Below are positions 1 to 64,000 of a DNA stretch of 64,000 nucleotides, piece after piece. This stretch comes from Prorocentrum cordatum. Its lineage: Eukaryota > Sar > Dinophyceae > Prorocentrales > Prorocentraceae. The position numbers and the translations under genes were made by a program. Positions within the stretch are counted from its first letter, which is position 1. Every line of letters begins with the position of its first letter. Where the stretch lies: NCBI GenBank assembly GCA_963575745.1, contig CAUYUJ010011558.1, forward strand, positions 969,780-1,033,779, given 5' to 3'. Below the pieces are notes generated by a model. The model did no database searches. It was not told the DNA's origin and saw nothing but the letters and a program-made list of their open reading frames with translations.

Positions 1-545
1 CGCAAATCGTCGTGATCCGTTGACCGTGCATCATCGTGATCTCTCGGCGACAAGAACGCGTCACGATGCTTTGGCCGCAACTCGCCGCGATCTCTTCACG
101 ACGCGAGCCCAGACGTGCGACGCCTTGATGCTTTCTTTCTCCATACGGGTCCCCTGGACGTTCCGACCCTGTCCCCGGGACTGCGTTTTCCTCCCGAGTC
201 GTTTCCTGACGGTCCCATGGGGCTTGGCGAGGGCCCCCGGAGGACGAGGACGACGCCGGCCCCCCCCCCCCCCCCCGGGCTCTGGGCCTGCACGCCCCGC
301 CTCGGCGCCCCCCGCCTGCCACGGCCAGGGCCGCGCACCCCCAGAGGTCCACGTCTTGCCCCGGGGGCCACGGGCGCGCGGCCGCCGGAGGAGCAGCGCG
401 CTCCACGGGCGCCCCTCGAGGGCGCGAAGCGAGCCGCGCTGCGCACTGCTCTCCTCGCGTGCGCTTGCTTCACGCGCGCTTCTCCGCGCTTCTCCCCTGC
501 GCCCGTCGTGATCTTTTTGTTTGCACTCCGCCCCGCCGGCGGCAG
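1..545. other. GC-rich sequence, no gene recognised
   Basis: Several overlapping open frames exist on both strands, but they are Arg/Pro/Ala-rich and mirror one another, which is what GC-rich non-coding DNA gives. A C-run lies near 260-275. It ends at the acceptor of the first exon recognised downstream (AG at 544-545), so it is most simply an intron or 5' region of the coiled-coil gene. Confidence 0.4.
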
Positions 546-650
546 GCCGAGCTGGCGCGCCTCGGGGAGCGCGGCGCGGCCCAGGAGGCGGAGCTGCGGC
601 AGCGGGCGCAGCAGGCCGAGGCGGGCCTCGCTGGGCGCCTGGAGGAGCAG
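546..650 (+). CDS. Coiled-coil gene, exon 1 (first seen)
   Basis: Acceptor AG at 544-545 and a GC donor after CAG at 648-650. It encodes 35 residues of the pattern AELARLGERGAAQEAELRQ, with hydrophobic heptad spacing and no Pro, unlike the Pro/Arg-rich surroundings. It joins exon 2 in phase 0. Confidence 0.5.
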
Positions 651-659
651 GCCGGCGCC

Positions 660-1300
660 ACTCGTCGCGGCCGTGGGTCTCTGTCGTCGACGACGACGTC
701 TCTGCCGTTGCCTCGCCGTCGTCCTCGTCCTCGTCCTCGTCGACGTCGTCGTCGTCGACGTGGACATGGGCGTGGACATGGGCGTCGACTTCATGGTCGT
801 CGTGGTTGTGGGTCGGGGTGGTCGCGGCCGTGCCTAGAATCTGGCCGTTGCATTTTTTCACGCCAGGTGTTTTCTCTCGGCTTCGGGCTCGAGAAATGCC
901 GCAGGAAGAGATGGGTCTAGGGTTCCAGTCTGGGCGTTTTCGCGATGTTGCATTGTTTCATGACGTCGGATCTCAGAGGCCTGTACGTGGACGTTGTCTT
1001 AGTGGTCGTCGTGGTCGTGGTCGTGGTGGTCGTGGTAGTTCAGAGAAGACACCAATACCGCTGCTCGTCTTCGAGAGCCCTCGTAGCCACGGTCGGATTC
1101 TCCTCGGAATTCTGGTCAGGACGCGCCCCGGGAGGTCCGAAGAGTAACGGTATCGGTCGGTATAGTTTCGTTTCCCTAGACGTGGTTGTGTGACGGGGTG
1201 GTCGCGGTCGTGGTAATCTTGGTCGTGGTCGTGATCGTCGTCATAGTCGTCGTCGTGGCCTCGGTTGTGGTAGTGGTCGTAATAGTCGTCGCCGTCGGGG
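660..1300. repeat. GTC/TCG and GTG-rich trinucleotide tracts (intron)
   Basis: Clusters of GTC/CTC near 700-790, GTCGTG near 983-1045 and GTCGTGGTC near 1186-1300 read as poly-Val, poly-Asp or poly-Arg depending on frame. No coding signal is seen between them. A fragment near 1071-1165 resembles sequence at 38865-38975 and 40925-41035 (TGGTCAGRACGCACCC...GAGGTCTGGGGAGT), a dispersed intronic repeat. Confidence 0.6.
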
Positions 1301-1403
1301 GCCCGTGTCCACTTGGCCACCCCGAGGGCCTTTGGGATCCGTCGGGGTCGTCGAACATCGAGCCTCGAGACTTCGGACCTCTATCCTCGAACCTCGGTTA
1401 CGG

Positions 1404-1590
1404 TCGGACCGAGGTGTAAGATCGAGGTCGACTCGGGGATGGTACCCTACTGTTCTTCGTGTTTGTCGAATGTTCTTGTGCATCCTGGGGGAGGGCTCCC
1501 TTCGAGTGATCTGATGGGTTGGGGTGTTTTGGCCGGCGGAGGGTCTAATGTTCTTGATGGATGTTCTTCTGTCCTGGGTCAGACCGTACT
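1404..1590 (+). repeat. 180-bp dispersed repeat, copy 1
   Basis: Starts TCGGACCGAGGTGTAAGATC and contains GGCCGGCGGAGGGTCT. Related copies in the same orientation lie at 36808, 37178 and 42788, all inside introns of the coiled-coil gene. No protein is encoded in common. Confidence 0.7.
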
Positions 1591-1606
1591 TCACCACCCT
1601 GCAGAG

Positions 1607-1693
1607 GCGCGCCAGCTCGCCCTGGAGCTGGACGAGCACGGCCGCGGCCGCGCCGCGCTCGTGGAGCGGCTGCGCGAGTGCGAGGCTCACGAG
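1607..1693 (+). CDS. Coiled-coil gene, exon 2
   Basis: Acceptor AGAG|GC (1603-1606) and GC donor after GAG 1691-1693. It encodes 29 residues, ARQLALELDEHGRGRAALV and on, continuing the heptads of exon 1 and joining exon 3 in phase 0. Confidence 0.5.
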
Positions 1694-1772
1694 GCGGCGG
1701 GCGCGAGGGGTGCCCAGGATGCCCGAAGGAGGAAAAGCATCGGGAGAGCCCAAGAGGGGGATGGCCAGGGCG

Positions 1773-2695
1773 CTCGTGTGTGTGTGTGTGTTTGTGTGTG
1801 ACCCCCCCGTCATCCGTGCCCGGATGGCTCATGGCCGGCTGCCGGCGCTGCGTTGTCCTAAGCTGCTTGAGGGCGCGGCCTTTAGACGCGCGTGCGCGCC
1901 TGCTTCTTTGACCTGTTCTACGCCCTGTCGCTGCGGGCGGGGCCGGCGACGCCCCCCCAAAAGTGATGTGTGTGTGTGGTGTGTGTGTGTGTGGGGGTGG
2001 GCGTGTGTGTGGTGTGTGTGTGGTGTGTGTGGTGTGGTCCGTGTGTGTGCGTGTGTGTGTGTGTGTGCGTGTGCGTGTGCGTGTGTGTGTGAGTGTGAGT
2101 GTGAGTGTGAGTGTGAGTGTGAGTGTGAGTGTGTGTGTGTGTGTGAGTGTGAGTGTGAGTGTGAGTGTGTGTGTGTGAGTGTGGAGTGTGAGTGTTGAGT
2201 TGTGAGTGTGTGTGTGTGTGCGTGTGCTTGCGTGTGGTGTGTGTGTGTGTCTGTGTGTCTGTGTGTCTGTGTGTCTGTGTGTCTGTGTGTCTGTGTGTCT
2301 GTGTGTCTGTGTGTGCGCGTGCGCGTGCGCGTGTGCGTGTGCGTGTGCGTGTGCGTGTGCGTGTGCGTGTGTGCGTGCGTGCGTGCGTGCGTGCGTGTGT
2401 GTGTGTGTGTGAGTGTGTGTAAGTGTGTGTGTGTGTGTAAGAGTGTGTGAGTGTGTGTAAGTGTGTGTAAGTGTGTGTGTGTGTAAGTGTGTGAGTGTGT
2501 ATAAGAGTGTGTAAGTGTGTGTAAGTGTGTGTGTGTGAGAGTGTGTGTAAGAGTGTGTGTAAGAGTGTGTGTGTGTGAGTGTGTGTGTGAGTGGGTGTGT
2601 GTGTGTGTGTTGTGCGTTGCGTGTTGTGTGTTGCGTGTTGTGTGTTGTGTGTGTGGTGTGTTGTGTGTTGCGTGTTGTGTGTGATTGTGTGTGGG
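1773..2695 (+). repeat. TG-rich compound microsatellite
   Basis: About 0.9 kb of (TG)n interspersed with GAGTGTGTG, CTGTGTGT, CGTGTG, GTGTAAGTG and TGCGTGTTG blocks. It gives long Val/Cys or His/Thr open frames on both strands, none coding. Confidence 0.95.
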
Positions 2696-2866
2696 CATCA
2701 TGGTTCGGGCCTTCATCTATCCCGTGAGTTCATGGCCCCCTCTTCTTGCTGTCACTATGGTTTCCTGGTCACTGGTCCCTCACTCGTTCGCGCACGTGCC
2801 TCCAGCCATGATGTGCGACACCCCCCTCGGACGACTCTCTGTTGGACGCCCCCGAAAAAACGGCAT

Positions 2867-3014
2867 GAGCATACACTTTCGGAGTTGCGCGCGGATTTCT
2901 CGGATCCCGTGCTGCCCCCCTCCGCCCTCCTTGTGGCGCTTCTGGCGTCCAGGGAGGGGGCCCCAGCGCGAGATCCAAGAAATCCGCGCGGGGTTCCAAA
3001 AGTTTACTATGCTC
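2867..3014. mobile_element. Foldback MITE, family A copy 1
   Basis: The left end GAGCATACACTTTCGGAG...CGCGCGGATTTCTCGGATC is the reverse complement, with mismatches, of the right end, giving terminal inverted repeats of about 40 bp around a GC-rich core. Related copies are at 37527-37670, 46835-46984 and 58470-58617. Confidence 0.65.
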
Positions 3015-4542
3015 GTAGAGTCTTCGTCTTCCTCTAGATGCGGCAGGGAAGGAACCACCGCCAGGCTTGGGCCAGGGCCGTCCCTGGCACCAGCGTGGTG
3101 TGTAGGCCCTCCTGGGCTCGTCCAGGAGGGCCTGCGATTTGCGGTTCCTCATCCTTGACAGCCGAGAATACGTTCGGCTCGGCCACCTTGAATGGCCGGT
3201 CCTTTTCGGCGGGTCATTCCAGAGGTGACCGCTTCATGTGGAGCAAGTTGGGTTGGGAGAAATGGGCATGCGTATCAATAAGTGTTAGCCAGCGTAGAAC
3301 CTAAACAGTTCGTGATCGCATTGTTGAGGCGGATGCTATGCAGTGTTGGATACGCGGTGTGAGATGAAGTGGTGTAGGCTGTGTCGCGTGAGCTAGAGTT
3401 GTGCAAGCTATGTGGTGCGAGCTGAAGTTGTGTAAATAATGCTGTGTAAACTATGTTGTGTGAGCTTGAGTTGTGTGAGCTGTGTGGTGTGGGCTGGAGG
3501 TGTACGATCTGCGGAAAAACTATGTGGTGTGAAAGCTATGTTGTGCAAGCTGTGCGGTGCAAGCTACTTGGTGATAGCTATGCGGTGTGACCGCGTCAGT
3601 AATGAATTGCCAACTCCACTGCTCGCGCGAACATCCCACCCTCCCACCCGCAACGTGTTTGGCACAACCCTCCAACGGATCTTACGACGCCAGCCCTGCA
3701 GCGACTCCTAGGGGACGCGGCCTCGCTCGACTACCCCCGCCCGCCCGATCCTCACTTCCCCCCGGGCTCGCCGCCGATCTCGGCCATTCGGCAACATCTT
3801 ATTCTCAGGGAGTGCTCCAAGGCTGTCAGCTGTCCGCAGCTTGCGAGCCTGGCGGTGCGGATCCGTACCAGCGCTCGAGTAGGGGCTCCACTGCAGAATT
3901 GACTTACCCCAGAGTTTATTGCCCCGCCCCTTCTCTTAGCATGGGGGGAAAAGAACCCTGCGGGAAACGGGTCCTGGACCCTGGCGCTGTCCCCCAGCAC
4001 GAGCTTCTCATCCTGCGTCGTTCTCTGACAGCCCCGGGGCTCGCGGAGGGCCCCGTGGGCCCGAAAGCGGCGAAAAACCTCAGGACCCGTTTCCCTCAGG
4101 ACTCGTTATTTTCATGGCGAACGGTTTCCCGGTCATAATATGGGTCTCCGGCGGCCATTCGGGACGATCTGGACACCCCCGGAACGCTTTCGGCGAGGCG
4201 CAGCTGCTGGAAAGCACCCCGAGGCTGGAGGAAAGCATCCGAGAACCGACGACATCGCCTGAAAGCTTGGATCCCGACGAAATCGCCCGAAACGCCCCCG
4301 ATCGAGGTTCGAAGTTCCTCCATGGCGATTCTTTTCATTTCCTCGGGCGGACCAAGGACGAGGATACATCCGTTCCAGAGCGTTCCAGAACGCTCTCAGA
4401 GCGTTCCAGAACGTTCTGAGAAGGCTGCGGCGCCCGAGACATCCTCCAGAGCCGCGGGATCTCAGCGATTCTCGATGTATTATCGTCCAGAGTTATCCTT
4501 GTCCTGGTTTCGTCTTGTTTCTCCCCCCGCCGCCGAACCGAG
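3015..4542. other. Intron sequence with degenerate minisatellite (about 3330-3590)
   Basis: Variants of the words GTGTGAGCTGAAGTTGTGTAA and AGCTATGTGGTGTG recur between 3330 and 3590. The rest (3600-4542) has only short open frames. At 4152-4215 lies an inverted copy of a motif also seen at 42555 and 43000 (CAGCTGCGCCTCGCCGA...), another dispersed intronic repeat. Confidence 0.55.
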
Positions 4543-4719
4543 GAGGCGCAGCGGGGCGCGGAGGAGGCCGCGCTCCGCGCCGGCGCGGCGGAGCGCCGCG
4601 CGTGCGAGGCGGAGGAGCGGCACGGCGCCCTGGAAGCGCTGCTGGGCGTGCGCGCGGGGGCCGAGGGCCGGCTGCGGGAGGAGGCCGCCGCGGCGGAGGA
4701 GCTCCGATGCCGCCAAGAC
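4543..4719 (+). CDS. Coiled-coil gene, exon 3 (3' end uncertain)
   Basis: Acceptor AG at 4541-4542 in phase with exon 2. The frame reads EAQRGAEEAALRAGAAER and on to ...REEAAAAEEL, a strong Ala/Glu/Arg coiled coil of about 53-59 residues. The end is ambiguous: a GT donor occurs at 4720, but the coiled-coil part stops near 4701. The next exon recognised is about 32 kb away. Confidence 0.5.
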
Positions 4720-4913
4720 GTCGACGACGAGGACCACGGCGACGTCGACGGACGGACGACGGACGACGACGGACGAGGACGACGACTGACGATGGAGGAC
4801 GACGAGGACGACGGACGACGACGAGGACGAGGACAAAGACGAGGACGATGGACGAGGACGCGGCGAGGAGGACAAACATGACGACGCGGACGAGGACGAC
4901 GCGGAAAACAACA

Positions 4914-4969
<56 letters not shown>

Positions 4970-5045
4970 CGACGAGGGCGACGAGGGCGACGAGGGCGAC
5001 GGACGGCGACGACGACGACCAGGACGAGGTCGACGACGAGGACGA
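4720..5045 (+). repeat. GAC/ACG trinucleotide array
   Basis: Starts directly after exon 3 and includes an uninterrupted (GAC)n run near 4915-4965. It reads as poly-Asp, poly-Thr/Arg or, on the other strand, poly-Val/Ser. No codon-like constraint is seen. Confidence 0.9.
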
Positions 5046-7140
5046 TTCTACAGGCTGACGCCACATCCGCCGACCCCCTGTGGTGGACGCCTTCACGGCG
5101 GCGGTATGTGGTTGCATTAGTAGGGTGTTTTGGACTACTCGTGGTTGCGGGGTCGTGTTCGAAAAGCACGAAACTCACGAAACTTCATAATTCCCGCAGC
5201 CCTTGCAGAGGCGGATAGGGGTGAGGGGCTGTTTCGAGAAGGAGTCCCCGCGGCAAGGGCACATCAGTGGCGCGCAGGAGACGGAACACCTGACGAGGGG
5301 AGTGAAACTCGGTTTCACGGTGCGCATGTGTCAAGCGTATCAGTGCAGCGGCACGTGCAAGAAAAAACTACCGAAGCCGGCTTTCCCCGTGAGGCTTGAC
5401 GACAATGTCGCGCGCGACGAACAGAAGGGCCCCCTGAAGAAGGGCACCCTGAAGTGCAAGACGTGCAAATAATGCGCATTCGAGCGCCCGTTCTGCGGTT
5501 CGTCGAAGTAGGGCCAGGGTGGGCGAGCGAAAGGGGGAGCGAAGCTGATCAGGAGGAGGAAGTTGAAAAGAAGGAAGCGCAAGAGGAGGCGGAGGAGGAA
5601 GAGGAGGAACAGGGGCAGGAGGGGTAGAGGGAGGCAGGGAACGAGGCGGAGGAGGACGAAGAAGACTGGTGGGGGACGAAGAGTGAGGATCCAAGTTTGG
5701 GGCCCTAACTGGGGCCGTCGTGGGCTTCGCCGACACCCACGGAACGCATGTGTGCACCCTGGATATGGAGATCTTGCGCGGGTTTCCTGACCGCGCAGTC
5801 ATTCATAGTATTCGGACTATCCCGGCCTGGTTGCGCGTCAGAGTCTCGGGGATGTTTCGCGGGTTTTTGTTCGGAGCGCTCTCGGCGGACGAAAAGGGGG
5901 GGGCAGTGCCAGAGTCCTGACGGAAAACTCTGTGGGATCATTGTATTTGCCGCGGCTGACATTCGCAGTGTTCGCCGTGGACGCATGATTATCGAATGGC
6001 CCTCGGTCCATCCCGCCACCACGCCTAGCTTGCGGGTCTGAGGCCAGTGGGGTAGTTGCGTTCGCCGTGGGCACATGATCATCGTATGGGTTTCGGTCCA
6101 TCCCGCCACCGTGCCTGGCTCGTGGGTCTGAGGCCAGCGGGATAGTTGATGGGGTCTCGTCGGAGGTTTCTCGGGGGGGGGACTTGGAGGCATCCCGCCA
6201 CCGTGCCTGGGTTGTGGGGCTGAGACCAATCGGGTGGTTGACGGGTCTCCTGGGAGGCGCTTCGGGGGCGTCCCGGAGGCTGTGGGTTTTCTGGGGGGGC
6301 CCTGTCGGAGTTCCTTGGGGGCTTTTTGGTTGGCTTACAACGGGGGGCTGCTCAGGCCCACTTCTATAGGAGCTTCCACAAGAGGGGCGCCCCGAGCAGT
6401 TGAGTAGATTTTGACGTCGCGTGGCTACGACTACCCGACATACCCGTTAAGTTGGTCCGATTGCGTTCGTTCGCGCCGCGTGCCAGTTGCCAAGAGCACG
6501 TTCGTGTCCTCATCCCCCCTCCTCTACCCTCTCCATCCCCCCCGATGTTTACTGTACTTTCCCTGCGGGTTTTCCCTAGTTATCCTCTTTCACTTCCTTT
6601 GCCCTTCCATTTCCTCCTCTGCCCGCTTCTACCCTTACTCGTTGTCGCTATCCGCAAGTTCCTCCTAGTCTCGTTCCTTCTTCACGCCCTTTCGAACAAC
6701 TATCGTCAGTTTCGTTGTCCTCTTGCGCCCCCTCTTATTTGCGCCCTCTTCTCGCATCCGCCCCCACTCTTCCGCCTTCCCCGCGCGCCCGTTTTTATAT
6801 TCGCATCAGATTCCTCATTGATTTGTTTTGCACGTTCCCCCCTCTGCCCACGGTCGCCATTTAGGGCCTCCTGTTGCTCCTCGTTTGTTCGTTGCGTTGT
6901 GCCTCCGTTTCCTCGTTTTCCCTCCACCCTTCCACTTCTCTCGTGCTTCCGTTTGGAAACTCTTGGGGTTTTCTTTGGGGCAGTTTGGGGCCTTCTTGGA
7001 TTTTGTTGAGGAGGTCTTTTGATGCCATTTTGGCGTCCGAAGGTGGGCAATTACCAGAAATCCAACGGACCCCGTTGATACCTCGCCCCCCCCCGCCAGA
7101 CCCAAACGAGGGAATAGGGGGAGCCCCTCCCCGAACAAAA
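5046..7140. other. Intron sequence; about 100-bp repeat unit in three copies
   Basis: A purine-rich GAG/GGA tract lies at 5545-5650. Between 5963 and 6245 a unit containing CATCCCGCCACCRYGCCT and GGTCTGAGGCCAGYGGG occurs three times at about 100-bp spacing. A pyrimidine-rich tract is at 6500-6800. No gene is recognised. Confidence 0.5.
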
Positions 7141-8900
7141 GGTGCGTTTATAGTGTTGCTTGCAATTTCCGGTGCCCGTAATGAGTGTACATCTACAGTG
7201 ATTTGTCGATTCCGGTGTCCCTAGTGTAGATCTGAATTGGTGTTTGCCGCTTCCAGTGTCCTTAGTGTAGATGTACATTGTCGTTTGGCCTTTTCCTGTT
7301 TGAACCAGCGGTTATCTACATCGGCGCCGTCGGCGCGCGTGTGAATTGGATTTCCGTAGGGCGCGTCCCCAACATCTATATTTGCATTTGGCCGGTGTAG
7401 ATTGATTTGGGGCCCCCAGATCTACAGTATAGATTGAACGCTTCCGTTTTGCGAACTCTACAGGAAGGTGGGCTTAACGTAGATCGTTGTCCGGTTCCGT
7501 TGTGTAGATCTGCACTGAGTTTTTGCCCATTGATCTACATTGTGTCTTTTGCCCATTGCGGCCCCGAGTGTCGATCTACATTGCGCTGGTGCCAAATTAG
7601 ATTTTCGAGAGCGGACAGGCGATTGCGCCGATGCCGAAATGGATGTCCGAGAGCGGAGAGGGAGAGGGGGAGGAGAGGGGAGGTGAGGAGTGGTAGTGGG
7701 GGAGGGCGGTGAGAACGCTTTAGGGGGGCAGCGGTGGGAGTTTCCGTTCACGATATGGCCCGAGGTGCCCTGACGATGGAGCGAAGAGACGGAGGGGCAT
7801 GGGAGGACGAGGGCGAGGGTGACGAGGCGCACGATGAGGGAGGCCTGGGAGTGGAGGAGGTAGGGGGGAGGGGAAAGAGTGGGCTTGCGTCTGGTACGCA
7901 GCACAGTCACGAGTGCTCCACGATTCGCCTGGACACCCTGAAGCCTCCGAGGGGGCGGAGGATCCATGCATGTCTTGTTTAGGGGCCGAATGGCCCCTAA
8001 ATCGTCATGAAAATGAAGAGCGGGAGGAGGGTGATGTAGGAGGAGGAAAAAGAAATGAAGAGGAGGAGGACAATGAGGAACAGCGGGCATGGAGGACATG
8101 GCGGCGGATGTGGAAGCAAACTACGTGGCGGATAAGGAAGAACAGGAGGTGTAGATCGAGGTCCAGGCGGAGGCGGAACATGAGGAGGAGAAGAAGCGGC
8201 AAACGGGACGTGGCGGGCGGAGGTGCGTGGGCGGACATGGAGTTTGGGATCGGCGAAAATGCGCGGGCGGAGGTTCGCATTCGAACCGTAGCGGGGCTTC
8301 AGGACGGCTTCGGCGATATCTCGCGAAGGATCCAAGACGGTTTCATGAAGTAGAATGCAATCATATGCATAACCACGCAAACCGTTCACGTGCTTCGCCG
8401 ACCCCCAACACCCAGGCAGCCCGAGCAGGCCAAACCCCAGGCGCGGCTGAACAAATAAACCTTAGCGTGCGGGGCGGGGCGCCCCTGGAACCCCTTGGGC
8501 GTTCCTGCAGAAGCAGCCCCCCGCAGTCACCAAACTTCTTGGGGCAACCTGGGGGCGTCTTGGGGCCGAAGGCTCGAAATGTCCGTTCGGGTTCCCCCTC
8601 TGGGGCCGTCCTGGGGACCTCCTGGGCCGTCTTAGAAGTTTTCTTGGGCCGTTTTGGGGCCCTCCTGGGCCGTCTCAGAGCCCTGTTGGGGGCCAACTGG
8701 GCCGTTTCCGGGCGATCTCGGAGGCCTTTTGGGCCATTGTGGTGGCTGTGAAAACCCAAGCGGCGAATGTGTTAAAATCGTACGTTGTCCTAAGAGAATG
8801 GGAAGATGTTTGCTTCTTGGGGCCCTCTTGGGGGGCCTCTTGGTGACCTCTGGGAGTGTCTTGGCGGCATATTGGGAAAACGCGCCAGTGGATCTCCCTG
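7141..8900. other. Intron sequence with repeated GTAGAT/ATCTAC words
   Basis: Between about 7180 and 7580 the words GTAGATC, ATCTACA or their complements occur about ten times at irregular spacing. 7650-8200 is purine-rich (GGAGGA). Near 8520-8760, GGGGCCnTCnTGGGCCGT-like words repeat, as they do at 60520-60740. No coding signal is seen. Confidence 0.4.
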
Positions 8901-8904
8901 AATA

Positions 8905-9175
8905 CACAAATGGGGGGGGGGTGCAGAACCCCCCCCCCCTTCCAAGGGGGGGTGAGATTTCCGACCTCCCCCCCCCATCCCCCCCTTGAGGGGAGGGGGG
9001 GGTCCGACCCCCCCCCCTCCCCCTCTCGCCTTGAAGGGGGGGGGGTCCGGACCCCCCCCCCTCCCTCCTTGGCGCTGGAAAGGGGGGGGGGGGGTCGGAC
9101 CCCCCCCCCCATTCTCCCTTTTGCGCCGGAAAGGGAGCCGGGGAGGGGGGGCCTCTCTCGCTTCTTCTTTCTGCG
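8905..9175. repeat. Alternating G-run/C-run tract
   Basis: Runs of 7-11 G and C alternate (GGGGGGG...CCCCCCC), so neighbouring runs can pair as hairpins. Open frames here are poly-Gly/Pro artefacts. A similar tract is at 10795-11012. Confidence 0.9.
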
Positions 9176-9224
9176 CCGGAAAAGGTGTGCATGGAGTACG
9201 GAGGTGGGAGAAGGGAGTGGTGAG

Positions 9225-9895
9225 CAGTGAGTAGCGAGTTACTGCGTAGTGAGTAGTGAGTATTGGGTAGTGAGTAGTGGGTAATGAATGGCGAGTAGGG
9301 AGTAGGGAGTGGGGAGTAGTGAGTAGTGAGCAGTGAATAGTGTGTACTGAAAAGTGAGTAGTGAGTGGCGAGAGTAGTGAGTAGTGAGTAGCGAGTAGCG
9401 AGTAGTGGGGACTAAGTAGGTAGCAGGGAGTAATGAGTAGTGGGTAGTGAGTAGTGGGTAGTGACTAGTGGATGGCGAGTAGTGAGTAGTGAGTAACTGG
9501 TAGTGCGCAGCGCGTAGTGAGTAGTGAGTAGTGAGGAATGAGTAGTGGGTAGTGAGTAGTGAGTAGTGAGTGGACAGTAGCGAGTAGTGAGTAGTGATGA
9601 GTAGTGAGAACTGAGTAGTACGTAGTACGTACTGGGTAGTGAGTAGTGAGTAGTGATGAATTGAGAGTAGTGGCAATGGGTAGTGAGTAGTGAATAGCGA
9701 GTAGGGCTGAGTAGTGAGTCGTGAGGAGCGAGTAGGGCGTAGTGAGTAGTGAGTAGAGAGTAGCCAGTAGGGAGTAGTGGGTAGATTAGTGGGTAACGAG
9801 TAGGGAGTAGCGAGTAGTGAGTAGTCAGTAGCGAGTAGGGAGTAGGGAGTAGTGAGCAGTGAGTAGTAAGAAGTGGGTAGCGAATAGTGGGTACG
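9225..9895 (+). repeat. TAGTGAG heptamer array, block 1
   Basis: About 0.67 kb of degenerate heptamers (TAGTGAG with TAGCGAG, TAGGGAG, TAGTGGG variants). The minus strand gives a long Tyr/Ser/Leu/Thr open frame that is an artefact of the 7-bp period. Confidence 0.95.
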
Positions 9896-10103
9896 GAAGG
9901 TTCATGCGGCGATGGCGCGTTGGCGACACCAGCGAAGCCGTTAAAGGTTGAAATCTGCGACGTGGATGCACCGATGGGCACGGTAATGCCAGTGGACCCG
10001 ACTAGATTCAACCTTGAACAATCGGGGCCGCGATCGATTCAAGATTGAACGATCGACGCGGTGTCAAAAACCTTCGCGCGCGCCGACGCCGCACGAACCT
10101 ACC
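9896..10103. other. Unique island inside the heptamer array
   Basis: 208 bp of ordinary composition separates the two heptamer blocks. It contains GATTCAACCTTGAACAATCG followed by GATTCAAGATTGAACGATCG, two related words about 30 bp apart that are also partly self-complementary. No protein is seen. Confidence 0.6.
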
Positions 10104-10672
10104 GTAGTGAGTAGCGATTAGTGAGTAGTGAGTAGTGGGTAGTGAATAGTGACCAGTGACTAGTGACTAGCGACCTGCGACTAGTGACTAGAGACTATGT
10201 GGTGACTAGTGAGTAGGGAGTAGTGAGTAGTGAGTAGCGGGGAGTGAGTAGTGAGTATTGAGTAGCGAGTATGGGAGTAGCGAGTAGTGAGTACTGAGTA
10301 CTGTGTAGGCAGTATTGTGTAGGGAGTAGCGAGTAGTGTGTAGTGAGTAGTGATGTGTGGACAATGAGTAATGGGTAGTGAGTAGTGGGTCGTGGGTAAT
10401 GAGTAGTGATTAAGTGAGTAGTGAGTAGGGAGTAGTGAGTAGCGCCTTGTGAGTAGTGAGTATTGAGTAGTGGGTAGCGAGGTGTGAGTAGTGAGTACCG
10501 AGTAGGGATGAGGGAGTGGTGAGTAGGGAGTAGTGAGTAGCGAGTAGTGGGTGGTGGGTAGTGAGTAGTGGATAGTGAGTAGTGAGTCGTGAGTAGTGAG
10601 TAGGTGTAGTGAGAAGTGAGTAGCGAATAGCGAGTAGTCAGTAGTGGGTAATGAGTAATGAGTAGTGAGTAC
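10104..10672 (+). repeat. TAGTGAG heptamer array, block 2
   Basis: Same family and orientation as 9225-9895, slightly more degenerate. Confidence 0.95.
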
Positions 10673-10794
10673 TCTTCGGGGCTGGGGTTAGTGGTTGGGG
10701 TTTGGGTTCCGGTTTTGGGTTAGGGTGAGGACTAGGGGTAGGGGTGGCGGGGATCGGGTTCCGGAGTCAGGGGGCGGCGTGGCGAAACGGGGGG

Positions 10795-11012
10795 AGGGGG
10801 AGGGGGGGTGCGGCCAAAGGAGGGGAGGGGGGGGGGTCGGAACTCCCCCCCCTTTTGAAAAGGGGGGGAGGGGGGGGGTTCCCGACGACGGACCAGGAGA
10901 GGGGGAAAGGGGGGGGGGTCCCCGACGACGGATCGGGGAAGGGGGGTAGGGAGAGGGGGGGGGTCCCCGACGACGGATCGAGGAAAGGGGGGGAGGGTCC
11001 CAACCCCCCCCT
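10795..11012 (+). repeat. G-rich minisatellite with TCCCCGACGACGGATCG core
   Basis: The core (first copy TTCCCGACGACGGACCA) recurs three times at 50-60 bp spacing between G-runs. The tract resembles 8905-9175. Confidence 0.85.
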
Positions 11013-11344
11013 TTGGGATTATCCAGCGGCGCGCCCTCGCATATTGTGCCGTTTGGATGCCATCTCGGGCGTCTTGGCTCGATCTTTTGGCGACTCGGGG
11101 CCCACTTGGACCGTTTTGGGGGGCCCTTGGGGCCCTCTTGGCCTGCTGTGAGGCGCTCCGCTCCCCCATGGCGCGTTCAACCGGGGATCGCCCCGGGCCC
11201 CGGGGGGGCATCAAACTCACAGGGGAGCGTTTCCGAGGTACGAGAAGCGAGCTGGACGTTTTGGCTGAATCTGCGTCATATCGAATAATGTGTTACTCAT
11301 AGATGGTGGCGGATTGCATGTGATCACACGTTAGCGGGTCCCCC

Positions 11345-12270
11345 AGAATGGCGATCTCGCCTGAGACATCCTCACAACAATGAAGTATTCGCGATATCAC
11401 GTTTAACAAAGACAAGCGTCTCGTTCGAGACATCCTCGACAAGCTGATCGCCGCGAAATTCATTCATCTGTTAAAATTTGCGCTTCGCCTGAGACATCCT
11501 CACGACAATGAGATGTCGACGGCGGTGTTCTACTGCCGCGCATGTTGAAAACTGAGTTTTCGCTCGGGACATCCTCGGAAAATGCACGGCAGCACGGCGG
11601 ACCAGAAAAAAGAGCACGGCTGAACATGTGCATCTCGTTGGGGGCACCCTCAAAACAATAAGATGTTATCAGCATCGTCTTGACATCGTTCTTGAAGTGC
11701 TTCAAGAGGAAATGAGAGCCCCAAAAGGACCTCAAGATGGTTCCAAGAGCGCCCTGATGACTGCCGAAAATGACGATTTCGCTAGGGACAGAATCAACAA
11801 CACAACAAATACAACGGCACAGTTTTGAGCACTGCTGTTCTAACATCGTCTTGGGATCGCTCTTGAACAAAAGGCTTCCAGACGGCCCAAACAAGGCTTT
11901 TGAAAATGACGATTCCGCCAAGGACGTCCTCAAAATAGAGATGTGTGTGGCATCGCATTGGCATGTGTTTGATGGCGTCGAGGCAGGCCCAAACGAGCCC
12001 CAAAAGAGGCCCAATATGACACCAAGAGCGCAATGTTTAACGTGTCGTTCGAGACATCCTCACCAACATGAGTTGTTCGCAACACCGTCTTTCACAAGAA
12101 CAAGTATTTCGCATGGGACATCCACCAGAAAATGAAAACCTCGAATTTAACAAACGTATGGAAATTGAGCTATCGCCTGAGACATACCCGAAAAACACTG
12201 AGATGCTGAAATCGCGAATGTTAGACCAAGCGTGGTAAAGCTGAGTTTCCTTCTTGAGACATTTTCAGAA
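11345..12270 (+). repeat. Degenerate array of the motif TCGCCTGAGACATCCTCA
   Basis: Variants occur near 11350, 11423, 11480, 11553, 11628, 11775, 11910, 12045, 12100, 12170 and 12248, mostly 55-78 bp apart or about twice that. A reverse-strand copy is near 14393-14416. No open frame is shared. Confidence 0.65.
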
Positions 12271-12284
12271 TATGGGCAGGACCA

Positions 12285-12388
12285 CGGCAGCCCAACACGC
12301 AGAAGTACGGCAGAACGCGCGAGAGCACGGCAGAACACACAGGAGCACGGCAGAACACACAGGAGCACGGCAGAACCCAAAGAACACA
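12285..12388 (+). repeat. 20-bp satellite (GCAGAACACACAGGAGCACG), left of the retrogene
   Basis: Five imperfect units in the orientation of the main array at 15242-16440. The last 14 bp, ACCCAAAGAACACA (12375-12388), are repeated at 14079-14092 on the other side of the retrogene: a target-site duplication. Confidence 0.85.
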
Positions 12389-12389
12389 A

Positions 12390-12411
12390 TCCGTAGCCAT
12401 TTTGGCTCAAG
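12390..12411 (+). other. Intact dinoflagellate spliced-leader relic
   Basis: TCCGTAGCCATTTTGGCTC followed by AAG matches the dinoflagellate leader consensus (DCCGUAGCCAUUUUGGCUCAAG, established knowledge) at all 22 positions, D being T. It lies one base after a target duplication and starts a retrogene. The following GGCCGTGC is not the GT donor of an SL RNA gene, so this is a reverse-transcribed mRNA 5' end. Confidence 0.9.
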
Positions 12412-12452
12412 GCCGTGCTCGGGCGCGCGCCGCGCGCGGGCGTCTGGGCAGA

Positions 12453-12749
12453 ATGGTGCGGGAGGTGCTCACCGGTGTCGCGGCGGCCCGATGGGCGGCA
12501 GACAACCTGGTGAGACGGCTGGACAGGGAGCTGCGGGAGGCGAAGGCGGTCATCGCCAGCCTCCGCGCGCAGCTGGAGTGCGGGTCGCGCGGCGACGCCG
12601 CGGAGGCGGAAGCCCTCCGCCGCGAAGCCATCGCGCGGCCCGCCTTGGTGGCGCGCGTCCGCGGACGCCGCGAGACCAAGGCGCAGCGGCAGAGGCGGAA
12701 CGTCGCGTGGCATGCCGAGCACTGCCCGTCGGCCGACGCCCCGCCGTAG
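12453..12749 (+). CDS. Hypothetical protein, retrogene first open frame
   Basis: The first ATG after the leader (12453) opens 98 codons: MVREVLTGVAAARWAADNL, a helical Arg/Glu-rich segment (LDRELREAKAVIASLRAQLE) and a basic end before TAG 12747-12749. No family is recognised. It sits where an mRNA's first frame should, 42 bases after the leader. It may be the start of the longer protein at 12854, broken by a frame change, or an independent small protein. Confidence 0.45.
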   Translation: MVREVLTGVAAARWAADNLVRRLDRELREAKAVIASLRAQLECGSRGDAAEAEALRREAIARPALVARVRGRRETKAQRQRRNVAWHAEHCPSADAPP

Positions 12750-12853
12750 GCGTGGCGCAGGGCTCAGCGCGGGCCGCGCCTCCCAGGAGGGCCCTTTCCT
12801 GGTGATGGGCGTGGCGGCGCGGCGCAGAATGCCATCGTGTGTGACGTGGAGAC

Positions 12854-13882
12854 ATGCGTCTGCGAAGTGCAGCCGCCGTTCGAGTGCGCTGTGGATGCTT
12901 GCGCGGCAGACGCGTCAGCGCGGATGCCCAGCGCCCGAGTGGCGGCCGCGAGGACCCTATTGCGTTCTGGCGCCCAGTCGTACCTTCCCCAGTGGCGCAG
13001 CTGGCCGAGCAGGGCTCCGGCGAGGACGGCGCAGGGTGCACCGAGGCGGTAGAGACCGACGTGGCGGTTCTGGCGAGCCCGCCTGGCGACGCAGTGGAGC
13101 TCATGGCCGGCGGTTCCGAGGTTGGCCCCGAGGAGCAGGGCGAGTCCGAGGGGAGCGGCGTGGCGCCCGCGCCGTGCGGGCTGCTCGGCGACAGGAGGGC
13201 CAGCGAGCTGGGCGGGGCTGTTCCTGTCGGGCAAGGGTGTGCGAGGGTCAAGCGGGCATCCTTCGCTCCGTGGCCCGACGTCACCGCCTTGGAGGTGGGA
13301 GCCCTGGGAGGCCCGCTCGGCGTGGCAGGAGTCCTTCGGCGTGGCCCTGCCCCGCAGTGGGCGGACCCAGCTTGGACGAGCCAGGCGAAGGCCGTCGACC
13401 TGATGCACCTCTGCGAGCGCGAGAGGTTCGGCATCTCCGCGAGGCCTCGTCGGCGACTCACTTGGAGAGTGCGTTTCGCCGAGGGGCCTGGGCGTGAGGG
13501 GCCCGTGGCCGTGGGCGCTGGGGCGCCGCGGCCGCCGCTTGTGGCCGTCGTGGAGGAGCCCGTGGGAGGTTCGGCCATCGAGCACGCCGTCGGCATGGAG
13601 CCCCTGGTCGCGGACTCCGTCGGCTGCGCCGCGGGCGATGGCCACTCGGGCTCGGAGTGCGGGTTCGTTTCATTACTGGACGACTTCTCGGCGGCGGCGG
13701 TGGCGCGCGCGGCCCAGGGACCGAAGTCGGGAGTTGAGTCACTCCTGGACTGGGCCGAGGCCCGCGCCCTCGGCATCCGCCTCGGCAGTGCAGGTTGCCC
13801 AGATGCCGAGGAGCGCTCGCGGCTCCTCGATGGTCTCTTGGCCCGTGCGCGTTGCACGACGCGGCCCAAGAGCAGTGCGTGA
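12854..13882 (+). CDS. Hypothetical protein, retrogene main open frame
   Basis: 342 codons to TGA 13880-13882. The part after about residue 60 has mixed, protein-like composition (AVETDVAVLASPPGDAVELM, SFAPWPDVTALEVGALG, LLDWAEARALGIRLGSAG), unlike the Arg/Pro-rich alternative frames. No family or catalytic motif is recognised. The true start is unclear: frame 12837-13052 also reads plausibly (CDVETCVCEVQPPFECAV), so a frameshift between 12750 and 13050 is likely and the copy may be a pseudogene. It lies wholly within the leader-headed insert, followed by about 200 bp of 3' untranslated sequence. Confidence 0.45.
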   Translation: MRLRSAAAVRVRCGCLRGRRVSADAQRPSGGREDPIAFWRPVVPSPVAQLAEQGSGEDGAGCTEAVETDVAVLASPPGDAVELMAGGSEVGPEEQGESEGSGVAPAPCGLLGDRRASELGGAVPVGQGCARVKRASFAPWPDVTALEVGALGGPLGVAGVLRRGPAPQWADPAWTSQAKAVDLMHLCERERFGISARPRRRLTWRVRFAEGPGREGPVAVGAGAPRPPLVAVVEEPVGGSAIEHAVGMEPLVADSVGCAAGDGHSGSECGFVSLLDDFSAAAVARAAQGPKSGVESLLDWAEARALGIRLGSAGCPDAEERSRLLDGLLARARCTTRPKSSA

Positions 13883-14092
13883 GGCGGGCAGTTGCATTCT
13901 GCATGTAGATATGTTCTCGCCCTGTTGCGCGGCGGTGGAGGCCCAGTGCGGCCCCCGCGGGGAGAGGCGGCCCGAGGCGGCCCCTCTCGGGGGGGCGTGT
14001 ATCGGGTGGCGCTTGGTGCCCCTGGAGGCCCCATCGGCCCTTTTTCTCTTTCTCCTGCCTTTAAGGCCCCTCCAACCCACCCAAAGAACACA

Positions 14093-14190
14093 CGGGGGCA
14101 CGGAAAAACAAACAGGAGTTCAGCAGAACACACAGGAGCGCGGCAGAACACACAGGATCACGAGGAGCACGGCAGAACACACAGAATACA
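14093..14190 (+). repeat. 20-bp satellite, right of the retrogene
   Basis: Continues the satellite interrupted at 12388 and closely matches 15742-15800, the matching part of the main array. Confidence 0.85.
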
Positions 14191-14472
14191 TAACCCCATG
14201 CCCACGATAATAAAGCATCCCCCCCCAAAAAAAAATCACATAAGGGTTGACTATCGATGGCCAAGTGGCGTTTGCTTGCGGGCGCGGGGCGCGGAGGCCG
14301 AACTTCATTATCACGGGGAAAAGTTCACCATCGAGGTTACTTCCTTCTTATGTTGAGATAACGACACCAAGCGAAGCGAACGCGTTCTTTTTAGGATGTC
14401 TCAAGCGAAACCAATGTTTTGCTGTCTCTTTGAAGTTATGTATGTGTCTTTGTTTATTCCTTTAATTCTCTC

Positions 14473-14515
<43 letters not shown>

Positions 14516-15241
14516 ATCTCTTTATCTCCCTCCTCCCTCCGACGCCCTGAACTCGTTTATCGTTGGGGTTGATTATCATGGGAAAACGAGGCGCGCGCAC
14601 CCTACGCGAGCAGATGAAAGTGCGAATTTCCATTCAGCGCTTACAAATTAAATCCAATAGGTTTTAAACGTGGGATGTTTGCTATATCCTTCCCCTCTCC
14701 TCCTCTTGCTGTTTCTCCTCCTCCTCCTCCTCCTCTTCCTCCTCTACCTCCCCTTCTCTTTCTATATTTCTATGTATCTCGCTATCTTCCCCCCCCCCTC
14801 CCTGCCCTCCTGAACTTGGTCATCGCCGTGGTTGATTATCCTGGGAAAACGAGGCACATGATGAATCTCTATAGAAACTCCGAGCTTCAGTTCCGCATTA
14901 TAAACACAGTAGAAGCCGACGCGTTCTATCAGCCCCCCTTAAGGGGCTCCACATGTTCTGGTTATTTCGCGTTTGGAATTAAATATCGAATTATTAATGG
15001 TGAATCGTATAGAAGTGAAGCTCAGAGGCGCGCGCCCACCTCCGAGCTTCAGTTCTGCAGTATAAAATATTAAAAGCCGACGCGTTCCCTCAGGATGTTT
15101 CAGAGAGGACCAATGCCTCAAGATTTCCTCGGCTTTGGCTCCTCTGTTCACATATTTACGCCGGCCTCTGGTGGGCAACTTTTATTATCGCTCCGCGACG
15201 CCGAACTTTATTATCCCTGTGGGGTTATTCTCTATAGCATG
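14191..15241. other. Low-complexity and repeated non-coding sequence
   Basis: CT-rich microsatellites occur at 14467-14530 and 14690-14770. A sentence-like repeat (GGTTGATTATCNTGGGAAAACGAGGC and CCGACGCGTTC) occurs two or three times. No gene is seen. Confidence 0.5.
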
Positions 15242-16440
15242 GGGTCACGCAGGAGCGCGGCGCAGAACACGCAGGTGCACTGCGGAACACACAAAAAACA
15301 TAACAGACAGAAACACGGCAGAACACACAGGAGCACGGCAGAGCACACAGGAGCACGGCAGAACACAGGAGCAGGAGGACCACGGCAACCAGGAGCACGG
15401 CAGAACACAAAACACAGGAACACGGCAGAACAAGCAGGAGCGCGGCAGGGCACGCAGGAGCACGAAAGTACGCATCGGAGCACGGCAGAACACATGGGTG
15501 CACGGCAGAATTGACGGCAGCAGGAGCACGACCGGAGCACATTTGAACACGCAGGATCACGAGGAGCATGGCCGCACACAGGGTGCATAGGAGCATGGCC
15601 GAACACGCAAGAACATGGCAGAACGCACAGGAGCGCGGCAGATCACACAATACACATAGGAGCACGGTAGAACAAAGCAGCAGCACGGCAGAACACACAG
15701 GAGCACGGCACAACACACACGAGCACGGCAGAACCCAAAGAACACACGGGAACACGGCAAAACAGGAGGTCAGCAAAACACACAGGAGCACGGCAGAACA
15801 CACAGGAGCACGAGGAACACGGCAGAACACACAGAATACATAGGAGCACGGCAGAACACATAGGAGCACGGCAGATCACGCAGGTGCACGGCGGAACACA
15901 CAGAACACAGATCAGGTACGAACACGGCAGAACACACAGGAGCACGGCAGAACACAGGAACACGGCAGAACAAAGGAGCAGGAGGCGCACGGCAAACAGA
16001 GCAGGGCAGAACACACAAAACACAGGAGCACGGCAGAACAAGCAGGAGCGCGGCAGAACACGCAGGAGCACGAAAGTACATATAGGAGCACGGCAGAACA
16101 CATAGGTGCACGGCAGAATTGGCGGCGGCAGGAGCACGATCGGAGCGCACTTGAACGCGCAGGACCACGAGGAGCATGACCGCACACAGGGTACATAGGA
16201 GCATGGCCGAACACACAGGAGCATGGCAGAACACACAGGAGCGCGGCAGATCACACAAAACACATAAGAGCACGGCAAAACAAGCAGCAGCACGTCAGAA
16301 CGCACAGGAGCACGGCAACACACGCAGGAGCTCAGCAGGACGCATCGGAGCACGGCATAGCAGGACCATGGCAGAATACACAGGAGCACGGCAGAACACA
16401 CAGGAGCGCGGCAGAACACGCAGGAGCACGGCAGAACGTA
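15242..16440 (+). repeat. 20-bp satellite, main array
   Basis: About 1.2 kb of GCAGAACACACAGGAGCACG units with higher-order repetition: blocks near 15560-15700 and 16150-16290 share GGAGCATGGCCGAACACRCA order. Open frames on both strands (His/Arg/Thr/Glu or Cys/Val/Leu) are artefacts of the period. Confidence 0.95.
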
Positions 16441-16515
16441 TTGAACATCGATTCGCACAGCCGCACCCGCAGGCACATGCGCATATGCACACGCACACAG
16501 GCACGCGCACACGCG

Positions 16516-16670
16516 CGTGCGGCTCCTACTCGAAGCAGGTGGCCAGGAACCTCACGGGCCCTTGCAGGAGGTTGGACGTGCGCGACCCACGAGATCGCGA
16601 GCGCCAGCGGAGGATCGACCGCACCATGGGCGGCAAGGACCCCACGACGGGCAAGCCCATGCTGGGCTGA
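16516..16670 (+). pseudogene. C-terminal gene fragment of unknown family
   Basis: One frame reads CGSYSKQVARNLTGPC and on to ...TMGGKDPTTGKPMLG with TGA at 16668-16670. Its composition is protein-like and it is followed by GC-rich sequence resembling an mRNA 3' end. It has no upstream partner, because the satellite and CA-rich sequence run straight into it, so it is probably a 5'-truncated retrocopy. Confidence 0.35.
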
Positions 16671-17336
16671 GCCGGAGGCGCTGAGGCCGCTGTGCCCGTG
16701 CTGAGCCGTGCGGCCAGGCCGTTGCGCCGCTGCTCGGCCCCCTCCTCTTCCTGCCCGCGGCCTGCGGGCCCGGAGGCTGCGGCGACGCGCGGACGCCCCG
16801 CAGGGGTCCGATCACCAGAACCATCCGAAACACATACACGCACACGCAGAGAACCAACATACGATCACGCAGACCGCAGGAGCATGGCAGGGCAGCACGG
16901 CATAACACAGCAGCGCCGCAGACCACGACGCACGGACACACATGCACATATACCACGCACGCACCCGCACTCGCAAACGCACGCACGCCACGACAGACTT
17001 GCGCAGCGCACACTAAGAACGCAGGGTATCTCATAAGCCCAGGACACAAAGGGACGTTTCCCGTTCTTGCCCAGCCAGGTTTCGACGACGACAACGACGA
17101 GGGCGCGGACCATTGAGCTCAGGAGGGGCTCTGGCTGTCGTGCCGCTTCGCTGATCCAGCTCGGGGATCATGCTCGTGGACAAATATCGCCGAGTCCAGG
17201 GAAGCCCCTTCGTTCCTTACCCGCCGTTCCCTGCGGTAGCGCGATGATTGCGCCGCGCGGCGCGGGAGTTCCGAAGGGGGAAAAGGGCATCCAGATGTAC
17301 CCGTACTGGGCGAGCCAAAACTGGCATAAAACATAA
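16671..17336. other. No gene recognised
   Basis: CA/CG-rich simple sequence (16830-17000) and mixed sequence with short open frames only. Confidence 0.4.
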
Positions 17337-17388
17337 TCCGCAACCATTTGGGCTCAAGCCTTTCTGGCTCAAGCCATGTTGGTTCAAG
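17337..17388 (+). other. Three tandem degenerate spliced-leader relics
   Basis: TCCGCAACCATTTGGGCTC...AAG, then CCTTTCTGGCTCAAG, then CCATGTTGGTTCAAG. The first is near full length with about three changes; the next two are the 15-nt 3' part. Tandem relics are the known footprint of repeated rounds of trans-splicing and retroposition. They mark the 5' end of a retro-derived unit. Confidence 0.8.
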
Positions 17389-17464
17389 ACCGCTCGTTGT
17401 GTGTTCGAATGGAAGTTTCTCGCTGCTTCGAAGCCTCAGCTGAGCTTGACTTGGCGCGCCAGGG

Positions 17465-17942
17465 ATGGAAGCAGAAAGACTTGCGCGAGATTTCACTGAA
17501 CACATTAATTCGTCAAATGTAGACGAAGCTTGCACCGGCGACTACTCCATGGTTTCGAGAGCCCCTGTGACTGCACATTTCGAGGTACAAGAAGACATGG
17601 AGCATCAAGGCGCGGAGTTCCATAATGATCTGGCAACTGGCAAAATATGTGAATTTGCAGCTGGCTCGGCGGCGAAAGTTGTCGAGGTGCGTTTACACGT
17701 GCCGTCAAATAGATCGCGGCCGCATCCAAAAGTCGCGCGGTTTAGTATCAATCATCAACGCGTGCGGATACGGAACATTCGCAGTGCGTTTGCCTCGCCC
17801 AGATGATGGGGAATTGTTCGTCATTCCCCATCCTCTGTCCCCGCGTAAAAAATATAAAGATGTTTTTGAACCCTCCGAAGCATGCAAGGCTGCGGTTGTT
17901 GGCGAAGCTATTGCTCAAGAGATCCCTCGACGGCAGGTCTGA
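17465..17942 (+). pseudogene. Retrogene remnant, unknown protein
   Basis: Two frames follow the relics: MEAERLARDFTEHINSSN from ATG 17465 to about 17740, then, after a frame change, GYGTFAVRLPRPDDGEL to TGA 17940-17942. Both look protein-like, so one protein broken by an indel is the simplest reading. No family is recognised. No target duplication was found. Confidence 0.35.
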
Positions 17943-17944
17943 TA

Positions 17945-18528
17945 CATGTCAGCCGCTCATGCTGCGCTGCGAAAGTCTTGGGCTGCGGCAAGGAAGGAAC
18001 ACGCGCAGTGGCAGTTCTTTACGTTGACAGCGCGGCGCTGAAGTTTCGAAAGCGAGAGCAGGAAGCTGCAGAGACTTGCGGCCCCCGTTATGCAGCATGC
18101 TATCCTTCGTCGCTCTTTGTCTGCAAGGGGGGAAAAGGTAATTTCGCACATTCGGCCGCGTGTCGCGGCATTGTGCGGCGGTGCGATTGCAGAAATTCAT
18201 AATTACCGTTTTGAGAAAAAGAAAACAAAAAGCTTGCATCACCGTGCGCATGTGCATGGTGTTGAAAGTGCGTCTGCCGATTCAAACAAGCAAGGTTGTT
18301 GTCGACCAGGAGTTCTCCACGCTCGGAGGGTTCGCGAACTTGCGGCTGAATTTGCAAGCCGTTATTACGATGCTGCGCTGTAAAAGTCGGTGCAACGTTT
18401 GCAAGTGTTGAGTGCAAGTATGTTTGCCCCGATGAATTTACACTTGGGATTTTGGCCATGAGATGAAACTTGTCATTGGTTCAGAGACTGGGCTGCGCTA
18501 ACCTCAACCCTAAACCCTGAGTGCGCGC
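17945..18528. other. Possible further decayed coding sequence
   Basis: Short alternating frames at 17945-18415 (for example VISHIRPRVAALCGGAI and KVRLPIQTSKVVVDQEF) could be degraded protein. Near 18504 is one CCCTAAACCC, too short to call telomeric. Confidence 0.25.
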
Positions 18529-18544
18529 GAAGGATTACATGCTT
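18529..18544 (+). repeat. 16-bp target-site duplication, left copy
   Basis: GAAGGATTACATGCTT, identical to 34956-34971. It directly abuts the leader relic; its mate directly follows an A-run. Confidence 0.8.
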
Positions 18545-18595
18545 CCGTTGCCATTTTGGCTCAAGCAATTTTGGCTCAAGCCATTTTGGCTCGGG
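18544..18595 (+). other. Three tandem spliced-leader relics at the head of the split retrogene
   Basis: TCCGTTGCCATTTTGGCTC...AAG (one change from consensus), then CAATTTTGGCTCAAG, then CCATTTTGGCTCGGG. The same nested pattern as at 17337, placed exactly next to the left target duplication. Confidence 0.85.
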
Positions 18596-19937
18596 CCCCC
18601 AACCCCCGCGGGGGGGGGGGGCTGGGAACTTGCCGCGGCCGTGGGCTCGAGGGCCCGCCGGCAGTTTTGGCGCTGAGCCGCGCGCGCCGCGGCGCGGCGC
18701 ATGCAGAGCCTGCCCGGGGGGTGCTGGTTGCGCCTCCCCAGCCGGGCCTGGCCCGGCACCCGGCGGTCGGCCAGGCGCCGCCGATCCCTGCAGTAGCTCT
18801 GGGCGCGTGGCAAGACCCCGGCGACGCCGCCGAGCGGGGGAGGCTGCCGCGGGGGCGGCAGGCGGCGGCAAGGGCGAAGGCGCGCCCGGGCAAGGCGGCG
18901 GCACCGCGAGGCCGACCTCCCCGCGAGGTCCGGCTGGCGCGCCCGCCCAGCGGGGGGGCAGCAGCGGCGGTACCAGCGGAGCCGGCGCGCGAGGGGTGGG
19001 CTCCGGGGCGGGCTCCAGCAACCCCGCCGAGGCGTCGACGCCAGGGGGGCGGCTCCTGCAGGAGAGCCCCGAGCCGGCCGACCCACCGCGGCAGGAGCCC
19101 AAGCGCCGCTTCCGGCCAGCCCCGCGGCCAGGCTGGACGGGGCTCGGGGGCGACGCGGGAGCTTGGGAGCCCGCCGGCGAGGCGCCGGAGCAGCCGCGGC
19201 CGCTCGGGGTCGGCGAGAGCGCCGCGGGAGCGGCGCCTGAGGCGCGCGCGGCGGCGCTGCCGCAGCCGCAGCCGCAGCCGCGGCCGCTTGCCCCGCGGGC
19301 ACGACCGGCGCCGCTCCCCCGCGCGGCCGGGCGGGCCCTCTCGTGGCCTGCCGCGCACAGCGCCCCCCCCCCTGGGCGGGCGCGCCGGCCAGCCCCGCAG
19401 GCGGGGCCGCCGACGGCAAGGCCGGCAGCGGGGCCAGCAGCGGAGCCAGCGGCGGACCGCGCGGAGCCGCCGCGCTCCGAGGAAGAGGACGAGGAGGACT
19501 GCGGCAGCTATGCTCCTACGAGACGGACGAGGAGGTCGACTCAGCGGGCGCGCAGGCAGCCACGGTACCGGCTGCCCCTCCAGCGACGCTGAGCACAGCA
19601 GCGCCTCGGGCGACCGAGCCGGGCGCAGCAGCGGCGGCAGCGGCAGCGGCGGCAGCTGCCGAGCCGGGCGGCGGCGGCGACGCCCGCCGCGCGACACCCG
19701 CCACCGCGGACCCGCTGGCACCGGCCCCGGAGGCCCCGGGGCGACGGACGCGGCCGGCCCAGCCCGGCCCGCGGGCGACGGCGCCGAGCCCGCCCGGCCC
19801 TGCAGCGCCGGCAGCGGCCTGCCCGGCGGGCCCAGCGGCGACGGACCAGGGCGGGGCGCCAAGCGCGGAGCTGCATGGTGACCCTGGCGCTTCAGCGGGC
19901 GGGGCTCGTGGCAACGAGCCTCGCGGAGGGCCAGCTC
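18596..19937 (+). pseudogene. Split retrogene, 5' part
   Basis: GC-rich and open in several frames. The best coding-like stretches are EPKRRFRPAPRPGWTGLGG and SEEEDEEDCGSY (frame of 18630), then after a frame change near 19512 ETDEEVDSAGAQAATVPAAP (frame of 19343), which stays open to the insertion point. The protein is unknown: low-complexity, Ala/Pro-rich with acidic patches. The copy is decayed and interrupted by the 14-kb element after GCTC at 19934-19937. Confidence 0.45.
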
Positions 19938-20225
19938 TTTGGTGATGGCGTTGACATATGAGATTTATGTCAGATGAAGTCACTTATAAGTTACTTCAAT
20001 TATATATGAAGTTATTTGTAAGTAACTCGAAATCACTTGTAGTGAGATATGTTAAGATCCTGCAACTACCATCCACATCTAACTTAAGTCATTAACATAT
20101 ATACTTAAATCACATGTAGAACATATGTTACTTGTGTGCACCCAATTGCCATACTTATAAGTTACTTGTAGTTATACTTATAAATAAGATAAGTTTAAGT
20201 CCGATAAGTCTGCTTTTTCGTCTGC
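19938..20225 (+). repeat. Left terminal region of the element
   Basis: The outer inverted repeat is at 19938-19960. Then comes about 240 bp of AT-rich DNA, sharply unlike its GC-rich flanks, with ACTTATAAGTTACTT at 19982 and 20154 and many ATAAGT/AAGTTA variants. The inner inverted repeat is at 20197-20221. Repeated subterminal words are typical of transposase-binding regions in DNA transposons. Confidence 0.75.
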
Positions 20226-20405
20226 TTTTTGAAAAGGGGGTCGGACACCGAAAAACGCGCAGGTTTTCTTCAGCACAGTGTTTCGCCAGGCGCCAGGCGA
20301 CCGAGAAGGCCGTTCATCACCGAGCTCAACCCGCGCAGCCTGGGGGGTAGGAGAGAGGGGGCGGGAATGGCGGGGGGGGGATCGGGAGGGGATGCCATGC
20401 GCATT

Positions 20406-20922
20406 GGCGGCACACCGCCCGCACTTCTCATCGCGGCGCGTTCTGATGTGATTCGTTTCGGCGGCCCACCGCCCACGTCTTGCAAATTCTGAGCAGTTTT
20501 ATCGCATTGGCGGCGCACCGCCCATCGCTATGTTTTGCCCGCGCATTGCAATTTGTACGTTTTGCACATGTTGATTGAAGTTTCGTCGCGTTGGCGGTGC
20601 ACCGCCCACGTTCCCTTGATTGCGCGAATCGTTTCTTCACGCATCGGCGGAGCACCGCCCACGCAGCACGTTTCATCCGAATTCGTCATCGAATTTGGCG
20701 GTACACCGCCCACGTCCCCGTGATTGCGCGATGCGTTTCTTTCGCGTTGGCGGTGCACCGCCCGCGGCGCATGCTTCGCCCGAGTTTGTCATCGCATTTG
20801 GCGGCCCACCGCCCACGTCACCTTGATTGCGCGAGGTGTTTCTGCATTCGTTGGCGGTGCACCGCCTTCGGCGCACGTTTCATCATATACCGTTTGATTG
20901 GTCGCATTGGCGGCGCACCGCC
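20406..20922. promoter_or_regulatory. Palindrome array 1, upstream of orf1 (10 copies)
   Basis: Copies of GGCGGNNCACCGCC start at 20406, 20460, 20509, 20593, 20646, 20697, 20749, 20800, 20853 and 20909, mostly 49-56 bp apart. Spacers also repeat (CACGTCNCCNTGATTGCGCGA). The last ends 158 bp before the orf1 ATG. The role is unknown; a protein-binding site or an RNA hairpin is possible. Confidence 0.8.
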
Positions 20923-21079
20923 CAGGAGGGGGGAGGAGGGGAGAGGGGGGAGGAGAGGATAGCAGAAGGAAGACGTGAAGGGCCATGCCATTTCCCTTCG
21001 CCACAATACGCTGCCCCTGTCCCACCGAGCGCTTCTGGAGGGGCCGCGGGGCGGGCGCCCCCCGACGCGCCGCGGCGCG

Positions 21080-23086
21080 ATGGAGCGCGCCCAGGCTGCC
21101 CTGGGCGAGGCAGCCGCGGCGCTTGCAGCGGCGAGCGGGCCTTCCAGGGGCGCTGCAGAGCAGCTGCACTTCGGGAAGGTGCGCGCGCTCATCGAAGGCC
21201 AGAGGCGAGGCTCGGGTCAAAGATCCCGCACGGGCGAGAGGCCATCCGTTCCCCCTTTCGAGGAGGTCCCCGCCTCCGTTCGGCGGAACGCCGCCCGCTC
21301 CCCCCTCCTCCCCGCCGTCTAACATTCCCCCGTCGTTTTGCAGGTGGACGGCCACGGAGAAAGGGCAGCTGCTGACCCAGCTCGGGCAGACGGGGTTCAG
21401 TCACGATTTGGTCGGCGCCGCGACCGAGTGGCTCTGCGGGAGGCGCACGAAGGCCAAAGGGCAAAGTTACGAGTGCTTCGTGGAGTTGCTTACTGCCTCC
21501 ACGTGGCACGTGCTGCTGAGCCCAACCGAGTCGTTCGCTTCGAAATTTGTCATGTTGATGCGCCACTTGGAGCGCCTCGGGCTCCGGAACCCTTCCGAGC
21601 CGACGTTTGGCATGCTAGCCGCGTTCATGTTCCTGGCGTGCCAGCGATCAGGCATCGAGAAGAATTCGCCGACTCCGCAGCTCTTGGACGTGTACTTGCA
21701 GTTGGTGAAGACCACGTGGCGTTCCCCTGCCTACACAGCTGCTCGAGGCAAGGCGACCGAGTTTGTCGGCGCGCTCTCCCCCTCGGCGGCGCTGTTCCAG
21801 CAGGAGAGGCCGACGCTGTACGAGCAGGCGTTCGCCTCGGAGGGGCCCGTGCAGCCGACAATTGGGCTTCTCGAGACGCAGATCCTCGGGAAGCTCATCA
21901 GCTTGCGCGGCAACAGGAACGCAGCGCTCGGCGCCCAGGCAACGCCGCAGCGGGCGGCGTTGCCGCCGATCGCCTTCGCGCCTCTGCCGCCGCCTTCTCC
22001 GATGCAAAGCGTTGCGGTTGCAGCCGCGACGATTGCCGCGACGCCTCCCTTGGGAGCCGCGACGCCAGCGGCGTTGCCGTTGGGGGTGATCCCAACGCAC
22101 AACACCCGCGGCGGGTGGCCGAACCCAGCGGCGGCCGCCCTCGTCTCGCAGCGCGGGCCGACGACTCCCACTCCAGCAGCTCCCGCGGGCAAGCCTGCCG
22201 CGATGTCGGGAGCGGCGCCTGCGGCCGCGGCCTCAAAGTTGGGTGGTGGCGCCAAGGTCAAGGCATCGGCCGTTGACGTCATGGTGCTGAGCTCGAGCGA
22301 GTCCGAGGTGGACGCGAAGGGGGCGCCGCAGAAGAAGGCAAAGGTTTTTGGACGGTAACCTGGGCCCGCCTCCGCGGCCTCCGCGATTCACGGGGGCGCG
22401 CCTCTGCCCAAGGCAGCGGCGCGCCCTCTGCGGGGCGTCGCAGGCGCGGCGATTGGTTATTGCCACTTGCCGCTGTCAAGGTGGATCCGACACTGCCGCT
22501 GGCGAAGCTGCCTGCCGACGCTGCCCTGGTTCTCCTCCAAGCGGCGGGGCAACGTACTTCCTCTGGCTGGAAAGCGGAGAAGGGCGAGAAGAAGCGGAGG
22601 AAGTCCGACGCAGTGGCGGCCTTGGCGAAGACAAAGGCTTCAGATGGCACGGCGAAGCCATCGGCGGCGAAGGCAAAGGCAAAGGCAAAAGCCGAGGCAA
22701 CACCGAAGAAGATTGCGAAGGCGAAGGCGGCAGCATGCAAGCTGAAAGCACCGCGGTATGACGACGAGACCACTCGCAGCCAGATTCTCTTCAGGAGCGG
22801 GCGCAGCGGGCCAGGCGGCACCAAGAGCAAGAAGTACAGGAACGGCAAGGAGAAGGACACTTTTGGGTCCCATCTCCTCCAATCGGCGTGGCCACGGGGC
22901 TCGATGCGCGGCGGCGGAGCGCGTTGTTGCGGCCGCGCGTGGCCTCGCTCCAATCATATGCGCAAAGAGACCCCGCGGGCCACTTTGCGTTTATGACGGT
23001 TTTCATCTGCCACTCAGGAGGCCGCCATCGCCTGGGCCAAGGCGCTGGTGCAGAGCGAGCTGGAGGCTCGCAAGGGCGAGTTCTGA
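21080..23086 (+). CDS. orf1: hypothetical protein with SUMO-interaction-like motif, four exons
   Basis: Proposed exons are 21080-21180, 21344-22343, 22481-about 22855 and 23018-23086 (about 514 aa). Exon 2 is clearly coding (KGQLLTQLGQTGFSHDLVG, FVELLTASTWHVLLSPTES) and ends with VMVLSSSESEV, hydrophobic residues then an acidic Ser/Glu stretch as in SUMO-interaction motifs. Intron 2 (22344-22480) is GT-AG, phase 0, with AAG|GT at both ends. Exon 3 is Lys/Ala-rich and ends RSQILFRSGRSGPGG, a motif I associate with dinoflagellate multicopy proteins. Exon 4 gives EAAIAWAKALVQSELEARK. Intron 1 needs a GC donor to keep frame, and intron 3 a GA donor, so those edges are uncertain. No palindrome lies inside the unit. 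Function unknown. Confidence 0.55.
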
Positions 23087-23270
23087 GGCGACCTGCTTCG
23101 GTGGCGCGATGCATGACTCTCAGTCGGATTTGCCGCGGGCGGCGCGTGGGGCGCGCAGCCTGCGTTCAGAAAACAAGGAACTCGGATCGAAATCGGATCG
23201 TAATCTCATCGGGCCTTGCTTGTCCTTGCGCTGCTCAGGCGGTTCTTCGTATTTATTGGAAGGTTTGCCT

Positions 23271-23311
23271 GGCGGTGCACCGCCTCCATCTGTTGTCGGC
23301 GGTGTTCCGCC
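23271..23311. promoter_or_regulatory. Palindrome array 2, upstream of orf2 (2 copies)
   Basis: GGCGGTGCACCGCC at 23271-23284 and GGCGGTGTTCCGCC at 23298-23311, ending 176 bp before the orf2 ATG. Confidence 0.75.
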
Positions 23312-23486
23312 TTCGCTGGTTCCATTGCCATGGGCGTTCTCATTTCTCTGACCGCTGCCTCGCCCTTGCCCGCCTCCCTCCGCCGCTCCCCCCGCGCCTT
23401 TTCAATTCAAGCAGCCCTCCCCGCGGGTCCCGCGGCGCCCCTCCCCGCGCCGCTGCCGCCAGCGGCCGCGGGCGCTTCGCGGGCGC

Positions 23487-24693
23487 ATGGCGAGCGAGGG
23501 CGCGGCCAGCAGCGCCATGGACAACTCCGCGGAGGCGCTGGGAATTCAGAAAACGCCTGCTCAGCCCGAAGCGTCCGCTTGGGCAGTGCAGGCTGATTTC
23601 CTGGATTCCTGTTGAGGTGCACACGGCGGCTTCAGATGCGAGCCAGTCGCTTTTCGAGCAGGTCGCCGAAGCCTTGAACCTCTTCGAGATGTTCGCCCAG
23701 GCTCGAGGGAAACGGATCGAGCGCGCCCGACGCCCATGCGGCCCCGCCCCCGTTCGCCCGCGTTGGCCTGGATGCAGGCGGCGGCGGGGCAGGGCCCAGA
23801 AGCGACGGTGCTCTCGGCGTTTACCTTGCCTTGCGCAGGAGGCAGGCATGGATGACATCATCGCCGATCCCGCGCCGCCAGGCTGGCAGACGGCGGAGTG
23901 CCCTGGCAGCAGCAGCAGCGACCCCTCGCCAGAGGCGAAGCAAGGACCGACGCTCATCCCCGTCCACAATCAGGGCGCGGCGCCGAAGTCGCCGCCACGT
24001 CGCACCCGAGACGCTGGCGGCACGTGGCGGGCGGAGCAGCAGCAGCAGCAGCAGGAGGTGCAGCAGCAGCAGCAGCAGCCGCCGTCGGAGAAGCCTCAGC
24101 CGCCGTGGCGCCAGGCGCAACCGCCAGCAGGCGCGCCCAACGTGGGCGCCTCAGGCGCGCCCAACGTGGGCGCCTTCGTCGCCAAGGTACCCGAAGTGCC
24201 GAAAGCGTCTGCGGCGCCAGAGGACGTGGTGCAGGCGTACAAGTTCTTGCGCTCGCTGCTGAGCGAGAGCGCGCCGATCGCCTGGAACTCCAAGCGCGTC
24301 CAGGAGCCACTGGAACTGCTGCAGCGCTACGTCGGCATCTGGGGTCGCGCCAGCAGGGGGCCGCCCGCGCCCATGCACGGTGGCCCGCAATTCTGGCGCG
24401 GCCAGACGTGGCGCAAGAGCGGGAAGCGCTGGGGCAACCGTGGTGGTTCAGGCCCCAAGTCGGAGTGGTACGCCTCCAAATACGGCCGCGCGCCACCGCG
24501 CCGCTCGCTCCAGGACAGCGGCGGCGGCCCGTACCTCGCGCCGACGCCGCCGCCGCCACCGCCGCCACCGCCGCCCCCGCGGCCGACGGCCGCGAGTTCG
24601 GCGCCCGCGGCAAAGGCAGCGGCCGTGCGGCCGCCTCCACTGCCCCTGACGGTCAAGGCGATGCCTTCCAAGAACCGCGGGCTGTACCTCTGA
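23487..24693 (+). CDS. orf2: Gln/Pro-rich hypothetical protein, three exons
   Basis: Exon 1 23487-23585 (MASEGAASSAMDNSAEALG), exon 2 23617-23700 (VHTAASDASQSLFEQVAEAL), exon 3 23839-24693 with TGA at the end; 345 aa in all. Intron 2 is GC-AG (CAG|GC...CAG|GA, 138 nt, phase 0). Intron 1 would be only 31 nt (GT-AG, phase 0) and removes an in-frame stop. Exon 3 has two Gln tracts, a duplicated GAPNVGA, a globular-looking segment (VVQAYKFLRSLLSESAPIAW), Arg/Gly/Trp-rich sequence (QFWRGQTWRKSGKRWGNRGG) that could bind nucleic acid, and a run of 11 Pro. No family is recognised. The minus-strand shadow frame is long because of GC bias. Confidence 0.55.
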
Positions 24694-24964
24694 GACTCGC
24701 GGGCCGCGGGCTTTGACAACCCCCTCGGAGGTCAGACGCCGACTGAAACATCCATGAGGGGCGGGGGGACGTGAGAGCGGAGAGGTGATGGACGGTGAGC
24801 CAGGAGACAAATGGAAAGAGAGCGGAGTGGAAGTTTCAGTCGGCATCTGATTTTCCGATTTTCAGGTGCCGTTCTTCGCCGCTGGCGGCTGTCGCGGTAG
24901 GCGTGCGCCGCGCTCGCGGGACCGTTCGCGAATATCCTTTTGCGCGCGTCGCCAGCAAAAAATC

Positions 24965-25085
24965 GGCGGGGCACCGCCTGTCATGGGCTCTCGTCGGCGG
25001 CACTCCGCCTAACTTCGGCGGTGCACCGCCCGCGCGCGCTGGACTCCCAGCACTCCCCCCCATTCAGCTTCGGCGGTGTACCGCC
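24965..25085. promoter_or_regulatory. Palindrome array 3, upstream of orf3 (4 copies)
   Basis: Copies start at 24965, 24996, 25017 and 25072 (GGCGGGGCACCGCC, GGCGGCACTCCGCC, GGCGGTGCACCGCC, GGCGGTGTACCGCC). The last ends 235 bp before the orf3 ATG. Confidence 0.75.
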
Positions 25086-25319
25086 TGTGCGTGCTCCACG
25101 CTCCCTGCACGCCTCCTCCATTCCTCTTATGATGTTTTCCGCAGCCGCAGGCTCCAGGCTGCGCTTGCGCCGCGCTTTTCCCGCGCGCGCCTTCGCGGGC
25201 GCCCATCCGCCGTCCTCGGCGCGCTCTCGCAGCCTTCGCGGCCGCCTCCCTTCGCGCCGTCTTTGGCGCGCTCTCGATCGCGGGCCTCCAGTGCGCCATC
25301 GAGCTCTTCTCTTCGCGAG

Positions 25320-26060
25320 ATGCCCATGATCAGCGTCTTCGGGTGCACGTGCCCGTTGTCGGGGACCTGCTCGAAACGCGGGAGTTTCTTCAAGGGCGCG
25401 TCGCGAGATGAGGCCCTGTCGAGGCTCAAGACGCACTTGGTGAAGTCGAGCTACCACCTCCTCGAGGATGTCGACGCGGATCTTCAACTGGCCATCGCCG
25501 AGGTCGGCGCGCCCAAACGATTGCTTGCCCACGTCTTTCGGCGAACCTCGGTGGCGCTCGGCTCACCGAGGTCCGAGCGCCTTCGAGGTTCGACGAATGG
25601 CGCGAGCGATCGCGGGGCGCGCTTGAAGGTCGAGGAGTGGACTGAGGACACGGACGAGTGGGAGCGCTGGCAGAAGGCCAACGACGAGCAGTGGTGCAAG
25701 AACAACCGCCGCCGTGGCGCTCGCAGTGCGCCGTACCAGCCTCCCGAGCAGGTCGCTCCACTCAGCCAGAGTGCAGTGGCGGCGGCCTTCCCGAAGGGCA
25801 GCGGCAAGGGCGGTCCGCTTCAGCTCAACATGAGCGGAGCGAGCTCGCCCGTCAGCGCCAACATCGCGCCCGAGGCCACCGTGCAGCTGAACTCAGCGCA
25901 GGCGCAGGTGATCCTCGACAGCGTCACGAGGGCGAGGATGTGCTCGGCGGCCTGCCTGGCAGTGGCGGAGCGGTCGGCCGTGGCGTTCCGCGCCGAGCAG
26001 GCGGCCCTCGCCGACCTGCAGGAGACGCTGGCCAGCTGGCTCTCCAACAACGCGTCGTGA
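25320..26060 (+). CDS. orf3: putative Cys/His zinc-binding protein
   Basis: 246 aa from ATG 25320 (a second Met is two codons on) to TGA 26058-26060. The N-terminus, MPMISVFGCTCPLSGTCSKR, carries Cys9, Cys11 and Cys17, followed by His39 and His46 in SRLKTHLVKSSYHLLED: spacing C-x1-C-x5-C-x21-H-x6-H, a plausible single zinc site. The middle is acidic and Trp-rich (EEWTEDTDEWERWQKANDEQ), then basic (NNRRRGARSAP). The C-terminus is an Ala-rich helix (VTRARMCSAACLAVAERSAV). Apparently a single exon. The frame is open upstream, but that stretch contains palindrome array 3 and is low-complexity. DNA or RNA binding would fit; this is inference. Confidence 0.6.
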   Translation: MPMISVFGCTCPLSGTCSKRGSFFKGASRDEALSRLKTHLVKSSYHLLEDVDADLQLAIAEVGAPKRLLAHVFRRTSVALGSPRSERLRGSTNGASDRGARLKVEEWTEDTDEWERWQKANDEQWCKNNRRRGARSAPYQPPEQVAPLSQSAVAAAFPKGSGKGGPLQLNMSGASSPVSANIAPEATVQLNSAQAQVILDSVTRARMCSAACLAVAERSAVAFRAEQAALADLQETLASWLSNNAS

Positions 26061-26505
26061 GGCCACGTTGGGGTCCTCCCGTCGCGGCGGCGTCGGCCGC
26101 CCCCTTCGGCCGCCTCGTCGGCCGCCCTCTTCGGCCGCCTCGTCGGCCTAGCAGCCCGCCGCGCCGCCCGCGCAGGGCTTGCATCGGCCGCGGAGGCCGC
26201 CTTGGGCCCCGCGGGGGTTCGACGCCGACTGACAGATCGGGGAGGGGCACGGTGAGGGAGGTGCGGAGGGAAGGGGCATGGAGAGGAGCATGGGAGGGGG
26301 GTGCGGCATGGGGAGGGGCATGAGAATCGGGGCGGGGCGGAAAGGCTGTCGGTCGGCTTCTGACCCCCGCAACTCTTCGGCGCATCCGCGCGGTCGCTCG
26401 CGCGCGCGCGGGCCGTGCGCGCACTCTTATCTTTGGCGGGTCCGCCATTCTTTCTTGGAAAACTGCGATCATCATCATCAACATCATCGTCATCAACATC
26501 ACCAC

Positions 26506-26541
<36 letters not shown>

Positions 26542-26827
26542 GAGTAGCATTGCCATTCTCATCCTCATCATTCCGATCACCCCCATAGGAGGAGAAGGAA
26601 GAGGAGGAGTGGTGGCGAGGAGAGGGCGAGGAAGAGGAGGAGGGGAATGAGGAGGAGGAGGAGGAGGAGGAAGGGGGGGGGAGGAGTCCTTCCCCACCAT
26701 TTTTCATCATCATTCTCACCATCATCATTCCGATCACCACCATCGGAGGAGGAGGGGGAGGAGGAGGAGGAGGAGCAGCAGGAGGAGGAGTGGTGAGGAA
26801 AGAGAATGAGGATGAGGAGGAGGAGAG
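26061..26827. other. orf3-orf4 intergenic, simple repeats
   Basis: Tandem GTCGGCCGCC(C/T)T near 26090-26155, a (CAT)n run at 26468-26540 and purine-rich GGA/GAG tracts at 26584-26690 and 26745-26827. No gene is seen. Confidence 0.7.
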
Positions 26828-27151
26828 GGAACGATCTCGGCGCGGCTGCGATGAGGGCTGGTTTCCTGCGCCGCGTATCGCGGCGTATCCTGGCGTATCC
26901 TGGCGTATCCTGGCGTATCCTGGCGTATCGCGGCGTATCGCGCGACGGCGCGACGCGATGCGCCAGGATACGCCAAGATACGCCGCGATACGCCAGGATA
27001 CGCCAGGATACGCCCGTATCCTGCCGTATCCTGGCGTATCCTGGCGTATCGCGGGGTGCCGCGGAGCGCGATACGCCAGGATACGCCCGGATACGCCGCG
27101 ATACGCGGCGCAGGAACGCAGCCCTCAGCGCAGCCGCGCCGAGCTCGTTCC
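26828..27151. repeat. 324-bp near-perfect hairpin with (GGCGTATCCT)n stem
   Basis: The left arm from GGAACGATCTCGGCGCGGCT is matched by the reverse complement of the right arm ending AGCCGCGCCGAGCTCGTTCC with only a few mismatches over about 60 bp. The interior is ten-base GGCGTATCCT units on the left and AGGATACGCC units on the right, with a smaller inverted block in the middle. A foldback MITE or extruding cruciform inside the giant element. Confidence 0.8.
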
Positions 27152-27353
27152 GATTCGTCGGAATCGCCATCACCATCACCATCGCCATCTCGCCATCTCA
27201 CCTTCACCACCACATCACCATCGCCACCTCGCCATCACCACCTCACCATCACCAGAAATCATCGTCAGCACCTCGCCACCACCATCATCGTCACCACCAG
27301 CATCATCGTCGTCACCGCCATCAGCATCACAACCTTACCACCACGTAGTCGTC
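27152..27353. repeat. CATCACC-type simple repeat before array 4
   Basis: CACCATCACCATCGCCATC-like sequence. No gene is seen. Confidence 0.7.
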
Positions 27354-27884
27354 GGCGGCGCACCGCCCATCGGTTGGACTTGTCCGCTGTGCTCCGCCCT
27401 TTGTTTTGTTTGACGTTTCCGTCGGCGGTGCACCGCCCATTGCCTGGTTGCACAATTTCGTCGGCGGCGCACCGCCCATGGATCGTCGTTGTCGGCGGCG
27501 CACCGCCCATTGTATGATTAGACAATTTCGTCGGCGGTGCACCGCCCATCGGTTGGACTTGTCGGCGGCGCACCGCCCAATTTATGATTGGGCAATCTCG
27601 TCGGCGGTGCACCGCCAATCGGTCGTCGTTGTCGGCGGCGCAGCGCGCATTGTATGGTTGCACAATTTCGTCGGCGGCGCACCGCCCTTCGATCGTCGTT
27701 GTCGGCGGCACACCGCCCATTGCATGGTTAGACAAGTTCGTCGGCGGCGCACCGCCCATCGATCCTCGTCGTCGGCGGCGCACCGCCCATTGTTTGCATG
27801 TATATTCGTGAGCGCCACGCCGATCATTTGTTTTCCTTGTCGCGGCTGTCGCATCGCGCCGCGCGTTTTCGGCGGCGCACCGCC
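27354..27884. promoter_or_regulatory. Palindrome array 4, upstream of orf4 (13 copies, 70-bp dimer)
   Basis: Starts: 27354, 27424, 27463, 27494, 27533, 27564, 27603, 27634 (degenerate), 27673, 27704, 27743, 27774 and 27871. From 27424 to 27774 the spacing alternates 39, 31, 39, 31 without exception. Spacers also alternate: an AT-rich one of the type TTGNATGGTTAGACAATTTC and a short one of the type CATCGATCGTCGTTGTC. Confidence 0.9.
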
Positions 27885-28070
27885 TGTTGTTCCAATTGTG
27901 TAGGCTGTGTTGCGCAGCCTTGTCCACTTCTCCAGAACCAACCTGCTCTCTCATCCGCCTTGCCCCTTGTTCCCTTTCATCCTCGCGCCGTGTTCTCGAC
28001 AGCCGTTTTGTGCTGGCGCGCGGCCGCGGGGGCCGCGCGCGCGGCCGCGGGGGCCGCGGCGCCGCGGGCC

Positions 28071-30484
28071 ACGGCGGCCGCCGAGGAGGAGTCGCCCGCG
28101 CCCCCCTTCTTGCACGAGGGCGTCAAGTCACCCGCGCCGCCCGAAGACAGCTCGCAGGAAGAAGGCTCGAGGCCGCAGGCAGCAGACTCGCTCAAGAGCG
28201 AGCCGCAGGAAGCAGGCTCGAGGCCGCAGGAGCTTGGTTCTGTGAAGGCCGAGGAAGGCGACACCTCGGCGGAGGCCAGTGCAGCTCCGCCTTGGCCCAA
28301 GGCCTCCTCGCCTGCGACTCCGCAGGAGCCCCCGCAGCGCGTGCCTGAGGAGGTCGCGGCCGCTGCGAAACCAAAGGCGGGGAAGGCGGGGCGGCCTCTC
28401 CTCAGGCGCCCCGCCGCCGTGCCGCCCGCCAAGCAGCCCCCGTCGCAGCGCTCGCTTTCTCAGTTCTTGACCGCGAAGAAGGGCGGCGGCGCGCCGCCTG
28501 CGAAGGCAAAGGCGAGCGCGGAGCCCAAGGCAAAGGCCAAACAGAAAGCGAAGAAGAAGCCAGCAGCGGCGGCACCTTCGACGGCGGAGGACGCAGCAGC
28601 AGGGGCGGACGAGGCAGAGCCACAGCAGCAGGCCCAGACGCAGCACGACAAGAAGTCGGTTGCAGCCTCGCAAGCACCGCCGGCAGCGGAGGAGGATGCA
28701 GAGCCACAGCAGCAGCGTCAGGATGCAGCGCCGACGGAGGCAGAGGCGGCAGCAGAGGAGCCGCAGGCCGCGCCCTCAGACACGTTCGAGGCCGCCACGG
28801 ACGAAGCAAAAGATGACTACGGCCGCTTCACGACGGGCTACGACCCACCCTGTCCAGGCCCGACGTGCGCCAAGTGCGGTCGGGATGCGGAGAGCGTCCG
28901 CTTCAGGCTCGCCCAGAAGAGCGCCAACACGTGGTGGTGTGGGAGCTGCAACAGCAAGAGTTCGATGGTGCAGCGCTGCTATGCGCACTGGCCACCGCGC
29001 TCGTTCGCTCTCATGCGCAAGGCGGACCAGCAGGCGTTCTGGCGCTCGATGGACGACCCTTCCATTGAGAACAACGCTCAGTTCGAAGAGGAGCTGGTGA
29101 GGGTCCTCAGCGTCTCGAGGAAGGAACGCCTCACGGAGACCAAGGGCGGGGATTGGAAGCCCTTGTCCGTCTGGGCCCAGGAGGGGTACGACGCGGACGC
29201 CGTCCGTGCCAACAACGACGTGAGGTACAATTCCGACTTGAAGCAGGATTGTTACCGCATCCGCATCGAGGGCAGCAGGCAGGAGAACATCGAAGAGACA
29301 GTGAGGCAGGAGCTCCGCCAGAACAGGAAGCCGCCGAGGCCATCCCCACCGAAGCATGAGAGAGCCGTGGAGCCACTCCCGCAAAAGACGCACCGCTCGC
29401 CGAGCGGTGGCTACGAGGGCCCCACAGGCGCTGGTCGCCGTTCGACGAGTCGGAGCGGCGACAGCGACTGTTCGCAGAACCGCCAGCTGAAGCGGGGCCA
29501 CTCCAGCAGCGGCGACGGCGCGGACCGCTTCCCCAGCCGCGGCCGCAAGCGCAGCAGCCGCGGCCGCAGGGCGGACAGCCGCCAGAAGCACCGCTCTTCC
29601 AGAGGTTCCCGCAGAGCCGACGCGAAGGGCCGCCGCTCGAGGAGCCGCAGGGCGCACAGCAAGAAGGAGAAGGCCCGCTCGAGGAGCCGCAGGGCGCACA
29701 GCAAGAAGGACAAGGCCCGCTCGAGGAGCCGCAGGGCGCACAGCAAGAAGGACAGCCGCAAGACGGGTCGCTCCCAGTCTCGCGAGAAGCAGCGCTCGAG
29801 GAGCCGCAACGACCACGGCAAGAAAGGGAGGGACTCGCGCAGTCGCATCAGGAGGGAACGCAGCGAGCAGAAGCGTGTCCAGAAGGCCATCAAGGACCGC
29901 AAGGCGTTGGCGATGAAGACGCTGGAAAAGACGGGGTCCTGGGACGTGCAGCTCGCATCGCTCCTCGACGACGAGGACTGCTCCAGGGTGCCGACCTGGG
30001 CGGTGAAGAACGCGAAGGACAGCCACAAGGATCTCTCGAAGCTCAGGGAGGCCGCGAAGACCGCGCTCGAGGACCCCAGGGCGAGCTTGCCGTACGAGGC
30101 GAAGGCCTTGGAGGCAGCCCTCGCCGACGCAAAGACCGCTGTCGGTGGCCTGCGTTCGGCCATCGAGCACGCGAGCTGCTCAACGGCCTTTTCATCCATC
30201 GTGGATGGCGGTGCTCCGCCGATCGACCGCTCGACTGCCGATCGATCGATCGAAGATTTTGCTGATCGACCGCTCGACCCATCGAGGATTTCGCCGATCG
30301 ACCGCCGACCGATCGCGTTCGGATCGGTCGACCGCCGATCGATCGATCGACCGCCGATCGAGCGCCGTTCGATCGCGATCGACCGCCGATCGATCGCGTT
30401 CGACCGCCGATCGATCGCGTTTGCGTCCCGATCATCCTTCTACAGGCCAAGAAGTACAGCAAGAAGAACACCTCGAGGGACTGA
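28071..30484 (+). CDS. orf4: Arg/Ser-repeat protein with Cys4/5 cluster, two exons
   Basis: The open frame runs from 27798, but that start would put a palindrome inside the protein. In-frame codon ACG 28071 in the context GCCACGGCGGCC sits 187 bp after the array, where other units have ATG, so a mutated or non-AUG start is suggested. From there about 722 aa: acidic/Pro-rich and Ala/Lys-rich N-terminal half; Cys261, Cys266, Cys269, Cys290 and Cys293 (CPGPTCAKC...WWCGSC) followed by RCYAHWPPRSFALMRKADQQ, resembling a motif I recall in dinoflagellate proteins; then Arg/Ser-rich sequence at about 482-600 with three RSRRAHSKK units, like splicing-factor RS domains; then a helical region. Intron 30201-30445 (GT-AG, phase 0) leads to a last exon, AKKYSKKNTSRD, TGA at 30482-30484. 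Confidence 0.6.
30201..30445 (+). repeat. Intron of orf4: one palindrome plus GATCGACCGCC repeats
   Basis: GGCGGTGCTCCGCC at 30207-30220, the only palindrome found within a unit, followed by tandem CGATCGATCGACCGCC-like units to about 30420. The reading frame stays open by chance but is low-complexity. Confidence 0.65.
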
Positions 30485-30671
30485 GCTCGGCGGCGGCTGC
30501 CCTGCTCAGTCCCCAGCCGCTGCGACGCGCGCTGGGGCGCGCTGGAGGCGCGCTGGAAGTCTGCCCCCGCCCGCGCAGACTTCCCTCGCTTAGACAAAAA
30601 CTATATTCCTCCGTGGTCCGCCTCCCTTTCCTCGTGCACGGCGTCCTTGTAGCCATGCTCCTCTTATTTCT

Positions 30672-30941
30672 GGCGGTGCACCGCCCATGGGCAGCATCCG
30701 CCGACGGCGGTAGTTTGCCTCCTGTCCACACCCCGCACTCTTCTGGCGGTACACCGCCCGTTGCCAGCCATCCGCCGACGGCGGTACTCCGCCTCCTGTC
30801 CATGCCCCGCACTCTTCTGGCGGTGCACCGCCCGTGTGCAGCCATCCGTCGTCGGCGGTGCTCCGCTTCCTGTCCATGCTCAGGAGTCTTCTGGCGGTGC
30901 ACCGCCTGTTGTCAGCCATCCGTCGTCGGCGGTACCCCGCC
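30672..30941. promoter_or_regulatory. Palindrome array 5, upstream of orf5 (8 copies, 74-bp dimer)
   Basis: Starts 30672, 30706 (degenerate), 30745, 30780, 30819, 30854, 30893 and 30928: spacing 34, 39, 35, 39, 35, 39, 35. Perfect GGCGGTRCACCGCC copies alternate with variants such as GGCGGTACTCCGCC. Confidence 0.9.
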
Positions 30942-31025
30942 ATCCGTCATCCGTTGTCACCCATCCGTCATCCGTTGTCAACCTTTTCCACCGCCTCACC
31001 CACCCTACTTCAACGGCTCGAAGGG

Positions 31026-31207
31026 CGCCCGCGGCGGCGCGCCAGGCGGGGGCGGCGCCATGGCCGAGCGATGGCCCCCTGCCGAGCGTCAGAGGCTGCA
31101 GGGGGCAGCGCTTCTGCGCCCGCGGCGGCGCGCCAGGCGGGGGCGGCGCCATGGCCGAGCGATGGCCTCCTGGCAAGCGTCAGAGGCTGCAGGAGGCAGC
31201 GCTTCTG
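31026..31207 (+). repeat. 91-bp tandem duplication of the orf5 first exon
   Basis: Units 31026-31116 and 31117-31207 differ at a handful of bases and each contains GCGCCATGGCCGAGCGATGG. ATG 31060 (copy 1) is out of frame with exon 2; ATG 31151 (copy 2) is in frame. Confidence 0.85.
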
Positions 31208-33633
31208 CGGGGCGTATCGCGGGCGGCGCTGGACAGGTGCACGGAATCCAAAAATCATAATGCGCAATGTGTTTGAAGGATGTTTTGTTTGGTCGGCTTT
31301 TTCTTTTCAAAATGCCCAACCGATCTCCACCCGCCTTCCCCGCGCAGGGTGGCTCGCGTCCTGCTGCAGGACGACGACGAGCACGCGGCGGCGGCGACCG
31401 TGGGCGCCGACGTGGCTCGCGCGGTGGCGCCGCTTCTGGATGTTATCGAATTGCCGCGCCGAGACGGTGGCCCAGCGTTCAGGTGGACTGTATGTTTGCC
31501 CGACAAGATCGTCCCCAAGCTGGCCCACGCGGCGGGGCCTTGGAGTGATCGGTTCTGGGCGGCGATGCGGGTGTTTCCTTCGTCGCCATCGCAACCGTGG
31601 CGGATGCTGCTCTACCACGACGACGTGGTCGTCGGCGCGCAGCTCAAAGCTGCAAACCGCAGGACGTCCATTGTTGTGTACATTAGTTTTTTGGAGCTGG
31701 GCACATACCTTCAAGAAGAGGGCGCCTGGCTCCCGCTGGGAGTCCTTCGGTCAGAGGACAAGAAGGATATCACCGCAGCGGGCGTGGTGAGGGCCATCCT
31801 GCGGCGCCTCTTCCTCGGGCCAGGAGGCGGCGGTTTCGACGTCGGCGCGTCTCGGTTGCATTTCAAGTGCCACAGGCTGATCATGGACGAAAGCGCGGGC
31901 AAGGACACCTTCTCGTACAAGGGCTCCAGCGGTTGGCGGCCCTGCTGCAACTGCAAGAACGTCGTGCTCGACCAGGGGACTGGCACCCTCAGCCGTTGGG
32001 ACCCGTCTGGTTACCTGGTGGGCATCGCTTGCGTCGACGCCTCGAGGTTCGACCCGATGACTGCGGAGGCGTCGGGGGCGGGCAATGCGCGGCCGACGCT
32101 CGGCGAGTCCAGAGAGTTCACGAACGGACTTCGCGAACTCCCTGGAATTCGCGAGCGGAGTTCGCTCGGCCGGCTCCCGCCAAGGAGTTCGCGAAGGGGT
32201 ACGACGAACTCGTGGAACTTCAACGCACGGCGAGTGCAGTGGCCTTCCAGAATCTCCAATCCGCGTACGGCATCACTGTGAACGAGTTCTCGTTGATGGC
32301 CGACGTCGAACTCCGACGCGTTTGCTCGCTGGACATGTACACGCGCGACCCGATGCACATCATCCTGGCGAGCGGAGGCACGTTCCAGGTGGAGGTGTTC
32401 TGCCTGCACAAAGCAGTGGCGCGCGTGATTCCAGACGTGTGGGATCGGTGGCGAACCGATTTCCAGCGCTGGGCTCCAGGCCGCGGCGGAGGGAAAGCTC
32501 CCGTGCATCTCTTCTCCCCTGCCAGGAAGAAAGCCTGCGTCGAGGCAGGGCATTTCGTCGGCTCCGCGTCGGACTGCCTCGCCGTCCTGCCGTTCCTCAG
32601 GAACTGGCTGCACGTGGATTTCTTGCCGCATCACGCGCCGTTCCTGCCCCAGGCGCGGTCCTTTGAGGCCATGTATGCCGTCATGGAACTGTACCTGGCG
32701 GCGAAACGCGGCGGCTGCCCAGACACGTTCGATGTTGATTTCAAGCGCCATGTCGGGTTGGCGCTCAGGAAACACGTGCGGGCCTACACGGACGCGTGGA
32801 TCGTGCCTAAGCATCATTATCTTTGGCACGCAGCTGTGCAGGCGGCGGAGGATGGGTTGATGCTCGACTGTTTCGTGCTCGAGCGAAAACACAAGCTCAT
32901 CAAGGACACCGCGGAGCACTACGACCGCTTGGGCGGCATGGACAAGGATGTGATCACCCAAGTTGTGGCTACGTACTTGCACGAGTCCTCGGCCGCGCCG
33001 CGCCAGTCGCACAAATGGTGGCCGACCCCTGAGCTCGACGGGATCATCGGGCAGCGCGGTTGGGGCCAAATGGGCTTTGGTGCACGCGCGAGCCTCCACG
33101 GGGGGCGCGCCTGCGGGGGCGCCTCTCGGGGCAACGCCGAGGCTCGCACGTGCACCAGGGCCTATCCAGGCACGGCGCCATCACTTGTCGTCGAGCTGCT
33201 GTCGGCGGCCTCGTCTACGGCAGCGGGGACGTGTGGCTCGAGGGCGACGCCGCGTTCCACGTCCACTGCGTGGCGGTGGCCGCGGGGCGCTCCTACCTCA
33301 TCGTGGAGCCGCTGGACCTGGCGTCGCGGCCTGCGCCTGGGGAGTCCGCGTGGCGGCCACGAGGAGGACCGAGCTGTGCAAGGAGGAGGGAGGGGGAGGA
33401 GGGGAGGGAGGGGGAGGAGGAGGAACAGGGGGACGAGGAGGAGGGGAGGAGGAGGGGGACGAGGAAGGAGAGGAGGAGGAGGAGGAGGAGGAGGAGGGGG
33501 ACGAGGAGGATGGGATGGCCCACTACGCCGCCGCCCCATAGGATGCGGCGCGCTGGCTGCTGAGGACGCCCCGCGGGCGCCTGCGGCGTACACCCGCCGA
33601 GCCGAGGACGGCTCGGTCCGCGCGCTGGTGTAA
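31151..33633 (+). CDS. orf5: transposase-like protein, at least two exons, frame breaks downstream
   Basis: Exon 1 31151-31236 (MAERWPPGKRQRLQEAALLR), intron 31237-31347 (GT-AG, phase 2), exon 2 from 31348 (VARVLLQDDDEH...). Exon 2 has DESAGKDTFSYKGSSGWRP then CCNCKNVV, YLVGIACVDASRFDPMT, and, after a frame change near 32090-32200, DPMHIILASGGTFQVEVF, PKHHYLWHAAVQ and DCFVLERKHKLIKD. The order D...CxxC...DPMH...His-rich...E resembles plant- and animal-type DDE transposases of the Tnp2/CMC kind and a protein family expanded in dinoflagellates (recollection, not tested). Another frame change precedes GGLVYGSGDVWLEGDAAFHV (near 33170), and a GAG tract at 33376-33520 separates it from YTRRAEDGSVRALV, TAA 33631-33633. 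Either unrecognised short introns or inactivating indels explain the breaks. Confidence 0.5.
33376..33520 (+). repeat. GAG/GGA tract near the orf5 3' end
   Basis: Purine-only repeat that reads as poly-Glu, poly-Arg or poly-Gly. One frame (EEGDEEDGMAHYAAAP) stops at TAG 33539-33541; another stays open to 33633. Confidence 0.85.
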
Positions 33634-33646
33634 AACGCGCGCGCGC

Positions 33647-33728
33647 GGCGGTGCACCGCCTGGCGGTGGGCCGCCTGTTGTAAAAAATCACGTTCGCGCG
33701 GCGGTAGCCCGCCTGGCGGCATCCCGCC
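33647..33728. promoter_or_regulatory. Palindrome array 6, after orf5 (4 copies)
   Basis: Starts 33647, 33662, 33700 and 33715: two close pairs 15 bp apart, 53 bp pair to pair. Begins 14 bp after the orf5 stop. Confidence 0.8.
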
Positions 33729-33841
33729 TGGGGAAAAGGAGGGACGGAGAGGAGGGGAACGGGAGCGGGGCCCCGCAGGCTGCACGGATCGATGGCGACG
33801 CCGACGCGTTTTTGAAAGCGCCCCCGCCCCCCATTTTCCAT

Positions 33842-33991
33842 ACGAAAAAGCAGACTTATCGGACTTATCAATTAGATATAAGTTACATATAAGTAAGATA
33901 TAAGTAAACTAGTTTTGATGAAGATGGTAGATATAAGTAAGAAGAAGTAACATACATGCAGCATGTAACATACGTCAACGCCATCACCAAA
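33842..33991 (-). repeat. Right terminal region of the element
   Basis: The inner inverted repeat at 33842-33866 is an exact 25-bp complement of 20197-20221. Then come AT-rich ATATAAGTAA words and the outer inverted repeat ending CCATCACCAAA at 33991. It is shorter than the left terminal region (150 against 288 bp). Confidence 0.75.
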
Positions 33992-34788
33992 GCTCCTCAT
34001 CCGCTGGCGCGGGCCGGGGGAGGCCAAGGCCCGGGGCCTGTGGGCCCCTGCCGTGGCGACGCCGCCGCGACCATTGCTGACCGGCCGGGCCCTCCGGCGA
34101 CGGTGGGCCTGGATGCGGGCGACTTCCCCGTCGAGGAGGAGTACGACGCGCTGGGCGACCGCCCTGCTGCTCGAGCGGGCAGCCACGCCGCCGCCGGCGA
34201 CCCGGCGGACGGCGCTGCACACGCCGGACCATGGGCCGACGCCGTCGACGGAGTCGACGGCGGCCTCGCGGTAGACACGCCGCCGCGCGCGGGCGGCGCC
34301 GCTGCGGCAGGCCGCGCGACCGCGCGAGGCAGGGGCGCCAGCAGCGACGGGGAGACCGGCTGCGGGAGCTCGGCGCCGCGCCGCCGCCGGCGCGGGCGCG
34401 GCCGCTGCGGCGGCCGGGGTGGCGACTTGACAGCCCTGGCGGCGTCCGGCGGCGAGGCGGCGGGCGGGGCTGCGCGGGCGGCGGAACGGCCCGCGGGGCC
34501 AGCTGGCGCCGGCGGTGGCCCGGCTGCTGGAGGCGCGGCGGCCCGCGGGGCCACCGCGGCGGGCGCGCCCGGCAGCGACGGTTCTCCGGCTGCCGGCGGG
34601 GCGCCCCGGACGCCACCGCCGCACGCGCCGCGCGCCTCTGGGCAGAGGCTGGCCTGGCCAACCTCACGCGCGCGGACCAGGCGGCCGGATTGCGAGCGCG
34701 CGCGGACGCGTGGCGCAAGGTCCCGGGAGCAGCGCAGGGGGCGGCGCTCTTGCTCGGCGCGTGCGCCCCGCAAGCCAGGGCGCGCTGA
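33992..34788 (+). pseudogene. Split retrogene, 3' part
   Basis: Begins with GCTC (33992-33995), the copy of the left flank. The frame continuing from the 5' part reads DAAATIADRPGPPATVGLDA then GDFPVEEEYDALGD. After a frame change the last part reads DATAARAARLWAEAGLANL...QAAGLRARADAWRKVPG with TGA 34786-34788. Protein family unknown. Orientation agrees with the leader on the left and the A-tail on the right. Confidence 0.5.
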
Positions 34789-34824
34789 GAGGCGGTCTTG
34801 GCCGCGCCTAGGCTGCTCGCTGCA

Positions 34825-34865
<41 letters not shown>

Positions 34866-34971
34866 CTCCTCTCCCCTTCCCAATCCCCTTTGCTTTCCCA
34901 AATTTCCCCTTAAATCGCCACGGGGCGCACCCCTCTTCGGCCGGTTTTTAAAAAAGAAGGATTACATGCTT
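34789..34971 (+). other. Retrogene 3' untranslated sequence, A-tail and right target duplication
   Basis: A CTG run (34820-34863) and T/C-rich sequence lead to an A-run ending at 34955, immediately followed by GAAGGATTACATGCTT (34956-34971), identical to 18529-18544. Confidence 0.75.
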
Positions 34972-36807
34972 GAGCTAGGATCCAAACATTACAAAAATGT
35001 CCTGGAGGCATGGGTTGATGCTGGCGTCGACCACATACCGTCTGTCCGAGGTTTCCAAGTTTTCATTGCTTATTCGTGCGGATGTCTGTTGTTGTTGTTG
35101 TAGGCAAGTTGTTTTACGATGTTGTTCGATCTTGGTGGGATGGTACCGACAGTCTCGACATCTGTACCAGGACGTATGATGTCCCTGTTGGTCGGGAGTA
35201 GGTTGGTTCATCTTATGGTTGCCGTGGTCAGGCTGACAGTTCTAAAGGTGAGTTGACTTAACATCTGTTTGAAGTTGGAGATTTCCACCCTCTGAATGAC
35301 AAGGATATCTGTTCTGGCGCATTGAAAGGCCACAGTTGAGGCTTTGTCCACGCAGCGTCAATCAAACAGGCTGTGACAAGAATATCCGGAGGCATTTGGG
35401 GAGAAGATTTTCGTCTGGACGAGAATTTTGAGCTGGAAGAAGGAGGTGGCATTCATGCAGATAGAGACGCACCATGCAGTGCTACAGTGGTCACAAAGTT
35501 GGAAACCACAAAGAAGACCTGGTGCGATGTCGTGGGCAAGAACACCAGGGATGAGTGTTTCTGCATTTGCGATGTTCAGTTCAAACGGCGGTATGATCCA
35601 ATGCCTCGGTCGCCATACGTTTCGTCTGAGTATGAACCTTCGGAATCCGACTGAGGCGAAGTTACTATTACCAAATTGCGTACATGCCATCTTTCTTGAC
35701 GTGTTTGGTCGCCATCAGGCTTACGAGTTCTTTAGAACGATTTTTTCGCGGAAACACTTGTTAATCATCATTTCTTTGGGGGGCCCGCGGATTTCTTGGA
35801 TCGGCGCCGCGCGCCCCTTGGTGGTGCCTCCGGCGCCGCCCATGGCGCGGTCCGCGCGCCAGGGAGGGCGCACAGTGCCCATCCAAGAACAAACGAACAA
35901 AAACATCGAGCGGACCTCCGAGGAAACGGCTGGGAGCAAAAACAGTATATCAATGACGCGCCGCCATGGGGAACCCATCAGCGCTTCACTGTTGAAGCAG
36001 CACCAGACCTTCGGACAGAAACGGAGGAGCAATCACGCTGACGAGCTCTCGACGGCAGCGAGCCCTGATGGCAGCGAGTCGACCTCCTGAGGAAGGTACC
36101 CTCTATCCTGGCGCAGCGATTGCTTCACACTAGTAGAGTTCGTAATGTTTCGGCCACCGGGCCCTCCCCGATCGACCTTGCTCGAAAAATAGCGCAGAAA
36201 AATCTAGTCGGTAGGGTTCAGGTCCTGATTTTTCGCGCGGTTGCATGTTGCTCGCGCTGCCGGATCTCAGCGTGTTGATGCCGCTAACCTTGCCGCGTTA
36301 TTGCCGCTTCGGGCTTGCTGGGGTCTTTGCTCGCCGCGGCTGGATTCGCTTAGAATTTTTAGTCAGGGCGCATCATATGAGATCTTGTGGGGGTCTCGAG
36401 GGTTAGGGCCTGGTGGGTTGTGGGAGGTCCTGGGGTGGTTCTGGGGGGATCTACATCACCGTGACGAAAGTCTCTTTCAATCTGCATTCGCCAATAGCAC
36501 GGCAGGGAGGAGTAGTTCGGAGTAAGAGTACTCCAACCTCTCCGCGCGCGGCCGCATCACGCTTGATACACTATAGGGTGTGGCGCGGAGTAGCTTCCGA
36601 TCCAGCTTTGGGGTAACAGGGTTATAAGCATCAGGCGGATCGGAAACGACTCCGCCGAATGACGCATTCACCACGTCATGTTAGCAATCTTGAGGGATGG
36701 GCGATACCTTGGCCATCGCAAACTGATGGATCGTTTGTCACGACCGTGCAGGGGTTGAGGGGTGAGCGATGTCAGGGGGCGTCTGGGGAGCTACGGTATC
36801 GGTACAG
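34972..36807. other. Intron sequence with short protein-like remnants
   Basis: A 93-codon open frame at 35373-35654 (GEDFRLDENFELEEGGGIHA) and fragments near 35900-36090 may be decayed retroelement or gene pieces; none is recognised. 35772-35890 partly resembles MITE family A. The rest shows nothing. Confidence 0.3.
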
Positions 36808-36980
36808 TCGAACCGAGGTGTAAGATCGAGGTCGGTTCGGGGAGGGTGCCCTAGTAATCTTCGTGTCTGTTGGGTGTTGTTGCGAATCCTGGGGAGGGTA
36901 CCCTCGAAAGTTCTGTGTTTTGGCCAGCGGAGGGTCTCATGTTCTTGGGCGCTGTTTTTCTATCCCAGGTCCGGCCGTGA
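36808..36980 (+). repeat. 180-bp dispersed repeat, copy 2
   Basis: TCGAACCGAGGTGTAAGATC through GGCCAGCGGAGGGTCTC; see copy 1 at 1404. Confidence 0.7.
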
Positions 36981-36997
36981 TTTTTTGTCCTTCCCAG

Positions 36998-37041
36998 GAG
37001 CGGCTGCACGGCGAGGGGGAGGACCGGCCTCACGCAAAGAG
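36998..37041 (+). CDS. Coiled-coil gene, exon 4 (tentative)
   Basis: Acceptor after TCCTTCCCAG, 44 nt reading ERLHGEGEDRPHAKR, GT donor after AAAGAG in phase 2, which fits exon 5. Short, so weakly supported. A similar helical scrap, REELRRLRSKRGKRHEH near 37467-37535, could be another exon. Confidence 0.35.
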
Positions 37042-37177
37042 GTGGTGGCCTTTCGCCAGAGTGGCCTGTTAAGCTGGCGCGCGGCTGCGCGGAACTCCAG
37101 TGGTCCCTCGCCAGCGGTCTCGTCGGGACGCCTTGCCGCGGGCAGCGGGCCGCATCGTGCCGAGACCCCAATGACGG

Positions 37178-37348
37178 TCGGACCGAGGTATAAGATCGAG
37201 GTCGGCTCGGAGAGGGTAATTATCTCCATGTTCTTCGTGTTTGCTGGGTGTTCTTGTGCATCCTGGGGAGGTTCCCCCTTAAGGTTTTGGCCGGCAGAAG
37301 GTCTCATGTTCTCGAAGGTTGTTCTGATGTCCTTGATCCGACTGTAGG
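37178..37348 (+). repeat. 180-bp dispersed repeat, copy 3
   Basis: TCGGACCGAGGTATAAGATC through GGCCGGCAGAAGGTCTC and ATCCGACTGTAG. Confidence 0.7.
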
Positions 37349-37526
37349 CCCCGAGAGCAGCGACCCTTATGTGCGCCGCTTTCGGGGGGCGCGGGGGGCA
37401 GGCACAGACGGTTTGCAGGCAACGGCCCGCAAAACACGCAGGAAAAGCCACCCTTGCCCAGGGGCACTCTTTGCGTGTCTCCGAGAGGAGCTGCGGCGGC
37501 TGAGGTCGAAGAGGGGAAAGCGGCAT

Positions 37527-37670
37527 GAGCACTGACTCTCGAAGTTCCGCGCGGGTTCTTTGGACCGGCGTTCGACACACCTCTTCGGCGCGCTCTGGCG
37601 CCAGAGGCGCCGCCAGTGGGGTCCTATAGCGCCGATCCGAAAACGCCGCCCGGACCTCCGGAAGTCAATT
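37527..37670. mobile_element. Foldback MITE, family A copy 2
   Basis: GAGCACTGACTCTCGAAG and CGCGCGGGTTC at the left are matched by CGGACCTCCGGAAGTCA at the right in inverted form. More diverged than the other copies. Confidence 0.5.
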
Positions 37671-38032
37671 CCCCTCCTTTACAGGAAAGGGCTCCCGACC
37701 CGCCTCGCACACCCTGCATACCGCGGCCGAGAGGCCCAAAGTGAGCCAGTGCCGCTGGGTATCCCGCCTTTTGGCTTCGACGAAGGGCGACTACGTGCCG
37801 TGGCCGCCAGGTCCAAAGTGTGTGCCAGTGCCCCCCTGAGAGCCCGCCTCGCGCTCTCGGGTGGAGATCGGCCGAAGCATCGTACAGCCAAAACGCTGAA
37901 CGAAGGAACAGTTTGGGTTCGGAAGGTGCTCGATGTTCCTCAGGTCCTTCCATGGCTGTTCGTCTAGCACTCCTCGTGCACGCAGGGCGCTGTTGGTGCC
38001 AAAAAGTGTTTTTCTCCGCTTCTCCCCGTGAG

Positions 38033-38162
38033 GCAGGAGGTCATCCGGCGGCAGGTGGCGGCCGACGGCGTGGACTCGGCGGTGCAGGCCGCGGAGCGCC
38101 GGGAGCAGCAGGCCGCCGACCTCGTGTCGCTCGCCGAGCGGCGGCTGCGCGCCGCGCTGGAG
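38033..38162 (+). CDS. Coiled-coil gene, exon 5
   Basis: Acceptor GAG|GCAGG; the frame reads QEVIRRQVAADGVDSAVQA and on to RRLRAALE. The donor GAG|GA starts an 11-bp repeat (GACGGGCGCGG) found again at the next acceptor. Confidence 0.6.
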
Positions 38163-38471
38163 GACGGGCGCGGACGACCTGTGTGCACCGTGCCACGTCG
38201 GTCGGTGGTTCAAAGGTGGGATCCTGAAGGGTGGGGTCCTCAGGACGAGGTGCCTCAAGCAACGTAAAGTACCATTGGACGCCTCCCTATCCTTAGGTCG
38301 CCATCCCTCAGGACCCGGTCTGTGAACCGCCGAGTTGGCGTCTCCCGAGGCGTCGTCTTGGTACTGGAGTTTCTCGGCCCTCAGGGCCGAAAAACTGTCC
38401 GCCGTGCCGCGCTGGACGGAGACTGAAGCGAGCCCAGAGCACGGTGCGGTGCACGGGCGCCGTTCTCGCAG

Positions 38472-38753
38472 GACGGGCGCGGGCAGGAGGCCGCGTTGCT
38501 CGAGGCCCGCGCAGGCGCCGCGGAGCTGGAGGCGGAGGCCCGACGGCTGCGCGCCGAGTGCGGCGCGCGCGCCACCGAGCTCGAGGCCGAGCTCGAGGCG
38601 CGCGCCGCCGCTGCCGAGGCCGCGGGGGCGGAGGCGCGTCGGCTCGGGGCGCTGCACCGCGGCGCCGAGGCCGCCGCCGCGCAGCGCGAGGGTGCGCTGC
38701 GGGAGGGCGCCGCGGCGTTGTGTGAGCGGCAGCATGCCCTGACGGTGGCGGAG
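38472..38753 (+). CDS. Coiled-coil gene, exon 6
   Basis: 94 codons: DGRGQEAALLEARAGAAELE continuing ARRLRAECGARATELEAE, the clearest coiled coil in the window. Donor GAG|GC at 38754. The open frame continues to 38942 but becomes Arg/Gln-rich and leaves the heptad pattern. Confidence 0.65.
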
Positions 38754-39445
38754 GCACGGCAGGGAGAGAGAGAGCGGCAACGGCACGCTGCCGTTGTGGT
38801 GGCCAGGCAGTCAGAGGAGGAAGAGGCACACCCATACCGCAGTACCCTTGCCTCGCTTTCGCCTTTTCGAGACTCCTGGGTCGGCTGGATTCGCCTTCGA
38901 TATCCTGGTCAGAATGCACCCCGGGAGAGGTCTGGGGAGTAGCGGTGTCAGTACCTTTTTGGTTTCCACGGTCAGCGTGTCATTCCTTCCCTTCTCAGCA
39001 GTTGCAAGCTGATGGGTTCCGCACGGCGGCGTGCACGTGGTGTTTGCATCGCACGGTTGTGTTCTCCTTTTCCTCTCCCTTTCCTCATTCTCCGTGTGGC
39101 GCAATACGCCCCGCCTGCGTCCCAGCGTAGTCCGCCCGCAACTCGGATCTGGGACGCCGCCGCCCAAACAAGTATTTGGTTGTCGCTCCCCCAGAGGCTA
39201 GGATGCAACTCCTGGGAGGTTAAAATTCTGAACCGGCGCCGATATTTCCCTGATCGAAAATTGGCGCAATCCAGTTTAGTCCCGCTTCATTCCGTTGAAT
39301 CTGGCTTAATGGCGCTTGATCCCGTTTAGTCCGGCTCGATGCCAGACTTAATCCGGCCCAATCTGGCCCAGTGGCTTCTTAATCGGGCTCAGTACACCGT
39401 AGCCGCTAAAGCTAGAACCTCCCAGGGAGCTGCCTCCTGACAGAG
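38754..39445. other. Intron with dispersed repeats
   Basis: 38865-38975 resembles 1071-1165 and 40925-41035. 39114-39165 (CAGCGTAGTCCGCCCGCAAC...) recurs at 59290-59340. Both intron ends show a GAGGCRCGGCARGG repeat. Confidence 0.55.
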
Positions 39446-39655
39446 GCGCGGCAAGGGGAGCTGGAGAGGGCCCTGGCCCTGGCAGATGCGCGGCTCGAGG
39501 AGGCGAAGGCGCGGCTCGAGGAGGCGACCCGCCCGCCCCCGCGGCGCGACGCCGCCGTCGGCACGGCGCCGCTGCACCGGGCCGTGCGCGCGGCGCTGCG
39601 TGAGCACGCGGAGGGGCGGCTGCAGGCGCTGCACCGCGGCACGCTGCTCTGGGAG
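39446..39655 (+). CDS. Coiled-coil gene, exon 7
   Basis: Acceptor AGAG|GC, 70 codons: ARQGELERALALADARLEEA, a Pro/Arg break, then RAALREHAEGRLQALHRGTL. Donor GAG|GC in phase 0. Confidence 0.6.
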
Positions 39656-42151
39656 GCTCCGAGGAGGAACACATGTGGAGATTGCGGGCAACACTTCTGT
39701 CCATATCCGTGGCAGCAGCTTGGATGTTCGGACTCCTTCCCCAGAAACCCAAGGCACACTGGACATGGATAAAACTCTGGCCCCTAGAGGCTCGAGCTCT
39801 ATCCACATCTGGTGCGACTCGGCCTTGTGGCGCCCCTTCCAAGAAAGTCCAAGACGCACTGGATATTGATATAAACATTGCCGCAGAGATTTGTTTTGGA
39901 TCGGGTCTCAAGCGAAAAGGAAACAGGCCACGCGTTTTGGCCCGTGGGAGCTCTTCGGGCCAAACTGCTTACAGCCGAGGCTCCGCGGAGTCTGCGACAT
40001 TTTGTGAACCCTACCCTTGCTGGTCCACTCGACGAGTGGGTATCGGACACCCCCGCTGGGGCTCACTTGCCTGCAGGCATCCTTCGAATAGTGAACCCCA
40101 GTCGACGCTTCAGAAACCTGACCTGTGGGGGTACAGATCACATGTGGTTGCCTAAGATTGTCTGAGGCCCAGAGGTTGACACCAACACCAATATCGGCGG
40201 TGTGCCTCCACCGAGGGAAGATGCTCCCGATCTCGGCGATGATGGAAACATTCGGGCTCATAAGCGGCCAACATGCTATCAGACCAAGCTCTGGGATCAT
40301 CCTTATTCGGTGGAGGCATACCTCTGTGCTGGTGTTGGTGCTCATGTCCAGGCCTCCAAGGTTGAGACAGTCTGTTGTTTGGTTCAGGCGGCGATGGCCC
40401 GTACTATCGGGTCCGCCATTTCTTCCATAGCCCGAATAATTTGACCTTGCCAGTTGCGCAGGTCCGAAGGGGGTGCGCAGTATTGGTGCGCGCTCTGGGA
40501 GGATGAGAGGAGAAAAGATCAGAGTTGTGTCACTACATGGCGATTACGGGCGTGATTGGAGGAGGAGGGGGCAGGTCACGTCGCGGTTCGCACTGGCGCC
40601 GTCTGGGAATGCCTAGGTCGGGAGCCTTGAGACGGGGGTCAATGCAAACGGGGGTCAGCCCGAGCGCCTGATCTTGCAGGATCCTGCAGAGCCAGGCGTG
40701 CATTGACGCGTGCTTGCGCGCAGGAACCTGCAAGATCCTGCAGGATCTTGCAGGACATTGCAGGATCCTGTAAAGCCCGATTGGCCCAGGTTTACATTGA
40801 CCCGGCCCAGTAGATCCCCGGCTAGGAGGGCTCATTCCCAGACGGCACCGACGCGAGTCGTGATTTTACCAGCGCGGTGGGAGCGGCGGGCCCGTTCATT
40901 CTGGCCTCTTTTCACCCTTTTTGGGCCTCCTTGGGGGCCTTCGTCGCCACGGCTGTCCTATCACCGACATTGTGGTCAGAACGTACCCTTGGAGAGGTCT
41001 GGGGAGTCCTGGGGAGGAGACGGTGCCTATACATCTTGGTCGATTCCTCGCCTTTCTAAATAACTCCCCCTGCCGCACACCGAGGCCGGTCGAGAGGGCG
41101 GGCCGGGCGTTTCGCCTAAGACTTCCTAACCGTTGATGACCCTGAAGCTTGAAATTTGCAAGAGAATCACGGATGGAGGGCGGCCCGCTTTCAAAATGTA
41201 GTTCTCGCTTTAGCGCCGCGCACATTCGTTTTAGAACATTGCAAGAATGTCACGAATGAAAGATGGTTCCATTTGAACATGTGATTCTCGCCGCAGTCAA
41301 GCGCACATTCGTTTTAAGAGAGCGAGCGGCATGTTCAATCAAGGCTTCGCATGGTTGACGTATCAAAGATTGTGTTTTGGCACGTGGTCAGACTGTCAGG
41401 ACGCAACAGCCAGGTTGATTCGCGGAGTTGAAATCCGAGGAGTCGCGTTCTGGCACGATTCAGGATCGCCCAGACGCATCAGAATAAAGGTGATTCGCGG
41501 CGTCGAACTCCCAAGTATGATGTTCTGGTACATATTTAGATGTTCAACTGTTTGTCGTCCGACGGGACTCTTCCTTCAGTGACAATGAAGCTTTGTGTAG
41601 GGGGCTATGAAGAGGGAACTTGGAGGGAGGATGTATTGCAATTACTTGATGAGTCTTTGGATTTCACTGGTCGTCGTCCACCTCGTCGTCCTCCTCCTTC
41701 TCCTCGTCGTCCTCGTCATTTCCCTCCTACAAACCCTTTGGAAATTAGCTTCTCAGTGTGACACCTCGGCTGTGACAGCTGAGAGGCGGGAGTTTCTCAA
41801 GCGTTTTCACAGGGGCCTTAAGCCAAAGGCCCTGTCCAGAAAGTAATGCTGGCTCGTTGATCTGACTACGTCAGGGTCCCGAATTTCCGAATTCCTTGGC
41901 CGTCCCGGAGGCGTGGAGGTGTCACACAAATCAAGGCTGCTGCCAGTGCGGGCGCAAGTAGGGCCAGAAGAAACGGTAGAAGATTAGGTACTCAGAGGGC
42001 ACGGAGTAGCTAAGCAGGCAGCCGATGGGAGGAGAGGGAAGCAGAACCAAGCATACTTGAATACCCTCCTCCTCCTACTCCTCCTCCTCCCCCCCCCTCC
42101 TCCTCCCCCTCCTCCTCCTCTTCTTCCTTCTCCTCCTTGGCCTTCCCCGAG
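39656..42151. other. Intron, no recognised gene; palindromic GCAGGATC words and trinucleotide tracts
   Basis: 40202-40444 holds an open frame (LWDHPYSVEAYLCAGVGA) of unknown meaning. 40672-40780 repeats TGCAGGATCCTGCA-type words. 41670-41735 is TCGTCC-rich and 42060-42140 CTC-rich. Confidence 0.45.
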
Positions 42152-42301
42152 GCGTGGAGGTGCTGGGCCGCCGTGGCGGGCGCGGGCCAGCTCCGGGAGG
42201 CGGTCGCGGCGGAGGTGCGCGTCGCTGCGGAGGTCCGGGCTCGCGACGAGGGCTTGCGGAGCGCGCTCGACGCGCGGGCGCTCGGGGAGGCCCTGCCGGA
42301 G
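42152..42301 (+). CDS. Coiled-coil gene, exon 8
   Basis: Acceptor GAG|GC, 50 codons: AWRCWAAVAGAGQLREAVAA, then RARDEGLRSALDARALGEAL. The donor GAG|GC lies in GGAGGCCAGC (42298-42307), repeated at the next acceptor. Confidence 0.55.
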
Positions 42302-42652
42302 GCCAGCGCGGTTTGCAGGTTTGAGGGTTTGAGGTTTGGAGCTTTCGGGCGTGTGTGTGTGTGTGTGTGTGTGTCGGTTCTCGGCTGTTTCCCAGCCTCG
42401 GGGTGTGTTTTCGGATGGGGCCAGGACGAGGATCAATCCGGTGCAGAGCGTTTCGGAACGGGGAGGACGCGGTACTCGATACATCCTCCAGAGCCGCTTG
42501 ACCTCAGAGATACTCGATTTATCCTCTCCCGATGTTATCCTCGGCTTCGTCTTATGTTTCAGCAGCTGCGTCTCGCCGAGGGCGTTCCAGGGGTGCCCAC
42601 ATCGTCTCGAACGGCCGCCAGAGAGCCGAGCTATATGCCCCGAAAGCTGGAG

Positions 42653-42745
42653 GCCAGCCTGGGCACGCTGAAGCGTCTGCTTCTGGAGTTCCGGCGCCGG
42701 GCGGCTGCGGCGCTGCTGGAGCTGGGCCCGGCCGCCTCGGGCAAG
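42653..42745 (+). CDS. Coiled-coil gene, exon 9
   Basis: 31 codons, ASLGTLKRLLLEFRRRAAAA to ...LGPAASGK, in phase with exon 8 across the duplicated GGAGGCCAGC. A GA donor after AAG is assumed. Confidence 0.55.
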
Positions 42746-42787
42746 GAGCGGCGACATTGTCCTGCCTCGCCGCAGTTTTTGGTACAG

Positions 42788-42962
42788 TCGGGCCGAGGTA
42801 TAAGATCGAGGTCGGTTCGGGGAGGGTGCCCTAATGTTATTCGTGGTTTTTGGATGTTCATGTGCATCCTGGGGAGGGTACCACTGGATGGTCTGTGTGT
42901 GTTGGCCGGCGCAGGGCCTCATGCTCTTAAAGGATGTGGTGTTGTCCTAGATCCGACTGTAG
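42788..42962 (+). repeat. 180-bp dispersed repeat, copy 4
   Basis: TCGGGCCGAGGTATAAGATC through GGCCGGCGCAGGGCCTC and ATCCGACTGTAG. Confidence 0.7.
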
Positions 42963-43252
42963 GTTTCGTCGGCCCCCGGAGGTTGTCCTGCCGCGGGATT
43001 CGCTCCAGCAGCCGCGCCTCGCCGAGAGCGTTCCCTGGAGTGTCGATCTGAACGGCCGCCGGAGGCTCCGAAAAACAGACGACGGCCTTTCGCTGCAGGA
43101 TCCTTTGGTGCTCGGCTTTCGGGGGGCGGGGGGCGGGAAGCGAACGAACCCAAGCACGCAGGCCGCCATTGCCGCACCACATGCAACAGTGGGCAAGGCG
43201 AACACCAAAAGGTAACTCTTTCCCGTGGTCACTCTTGCGGTGTAGCTGAGAG

Positions 43253-43435
43253 GAGGGCGACAGTCCGCTCCCTGGCGTGCTGGAGGCCTCCCGCGCTGGC
43301 TTCGGGCGGCTGCTCCACGCGGCGCTCTTCCTCTACCAGAAGCTTCGGGCCCTGGTGCCCACGGAGCTGCGCGAGGCGCTGCAGGACCCGCTGGGCAACT
43401 TGGTGCCCGTGCCGTTCTACGTGCTGCCGTACAAG
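43253..43435 (+). CDS. Coiled-coil gene, exon 10 (globular region)
   Basis: 61 codons with amphipathic rather than heptad pattern: ASRAGFGRLLHAALFLYQKL, RALVPTELREALQDPLGNL, VPVPFYVLPYK. Donor AAG|GC. The best-conserved-looking part of the protein; no family recognised. Confidence 0.6.
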
Positions 43436-43654
43436 GCTCGGGCGGGGGGCAATGGGGGGTGACCTGAATGGGGGGGGGAAGGAGAAGAACCCTTCAAGCA
43501 TTCAGGGCCACTTTTGGGACCCTGCTGTCCCCAAAAGGGGCCCTGAAGGGCCCCTTTGGGGCCTTCTTCTTCACCCCCAGGGCGCTCTCGGGTTCCTGTG
43601 GGACTCTCCAGTAACCCTTTTGCTGCGCAAACGTAAGTACCACCCGCCCGAAAG

Positions 43655-43798
43655 GCGAAGCAGGCGATCCGCCTCGCGGCCTCGGCCGCGGCGCGCGCGG
43701 GGCAGGAGCGCGGCCACCGCGAGCCGGGCCCGCAGGGCGCCGACGCCGAGGTCTGCCTGCGCCTGGAGCGGCTCGAGGAGCAGATGCCCCTCTCGGAG
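43655..43798 (+). CDS. Coiled-coil gene, exon 11
   Basis: Acceptor AAAG|GC, 48 codons: AKQAIRLAASAAARAGQERG to ADAEVCLRLERLEEQMPLSE; GT donor at 43799. Confidence 0.55.
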
Positions 43799-44111
43799 GT
43801 CGCTGGAGGTGCCCCTGGCCCGAGGTGCCCCCGGCTTTTCGTTTTTCCGCTCCACTTTGGAGCCCCTGGAGCCCTCGGGGCCTCGTGAAGGGTACCTCCA
43901 GCTGTTCGCTCCAGCTTGGAGCCCCACTGGTGCCCCAGCTGTTCGCTCCACTATGGAGCCCCTGGCCCAAGGTGCCCCCCGCTTTTCGCTCCACTTTGGA
44001 GCCCTCTGGGCCTCGTGGTGGGGTGCTCCGGAGGCCGTGGGGGCCTCCTTGGAGATCTTGGGGCGCCTTGGGCCAGGGGCACTTCTGGCAACGCCCGACC
44101 CTCTGCGCCAG

Positions 44112-44304
44112 CACCCCCGGCTTCCTGGTCCACCTCGTTGGCCTGGGCGCCGGCGTGCCGGACGACCTCGCCGCTGCCGGGGCGCCGCCGCCGGGCGGCG
44201 GCGCCGAGCTGCTGCGCGACCGCTTCGAGGCGCTGCTCCTGGACGCCCTGACGGTGTACATGAGCGGCTGGCGCCGAGCGCCCGGCGCGCGGGGCGCCCC
44301 AGAG
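44112..44304 (+). CDS. Coiled-coil gene, exon 12
   Basis: TPGFLVHLVGLGAGVPDDLA then GAELLRDRFEALLLDALTVY and MSGWRRAPG: hydrophobic, protein-like. GT donor at 44305. The phase with exon 11 does not fit the simple splice sites, so an edge is misplaced. Confidence 0.5.
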
Positions 44305-44963
44305 GTTAAAATTCTGGATTTTCGAATGGCAGGTTCAAGCCTCGAGCAGCTTGCGAAAACCGAGCCGTGGCCACTACACGTTGTCCGCTCTGACCGGGTC
44401 GGTCAACCAGGTCCATCCTGCGCCCGGACTTTTGTAGCCAAGCAGCTCAGCTTCCCATCTGAGCGACGGACGGGGGTCATTGCGCCGACATTCGCGCGTA
44501 AGATTCTCTTTCAAGGCCGCGCGAAAGCACCTTCTTCTCCATGCGGTGTGCCACGCTGGCGGGCCACGTAAGCTGCGGCGTAAGGTCGCTACGTCATCTC
44601 GCGTAAGCCAAGAGGAAAATAGAGACAGACACATAAACGTCGATTCCCGTGAAAAGTATGGGAGGAAATGTGGGAAGTGGAGTGGAAGCGGAGCATTCAG
44701 AAAATAGATGCAGAGATATGGTGAAATCTGGAAGTGGTGCCTGTTCGTTTGTGTGTGTGTGTCCTTGGGCCCCTTCAGCAAGACCCGTTTCTTTTCGTGG
44801 CTCATCTGAGCGACGCAGAAAAAGTGAACCGTCTTCACCGACATTGGCGCGTAAGCTGCCCGTATGCGCCTGCTTCTCGAGAGTAGCGAGCCGCGCTAGC
44901 GGCCCGCGTAGGCTACCGCCTAAGGCCTGAGGTCGCCACATCCTCCTGCGCAAGACCCACCAG

Positions 44964-45151
44964 GCGCCCACAGCCCGCCGGCGGAGGCGCCGCCCTCCGC
45001 GCCGCCCCCCGCGGCTGCAGCTGCCTGCGGCTCGCCAGCGGGGGCGCCGCCCTCCGCGGGCGCCGCGCTGGCGCCGCGCGAGTCGCGGAGCCTGCCGCCG
45101 CAGCGCGCCTGCGGGCGGACGAGCAGGGGCGAAGCGTCCTGGAGGGCCTAG
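44964..45151 (+). CDS. Coiled-coil gene, exon 13 (tentative)
   Basis: Ala/Pro-rich in one frame (HSPPAEAPPSAPPPAAA, TAG 45149-45151); another frame ends ARLRADEQGRSVLEGLEA. Which is used, and where it ends, cannot be settled. Confidence 0.3.
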
Positions 45152-45354
45152 AGGCCCAGCAAAGAATGTTCTAAGAACCCTCTCTGGGTTGCGCGAAGGA
45201 AAATTAGCACAACATGTCTGGGGAAGACTGTTTCGTTGTCATAGATCAGGCTTATGCCATAAGAACACTGTTGTGGTTCTTAGAACATGTTGCGGTTCTG
45301 AGAGTGTTTCGTGGTAGGCCTGTAGGCATGCCGGGACGGTCGGTCCTGCTCAAG

Positions 45355-45444
45355 GCGGGCAGGGCGGCCACCGAGCAGCCTGGCGCCCAGGCGCAGCGCC
45401 CCCTGCGCCGCAGCGGTCGCGGCGCCGAGGATCCAGGGAGTTGA
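45355..45444 (+). CDS. Coiled-coil gene, last exon (tentative)
   Basis: After CTCAAG, AGRAATEQPGAQAQRPLRR to TGA 45442-45444. The preceding GGTCGGTCCTGCTCAAGG resembles GAAGCGTCCTGGAGGG at the previous exon's end, like other duplicated splice borders here. Confidence 0.3.
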   Translation, partial: AGRAATEQPGAQAQRPLRRSGRGAEDPGS

Positions 45445-45486
45445 AATCACCCCGACCCCCATGACTGGCGTTTGCTCGTCGGCCCC

Positions 45487-45590
45487 GGGCGTTTACTGAA
45501 CAGCCGTACCCTGTTCGAGTTCGATGCCTTCCTTGGGCGCGTTTACTAGGAGTCTTCGCTTGTCGACGTGCTCCGTATGAGGGTGTTTCT
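45487..45590 (+). repeat. Dispersed repeat, copy 1 of 2
   Basis: GGCGTTTACT...CCCTGTTCGA...GCGTTTACTAG is shared with 58243-58345 in the same orientation. Confidence 0.6.
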
Positions 45591-46834
45591 TGTTCTGCTC
45601 TCTAGAGGATCGCAGGGGCGGGCAGCGATGGGAGGGGATGGGCTACGGTCAGGGTCAGGGGCCTCTGGTCACGGTCAGTGGCAGCGAGAGGGGTCAGAGC
45701 CTCTGGTCAGGGTCAGGGGCAGCGAAAGTGGGGGCCCAGCGCCGACCCAGGACACCCGCGCGGATCTTAGGTTCGAGGTCTGAGGTTTCCGGGCGTCTTC
45801 GTTGGTTCTCGGCTGTGGTCCAGCCTCGGGGTGTGTGTTCAGTAGCTGCGCCTCGCCGAGTTGTGCCCCGAAAGCCAGGGGGCAACGACTGGGGGCGAGA
45901 GGCTCAGGGGTGGGGCTGCATCCGCCCCCGAATCCCCCCTTCGGCGCCGATGGGGCCCCGGAGGCCCGCCTCGCCCAGGGGCGTGCGAGTTCGCCAATCG
46001 GGGGCCTGTCGCCGACCTATCGGCGAGGTGCCGCCGAGTCCTGGTCGATGCTTCCCCTCCGAGCCCCTCGTTGGTCGATTCCTGTCGATGTTTCCTGGTC
46101 GATGTTTCCTGCCCTGCTCTGGTCGATGTTTCCTGGTCGATTCCCGTGTCTCCTCCCACCGTTGCCCCTCTGGTGGTTGCGGTCAATCACGCGGCAGGCT
46201 CGCGCGTCGCGTCGGCGCGCGGCGGCGGCCCCAGCGCGGGCGTGCGAGGTGGCACGCCAGCAGCGGCCTGGAGTCGCCCGATGTGGGACGATTTGTGTTG
46301 TCGCTCAGGGCTCAACGATCTGCGCTGGCCAGCGCCGGCGCCTTCACGACACGATCCCGCCGTATCTACCCTCAGATCTCGGCGTTGCGATGTTTCCTTG
46401 CTTCGATCCGGCTCGAAAAATGCAGCAGAAAGTTGGGAGAGCATGTTACGCATGTAATGAATTGAGAAGAAGATGAAGTGTTGGATCTGTGAGTGGATCA
46501 GCCTAGGCAGTCTGATGATCAGAGGCTTTGATGCCTCTATTGGTTGTGGGTCGGCTATGATGCCAACCCGTGCCCACCCCGTCCCGTCTCCAGGGACTTC
46601 GCATCCCCCTTGTGAGGGCAGTATGGGGAGTCCGTCCGCCACCCCTGGCTCTGCACGTACTGTGCCGGGTTCGTGGGGATTCTGTTTGAGTTCTATGAAT
46701 GTCCATCCCCCTCCCCTCCCGCCCTTCCGGTTACGCGCCAGGTCCTGCGAGTGGGAAAGCCAAGAAATGTATGTTGTTTCCAGGCTTGCAATGTTTCGCA
46801 ACGTCCGATCTCTGGGAGAAGACAGAAGCTGCAT
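45591..46834. other. No gene recognised
   Basis: GGTCGATGTTTCCTGGTCGATT repeats near 46060-46145. Overlapping open frames are GC artefacts. Confidence 0.4.
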
Positions 46835-46984
46835 GAACATACACTTTAGGAGGTCTGCGAGGAGTTCCTGCGCTTGACCTCCCTCCTTGGCGCGAGCAGT
46901 GCGCCAGGCCTGGCAGCGCCCGAGGCGCCGGAGCAGCGCCGATCCGGGAACTCCGCGCGGACCTCCAGAAGTTTACGTATGTGC
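46835..46984. mobile_element. Foldback MITE, family A copy 3
   Basis: GAACATACACTTTAGGAGGTC at the left is matched in inverted form by GACCTCCAGAAGTTTACGTATG at the right. The core contains tandem GGCGC-rich sequence. Confidence 0.65.
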
Positions 46985-47014
46985 AGGTTGCTTATTTTCT
47001 GTTCTCCCACCCAG

Positions 47015-47219
47015 GGGCTTAGCTGCCTCGATACGCCCGTTTTGATACGCAACCCGTACCGATCTCAAAACGTCCGTGTCAGTACGTTGCGTGTTGGCTC
47101 AACGTATTGGCCCACGTTCTGGCGAACTTATTGCGTCAGGCCTACGTAATCAGTCTACGTGTTGAGCTTCGTATCAATACGCTACGTGTTACGTGTTGCG
47201 TATCGGGGCAGCTAAGCCC
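47015..47219. mobile_element. 205-bp MITE with 22-bp inverted ends
   Basis: GGGCTTAGCTGCCTCGATAC (47015 on) and its complement ending 47219 match at 21 of 22 positions. The interior is rich in TACGT words. It lies 30 bp from the family A copy and is unrelated to it. Confidence 0.7.
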
Positions 47220-50200
47220 AGGGAGCATTGCCTGAGCCCCAGGATCCGCGGGCAACAGTGCGGGGGCGCGCCGATCAACTTTCAGCCCGCCCCGAGCCGG
47301 GGGCGCCGATCTTTTTTAAACAACTCGGCACGGTGTGCTCCAGGAAAGGGGCGTCGCCTCCAGCGCGTCTCGCCCTCGGCGGCAGACGGCGGAAGTAGAA
47401 CGGCGGCGTCGCTGCCGTTGGAAAGTTGGCGGAAGCAATCGTGAGACGCATGATGTTCCAACCTACTTTAGCCTGGATCGCCAGAAAGAATTTCGAGCAC
47501 CAGGAAAGTGTCGAAACTGGAGGGTTTTCACGTGTCGGGCCCTGGGAGGCGATACTCGTTCGACACTTCGCCAGCGTGTCGGGCAGGCACTGGTTCTGCA
47601 TTGTTCTGGGTGCTCGAAAATTATTTCTGGGATGCGGCCTGTAAGTACGATGAGGACAACATAACGTGAAACGTCGACGTGCTTGGATTCAGGGTCTTCG
47701 AAGTCGCTCACATGGTGTGGCTTGTGGGCGGGTCGCGAGGTTCGGCCTCCGAGCTCCTGGCGAGCACATAGCCCCAGATCTCGAGCGAGATGTTATGTTA
47801 TATGCAGGCGTGCTTCCATGCTTCCCGCCTCTGAGGCCCGCTGCTGGACTCCAGGGCCATCAAACATGGATCCGGGACGAACGCCTTTCCTGGGGAAGGG
47901 CCGCGTCAGGTTGCCAAACAAATGTTCACCTTACTCCAGGGGTCCACCATGCGTGCCGCAGCTTTGACAACATCTTGGGGCACGAGACAGAGAGAGGTTT
48001 CTGAGTTCTCAAGTCCGCTTCGCATGTGTATATAACTGTCCCGTGCGCCTCGCGTGGCCAGCGCATCTGCCATCGTGAAATGAAACATATGTCAACGCGC
48101 CTAGTAGTGACGCGCGCCATCATCTAGGATCTAGGGTACCCTAGTGACTAGTGTCCTTTTGCCTCTGCGGCCCGTCCTCTGCCGTTTTCGCTGGTCGCCC
48201 GCCGCCCTAAAAATCCCAACCTCGGCCTCCAAGGGTCCTGCGTCCTTACCACCTGGCCTCCTTACTACACGTCTCGACTGTAGAATATCGTCGGGCGTCT
48301 GGGACTGCCAACGTACCGCTTGAGCTCCCCCCCACACCTTCAAGGAGAGGGCACTTCCCCCTGGGCCACGGCCAGCTGAAGGAGGAGTCTGGCCGGCGCA
48401 GCGCGGGCGGCGTGCACCATCCCCAGGAGCCGAGGGTGTTGCCAGAGGCGTCCCTGGCCCAGGGTGCCCCAAGCTTGTGGAGCCATTTTGGAGCCCCTGA
48501 GGCCCTTCCCAGATTTCCGACGCACCAAACAAGATTGAGCCGAGGGTTTTAGGCCGTTTCTGTCCCTGGGGGCCCTCGCCAGGCCTCGGGACCGTCGAAA
48601 ATCGGCTCGGGACGAAAAACCGGTCTTCGGGAAGTGGTCCAGATTTCCGGGGCCCACGCATCGAACAAATTGGAGCGGCCAGATGTCTAGGTCTGGGCTT
48701 CGTGACGGGTGCTGTGGAGGCCGTGAGGGACATCCTCTGAAACCCTGGGGATATTTTTCTGGTCGGAGACATGTCTGGCAACACCCGATAAGGAGCTCTG
48801 GCGCACCACCGCTTGTGCGCAGTGACTGCGCGCGCAGTGACTGCGAATTCGGCGCGGGCAGGTGCCGGGGAAAAGCAGAAGGGTCATTGTCGCGTACGAA
48901 CTCGGCGCGGGCAGGTACGGGGGAGAAGCGGAAGGGTGGTCTTGAGGGAAGCGGGTGTTGGGTTTCTGTTCGCCGCTCTCGGACTCCCGATGCCGTCCGT
49001 GGGCCCCCGGTGTCGTCAAAAAGCGACTCAGGGTGAAGAGTTGGCCTTGGGGGAAAGCCCCCGGCTCCAGGACCCGTTTCCGTCAGGAGCTGCTTCCCTC
49101 ACTGGAGCGACAGAAGAACGTACATGCACATGAATCCACATTGGTTTCGAACGTACGCAGTGCTCGAGCATTCGTAACACGAGGCAGGTTTCGCGGACTG
49201 GGGAGCCGTATTCATTTACGTGGTTTGGCGCGTACGTATTCTGTGGGTTCTTCATTCACAGCAACATCATCCTCGGCCGCCTTGATGATTGCAATCGTTG
49301 CTTGCACCTTGGCGGCCACGGTCACCATGGACATCAGCTGTTTCTGGATAGGCCACAGTGCTTGCGCACCAGAACCCGACACTAAAGCCATGATCCTCTC
49401 TGGAAAAGAAGAATTCAGAGCATCTGTTGAATGCCGTCGCCCGTGTCTCCGGGCCCATGAGTCCCGCGTCGATAAATGCCCGCCCTGCGCGCGTGGGAGC
49501 AACGCGAGTTGTTTCTAATTCCTCTGGGCCGCGCGAGGCCCGTGGGCCGAGCGAACTTCGCCAGCCCCATGAGCCCCACAAGTCCCCCAAAAGTTTCCTG
49601 GTCCACACGGGCGCCGCAATGCGAATGGGCCCAAAGCACCGCGCTAGCCCGGCGAGCCGCACGGGCCCCATGGGCCTTGTGAGTCGTCAGGGCCGCGTCG
49701 GGTTTCTGGGCCTGGCGAACTCCGCGGACCATGGCAGCCCCATGGGCCCTATAGGGGTACCATGAACCCCATGGGGCCCATGGTTTTTTTTGTGTTCCAC
49801 GCGACCCCCACCAGCTTCGCCTCTCGCCAGCATTTGTTGTTTCCTGCCCTTGTTCTTGCGCGCTGCGCGATGTCTCCCGTTCCCCGACTCCCCGCCCCCC
49901 TTGCGATTCCGAAGGCCAGGACGGGCTCACGATGGCCCAAAACGCAATTCGACCGCTTATGAAACAAATACCTGATTGGTGCCTGTGTCGGCTTTTCTGT
50001 CCCCCCGCCACCCCGATCTAGAATCGAGGTTCGTCCACGACTTGCATGACCGGGTGACAAACGTTCCTCATATGGCATCGTTATTGAGGAAAGGTCGTCT
50101 GGTTGATGCAATCGCGTTCGAACGAGGATGTGTATTATACAAACCGTCCGCCGACAGCTTTGGCATGATGGCGTCGCACGAGTGTCGTGCCATGTGAATG

Positions 50201-50839
50201 ATCTTCGCACCTGACTCTGGCATCGCGCTTGCGCTGGACACTTCGCTGCAATTTCCTCCGAAAGCAGGCTCTCGCCTTGGGCTTTCTGTGAACGTATTCA
50301 GGTATCGCGCCTCGGGTACAAAGTCCACTGTGTGACAGATGGGTACGTACGATGATGCTTAGACTGGGGACAATACATGGGACGCAGGGGACGCCGGGAC
50401 GCCGTTGCAATGTTGTCATAACGGCGCCCATTCGAAACACAGAACGGCAACTAAACACAAAGCGGGTGGCCGTCCTTGTCGCCTTACAAACAGAAGTAGC
50501 TAACATAACAGCGGAAGCGGAAGAACGAAGTCAGGATGTATAAAGACGAGATACCGATGCGGAGGCCGTTTTGTGCGAAGTAACGGAACAATTTGGTGTT
50601 GACGACACACGCAGCGTAATATCGTGCGCGACAATTCCACCCGCAAGGTATTGCATGCCACCGTCCAAATCCAAACGGTGAGCCGCCTCCGCGCTATCTG
50701 TTTTTTCATTGTTATTGATGGCGCCTGGTGCACCCCGTCCCTGGGGGCCTGGTCCCAGAAAATTGAACCATCAGTTCAAGTTCAAATATTTTTGCAAAAC
50801 CGAATCAAAGTTAAAAGGCGCCGTCTTTTGTTGCTTGGC
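47220..50839. other. No gene recognised
   Basis: Many short open frames on both strands, none with domain-like sequence. 49976-50197 (VTNVPHMASLLRKGRLVDAI) is the most protein-like. The AT content is higher than in the first half of the window. Confidence 0.4.
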
Positions 50840-51910
50840 CATGGCGACCGAACCGTCCTCTTTTCCTTCTGATGAAGATACGCCATGGACAGTCTAAGAA
50901 AGTTTCGCAGAAACTACCACTTGAGACCCACGCCCTTCCGTCGTCGAGAACAGGCCTGTCAAGCGGAGCGTCGCCATCGCCCCCGGCGGCGGCGGCGATG
51001 GCGGCGGACATGCTGCGAAACGCCAGCGCGCGCCAACAACGGCACAACTCCCAACGACAGAGACGGACGCGATTGGCGATGGAGAATTGCTTTCAGAATG
51101 AATGCCGAGACGTTTCGGTTCACATCTTCTGGCCTCTAATTATCGCGGCGGGTTTGACCACGAACGCATTCCCGCGATGCTCATGAGCAAGAGCGCAGTG
51201 GCCGAGTACAGCATCGGCCGCGAGCACCACAAGAAGGAGAGCGTGGGTGACAAAGACAGGATTAGCAGTGGCTTGTGTACGTGGCTTTCGAGAACAAGAA
51301 GAACATCAAGTCGCCACGCTAATTCGACATGCCCGGCAACGGCACCTACAATAGCCGCCGCTTCCATTGCACGATCATGTCGTGCAAGACGAGGCAGGAC
51401 CGCACCAATCGCATCAACTACACAAAGAAGGAGATGACCCCAACCCACCCCAGAAGCTCAATGGGCCACTGAGTGGCGCTATGAGCAAGTAGGAGACATT
51501 CCACGAGCTCAACAAGATGGCCGCGGAGGGCTCGACAGTCGAAGAGTGCATGGCCATGACGCGCGAAAACCAACCGGAAGACTGTTTCAAACTCGGAGGC
51601 CGTATCGAGGCGCGGTTGGAGAAGTTGCTGGATCGCGGCAGTGATACCAAGCAGTTATCATTCACACCGTACCGCGGCATCACGGCGGGCCAGTCCCCAC
51701 GCTTCGATCTGACGTTGTTTGTCATTCTCCATGGCGACGGCCGCAAGGGAAAAAACAATTACGCGGTAGCGCAGGGAAGATAAAAGAAGTCACGGATCTG
51801 TTCGTCTTTGACGAGGTGGCCACGCTCACAATGTTCACGGCTAAAATGTGAATCTATTGATCGACCTGAAGCAGAACCGACGGTTTGCCAAGCAAGATGG
51901 AAAGACACCC
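50840..51910 (+). pseudogene. Fossil Rep-like gene (CRESS-DNA virus or plasmid type)
   Basis: Pieces in several frames lie in Rep order. 51094-51138 resembles Rep motif I (FRMNAETFRFTSSG). About 51278-51320 has VYVAFENKKNIKSPR then a stop and FDM, the context of motif II, but its His pair is not evident. About 51400-51425 has INYTKKE, like motif III with the Tyr. 51511-51783 is a longer open piece with a degenerate Walker-A-like HGDGRKGKNN, and near 51796 LFVFDEV resembles Walker B. The order endonuclease then SF3 helicase is that of Rep. Several frame changes and stops make it inactive. A short ATG frame at 50850 (MATEPSSFPSDEDTPWTV) may be the old start. Family assignment is from recognised motifs only. 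Confidence 0.6.
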
Positions 51911-52974
51911 TCCTAGATAGCAAGTCGTCGAGCTCATTCCCACCCGCCCTCCCAACACATAAGTAACACCCGAGCCTGAGCATGTTCAGCAGTCGTCTTT
52001 GGATGAACAGCTACTGGGAACCAAAACCGACCCCATGTGCGCGACGCTGGGGCGAGGTGCGCCACGCGTGCCAGGAGCGCCAGGCGCGCCAGGCACTCAT
52101 AGGGGACCGAGCGTGCCAGGCACGCCTGGTGCGCCAGATGCGCCACGTGCTCCGCGTGAGCCGGGTGTGCCGCGTACTCCAGCCGCGCCGGGTGCGCCAC
52201 GTTCTGGGCGCGTGCAGAGTGTGTCAGGTGCGCATGCGCGGTGGCAGCACACATCGGGAATCATGTCGGCCCCCACCACCCTTGTCGAAAAGTCCATGCA
52301 CATCAAGTGTTGGGCATGCGCACAGCAGGCCATACGCCATCACCCCCGCCGTCCCTGTCAAAAAACCACTTGACAGTGATCGCGGGGTGGCCGCGCATGA
52401 TGCAGATCTATCCGCGAGGTGCATTTTGTATTGTTGTTGTTGTTGTTAGGGGTGGTAGCCTTGCGCACAGCAGGCAATATGCTGACACCCCCACCGTCCC
52501 TGTCAAAAGCAATGCAAAGTGCTCGCGGGCCTCACGAACATGACTCGAGACTTTGCCCCAAGGTGTACTTCTTATTGTTTTTTGCACAGGGATGGTCGGG
52601 GGGCCGCATCGGGTTGGCCGTGCATGCTCCAAATGTGGAGGCAGAGTGCGTTTTGTATTGTTTGTTGTCAGGGATGGTGGGGGGTGATCATGGTGTCCTG
52701 ATTGTTCCTGGTTGGCTGCCGGTCGCCTGGGGGAGGGGGTGTATATTAATAGGGAACAATGATAAACCCTTCCCCGAAGGGGAAGAAGGGGGTTGGAAGA
52801 GGAGCCTCCCTAGACCGCCTGCGCCCAGAGGGCTGGTGGGATCTGTTCGGTTGGTTTGGCAACCTGTCGTCCAATTGTTGGTTATGTTTTTAGGATTAAC
52901 CTTTCATGTTTTGGATGCACGAATGCGTGGCCACTTGCTGGCCCGTCACCCCATTCATCTAGAATATCGTTATG
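51911..52974. other. Non-coding, GCGCCAGGC-type 9-bp repeats at 52030-52240
   Basis: GTGCGCCAGGCGCGCCAGG-like units give a Gly-x-Pro frame by chance. Later sequence has three related blocks beginning near 52310, 52470 and 52590 (GCACAGCAGGC..., CACCCCCNCCGTCCCTGTCAAAA). Confidence 0.55.
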
Positions 52975-53850
52975 TATATCTCTATGTCTCTCTCTCTCTC
53001 TCTATCTCTTTCTCTCTCTCTCTCTCTCTTTCTCTCCCTGTTCTGCTCTCCCTCTCTCTCTCTCTTTGTTTGTTTGTTTGTTCTCTCTCTCTCTCTCTCT
53101 CTTTTTGTGTCCCCATCTTTTGATTTGTTTCTCTCTGTCTCTTTCTCTTTCTTTCTCTGACTCGTCCACAAGCGGGGATGTTTTGTGGGGCGGGGGTGTG
53201 GGAGTGCGGTTGATGGCGACGGGTGTGTGCATGGGCGGCGCGAGAGGCGAGGGGGGTGCGTGGTCCGCACCTTCCTCGCCTCTCGCACCGCGCCCCACCC
53301 TCCCCACTCGGTGGGGTGCGGCGGGTGTGGAGTGTGTGGGAGCCGGGTGGTTCGGGAGGAAGAGAGAGAGAGAGAGGGAGAGACAGAGAGAGAGAGGGAG
53401 AGCTAGAGAGAGACATATCTTTGCCTCGTTCGGATGAAGAGGTTGCCGTCTTACGAGACCAGGGGGGCCGCAGAGAAATGAGCGAGAGAGAGAAGGAGAG
53501 AGAGAGAGAGAGGGCGAGCGAGAGTCAGAGAGAGAGAGAGAGATCTGTTCCACCTTTGGATATGTATGTACAGTGGCTCCGGATTCATGATTCAATCCCC
53601 CGCAGCATGAAAGCTCTCCCTCGCAGGTCTGAGAAGTCTGAAACGTATACTTATTGGCTGAGTACCACGTCAGGCAGATGAGAGATGAATATGTACGTGC
53701 ACGTTGAATACATATGTAGATATCTGTGGAACGATAGCATGGAAAAATGTGCAGGGAAGAGAGAGAGAGAGGGTTGGGTGAAAGGCAAACAGAGGGAGAG
53801 AGAGAGAGAGAGAAGAGGAGGAGGAGGAGGAGGAGGAGGAGGAGGAGGTT
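52975..53850. repeat. CT then GA microsatellites
   Basis: (CT)n-rich 52975-53158, (GA)n-rich 53355-53545 and 53757-53820, then (GGA)n to 53847. The CT and GA tracts are inverted relative to one another. Confidence 0.9.
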
Positions 53851-54051
53851 TCACGTTCCATGTGCAGACCCAACGTGCCCATTGCGTTCCTTCCTGCACC
53901 TCGGAACCCCTGCAGCGACGAGGACGGCGACGAGACGCCGACTGCCCCTGCCACCCCTGTCGCCATTCTACGCTGGCTCGGTTTTCGCGCCCACGCCGAG
54001 GGACCGTGAGTCCGCCTGAGACTCCCGGCCCTGCCTGGCCAGACCCGCCCG

Positions 54052-56257
54052 ATGGCCGCCGCCGACGGCTCACACACGGTCCTGTTGACGAGCGAAGGCA
54101 CGGCCGTGGCTTGCGGCTACAATTCCCATGATCAGTGTGAAATCCCGGAGCTTACCGAAGGCCAGACCTACATTCGGGTTGCCGCTGGAGGCCGGCACAC
54201 GGTCCTGCTGACGAGTGGGGGCACGGCCGTGGCTTGCGGCTGCAATCGTCAGGGCCAGTGCGACATCCCGGAAGAAGTTGCAGGCCAGACCTACATACAA
54301 GTCGACGCTGGAGCCCGACACACGGTTCTGCTGACGAGCGGGGGCACCGTCGTGGCATGCGGCACTAATTATCGAGTGGTTTTCCTCCCATCCCGCCCTT
54401 GTGCCTGGGTCGTGGACAAGAGACGGGAGGCATTTTAGATGTTTTGGGGGGCCCTTTTGGTGCGTTTTAGAGGGGCCTAGCGCTTAGATGATTTTAAAAC
54501 GCTGGGGGCGTTGTTTCCCCGCTTTCCAGATCGATGTTGTTTTTTGTCTGTTTTGGGAGCCGTTGTTTCTCAGTTTTGGGATTGCCGTCTCGCCGTTTTC
54601 GGTTCGTTGTGCAACCCGTCTCCAACTGTTTTTAATTGCCGTTGTTGTTGTTTCCCGTTTCTGTCAATTATGTTATGTGTTGCGTTGTCGTTGTTGTTTG
54701 TTTTGGGTTGTTGTTGTTCGCTCGTTTGGGGCCCGTCGCTTTTGTCATGTTTTGGGTTGCCATGTTTTTATGTTCTGGTCGACCGCAACACGAAACATTG
54801 AAAACGGAACAGACGCCCCCAGCGTTATAAAACAATTAAGGCCTATCGCAGGCCTCTTGAAGGCCTGCTGGGGGCCACCGTGGGGCTTCTTTCGGGCCTA
54901 CTCTAGGGAGTCTCTCCGGGATTGGTGACTGTATTTGGAGCCATGTGAAGAGGAAGGCTCGTTGTGCCCCTTCGAGGTTCTCTCTCGGGCCCATCTTAAA
55001 GGCCTCTTGGGCCTTTCTTGAGGGCCTCAGGGGCCCTCTTGAGCAGATCGTGGGGCTTCTTCGGCCGTCTTGAACGCTCTTATCAAAACCGAGGAGGCGA
55101 CAATGCGAACATCATAGAACAGCAGATGTGTTCCTGTGATGCATGTTGGCTTGCTGGAGTGGCTCAGGAGCATATGAATGGGCTTCCGCAAGAGCGTCTG
55201 GGGGCTCCAACAGCGCCACAAGATGCCCTCAAGAGAGCCTCAGCACGTTCCCCTGGGACCACGTCTTTGCGCTCTTGAGGCCTCCCCAAGCCGAGCTCCG
55301 AGAGAGCCATGAATCGCGCAAGAAATCAGGAAATCCATGGCCCAGACTCATTACCCAACATTTTCAAAATTCTATCGGAGGGACTCTGTGGCCGTTGGGC
55401 CTGAGCACCTTCCATTCAGTGCCTACGGGACGGTGGCGGATTACGGTCATTGCGACATCCCTGATCTCGTCGCGGGCCAGACCTACATTCAGGCCGCCGC
55501 CGGAGGTCGCCACACCGTCTTGCTGACGAGCGAGGGCACTGCCGTGGCCTGCGGCTACAATGGCTTCGGCCAGTGCGACATCCCTGAGCTCGTCGCAGGC
55601 CGGACCTACACTCAGGTTGCCGCTGGCGGCCGCCACTCGGTTCTGCTGACGAGCGAGGGCATGGCCGTGTCTTGCGGCGGTAATGGTCACGCCCAATGCG
55701 ACATCCCGGAGCTTGTTCCGGACCAGACCTACACACAAGCCGCCGCCGGACATGGCCACACTGTCTTGCTGACGAGCGAGGGCACGGCCGTGGCTTGCGG
55801 CTATAATGGTTCCGGCCAATGCGATATCCCTGAGCTTGCCGCAGGCCAGACCTACACTCAGGTCGTCGCTGGAGGCAGCCACACGGTTCTACTGACGAGC
55901 GGGGGCACGGCAGTGGCCATCGGTGATAATCATGGCGGATCATGCGATATCCCTGACCTCGTCGCAGACCAGACCTACGTATCTGATTTGATGAGAGCGT
56001 TGCTCTTGCAGGCGTCGCTGGACGGCGGCTCGATGCGATTCTTGACCCTAGGTGGGGTGGAACGCTACCGAGTCGTTGCCGGGCACACCTCTTGTCTCAG
56101 AGGTGTGTACGACCAGTTGATGGGCGATCTTCGTGCGGGCAGGTTTGGCTTGGGGATTGCACGGGTGGACGCTGTCTTGCCCGACGGCCGATTGTTGAGC
56201 AACGTGTCGGCCCGGGAGACGCTCGCGAGTGTCTTCGGGCCCGGCTCGTCAGTTTGA
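54052..56257 (+). CDS. RCC1-like repeat protein with C-terminal ubiquitin-like segment, two exons
   Basis: ATG 54052 opens MAAADGSHTVLLTSEGTAVA, and the frame carries about three repeats of a 42-residue unit (HTVLLTSEGTAVACGYN...GQCDIPEL...AGQTYTQVAAG). After a gap of about 1 kb with stops, four more full repeats run from about 55436 (YGHCDIPDLVAGQTYIQ), then a unique C-terminus: LMRALLLQASLDGGSMRFLT to VDAVLPDGRLLSNVSARETL, TGA 56255-56257. The gap 54376-about 55435 is taken as an intron, but its exact sites do not give a simple GT-AG phase match. RCC1/HERC-type beta-propeller blades are known for protein or GTPase binding; the short unit and a ubiquitin-like tail recur in dinoflagellates (recollection). 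The first Met could instead be internal to a longer protein. Confidence 0.7.
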
Positions 56258-57377
56258 GCCGTTTTTGACGAGGCCAGGATGCTGAGATTCTGACCTCGCC
56301 AACGTACCAGGGCAGCATCGACATGCGGATAATGCGGCATACAACCGAGGGCCAGAGGAGGCCGCACAGGAGAACGGAAGAGAGTGGGAGGGGAGGCGGA
56401 TGAGGACGACCAGAGGGGAATGCAATGGGAAATGGGAGGTCGAGGGAATGAGTTAGAAGTAAGACGGTGGAGGAGACGGAAGAGACGGGGAGACATGAAG
56501 GGAAATTCGACGATAACGATTCGGCGCCGCCGCGACGACGACGGAAACGCCGTCGGGCGTTGGCGACGAGACGACGTCGGTGGCGACGCTGTCGGCGAAG
56601 ACGAGGTCGAGCACAAGGGTGACGTCCACGATACAGATGATTCCGTCAACCTATAATAATACGCGCCGTGGAGGCGCGCAGTTTTCGATGAATGTCAAAG
56701 GAGCGTGCGACGGTGGCTATCAGGTGGCCTCATGCATGTAGAATGTGCAGCACCGATCGCGCGATCTATGAAGAGCAACGCGCAAGCATTCCGAAAACCT
56801 TATCACTGCTGCAAGCCGTGCTGGAGGAAATCCAGGACAGAGGGCGGGGGGCCTAGGCAGGCCCCAACGAGTCTGATTCAGTGAACGGCGAAGACGAGAA
56901 CGACGACATAGGCGACGTCGTCGATGACGACGACATCGACGTTCCTCGACGTCGCCGTCCATGACACGGTCGACGACTTTGACGACTAACACCAAAACAA
57001 AACGTTGTCGGCGTCGACGACGGCGTCGTCGACGACGACGAGTGTCGTCGACGAGACGTCGACGACAACGCCGACGGCGACGACGACTGCGACGATTGCG
57101 ACGACGACTTCCGACGAATGCGAAGACGACGTCGACGTGGTCGCCGACGACGACGTCGCCTCTCGGGAGGTCCCAAGAGGCTTCCACAGGCCTCCAGAGG
57201 CTTCCAGAGGCTTCCAGAGGCTTTGAGACCCCAAAAGTTTCCTAACATTTCGAGTCTCGAGCGTTGGTGGCGACGACGCGTCCGAACACTACGATAATGT
57301 CGTCGACGACGTCGCGGTCGACGACCGCGACGCCACCGACAACAACGGCGACACCGACGACGACGACGACGACGGCT

Positions 57378-57431
<54 letters not shown>

Positions 57432-58242
57432 CCGCGGTCGACGAGAACGACCTTGGCGGCGACGGCGACGACGCCGACGATCACGACAACGACAAAGTCA
57501 CTGGACAACGACGGCGCGGTCGACGCCGACGAAAGCGACGTCGACAGCGCGTCGCCAGGCCCGCGGCCTCCGCGGAGGATGCGCCCGCGGAGCCGGCGGC
57601 GCCCGCGCCCGAGGCCGAGACCCGCACACTCCTCCGCCGCTGGCCGCCAGCCGCCACCGTCAGCGCCGGCGGCGCCGCCTGGCGGGCCCCGTCGGCCTGG
57701 GCGTCGGCGCCGACGCCACCGTTGCCGGCGCCGCCGCTGGTCGGCCTCGGCGGCGTCGGCCTCGGCGGCGTCGGCCTCGGCGTCGCCCTCGACGGCATCG
57801 GCGTCGGCGGAGCTTTCGGCGTCGCCGCCAGCGTCGACGGCTTGGTGGGCCAGGTTGACGTCATCGTGGTGGATGTCGCCGGCGTGATGAGGAGGGGGAG
57901 GAGAGAGACGCAAAGAGGATGGAGAGGGGGAGGGAGTTGGAGGAAACGGGATTACAGGAGGGAGTTGGACGGGAATGAGGCGTCGTCCTCCTCCACCTCC
58001 GTCGCCGTGGTCGTCCTCTAACTCTCCACATCCCTCCTGGCTCCTCATCGGGACTATGAGCAAGGAGGGAGAGAGGGTCGAGGAGGAAGGGGGGGAACGA
58101 GGGGATGGCAGCAGTGTGAGACGGCATGAGAGATGGGCCTGCGGGGGCTGTTGGAGGTTTTTGTGGTGGATCGCGCTCAACGCGGGTGACATCGGAAGAG
58201 ATCGCCTCCGTCGGACGTAGGGTCGGAGTCCACTCCCGACCG
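56258..58242. other. No gene recognised; GAC/GTC repeat fields at 56885-57130 and 57290-57550
   Basis: (GAC)n and GACGTCGTC words dominate, giving poly-Thr, poly-Asp and poly-Val frames. 57720-57850 repeats GGCGTCGGCCTCG. No constraint is seen. Confidence 0.6.
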
Positions 58243-58345
58243 TCCTGGGCGTTTACTAAAAAGGGCTCTGCCCTGTTCGATACCTTTCTCATGTGCGTTT
58301 ACTAGACGCCTTCTTTTGTCGGGCTGCTTGTTATGAGGGTCATTC
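58243..58345 (+). repeat. Dispersed repeat, copy 2 of 2
   Basis: Matches 45487-45590. Confidence 0.6.
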
Positions 58346-58469
58346 TGGCCTCTGAGGTGACCCGTCGCGAGGGCTGCTCAAGGGCAGGGTAGGGCAGGAT
58401 CGGTGAGACGGGCGGGGCGGGGGCAGGCAGGACAGGCGCCCCTCCCTCTTCTTCGTCTCCCCTTCGTCG

Positions 58470-58617
58470 TCGTCCTTCCGGAGGTTCGCGCGGATGTTTT
58501 GGATTTGCGTTGAACCACCTATCCTTGGGGCGCGGAGCGCGCCAGGAGGCGCCGCCAGAGAGGTCCCAGCGCAGACCCAAGAAATCCGCGCCGACCGTCA
58601 AAGGGTATGTTTATGCC
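58470..58617. mobile_element. Foldback MITE, family A copy 4
   Basis: GGAGGTTCGCGCGGAT at the left and AAGAAATCCGCGCCGACCGT at the right are inverted relatives of the other copies. Confidence 0.55.
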
Positions 58618-61600
58618 GATGTTTTGCTCCTCAAGTAACCCAGGAGGAATACCAAGACACCGATCTCACGGTGGCTCTTGCCCACGATTTGCTCAGTCTC
58701 CTTTGCAGTCTTTTCCGTAAGTTCCACGCCGAGGTATAGTTGGAACCTCTCAGCAGCTCGGCAACTGCGAGCAATACCTTTCACGGTACGCCATGCGGCT
58801 CCCGTTCGGCACTAACCCACAATTCGCCTGAGGGACGTGCGCTCGTCCACCCCCCACCCAGCCCTTTCCCTTGCCCTTCCTGCTTTCCGCTTCTGACCTT
58901 GACATGACAGCGGCCTCTGGCAGAACAAACTGGCCCGGAAGTGCACTGCCGCCGTGTGGAGCTGCACCCTGCAGCGCTTCTGCGCAGTCCGCCCGCCACT
59001 GCGGGCGCGCGGCTGCGGCAGATGCCGGCGGAGGAGTAGAGCGCGCGTGCCCACACAGTGTGTATTTGTCGAAGAAGAAACAGTTGCATAAGCATAAACG
59101 TGTGATGCTTATTCTGTGTTTTCTTCCTCCAACGTGGGCGTGTCTTCCACTGGCTGCACTTCCTGTTCGACGAGCCTGCTTCGGCACATCCTGAAGTGTT
59201 TCAAGCTTTGAGGGCTCCCCCCTGCCGCGCGCAGCCTCTCCTCCTGTCCCCTGGTCGTTCCTTTTCCACATGTGCCGCAATGAGCTCCGCTTGTGCCCCA
59301 GCGTAGCCCGCCCGCAACTCAGATCCGAGACGCCGCCGACAAAAAAGCGAACATCCAGTGGGGACCCGCATTCAGAAGTCAGATGCTGTTCGCGCGAGCA
59401 CCCTGGGTGTCGTCGCGCCCCGCTCGCTGCGCGCTGATTTCCTGCGGGCGTAAAGACGCTGCTGCATTCAGACTGTCACGGGTGTCCCCGCAATTTCCCC
59501 CGCGCGCCAATTTTCAGGATTGGGTGTTTGTTCGAGAGTTTATTGCGGTCGCGTCCGCCTTGCGTGGTCAAGACTGCGGAAACGAGCAGCACTTGGGGTT
59601 CAGAAGGGGCGCTCACGCGAGCCAATTAGGTCGGGAGACTGATCCGTGGCCGGAAGCACACCGCGGCCAGAAAAAAAATATTCGTTCTTATTGTCGAGCG
59701 TTGAGATATCGCGATGATCGTATGCCTACGTGTTCGCATGGTTGGCCTGAGCGCCGTTCCAGGTATTTTGCTTGTTCCCTCCGCCTTTCCCGTCCCCCTT
59801 CCTCGTCCATTTCCGCCCTCGTCCCGAGTCCGAGGCCATTGCAGGTGTTTGCCGACGTCACTGCTGAGGTTCGTCGCGGCATCATTCCCGTCTGCTTCCC
59901 TTCTGTTCCTCCCAGAATTGCATTGGAAGTGCTTGCCCTTGTGCCCGTGAGTTTGTGCCTGTGTCCATCCGACTGGCGGGCGGTGCTGTGCGCGCGGCTC
60001 GCCGCGCGCGCCCCTGGGCGCCGGGAAACCGCAGGGGTAATTTGATGACCTGCGGCAGCGCCGCAGGCGCAGGCGCAGGCTCGCCCGCGCGCGCCGACCG
60101 TGCCCCTTCGAGAGGAAATTGTTATGGGCCCCCATTCCTCGTCGGGGAGGAGAACACGCCGGGGACCCTTACTCACGGGAGGCACGGCCGTCAATGTTTC
60201 AGAATGGCGGAATCTGGAGGACCAGCTCGTGACCGCGACGTGAGACCACCACTCACGTTTCTTCACAAGGGCTGCAGCTTTTTCTGTCCCGCCCAAATGG
60301 GCGCGGCTCTACCCACAGTGGAGCCGGATAGGCGCTTGCTCGCTCGCTCGCTCGCTCGCCCTCCTCCTCGTCCTTCACCCGCGGGGGCGAAGGAAAATCG
60401 ACAGCTCGGAGCCAGCAGCCTCCAGTGCAGGGTCGTGAGTCCTGAGGACTGCTTGCGAAGGCCTTACGGGCGGTGCCGCCGACCCTGAATGGCGACGACA
60501 ACGACGACGACGACGAGGAGCGGTCTTGGGGGCCTCTTGGGGGTAGTTTGTGGGCCTCTTGGGAAGCTCTTAGGGGCCGCTTGGAAGCCTCGTGGGGGCC
60601 TCTTGGGGGCTTCCTGGGGGTCTCTTGGAGGGGGCCTTGGACGTCTTGGAGGCTTCTTGGACGGTCTTGGGGCTATCTTGGGCGTTTTCGGCCGATCTTT
60701 GGGCGACTCGGGGCCCTCTTGGGCCGTCTCGGGGGCCATCTGGGGCATTCGGACCTCATTTGGAGTGTTCTCAAAGTCTGGACGGGTTGCCAATCGAAGC
60801 GCAATCCCCGCCCCTCCCCCTTGCCCTTGTCCTTGGCTCCGCCACAGGGCAGCCTCCTGCCTGCCCAGCAGGGTGCCCTTGTCCATCCGCGTGCCACCCG
60901 CCCTCCCAGTTGAGACAGCTGCGGCTCTCACTTCCAGCCCAAGGCCTCGCAAAGTCGGTCCATCCAGAACCCCACATGCGGCTTCTGCGTGCCAGGAGCC
61001 GCCCTCCGCCCACAAACTGTCGGGGCGCAGTGTTGCACGAACGGGGAGCGGTCAGACGCATGATGATGGATGTGACGATGTCGGATCTGTTTAACCGTAG
61101 GCGGCGTGCCCTGAGGGATCCGCACCCCCTCCCGGGTCCGTCCAGACCCGTCTTTGGGGGCGTATCCGGCCGTGGCGACGAGAAGCCTCCCGCAGACCAC
61201 AGGCAGGATAGAAAAGGCCAGAGATTGGCCGTCTGGATCTCGACTGGCCGCTCTTCAAGACGCCCCGCGCCCCCGCCCCCCGACATGCTTGCCGCCTTCC
61301 CGCTGGTCCGCGCGGGCGACGGCAAACTGGGGAGGAGCGGGGAGGATGGGGAGGAGCGGGACGGAGAGACGATTCCCTTGCGGGCTTCAACCGCCTTCAG
61401 GTATCCACCAGGGGGGGGGTCCAGCTGAAAAACCCGGACGTGGCGAGACACAGGCTTCTGCGAGGGTGGGAGAGCCGGGGCGAGGGGGAAGGGGGTCAAG
61501 GAGGAGGGCAGTCTGGGAGGCAGAGTAAGCGGCGAGCTCTTCCCGCGGCGACGTCCTCGGGTGCAGCGGCCCCCCTTGGTCGCGCAGGCCCCAGAGGGAA

Positions 61601-62271
61601 GGTCCCTCAGGCTCTGGCCGCGCTGCTGCCCCTCCTCCTCGCCATCCTCTCAGTACCGTTCAACCATCGAGGATCGAGGAGGTTCGAGGATCGAGGGGGA
61701 TCGAGGATCGAGGAGGATCAGGGAGGGTCGAGGAGGACCGAGGACTTGGGACGGAGCCTGCGGCAGCAAGCTGCGACGGGAAGGGGGCCCCCAGACATGG
61801 ACTGCATGGGGTCGAGATCGCCCAACCGATCCCCATCCCCATCCCCACCGGGCCATGGTATCTCAGCCCCATCATTCCACCAACCCAGTTTGGGATAGGC
61901 CCCTCGAGACCCGAAGCTAACAGCTTATATCCCAATCTAGGGGGGTACATCGGCCAGTGGGGCCCAGGCCACGCCAGTGGGGAGAGGGATCGATTCAACG
62001 ATGCTCATCCTGCTCCTCTTTTGCACCCATGGCAGGCGATGGACATGGACGCCGTCCCCGGGGACTGCGGCTCCGCCGGCGTCCAGCGGCCGGCCCCGCC
62101 GATTGCGCTGCGCTGCACCCTCGCCCCGGTTTAGCGGGCGAAGATGGCATGACACAAATTTGTCCGCTAACGGGGACGCCTGTGCGGCTGGAGAGTTGAT
62201 ACCCCGACGTGCCATCGTAGGGCTATAAATTTTCGAAAGAGCGTGTTCTACCGCTGCTGGCGGAAAACCGG
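58618..62271. other. No gene recognised
   Basis: 59290-59340 is the second copy of the repeat at 39114-39165. 60520-60740 repeats GGGGCCTCTTGGGGG words. 61670-61745 repeats GAGGATCGAGG. No convincing coding frame. Confidence 0.4.
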
Positions 62272-62420
62272 GGGGGGTCACTACCGGTTCGAACCCCTCC
62301 CCCCCCCCCCCCCTCCGGGGGGGGGGTCACTACCGGTTCGAACCCCTCCCCCCCCCCCCCCCTCATCATGAAAAGGGGGGGGGGGGTCACTACCGGTTCG
62401 AACCCCCCCCCCCCCCCTCG
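62272..62420. repeat. Three copies of GGGGGGTCACTACCGGTTCG with C-runs
   Basis: Copies near 62273, 62323 and 62383, each followed by AACCCCT and a C-run. Two copies in inverted orientation lie at 63077-63170. Confidence 0.85.
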
Positions 62421-62429
62421 AAAACCGAG

Positions 62430-63060
62430 TGGGGGTGCGGACAGTGGTGGGGACGGTGTTGGTGGGGACAGTGGTGAGGGGACAGCGGGACAGTGGTGGG
62501 GACAGTGGGGGGACAGTGGGACAGTGGTGGGGACGGTAGTGGTGGGGACAGTGGTGGGGACAATGGTGGGAACAGGGGGGACAGTGGACAGTGGTGGGAA
62601 CGGTGGTGGTGGGGACAGTGGTGTGGGGACAGTGGGAATGAGGTGGAAACACTGGGACAGTGGAGGGTACAATGGTGGTGGGGACACTGGTAAAGGCGGT
62701 GGCGAGGACGGCGGTGGGACAATGGGACAGAGGTACAGTGGGGACAGTGGTGGGGACAGTGGGGACAGTGGTGGGAACAGTGGGACAGCTCAGTGGGACA
62801 GCGGAGGAGTCAGTGGGACAGTGGGGACAGTGGGGATAGGCAGTGGTTGGGTCCGTGGAGACAGTGGGGAGAGTGGAACCGTGGTGGGAACAGTTGTGGG
62901 AACAGTGGGGACAGTGCGACAGTGGTGGGGGCACTGGTGGGGACAATAGGGACGGTGGTGGAACCAGTGGGGACAGTGGTGGTGAGGACAGTGGTGCTGG
63001 GAACACCAGTGGGGGATGTGATGCGGACGGTGGTGGGACCGGGAGTCGTTTGCTGGCGGT
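62430..63060 (+). repeat. GGGACAGTGG minisatellite
   Basis: About 0.6 kb of imperfect 10-bp units with GGTGGT variants, bracketed by the inverted repeats on either side. Confidence 0.9.
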
Positions 63061-63076
63061 GAGTAGGGGGGGGGGG

Positions 63077-63290
63077 GGGGTTCGAACCGGTAGTGACCCC
63101 CCCGGTTTTCCGGCCGGAGGGGGGGGGGGGGGGTTCGAACCGGTAGTGACCCCCCGGTTTTCGAAGGGGAGGGGGGGGGGGGGAGGGGTTAGGGGAGGGG
63201 GGGGGGGTTTTGCCGGGGAGAGGGGGGGGGAGGGGTTCAGCAGGGGGGGGGGGGGGGGATTTTCGGAGGGGGGGGGGGGGAGACCCCCGG
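63077..63290. repeat. Two copies of CGAACCGGTAGTGACCCCCC and G-runs
   Basis: The inverted counterpart of 62272-62420, then long G-runs to about 63285. Confidence 0.85.
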
Positions 63291-63414
63291 GCTCCGGAGG
63301 AAAAGGTTGGCAATTTTCCACAGTAAAGCGGCGGTGGATCACGCTCTCTCAAATTCTCCAACCGCCCTAGGACAGGCGCCCTCGATGGTTTGGGGATGCT
63401 GGGGGGGCGACCGT

Positions 63415-63490
63415 ATATATATATACACACACATACATACATACATACATACATACATACATACATACATACATACATACATACATACAT
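63415..63490 (+). repeat. TA/CA/CATA microsatellite
   Basis: TATATATATACACACACA followed by (CATA)n. Confidence 0.95.
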
Positions 63491-64000
63491 AAGTCGGCAT
63501 TATTGCCGCTTTCCCTAGACTTCGGATGCGCGCGACGGCTCGCCTATGGAAGATGCCTTGAGCGCTGCTCCAAGTGTGTAAATGTGGTACTCCTCCTCTG
63601 TCCTCCCCTTCTCCCCGCCTCCTCTTCCCGGTGCGATTAATTTTCCCTGGCAAGTAGCGCACGCGTCACCGAGGTTGTGAGCCTGACCTTCTCACAATCT
63701 GTTTATTGCCCGCATTTCCGCCCTTATATGCCCGCCTTTCTCACACTATTTCTGATGCGTTCGCTTGCGGAGGCTGTTAGCGATAGGTGTGTCCGATCTC
63801 TTGTTCTCCCAACCAAAAAAGTAAGAGTCCCTACTGCGAGTAAGCAGCGTTTGGGAAAAGTATGCAGCCCCCCGCAACTGCGGGTAAGAGTGGGGGAGGC
63901 GGGTCGCGGGTGGGTCGCGAGTGAGTCGCGAGTGGGTCGCGGGGTGGGTCGCGGGGTGGGACACGGGTGTGTCACGAAGGGGACGACGATAACAACAACA
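63491..64000. other. No gene recognised
   Basis: GGGTCGCGAGTGGGTCGCGG repeats at 63897-63975; otherwise nothing. Confidence 0.5.

Follow-up and report, generated by a model that had tools for sequence, protein, structure and literature searches.

Dinoflagellate genomes are huge and repeat-rich. The stretch of DNA analyzed here, called the window, comes from the red-tide alga Prorocentrum cordatum; it is 64,000 nucleotides long and contains a block of some 14 kb in which five gene units lie between inverted ends. Is this block a single mobile unit, what would move it, and why should it contain four genes besides that of a transposase? A sequence-only reading had taken it for a new kind of giant, cargo-carrying DNA transposon, with orf5 as the mobilizing enzyme and orf1-orf4 as accessory proteins. 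To answer these questions, we searched a single P. cordatum assembly (4.13 Gb, 21,875 contigs).

The transposon occupies positions 19937-33992 of the window (14,056 bp, + strand; revised from 19938-33991). Its outer parts are:

19937..33992, + strand: whole transposon, from its ends, genome-wide matches, flanks and whole-copy identity
19935..19936: target duplication, left copy, 2 bp (CT), from the flanks of 38 copies
33993..33994: target duplication, right copy, 2 bp (CT), from the flanks of 38 copies
19937..19960, + strand: left terminal inverted repeat, 24 bp
33969..33992, - strand: right terminal inverted repeat, 24 bp, differing from the left one by a single mismatch
19961..20195: AT-rich subterminal region on the left, containing TATAAGT / TTACTT repeats as putative binding sites
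33868..33968: right AT-rich subterminal region, repeats as on the left
20196..20221, + strand: inner exact 26-bp inverted pair, left member
33842..33867, - strand: inner exact 26-bp inverted pair, right member

The 23-bp inverted ends with one mismatch that had been noticed at 19938-19960 and 33969-33991 are present in the sequence, and in the 38 copies compared the terminal repeat begins CTTTGG. C precedes TTTGG in all 38, and the right-hand counterpart is G in 37; since this C/G base is near-invariant, it is part of the inverted repeat and not of the target duplication. GCTC does occur on both flanks (19934-19937 and 33992-33995), as first read, but is ruled out as a 4-bp duplication, because its C/G belongs to the repeat and the 2 bp next to the repeat agree in 33/38 copies (the other five include one N). 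At the other copies, too, the predicted 4-bp duplications turned out to be of 2 bp. When flanks from different copies were paired as a control, 2 bp matched in 155 of 1,406 combinations (11%); a 3-bp match beyond the repeat was seen in 2/38 copies. The left-hand 2 bp have a pyrimidine first in 32 and a purine last in 27 of 37 readable copies, and C directly precedes them in 25 of these 37.

The inner inverted pair was likewise confirmed, at 26 bp rather than 25, and in 7 of the 11 whole copies neither of its members shows a change in the 24-bp core. The AT-rich subterminal repeats also held up: the 336 subterminal bases contain TATAAGT 9 times, compared with a mean of 0.2 in 500 composition shuffles.

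The end core has no further occurrence elsewhere in the 64-kb window. Genome-wide, the terminal 18-mer TTTGGTGATGGCGTTGAC has 128 matches (66 forward, 62 reverse), and the reversed control has 0. Of the 100 places listed for it, 38 inverted pairs account for 76 and the other 24 stand alone; the members of these listed pairs span 13.3-16.9 kb, with 30 of the 38 at 14.0-14.25 kb. Eleven whole copies, i.e., the window and ten others, measure 13.3-14.3 kb and share 96.2-99.8% pairwise identity (gaps excluded). The sequence-only reading had named, as its own test, the presence of these ends in inverted pairs at other loci with different flanks; at least 38 pairs were found, and the flanks mostly differ. 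Flanks joined with one copy of the duplication align to empty sites across the junction for 15/38 copies. Within 20 bp on each side, 3 of these 15 junctions have no difference, 5 have one and 7 have two to ten. Six of the best eight junction matches are a neighboring repeat unit of the copy's own flank, and the copies on contigs C3883 and C16723 match at another locus (C16723 versus L102: 167 bp, 95.8%). Many targets are tandem repeats, and empty sites are therefore easily found but less specific. Taken together, the copies, exact ends and 2-bp duplications bear out the claim of one mobile unit in a dinoflagellate.

Two further observations concern individual copies. For the copy on contig C780, the joined flanks align with positions 62956-63286 of the window (361 aligned positions, 87.5%); this repeat is used as a target at other places. 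At C16400:723682-758329, two copies lie about 6 kb apart with a common right flank and different left flanks, one of them without a matching duplication; this pair looks as after recombination between copies.

The first four genes of the element are placed as follows:

21080..21204, + strand: orf1 exon 1 (MERAQAALG...), hand-placed from NCBI model P0015; intron GC-AG
21344..22358, + strand: orf1 main exon; partial NCBI models end near 22345
23611..24693, + strand: orf2, Gln-rich; GGPxxWRGQxWR...RWGxRGG common to family A; 5' limit uncertain
25368..26060, + strand: orf3, main open part; CSKR...HLVxSxYH common to family A; Cys/His-rich start just upstream
28350..30188, + strand: orf4 main exon, CxxC...CxxC, SR-rich; putative 5' limit

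Judging by its homologue in family A (a second family, described below), orf1 probably has additional 3' exons around 22600-22900. The orf2 product carries an RGG-like patch, and NCBI model P0011 adds a short last exon to orf4 (about 30449-30484 in the window). An NCBI P. cordatum protein encoded on another contig, C460, is identical to that of orf4 over 613/613 residues, and one ENA relative of orf4 has 50% identity over 36% of the query; protein matches of orf1 come only from P. cordatum. None of orf1-orf4 reaches the Pfam cut-off. Loose thresholds gave sub-cut-off names only (CpXC at 0.094 for orf4, zf-UDP at 0.031 for the relative P0009, others at 0.16 or worse), and the best hit in a PDB sequence profile search was a ribosomal protein (E 0.054). 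A codon-position test across copies gave no selection signal. In several copies, single genes are broken and the ends persist. Support for the five same-strand units comes from the copies, the second family and NCBI gene models, the last for orf1 and orf4 only.

The fifth gene lies nearest the right end:

31151..31236, + strand: orf5 exon 1; intron GT-AG
31348..32068, + strand: orf5 exon 2, with D120, D209, C228 and C231; intron GC-AG
32185..33053, + strand: orf5 exon 3, with D324, H327, H479, H484 and E502; intron GC-AG, introner-like
33170..33360, + strand: orf5 exon 4; intron GA-AG, the least certain junction
33542..33633, + strand: orf5 exon 5, including the stop

The CMCT-type DDE signature, as defined in the accessible part of PMC12730594, is present in orf5 and five relatives, with the C(3)C spacing in 3/9 proteins. 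The fold predicted for an orf5 relative is RAG1/Transib-like, as in the CMCT clade, and sequence identity with Transib, ProtoRAG and RAG1 is just 7-10%. The signature, the predicted fold and the copies uphold orf5 as the mobilizing enzyme. We infer catalysis, autonomy and recent activity of the element.

The orf5 gene has other features of its own. A 91-bp tandem duplication (31025-31209, 95% matches) spans the start of exon 1 and an upstream copy. Introns 33054-33169 and 32069-32184 have introner-like inverted arms, GGGCTTTGGTGCACGCGCGAGCCTC / GAGGCTCGCACGTGCACCAGGGCC in the former, and introners may therefore have invaded the transposase gene. Dinoflagellate introners are elements with inverted ends that are enriched in P. 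cordatum introns (PMC10666404, in the part available); they share inverted ends with the present element, but are short and intron-forming, whereas it is 14 kb long. A link between the two was considered and dropped: TTTGGTGCACG in the arms of intron 33054-33169 resembled the transposon end, and the likeness does not extend. Ends of the CTTTGG type are found in 0/35 short inverted pairs listed in the window, a list that omitted intron 33054-33169 through its mismatch limit.

Do the other four genes belong to the transposon? Searches with the transposase P0008 gave at least 70 genome matches and several further multi-copy families (67 of 3,247 candidates scored); the results cover one assembly of one species and, for families B and C, parts of the elements. 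In family A, three copies cease to be homologous at CTTGGATGGCCGACAGAG..., and their left ends bear an identical 33 bp. These copies are 11,398, 11,234 and 12,153 bp long, have CTTGG ends, and are flanked by exact 2-bp duplications in 3/3 cases (CC, TA and AG). The family A end occurs 15 + 13 times genome-wide (control, 0) and forms 6 singles and 11 inverted pairs; the members of a pair are separated by 11.2-13.7 kb and surround a transposase match in every case.

A single family A copy was read from end to end; it has the gene order orf1-orf2-orf3-orf4-orf5 on one strand. Its products are homologous to those of the window element for orf1 (24%, E 1e-10), orf2 (44% over 39 aa, E 2e-5), orf3 (41% over 39 aa, E 2.5e-4), orf4 (30%, E 1e-24) and orf5 (33%, E 3e-69). 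In the reverse search, family A orf1, orf3, orf4 and orf5 match the right genes in the window element, and orf2 has no match there at E 0.01. In family C, the 6 kb upstream of one transposase contain matches to family A orf3 (35%, 2.5e-4) and then orf4 (33%, 1.5e-18), and P0014 likewise matches this stretch (5.5e-5). The window element's own orf3 and orf4 have no match in it at E 0.1, and orf1 and orf2, which were not found in it, are either absent or farther out. At E 0.05, controls gave no gene matches in reversed family A (L101) or family C (L105) sequence and none left of the element in the window; one match was found to its right (family A orf3, E 0.006). In families B and C the ends were not reached: homology extends over all 1.7 kb in five copies of C and two of B, and in a further two copies it breaks near 800 bp without a recognizable end. 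From the gene homologies, the accessory genes thus appear to have accompanied the transposase for a long evolutionary time.

This conserved accessory gene order is the strongest new result, and it bears directly on the possibility that orf5 alone mobilizes the element, orf1-orf4 being anti-silencing genes or cargo captured from the host, with no role in transposition. Such a reading would agree with four products below the Pfam cut-off and with copies that keep their ends despite broken genes, an observation that fits help in trans equally well. However, cargo would be expected to vary between families, whereas family A, with a transposase of only 33% identity, has homologues of all four genes in unchanged order and orientation, and family C also has genes resembling orf3 and orf4. 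Because the order is kept in a diverged family, we prefer core machinery over cargo, which we consider unlikely. The term "cargo-carrying" was accordingly too strong, as all four other genes are ordered alike in family A, and the designation of orf1-orf4 as accessory proteins stands.

The spacers between the genes are also patterned:

20406..20922: array of palindromes upstream of orf1
26873..27106: orf3-orf4 spacer, arrays of inverted units with a 10-bp period
27354..27884: array of palindromes with a 70-bp period, upstream of orf4
30672..30941: array of palindromes upstream of orf5
33647..33728: palindromes after orf5

Palindromes with up to 2 mismatches from GGCGGTGCACCGCC fall inside the element in 38 of 40 cases in the window; they are thus concentrated in it as had been noticed, though not confined to it, as two lie outside. 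For the looser form GGCGG-N2-6-CCGCC, 45 of 50 lie inside. One group of GGCGGTGCACCGCC-type gapped palindromes stands ahead of each of the five genes (20406-30941). In the family A copy on C14813, GGCGGATNNCCGCC-type palindromes precede orf1, orf3, orf4 and orf5 (element positions 362-8247), with none seen between orf1 and orf2, and the single family C spacer read has AGCGAT..ATCGCT palindromes (L105:1453-2374). The layout of the spacer palindromes is retained in three families while their sequence changes. The orf3-orf4 spacer of both families contains 10-bp units in both orientations, the period of a helical turn (CGTATCCTGG at 26873-27106; TGTTATCGGA at element positions 5445-5791 of the C14813 copy). 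A 119-bp inverted pair with 23-bp arms, introner- or MITE-like, lies between orf2 and orf3 (24732-24850). The inner inverted pair and the palindromes presumably have roles, as do orf1-orf4 individually.

The best explanation of these data, with a probability of about 0.88, is a new CMCT lineage whose conserved core comprises five genes and whose mode of working is CACTA-like. Dispersed repeated copies, exact ends, a 2-bp duplication, a gene order common to two families and the transposase signature are observed directly. The duplications (2 bp in 33/38 copies, and in 3/3 of family A) are within the 2-5 bp of the CMCT clade. Most, though not all, CMCT lineages have 5'-CA..TG-3' ends; here the ends are CTTTGG, and CTTGG in family A. 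In this scheme, orf5, a RAG1-like DDE transposase, would pair the two 24-bp ends, excise the element and join it to a new site, with a preference for C-YR-G and duplication of 2 bp. At least one of the orf1-orf4 products would bind the TATAAGT-type repeats beside the ends and aid complex assembly, by analogy with TNPA, which helps the CACTA transposase TNPD. According to the available text of PMC2613891, En/Spm requires both of these proteins, with TNPA binding to its subterminal repeats. On this model, orf3, with its Cys/His-rich segment, may be the best candidate for subterminal binding, and orf4, with CxxC pairs and SR-rich sequence, is also a candidate.

The element could instead be an ordinary CACTA (EnSpm) transposon that stands out only by its size, with further ORFs beside a TNPA/TNPD-like pair. 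The two agree in CMCT-type DDE signature, terminal inverted repeats, a reiterated subterminal motif, size and accessory proteins, and the literature, in the parts available, describes EnSpm elements in the red alga Chondrus crispus that are 16-20 kb long and have 4-5 ORFs (PMC6431247), and a 20.5-kb CACTA element, Tgmt*, in soybean (PMC2613891). CACTA elements, however, have CAC ends and a 3-bp duplication, whereas CTT ends occur here in two families and the duplication is 2 bp; orf5 has no match to the CACTA transposase in Pfam; and the five same-strand genes of conserved order are a further difference from CACTA/EnSpm elements as described. We regard this alternative as somewhat less likely still than cargo. 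Given the large EnSpm/CACTA precedents and the CMCT signature, "a new kind of giant transposon" was too strong, and we hold the novelty at the level of a variant.

Other relatives are more distant. Fungal Plavaka elements belong to the CMCT clade and share the 2-bp duplication (PlavakaA 2 bp, PlavakaB 2 or 3 bp), but their ends are TGT (A) or CATCA (B) rather than CTT, and no five-gene core is described for them in the accessible part of PMC12730594. RAG1 is the enzyme that shuffles human antibody genes, and Transib, ProtoRAG (BbRAGL) and RAG1 have CAC ends and 5-bp duplications, in contrast to the 2 bp seen here; no RAG2-type partner was matched by Pfam in the element. A provirus or Polinton-like element would account for the size and the several genes within inverted ends, but is highly improbable in view of the RAG1-like enzyme, a duplication of 2 bp rather than the 6 bp of such elements, and Pfam scans that matched no polymerase, capsid or retrovirus-type integrase among the scanned frames (small and spliced frames being partly covered). 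Equally improbable is an assembly or segmental-duplication artefact, for which a (nearly) common flank could be cited (on the right in the two C16400 copies and in C13289/C15556, on the left in C5881/C10890, and within one repeat in C1155/C3217), since the remaining flanks differ, the breakpoints are exact, there are both 2-bp duplications and empty sites, and the duplication counts (33/38 versus 11% with swapped flanks) refute it for the family as a whole.

Within the accessible portions of the open-licence literature, we found no detailed account of an autonomous DNA transposon family in P. cordatum and no paper on such a multi-gene element in dinoflagellates. A published search for possible introner mobilizers covered RepeatModeler repeats and, downstream of every end match, a span of 10 kb (PMC9860276, as far as available). 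An element such as this one, 14 kb long and without a Pfam match, can go unnoticed in this way. What is new is a P. cordatum family with exact ends and dozens of copies, plus a sister family with exact ends. A bolder proposal, to which we give rather less than even odds, is that these elements form an undescribed, superfamily-level RAG1-like lineage in dinoflagellates, a five-part machine ordered across families with transposases about 33% identical, in which orf1-orf4 would be obligatory and the palindrome arrays would be a conserved device for running or packaging the element in a genome without ordinary nucleosomes. Overall, an enzyme of predicted RAG1 shape is tied here to a five-gene cassette, which raises a testable question: why would a cut-and-paste element retain four partners?
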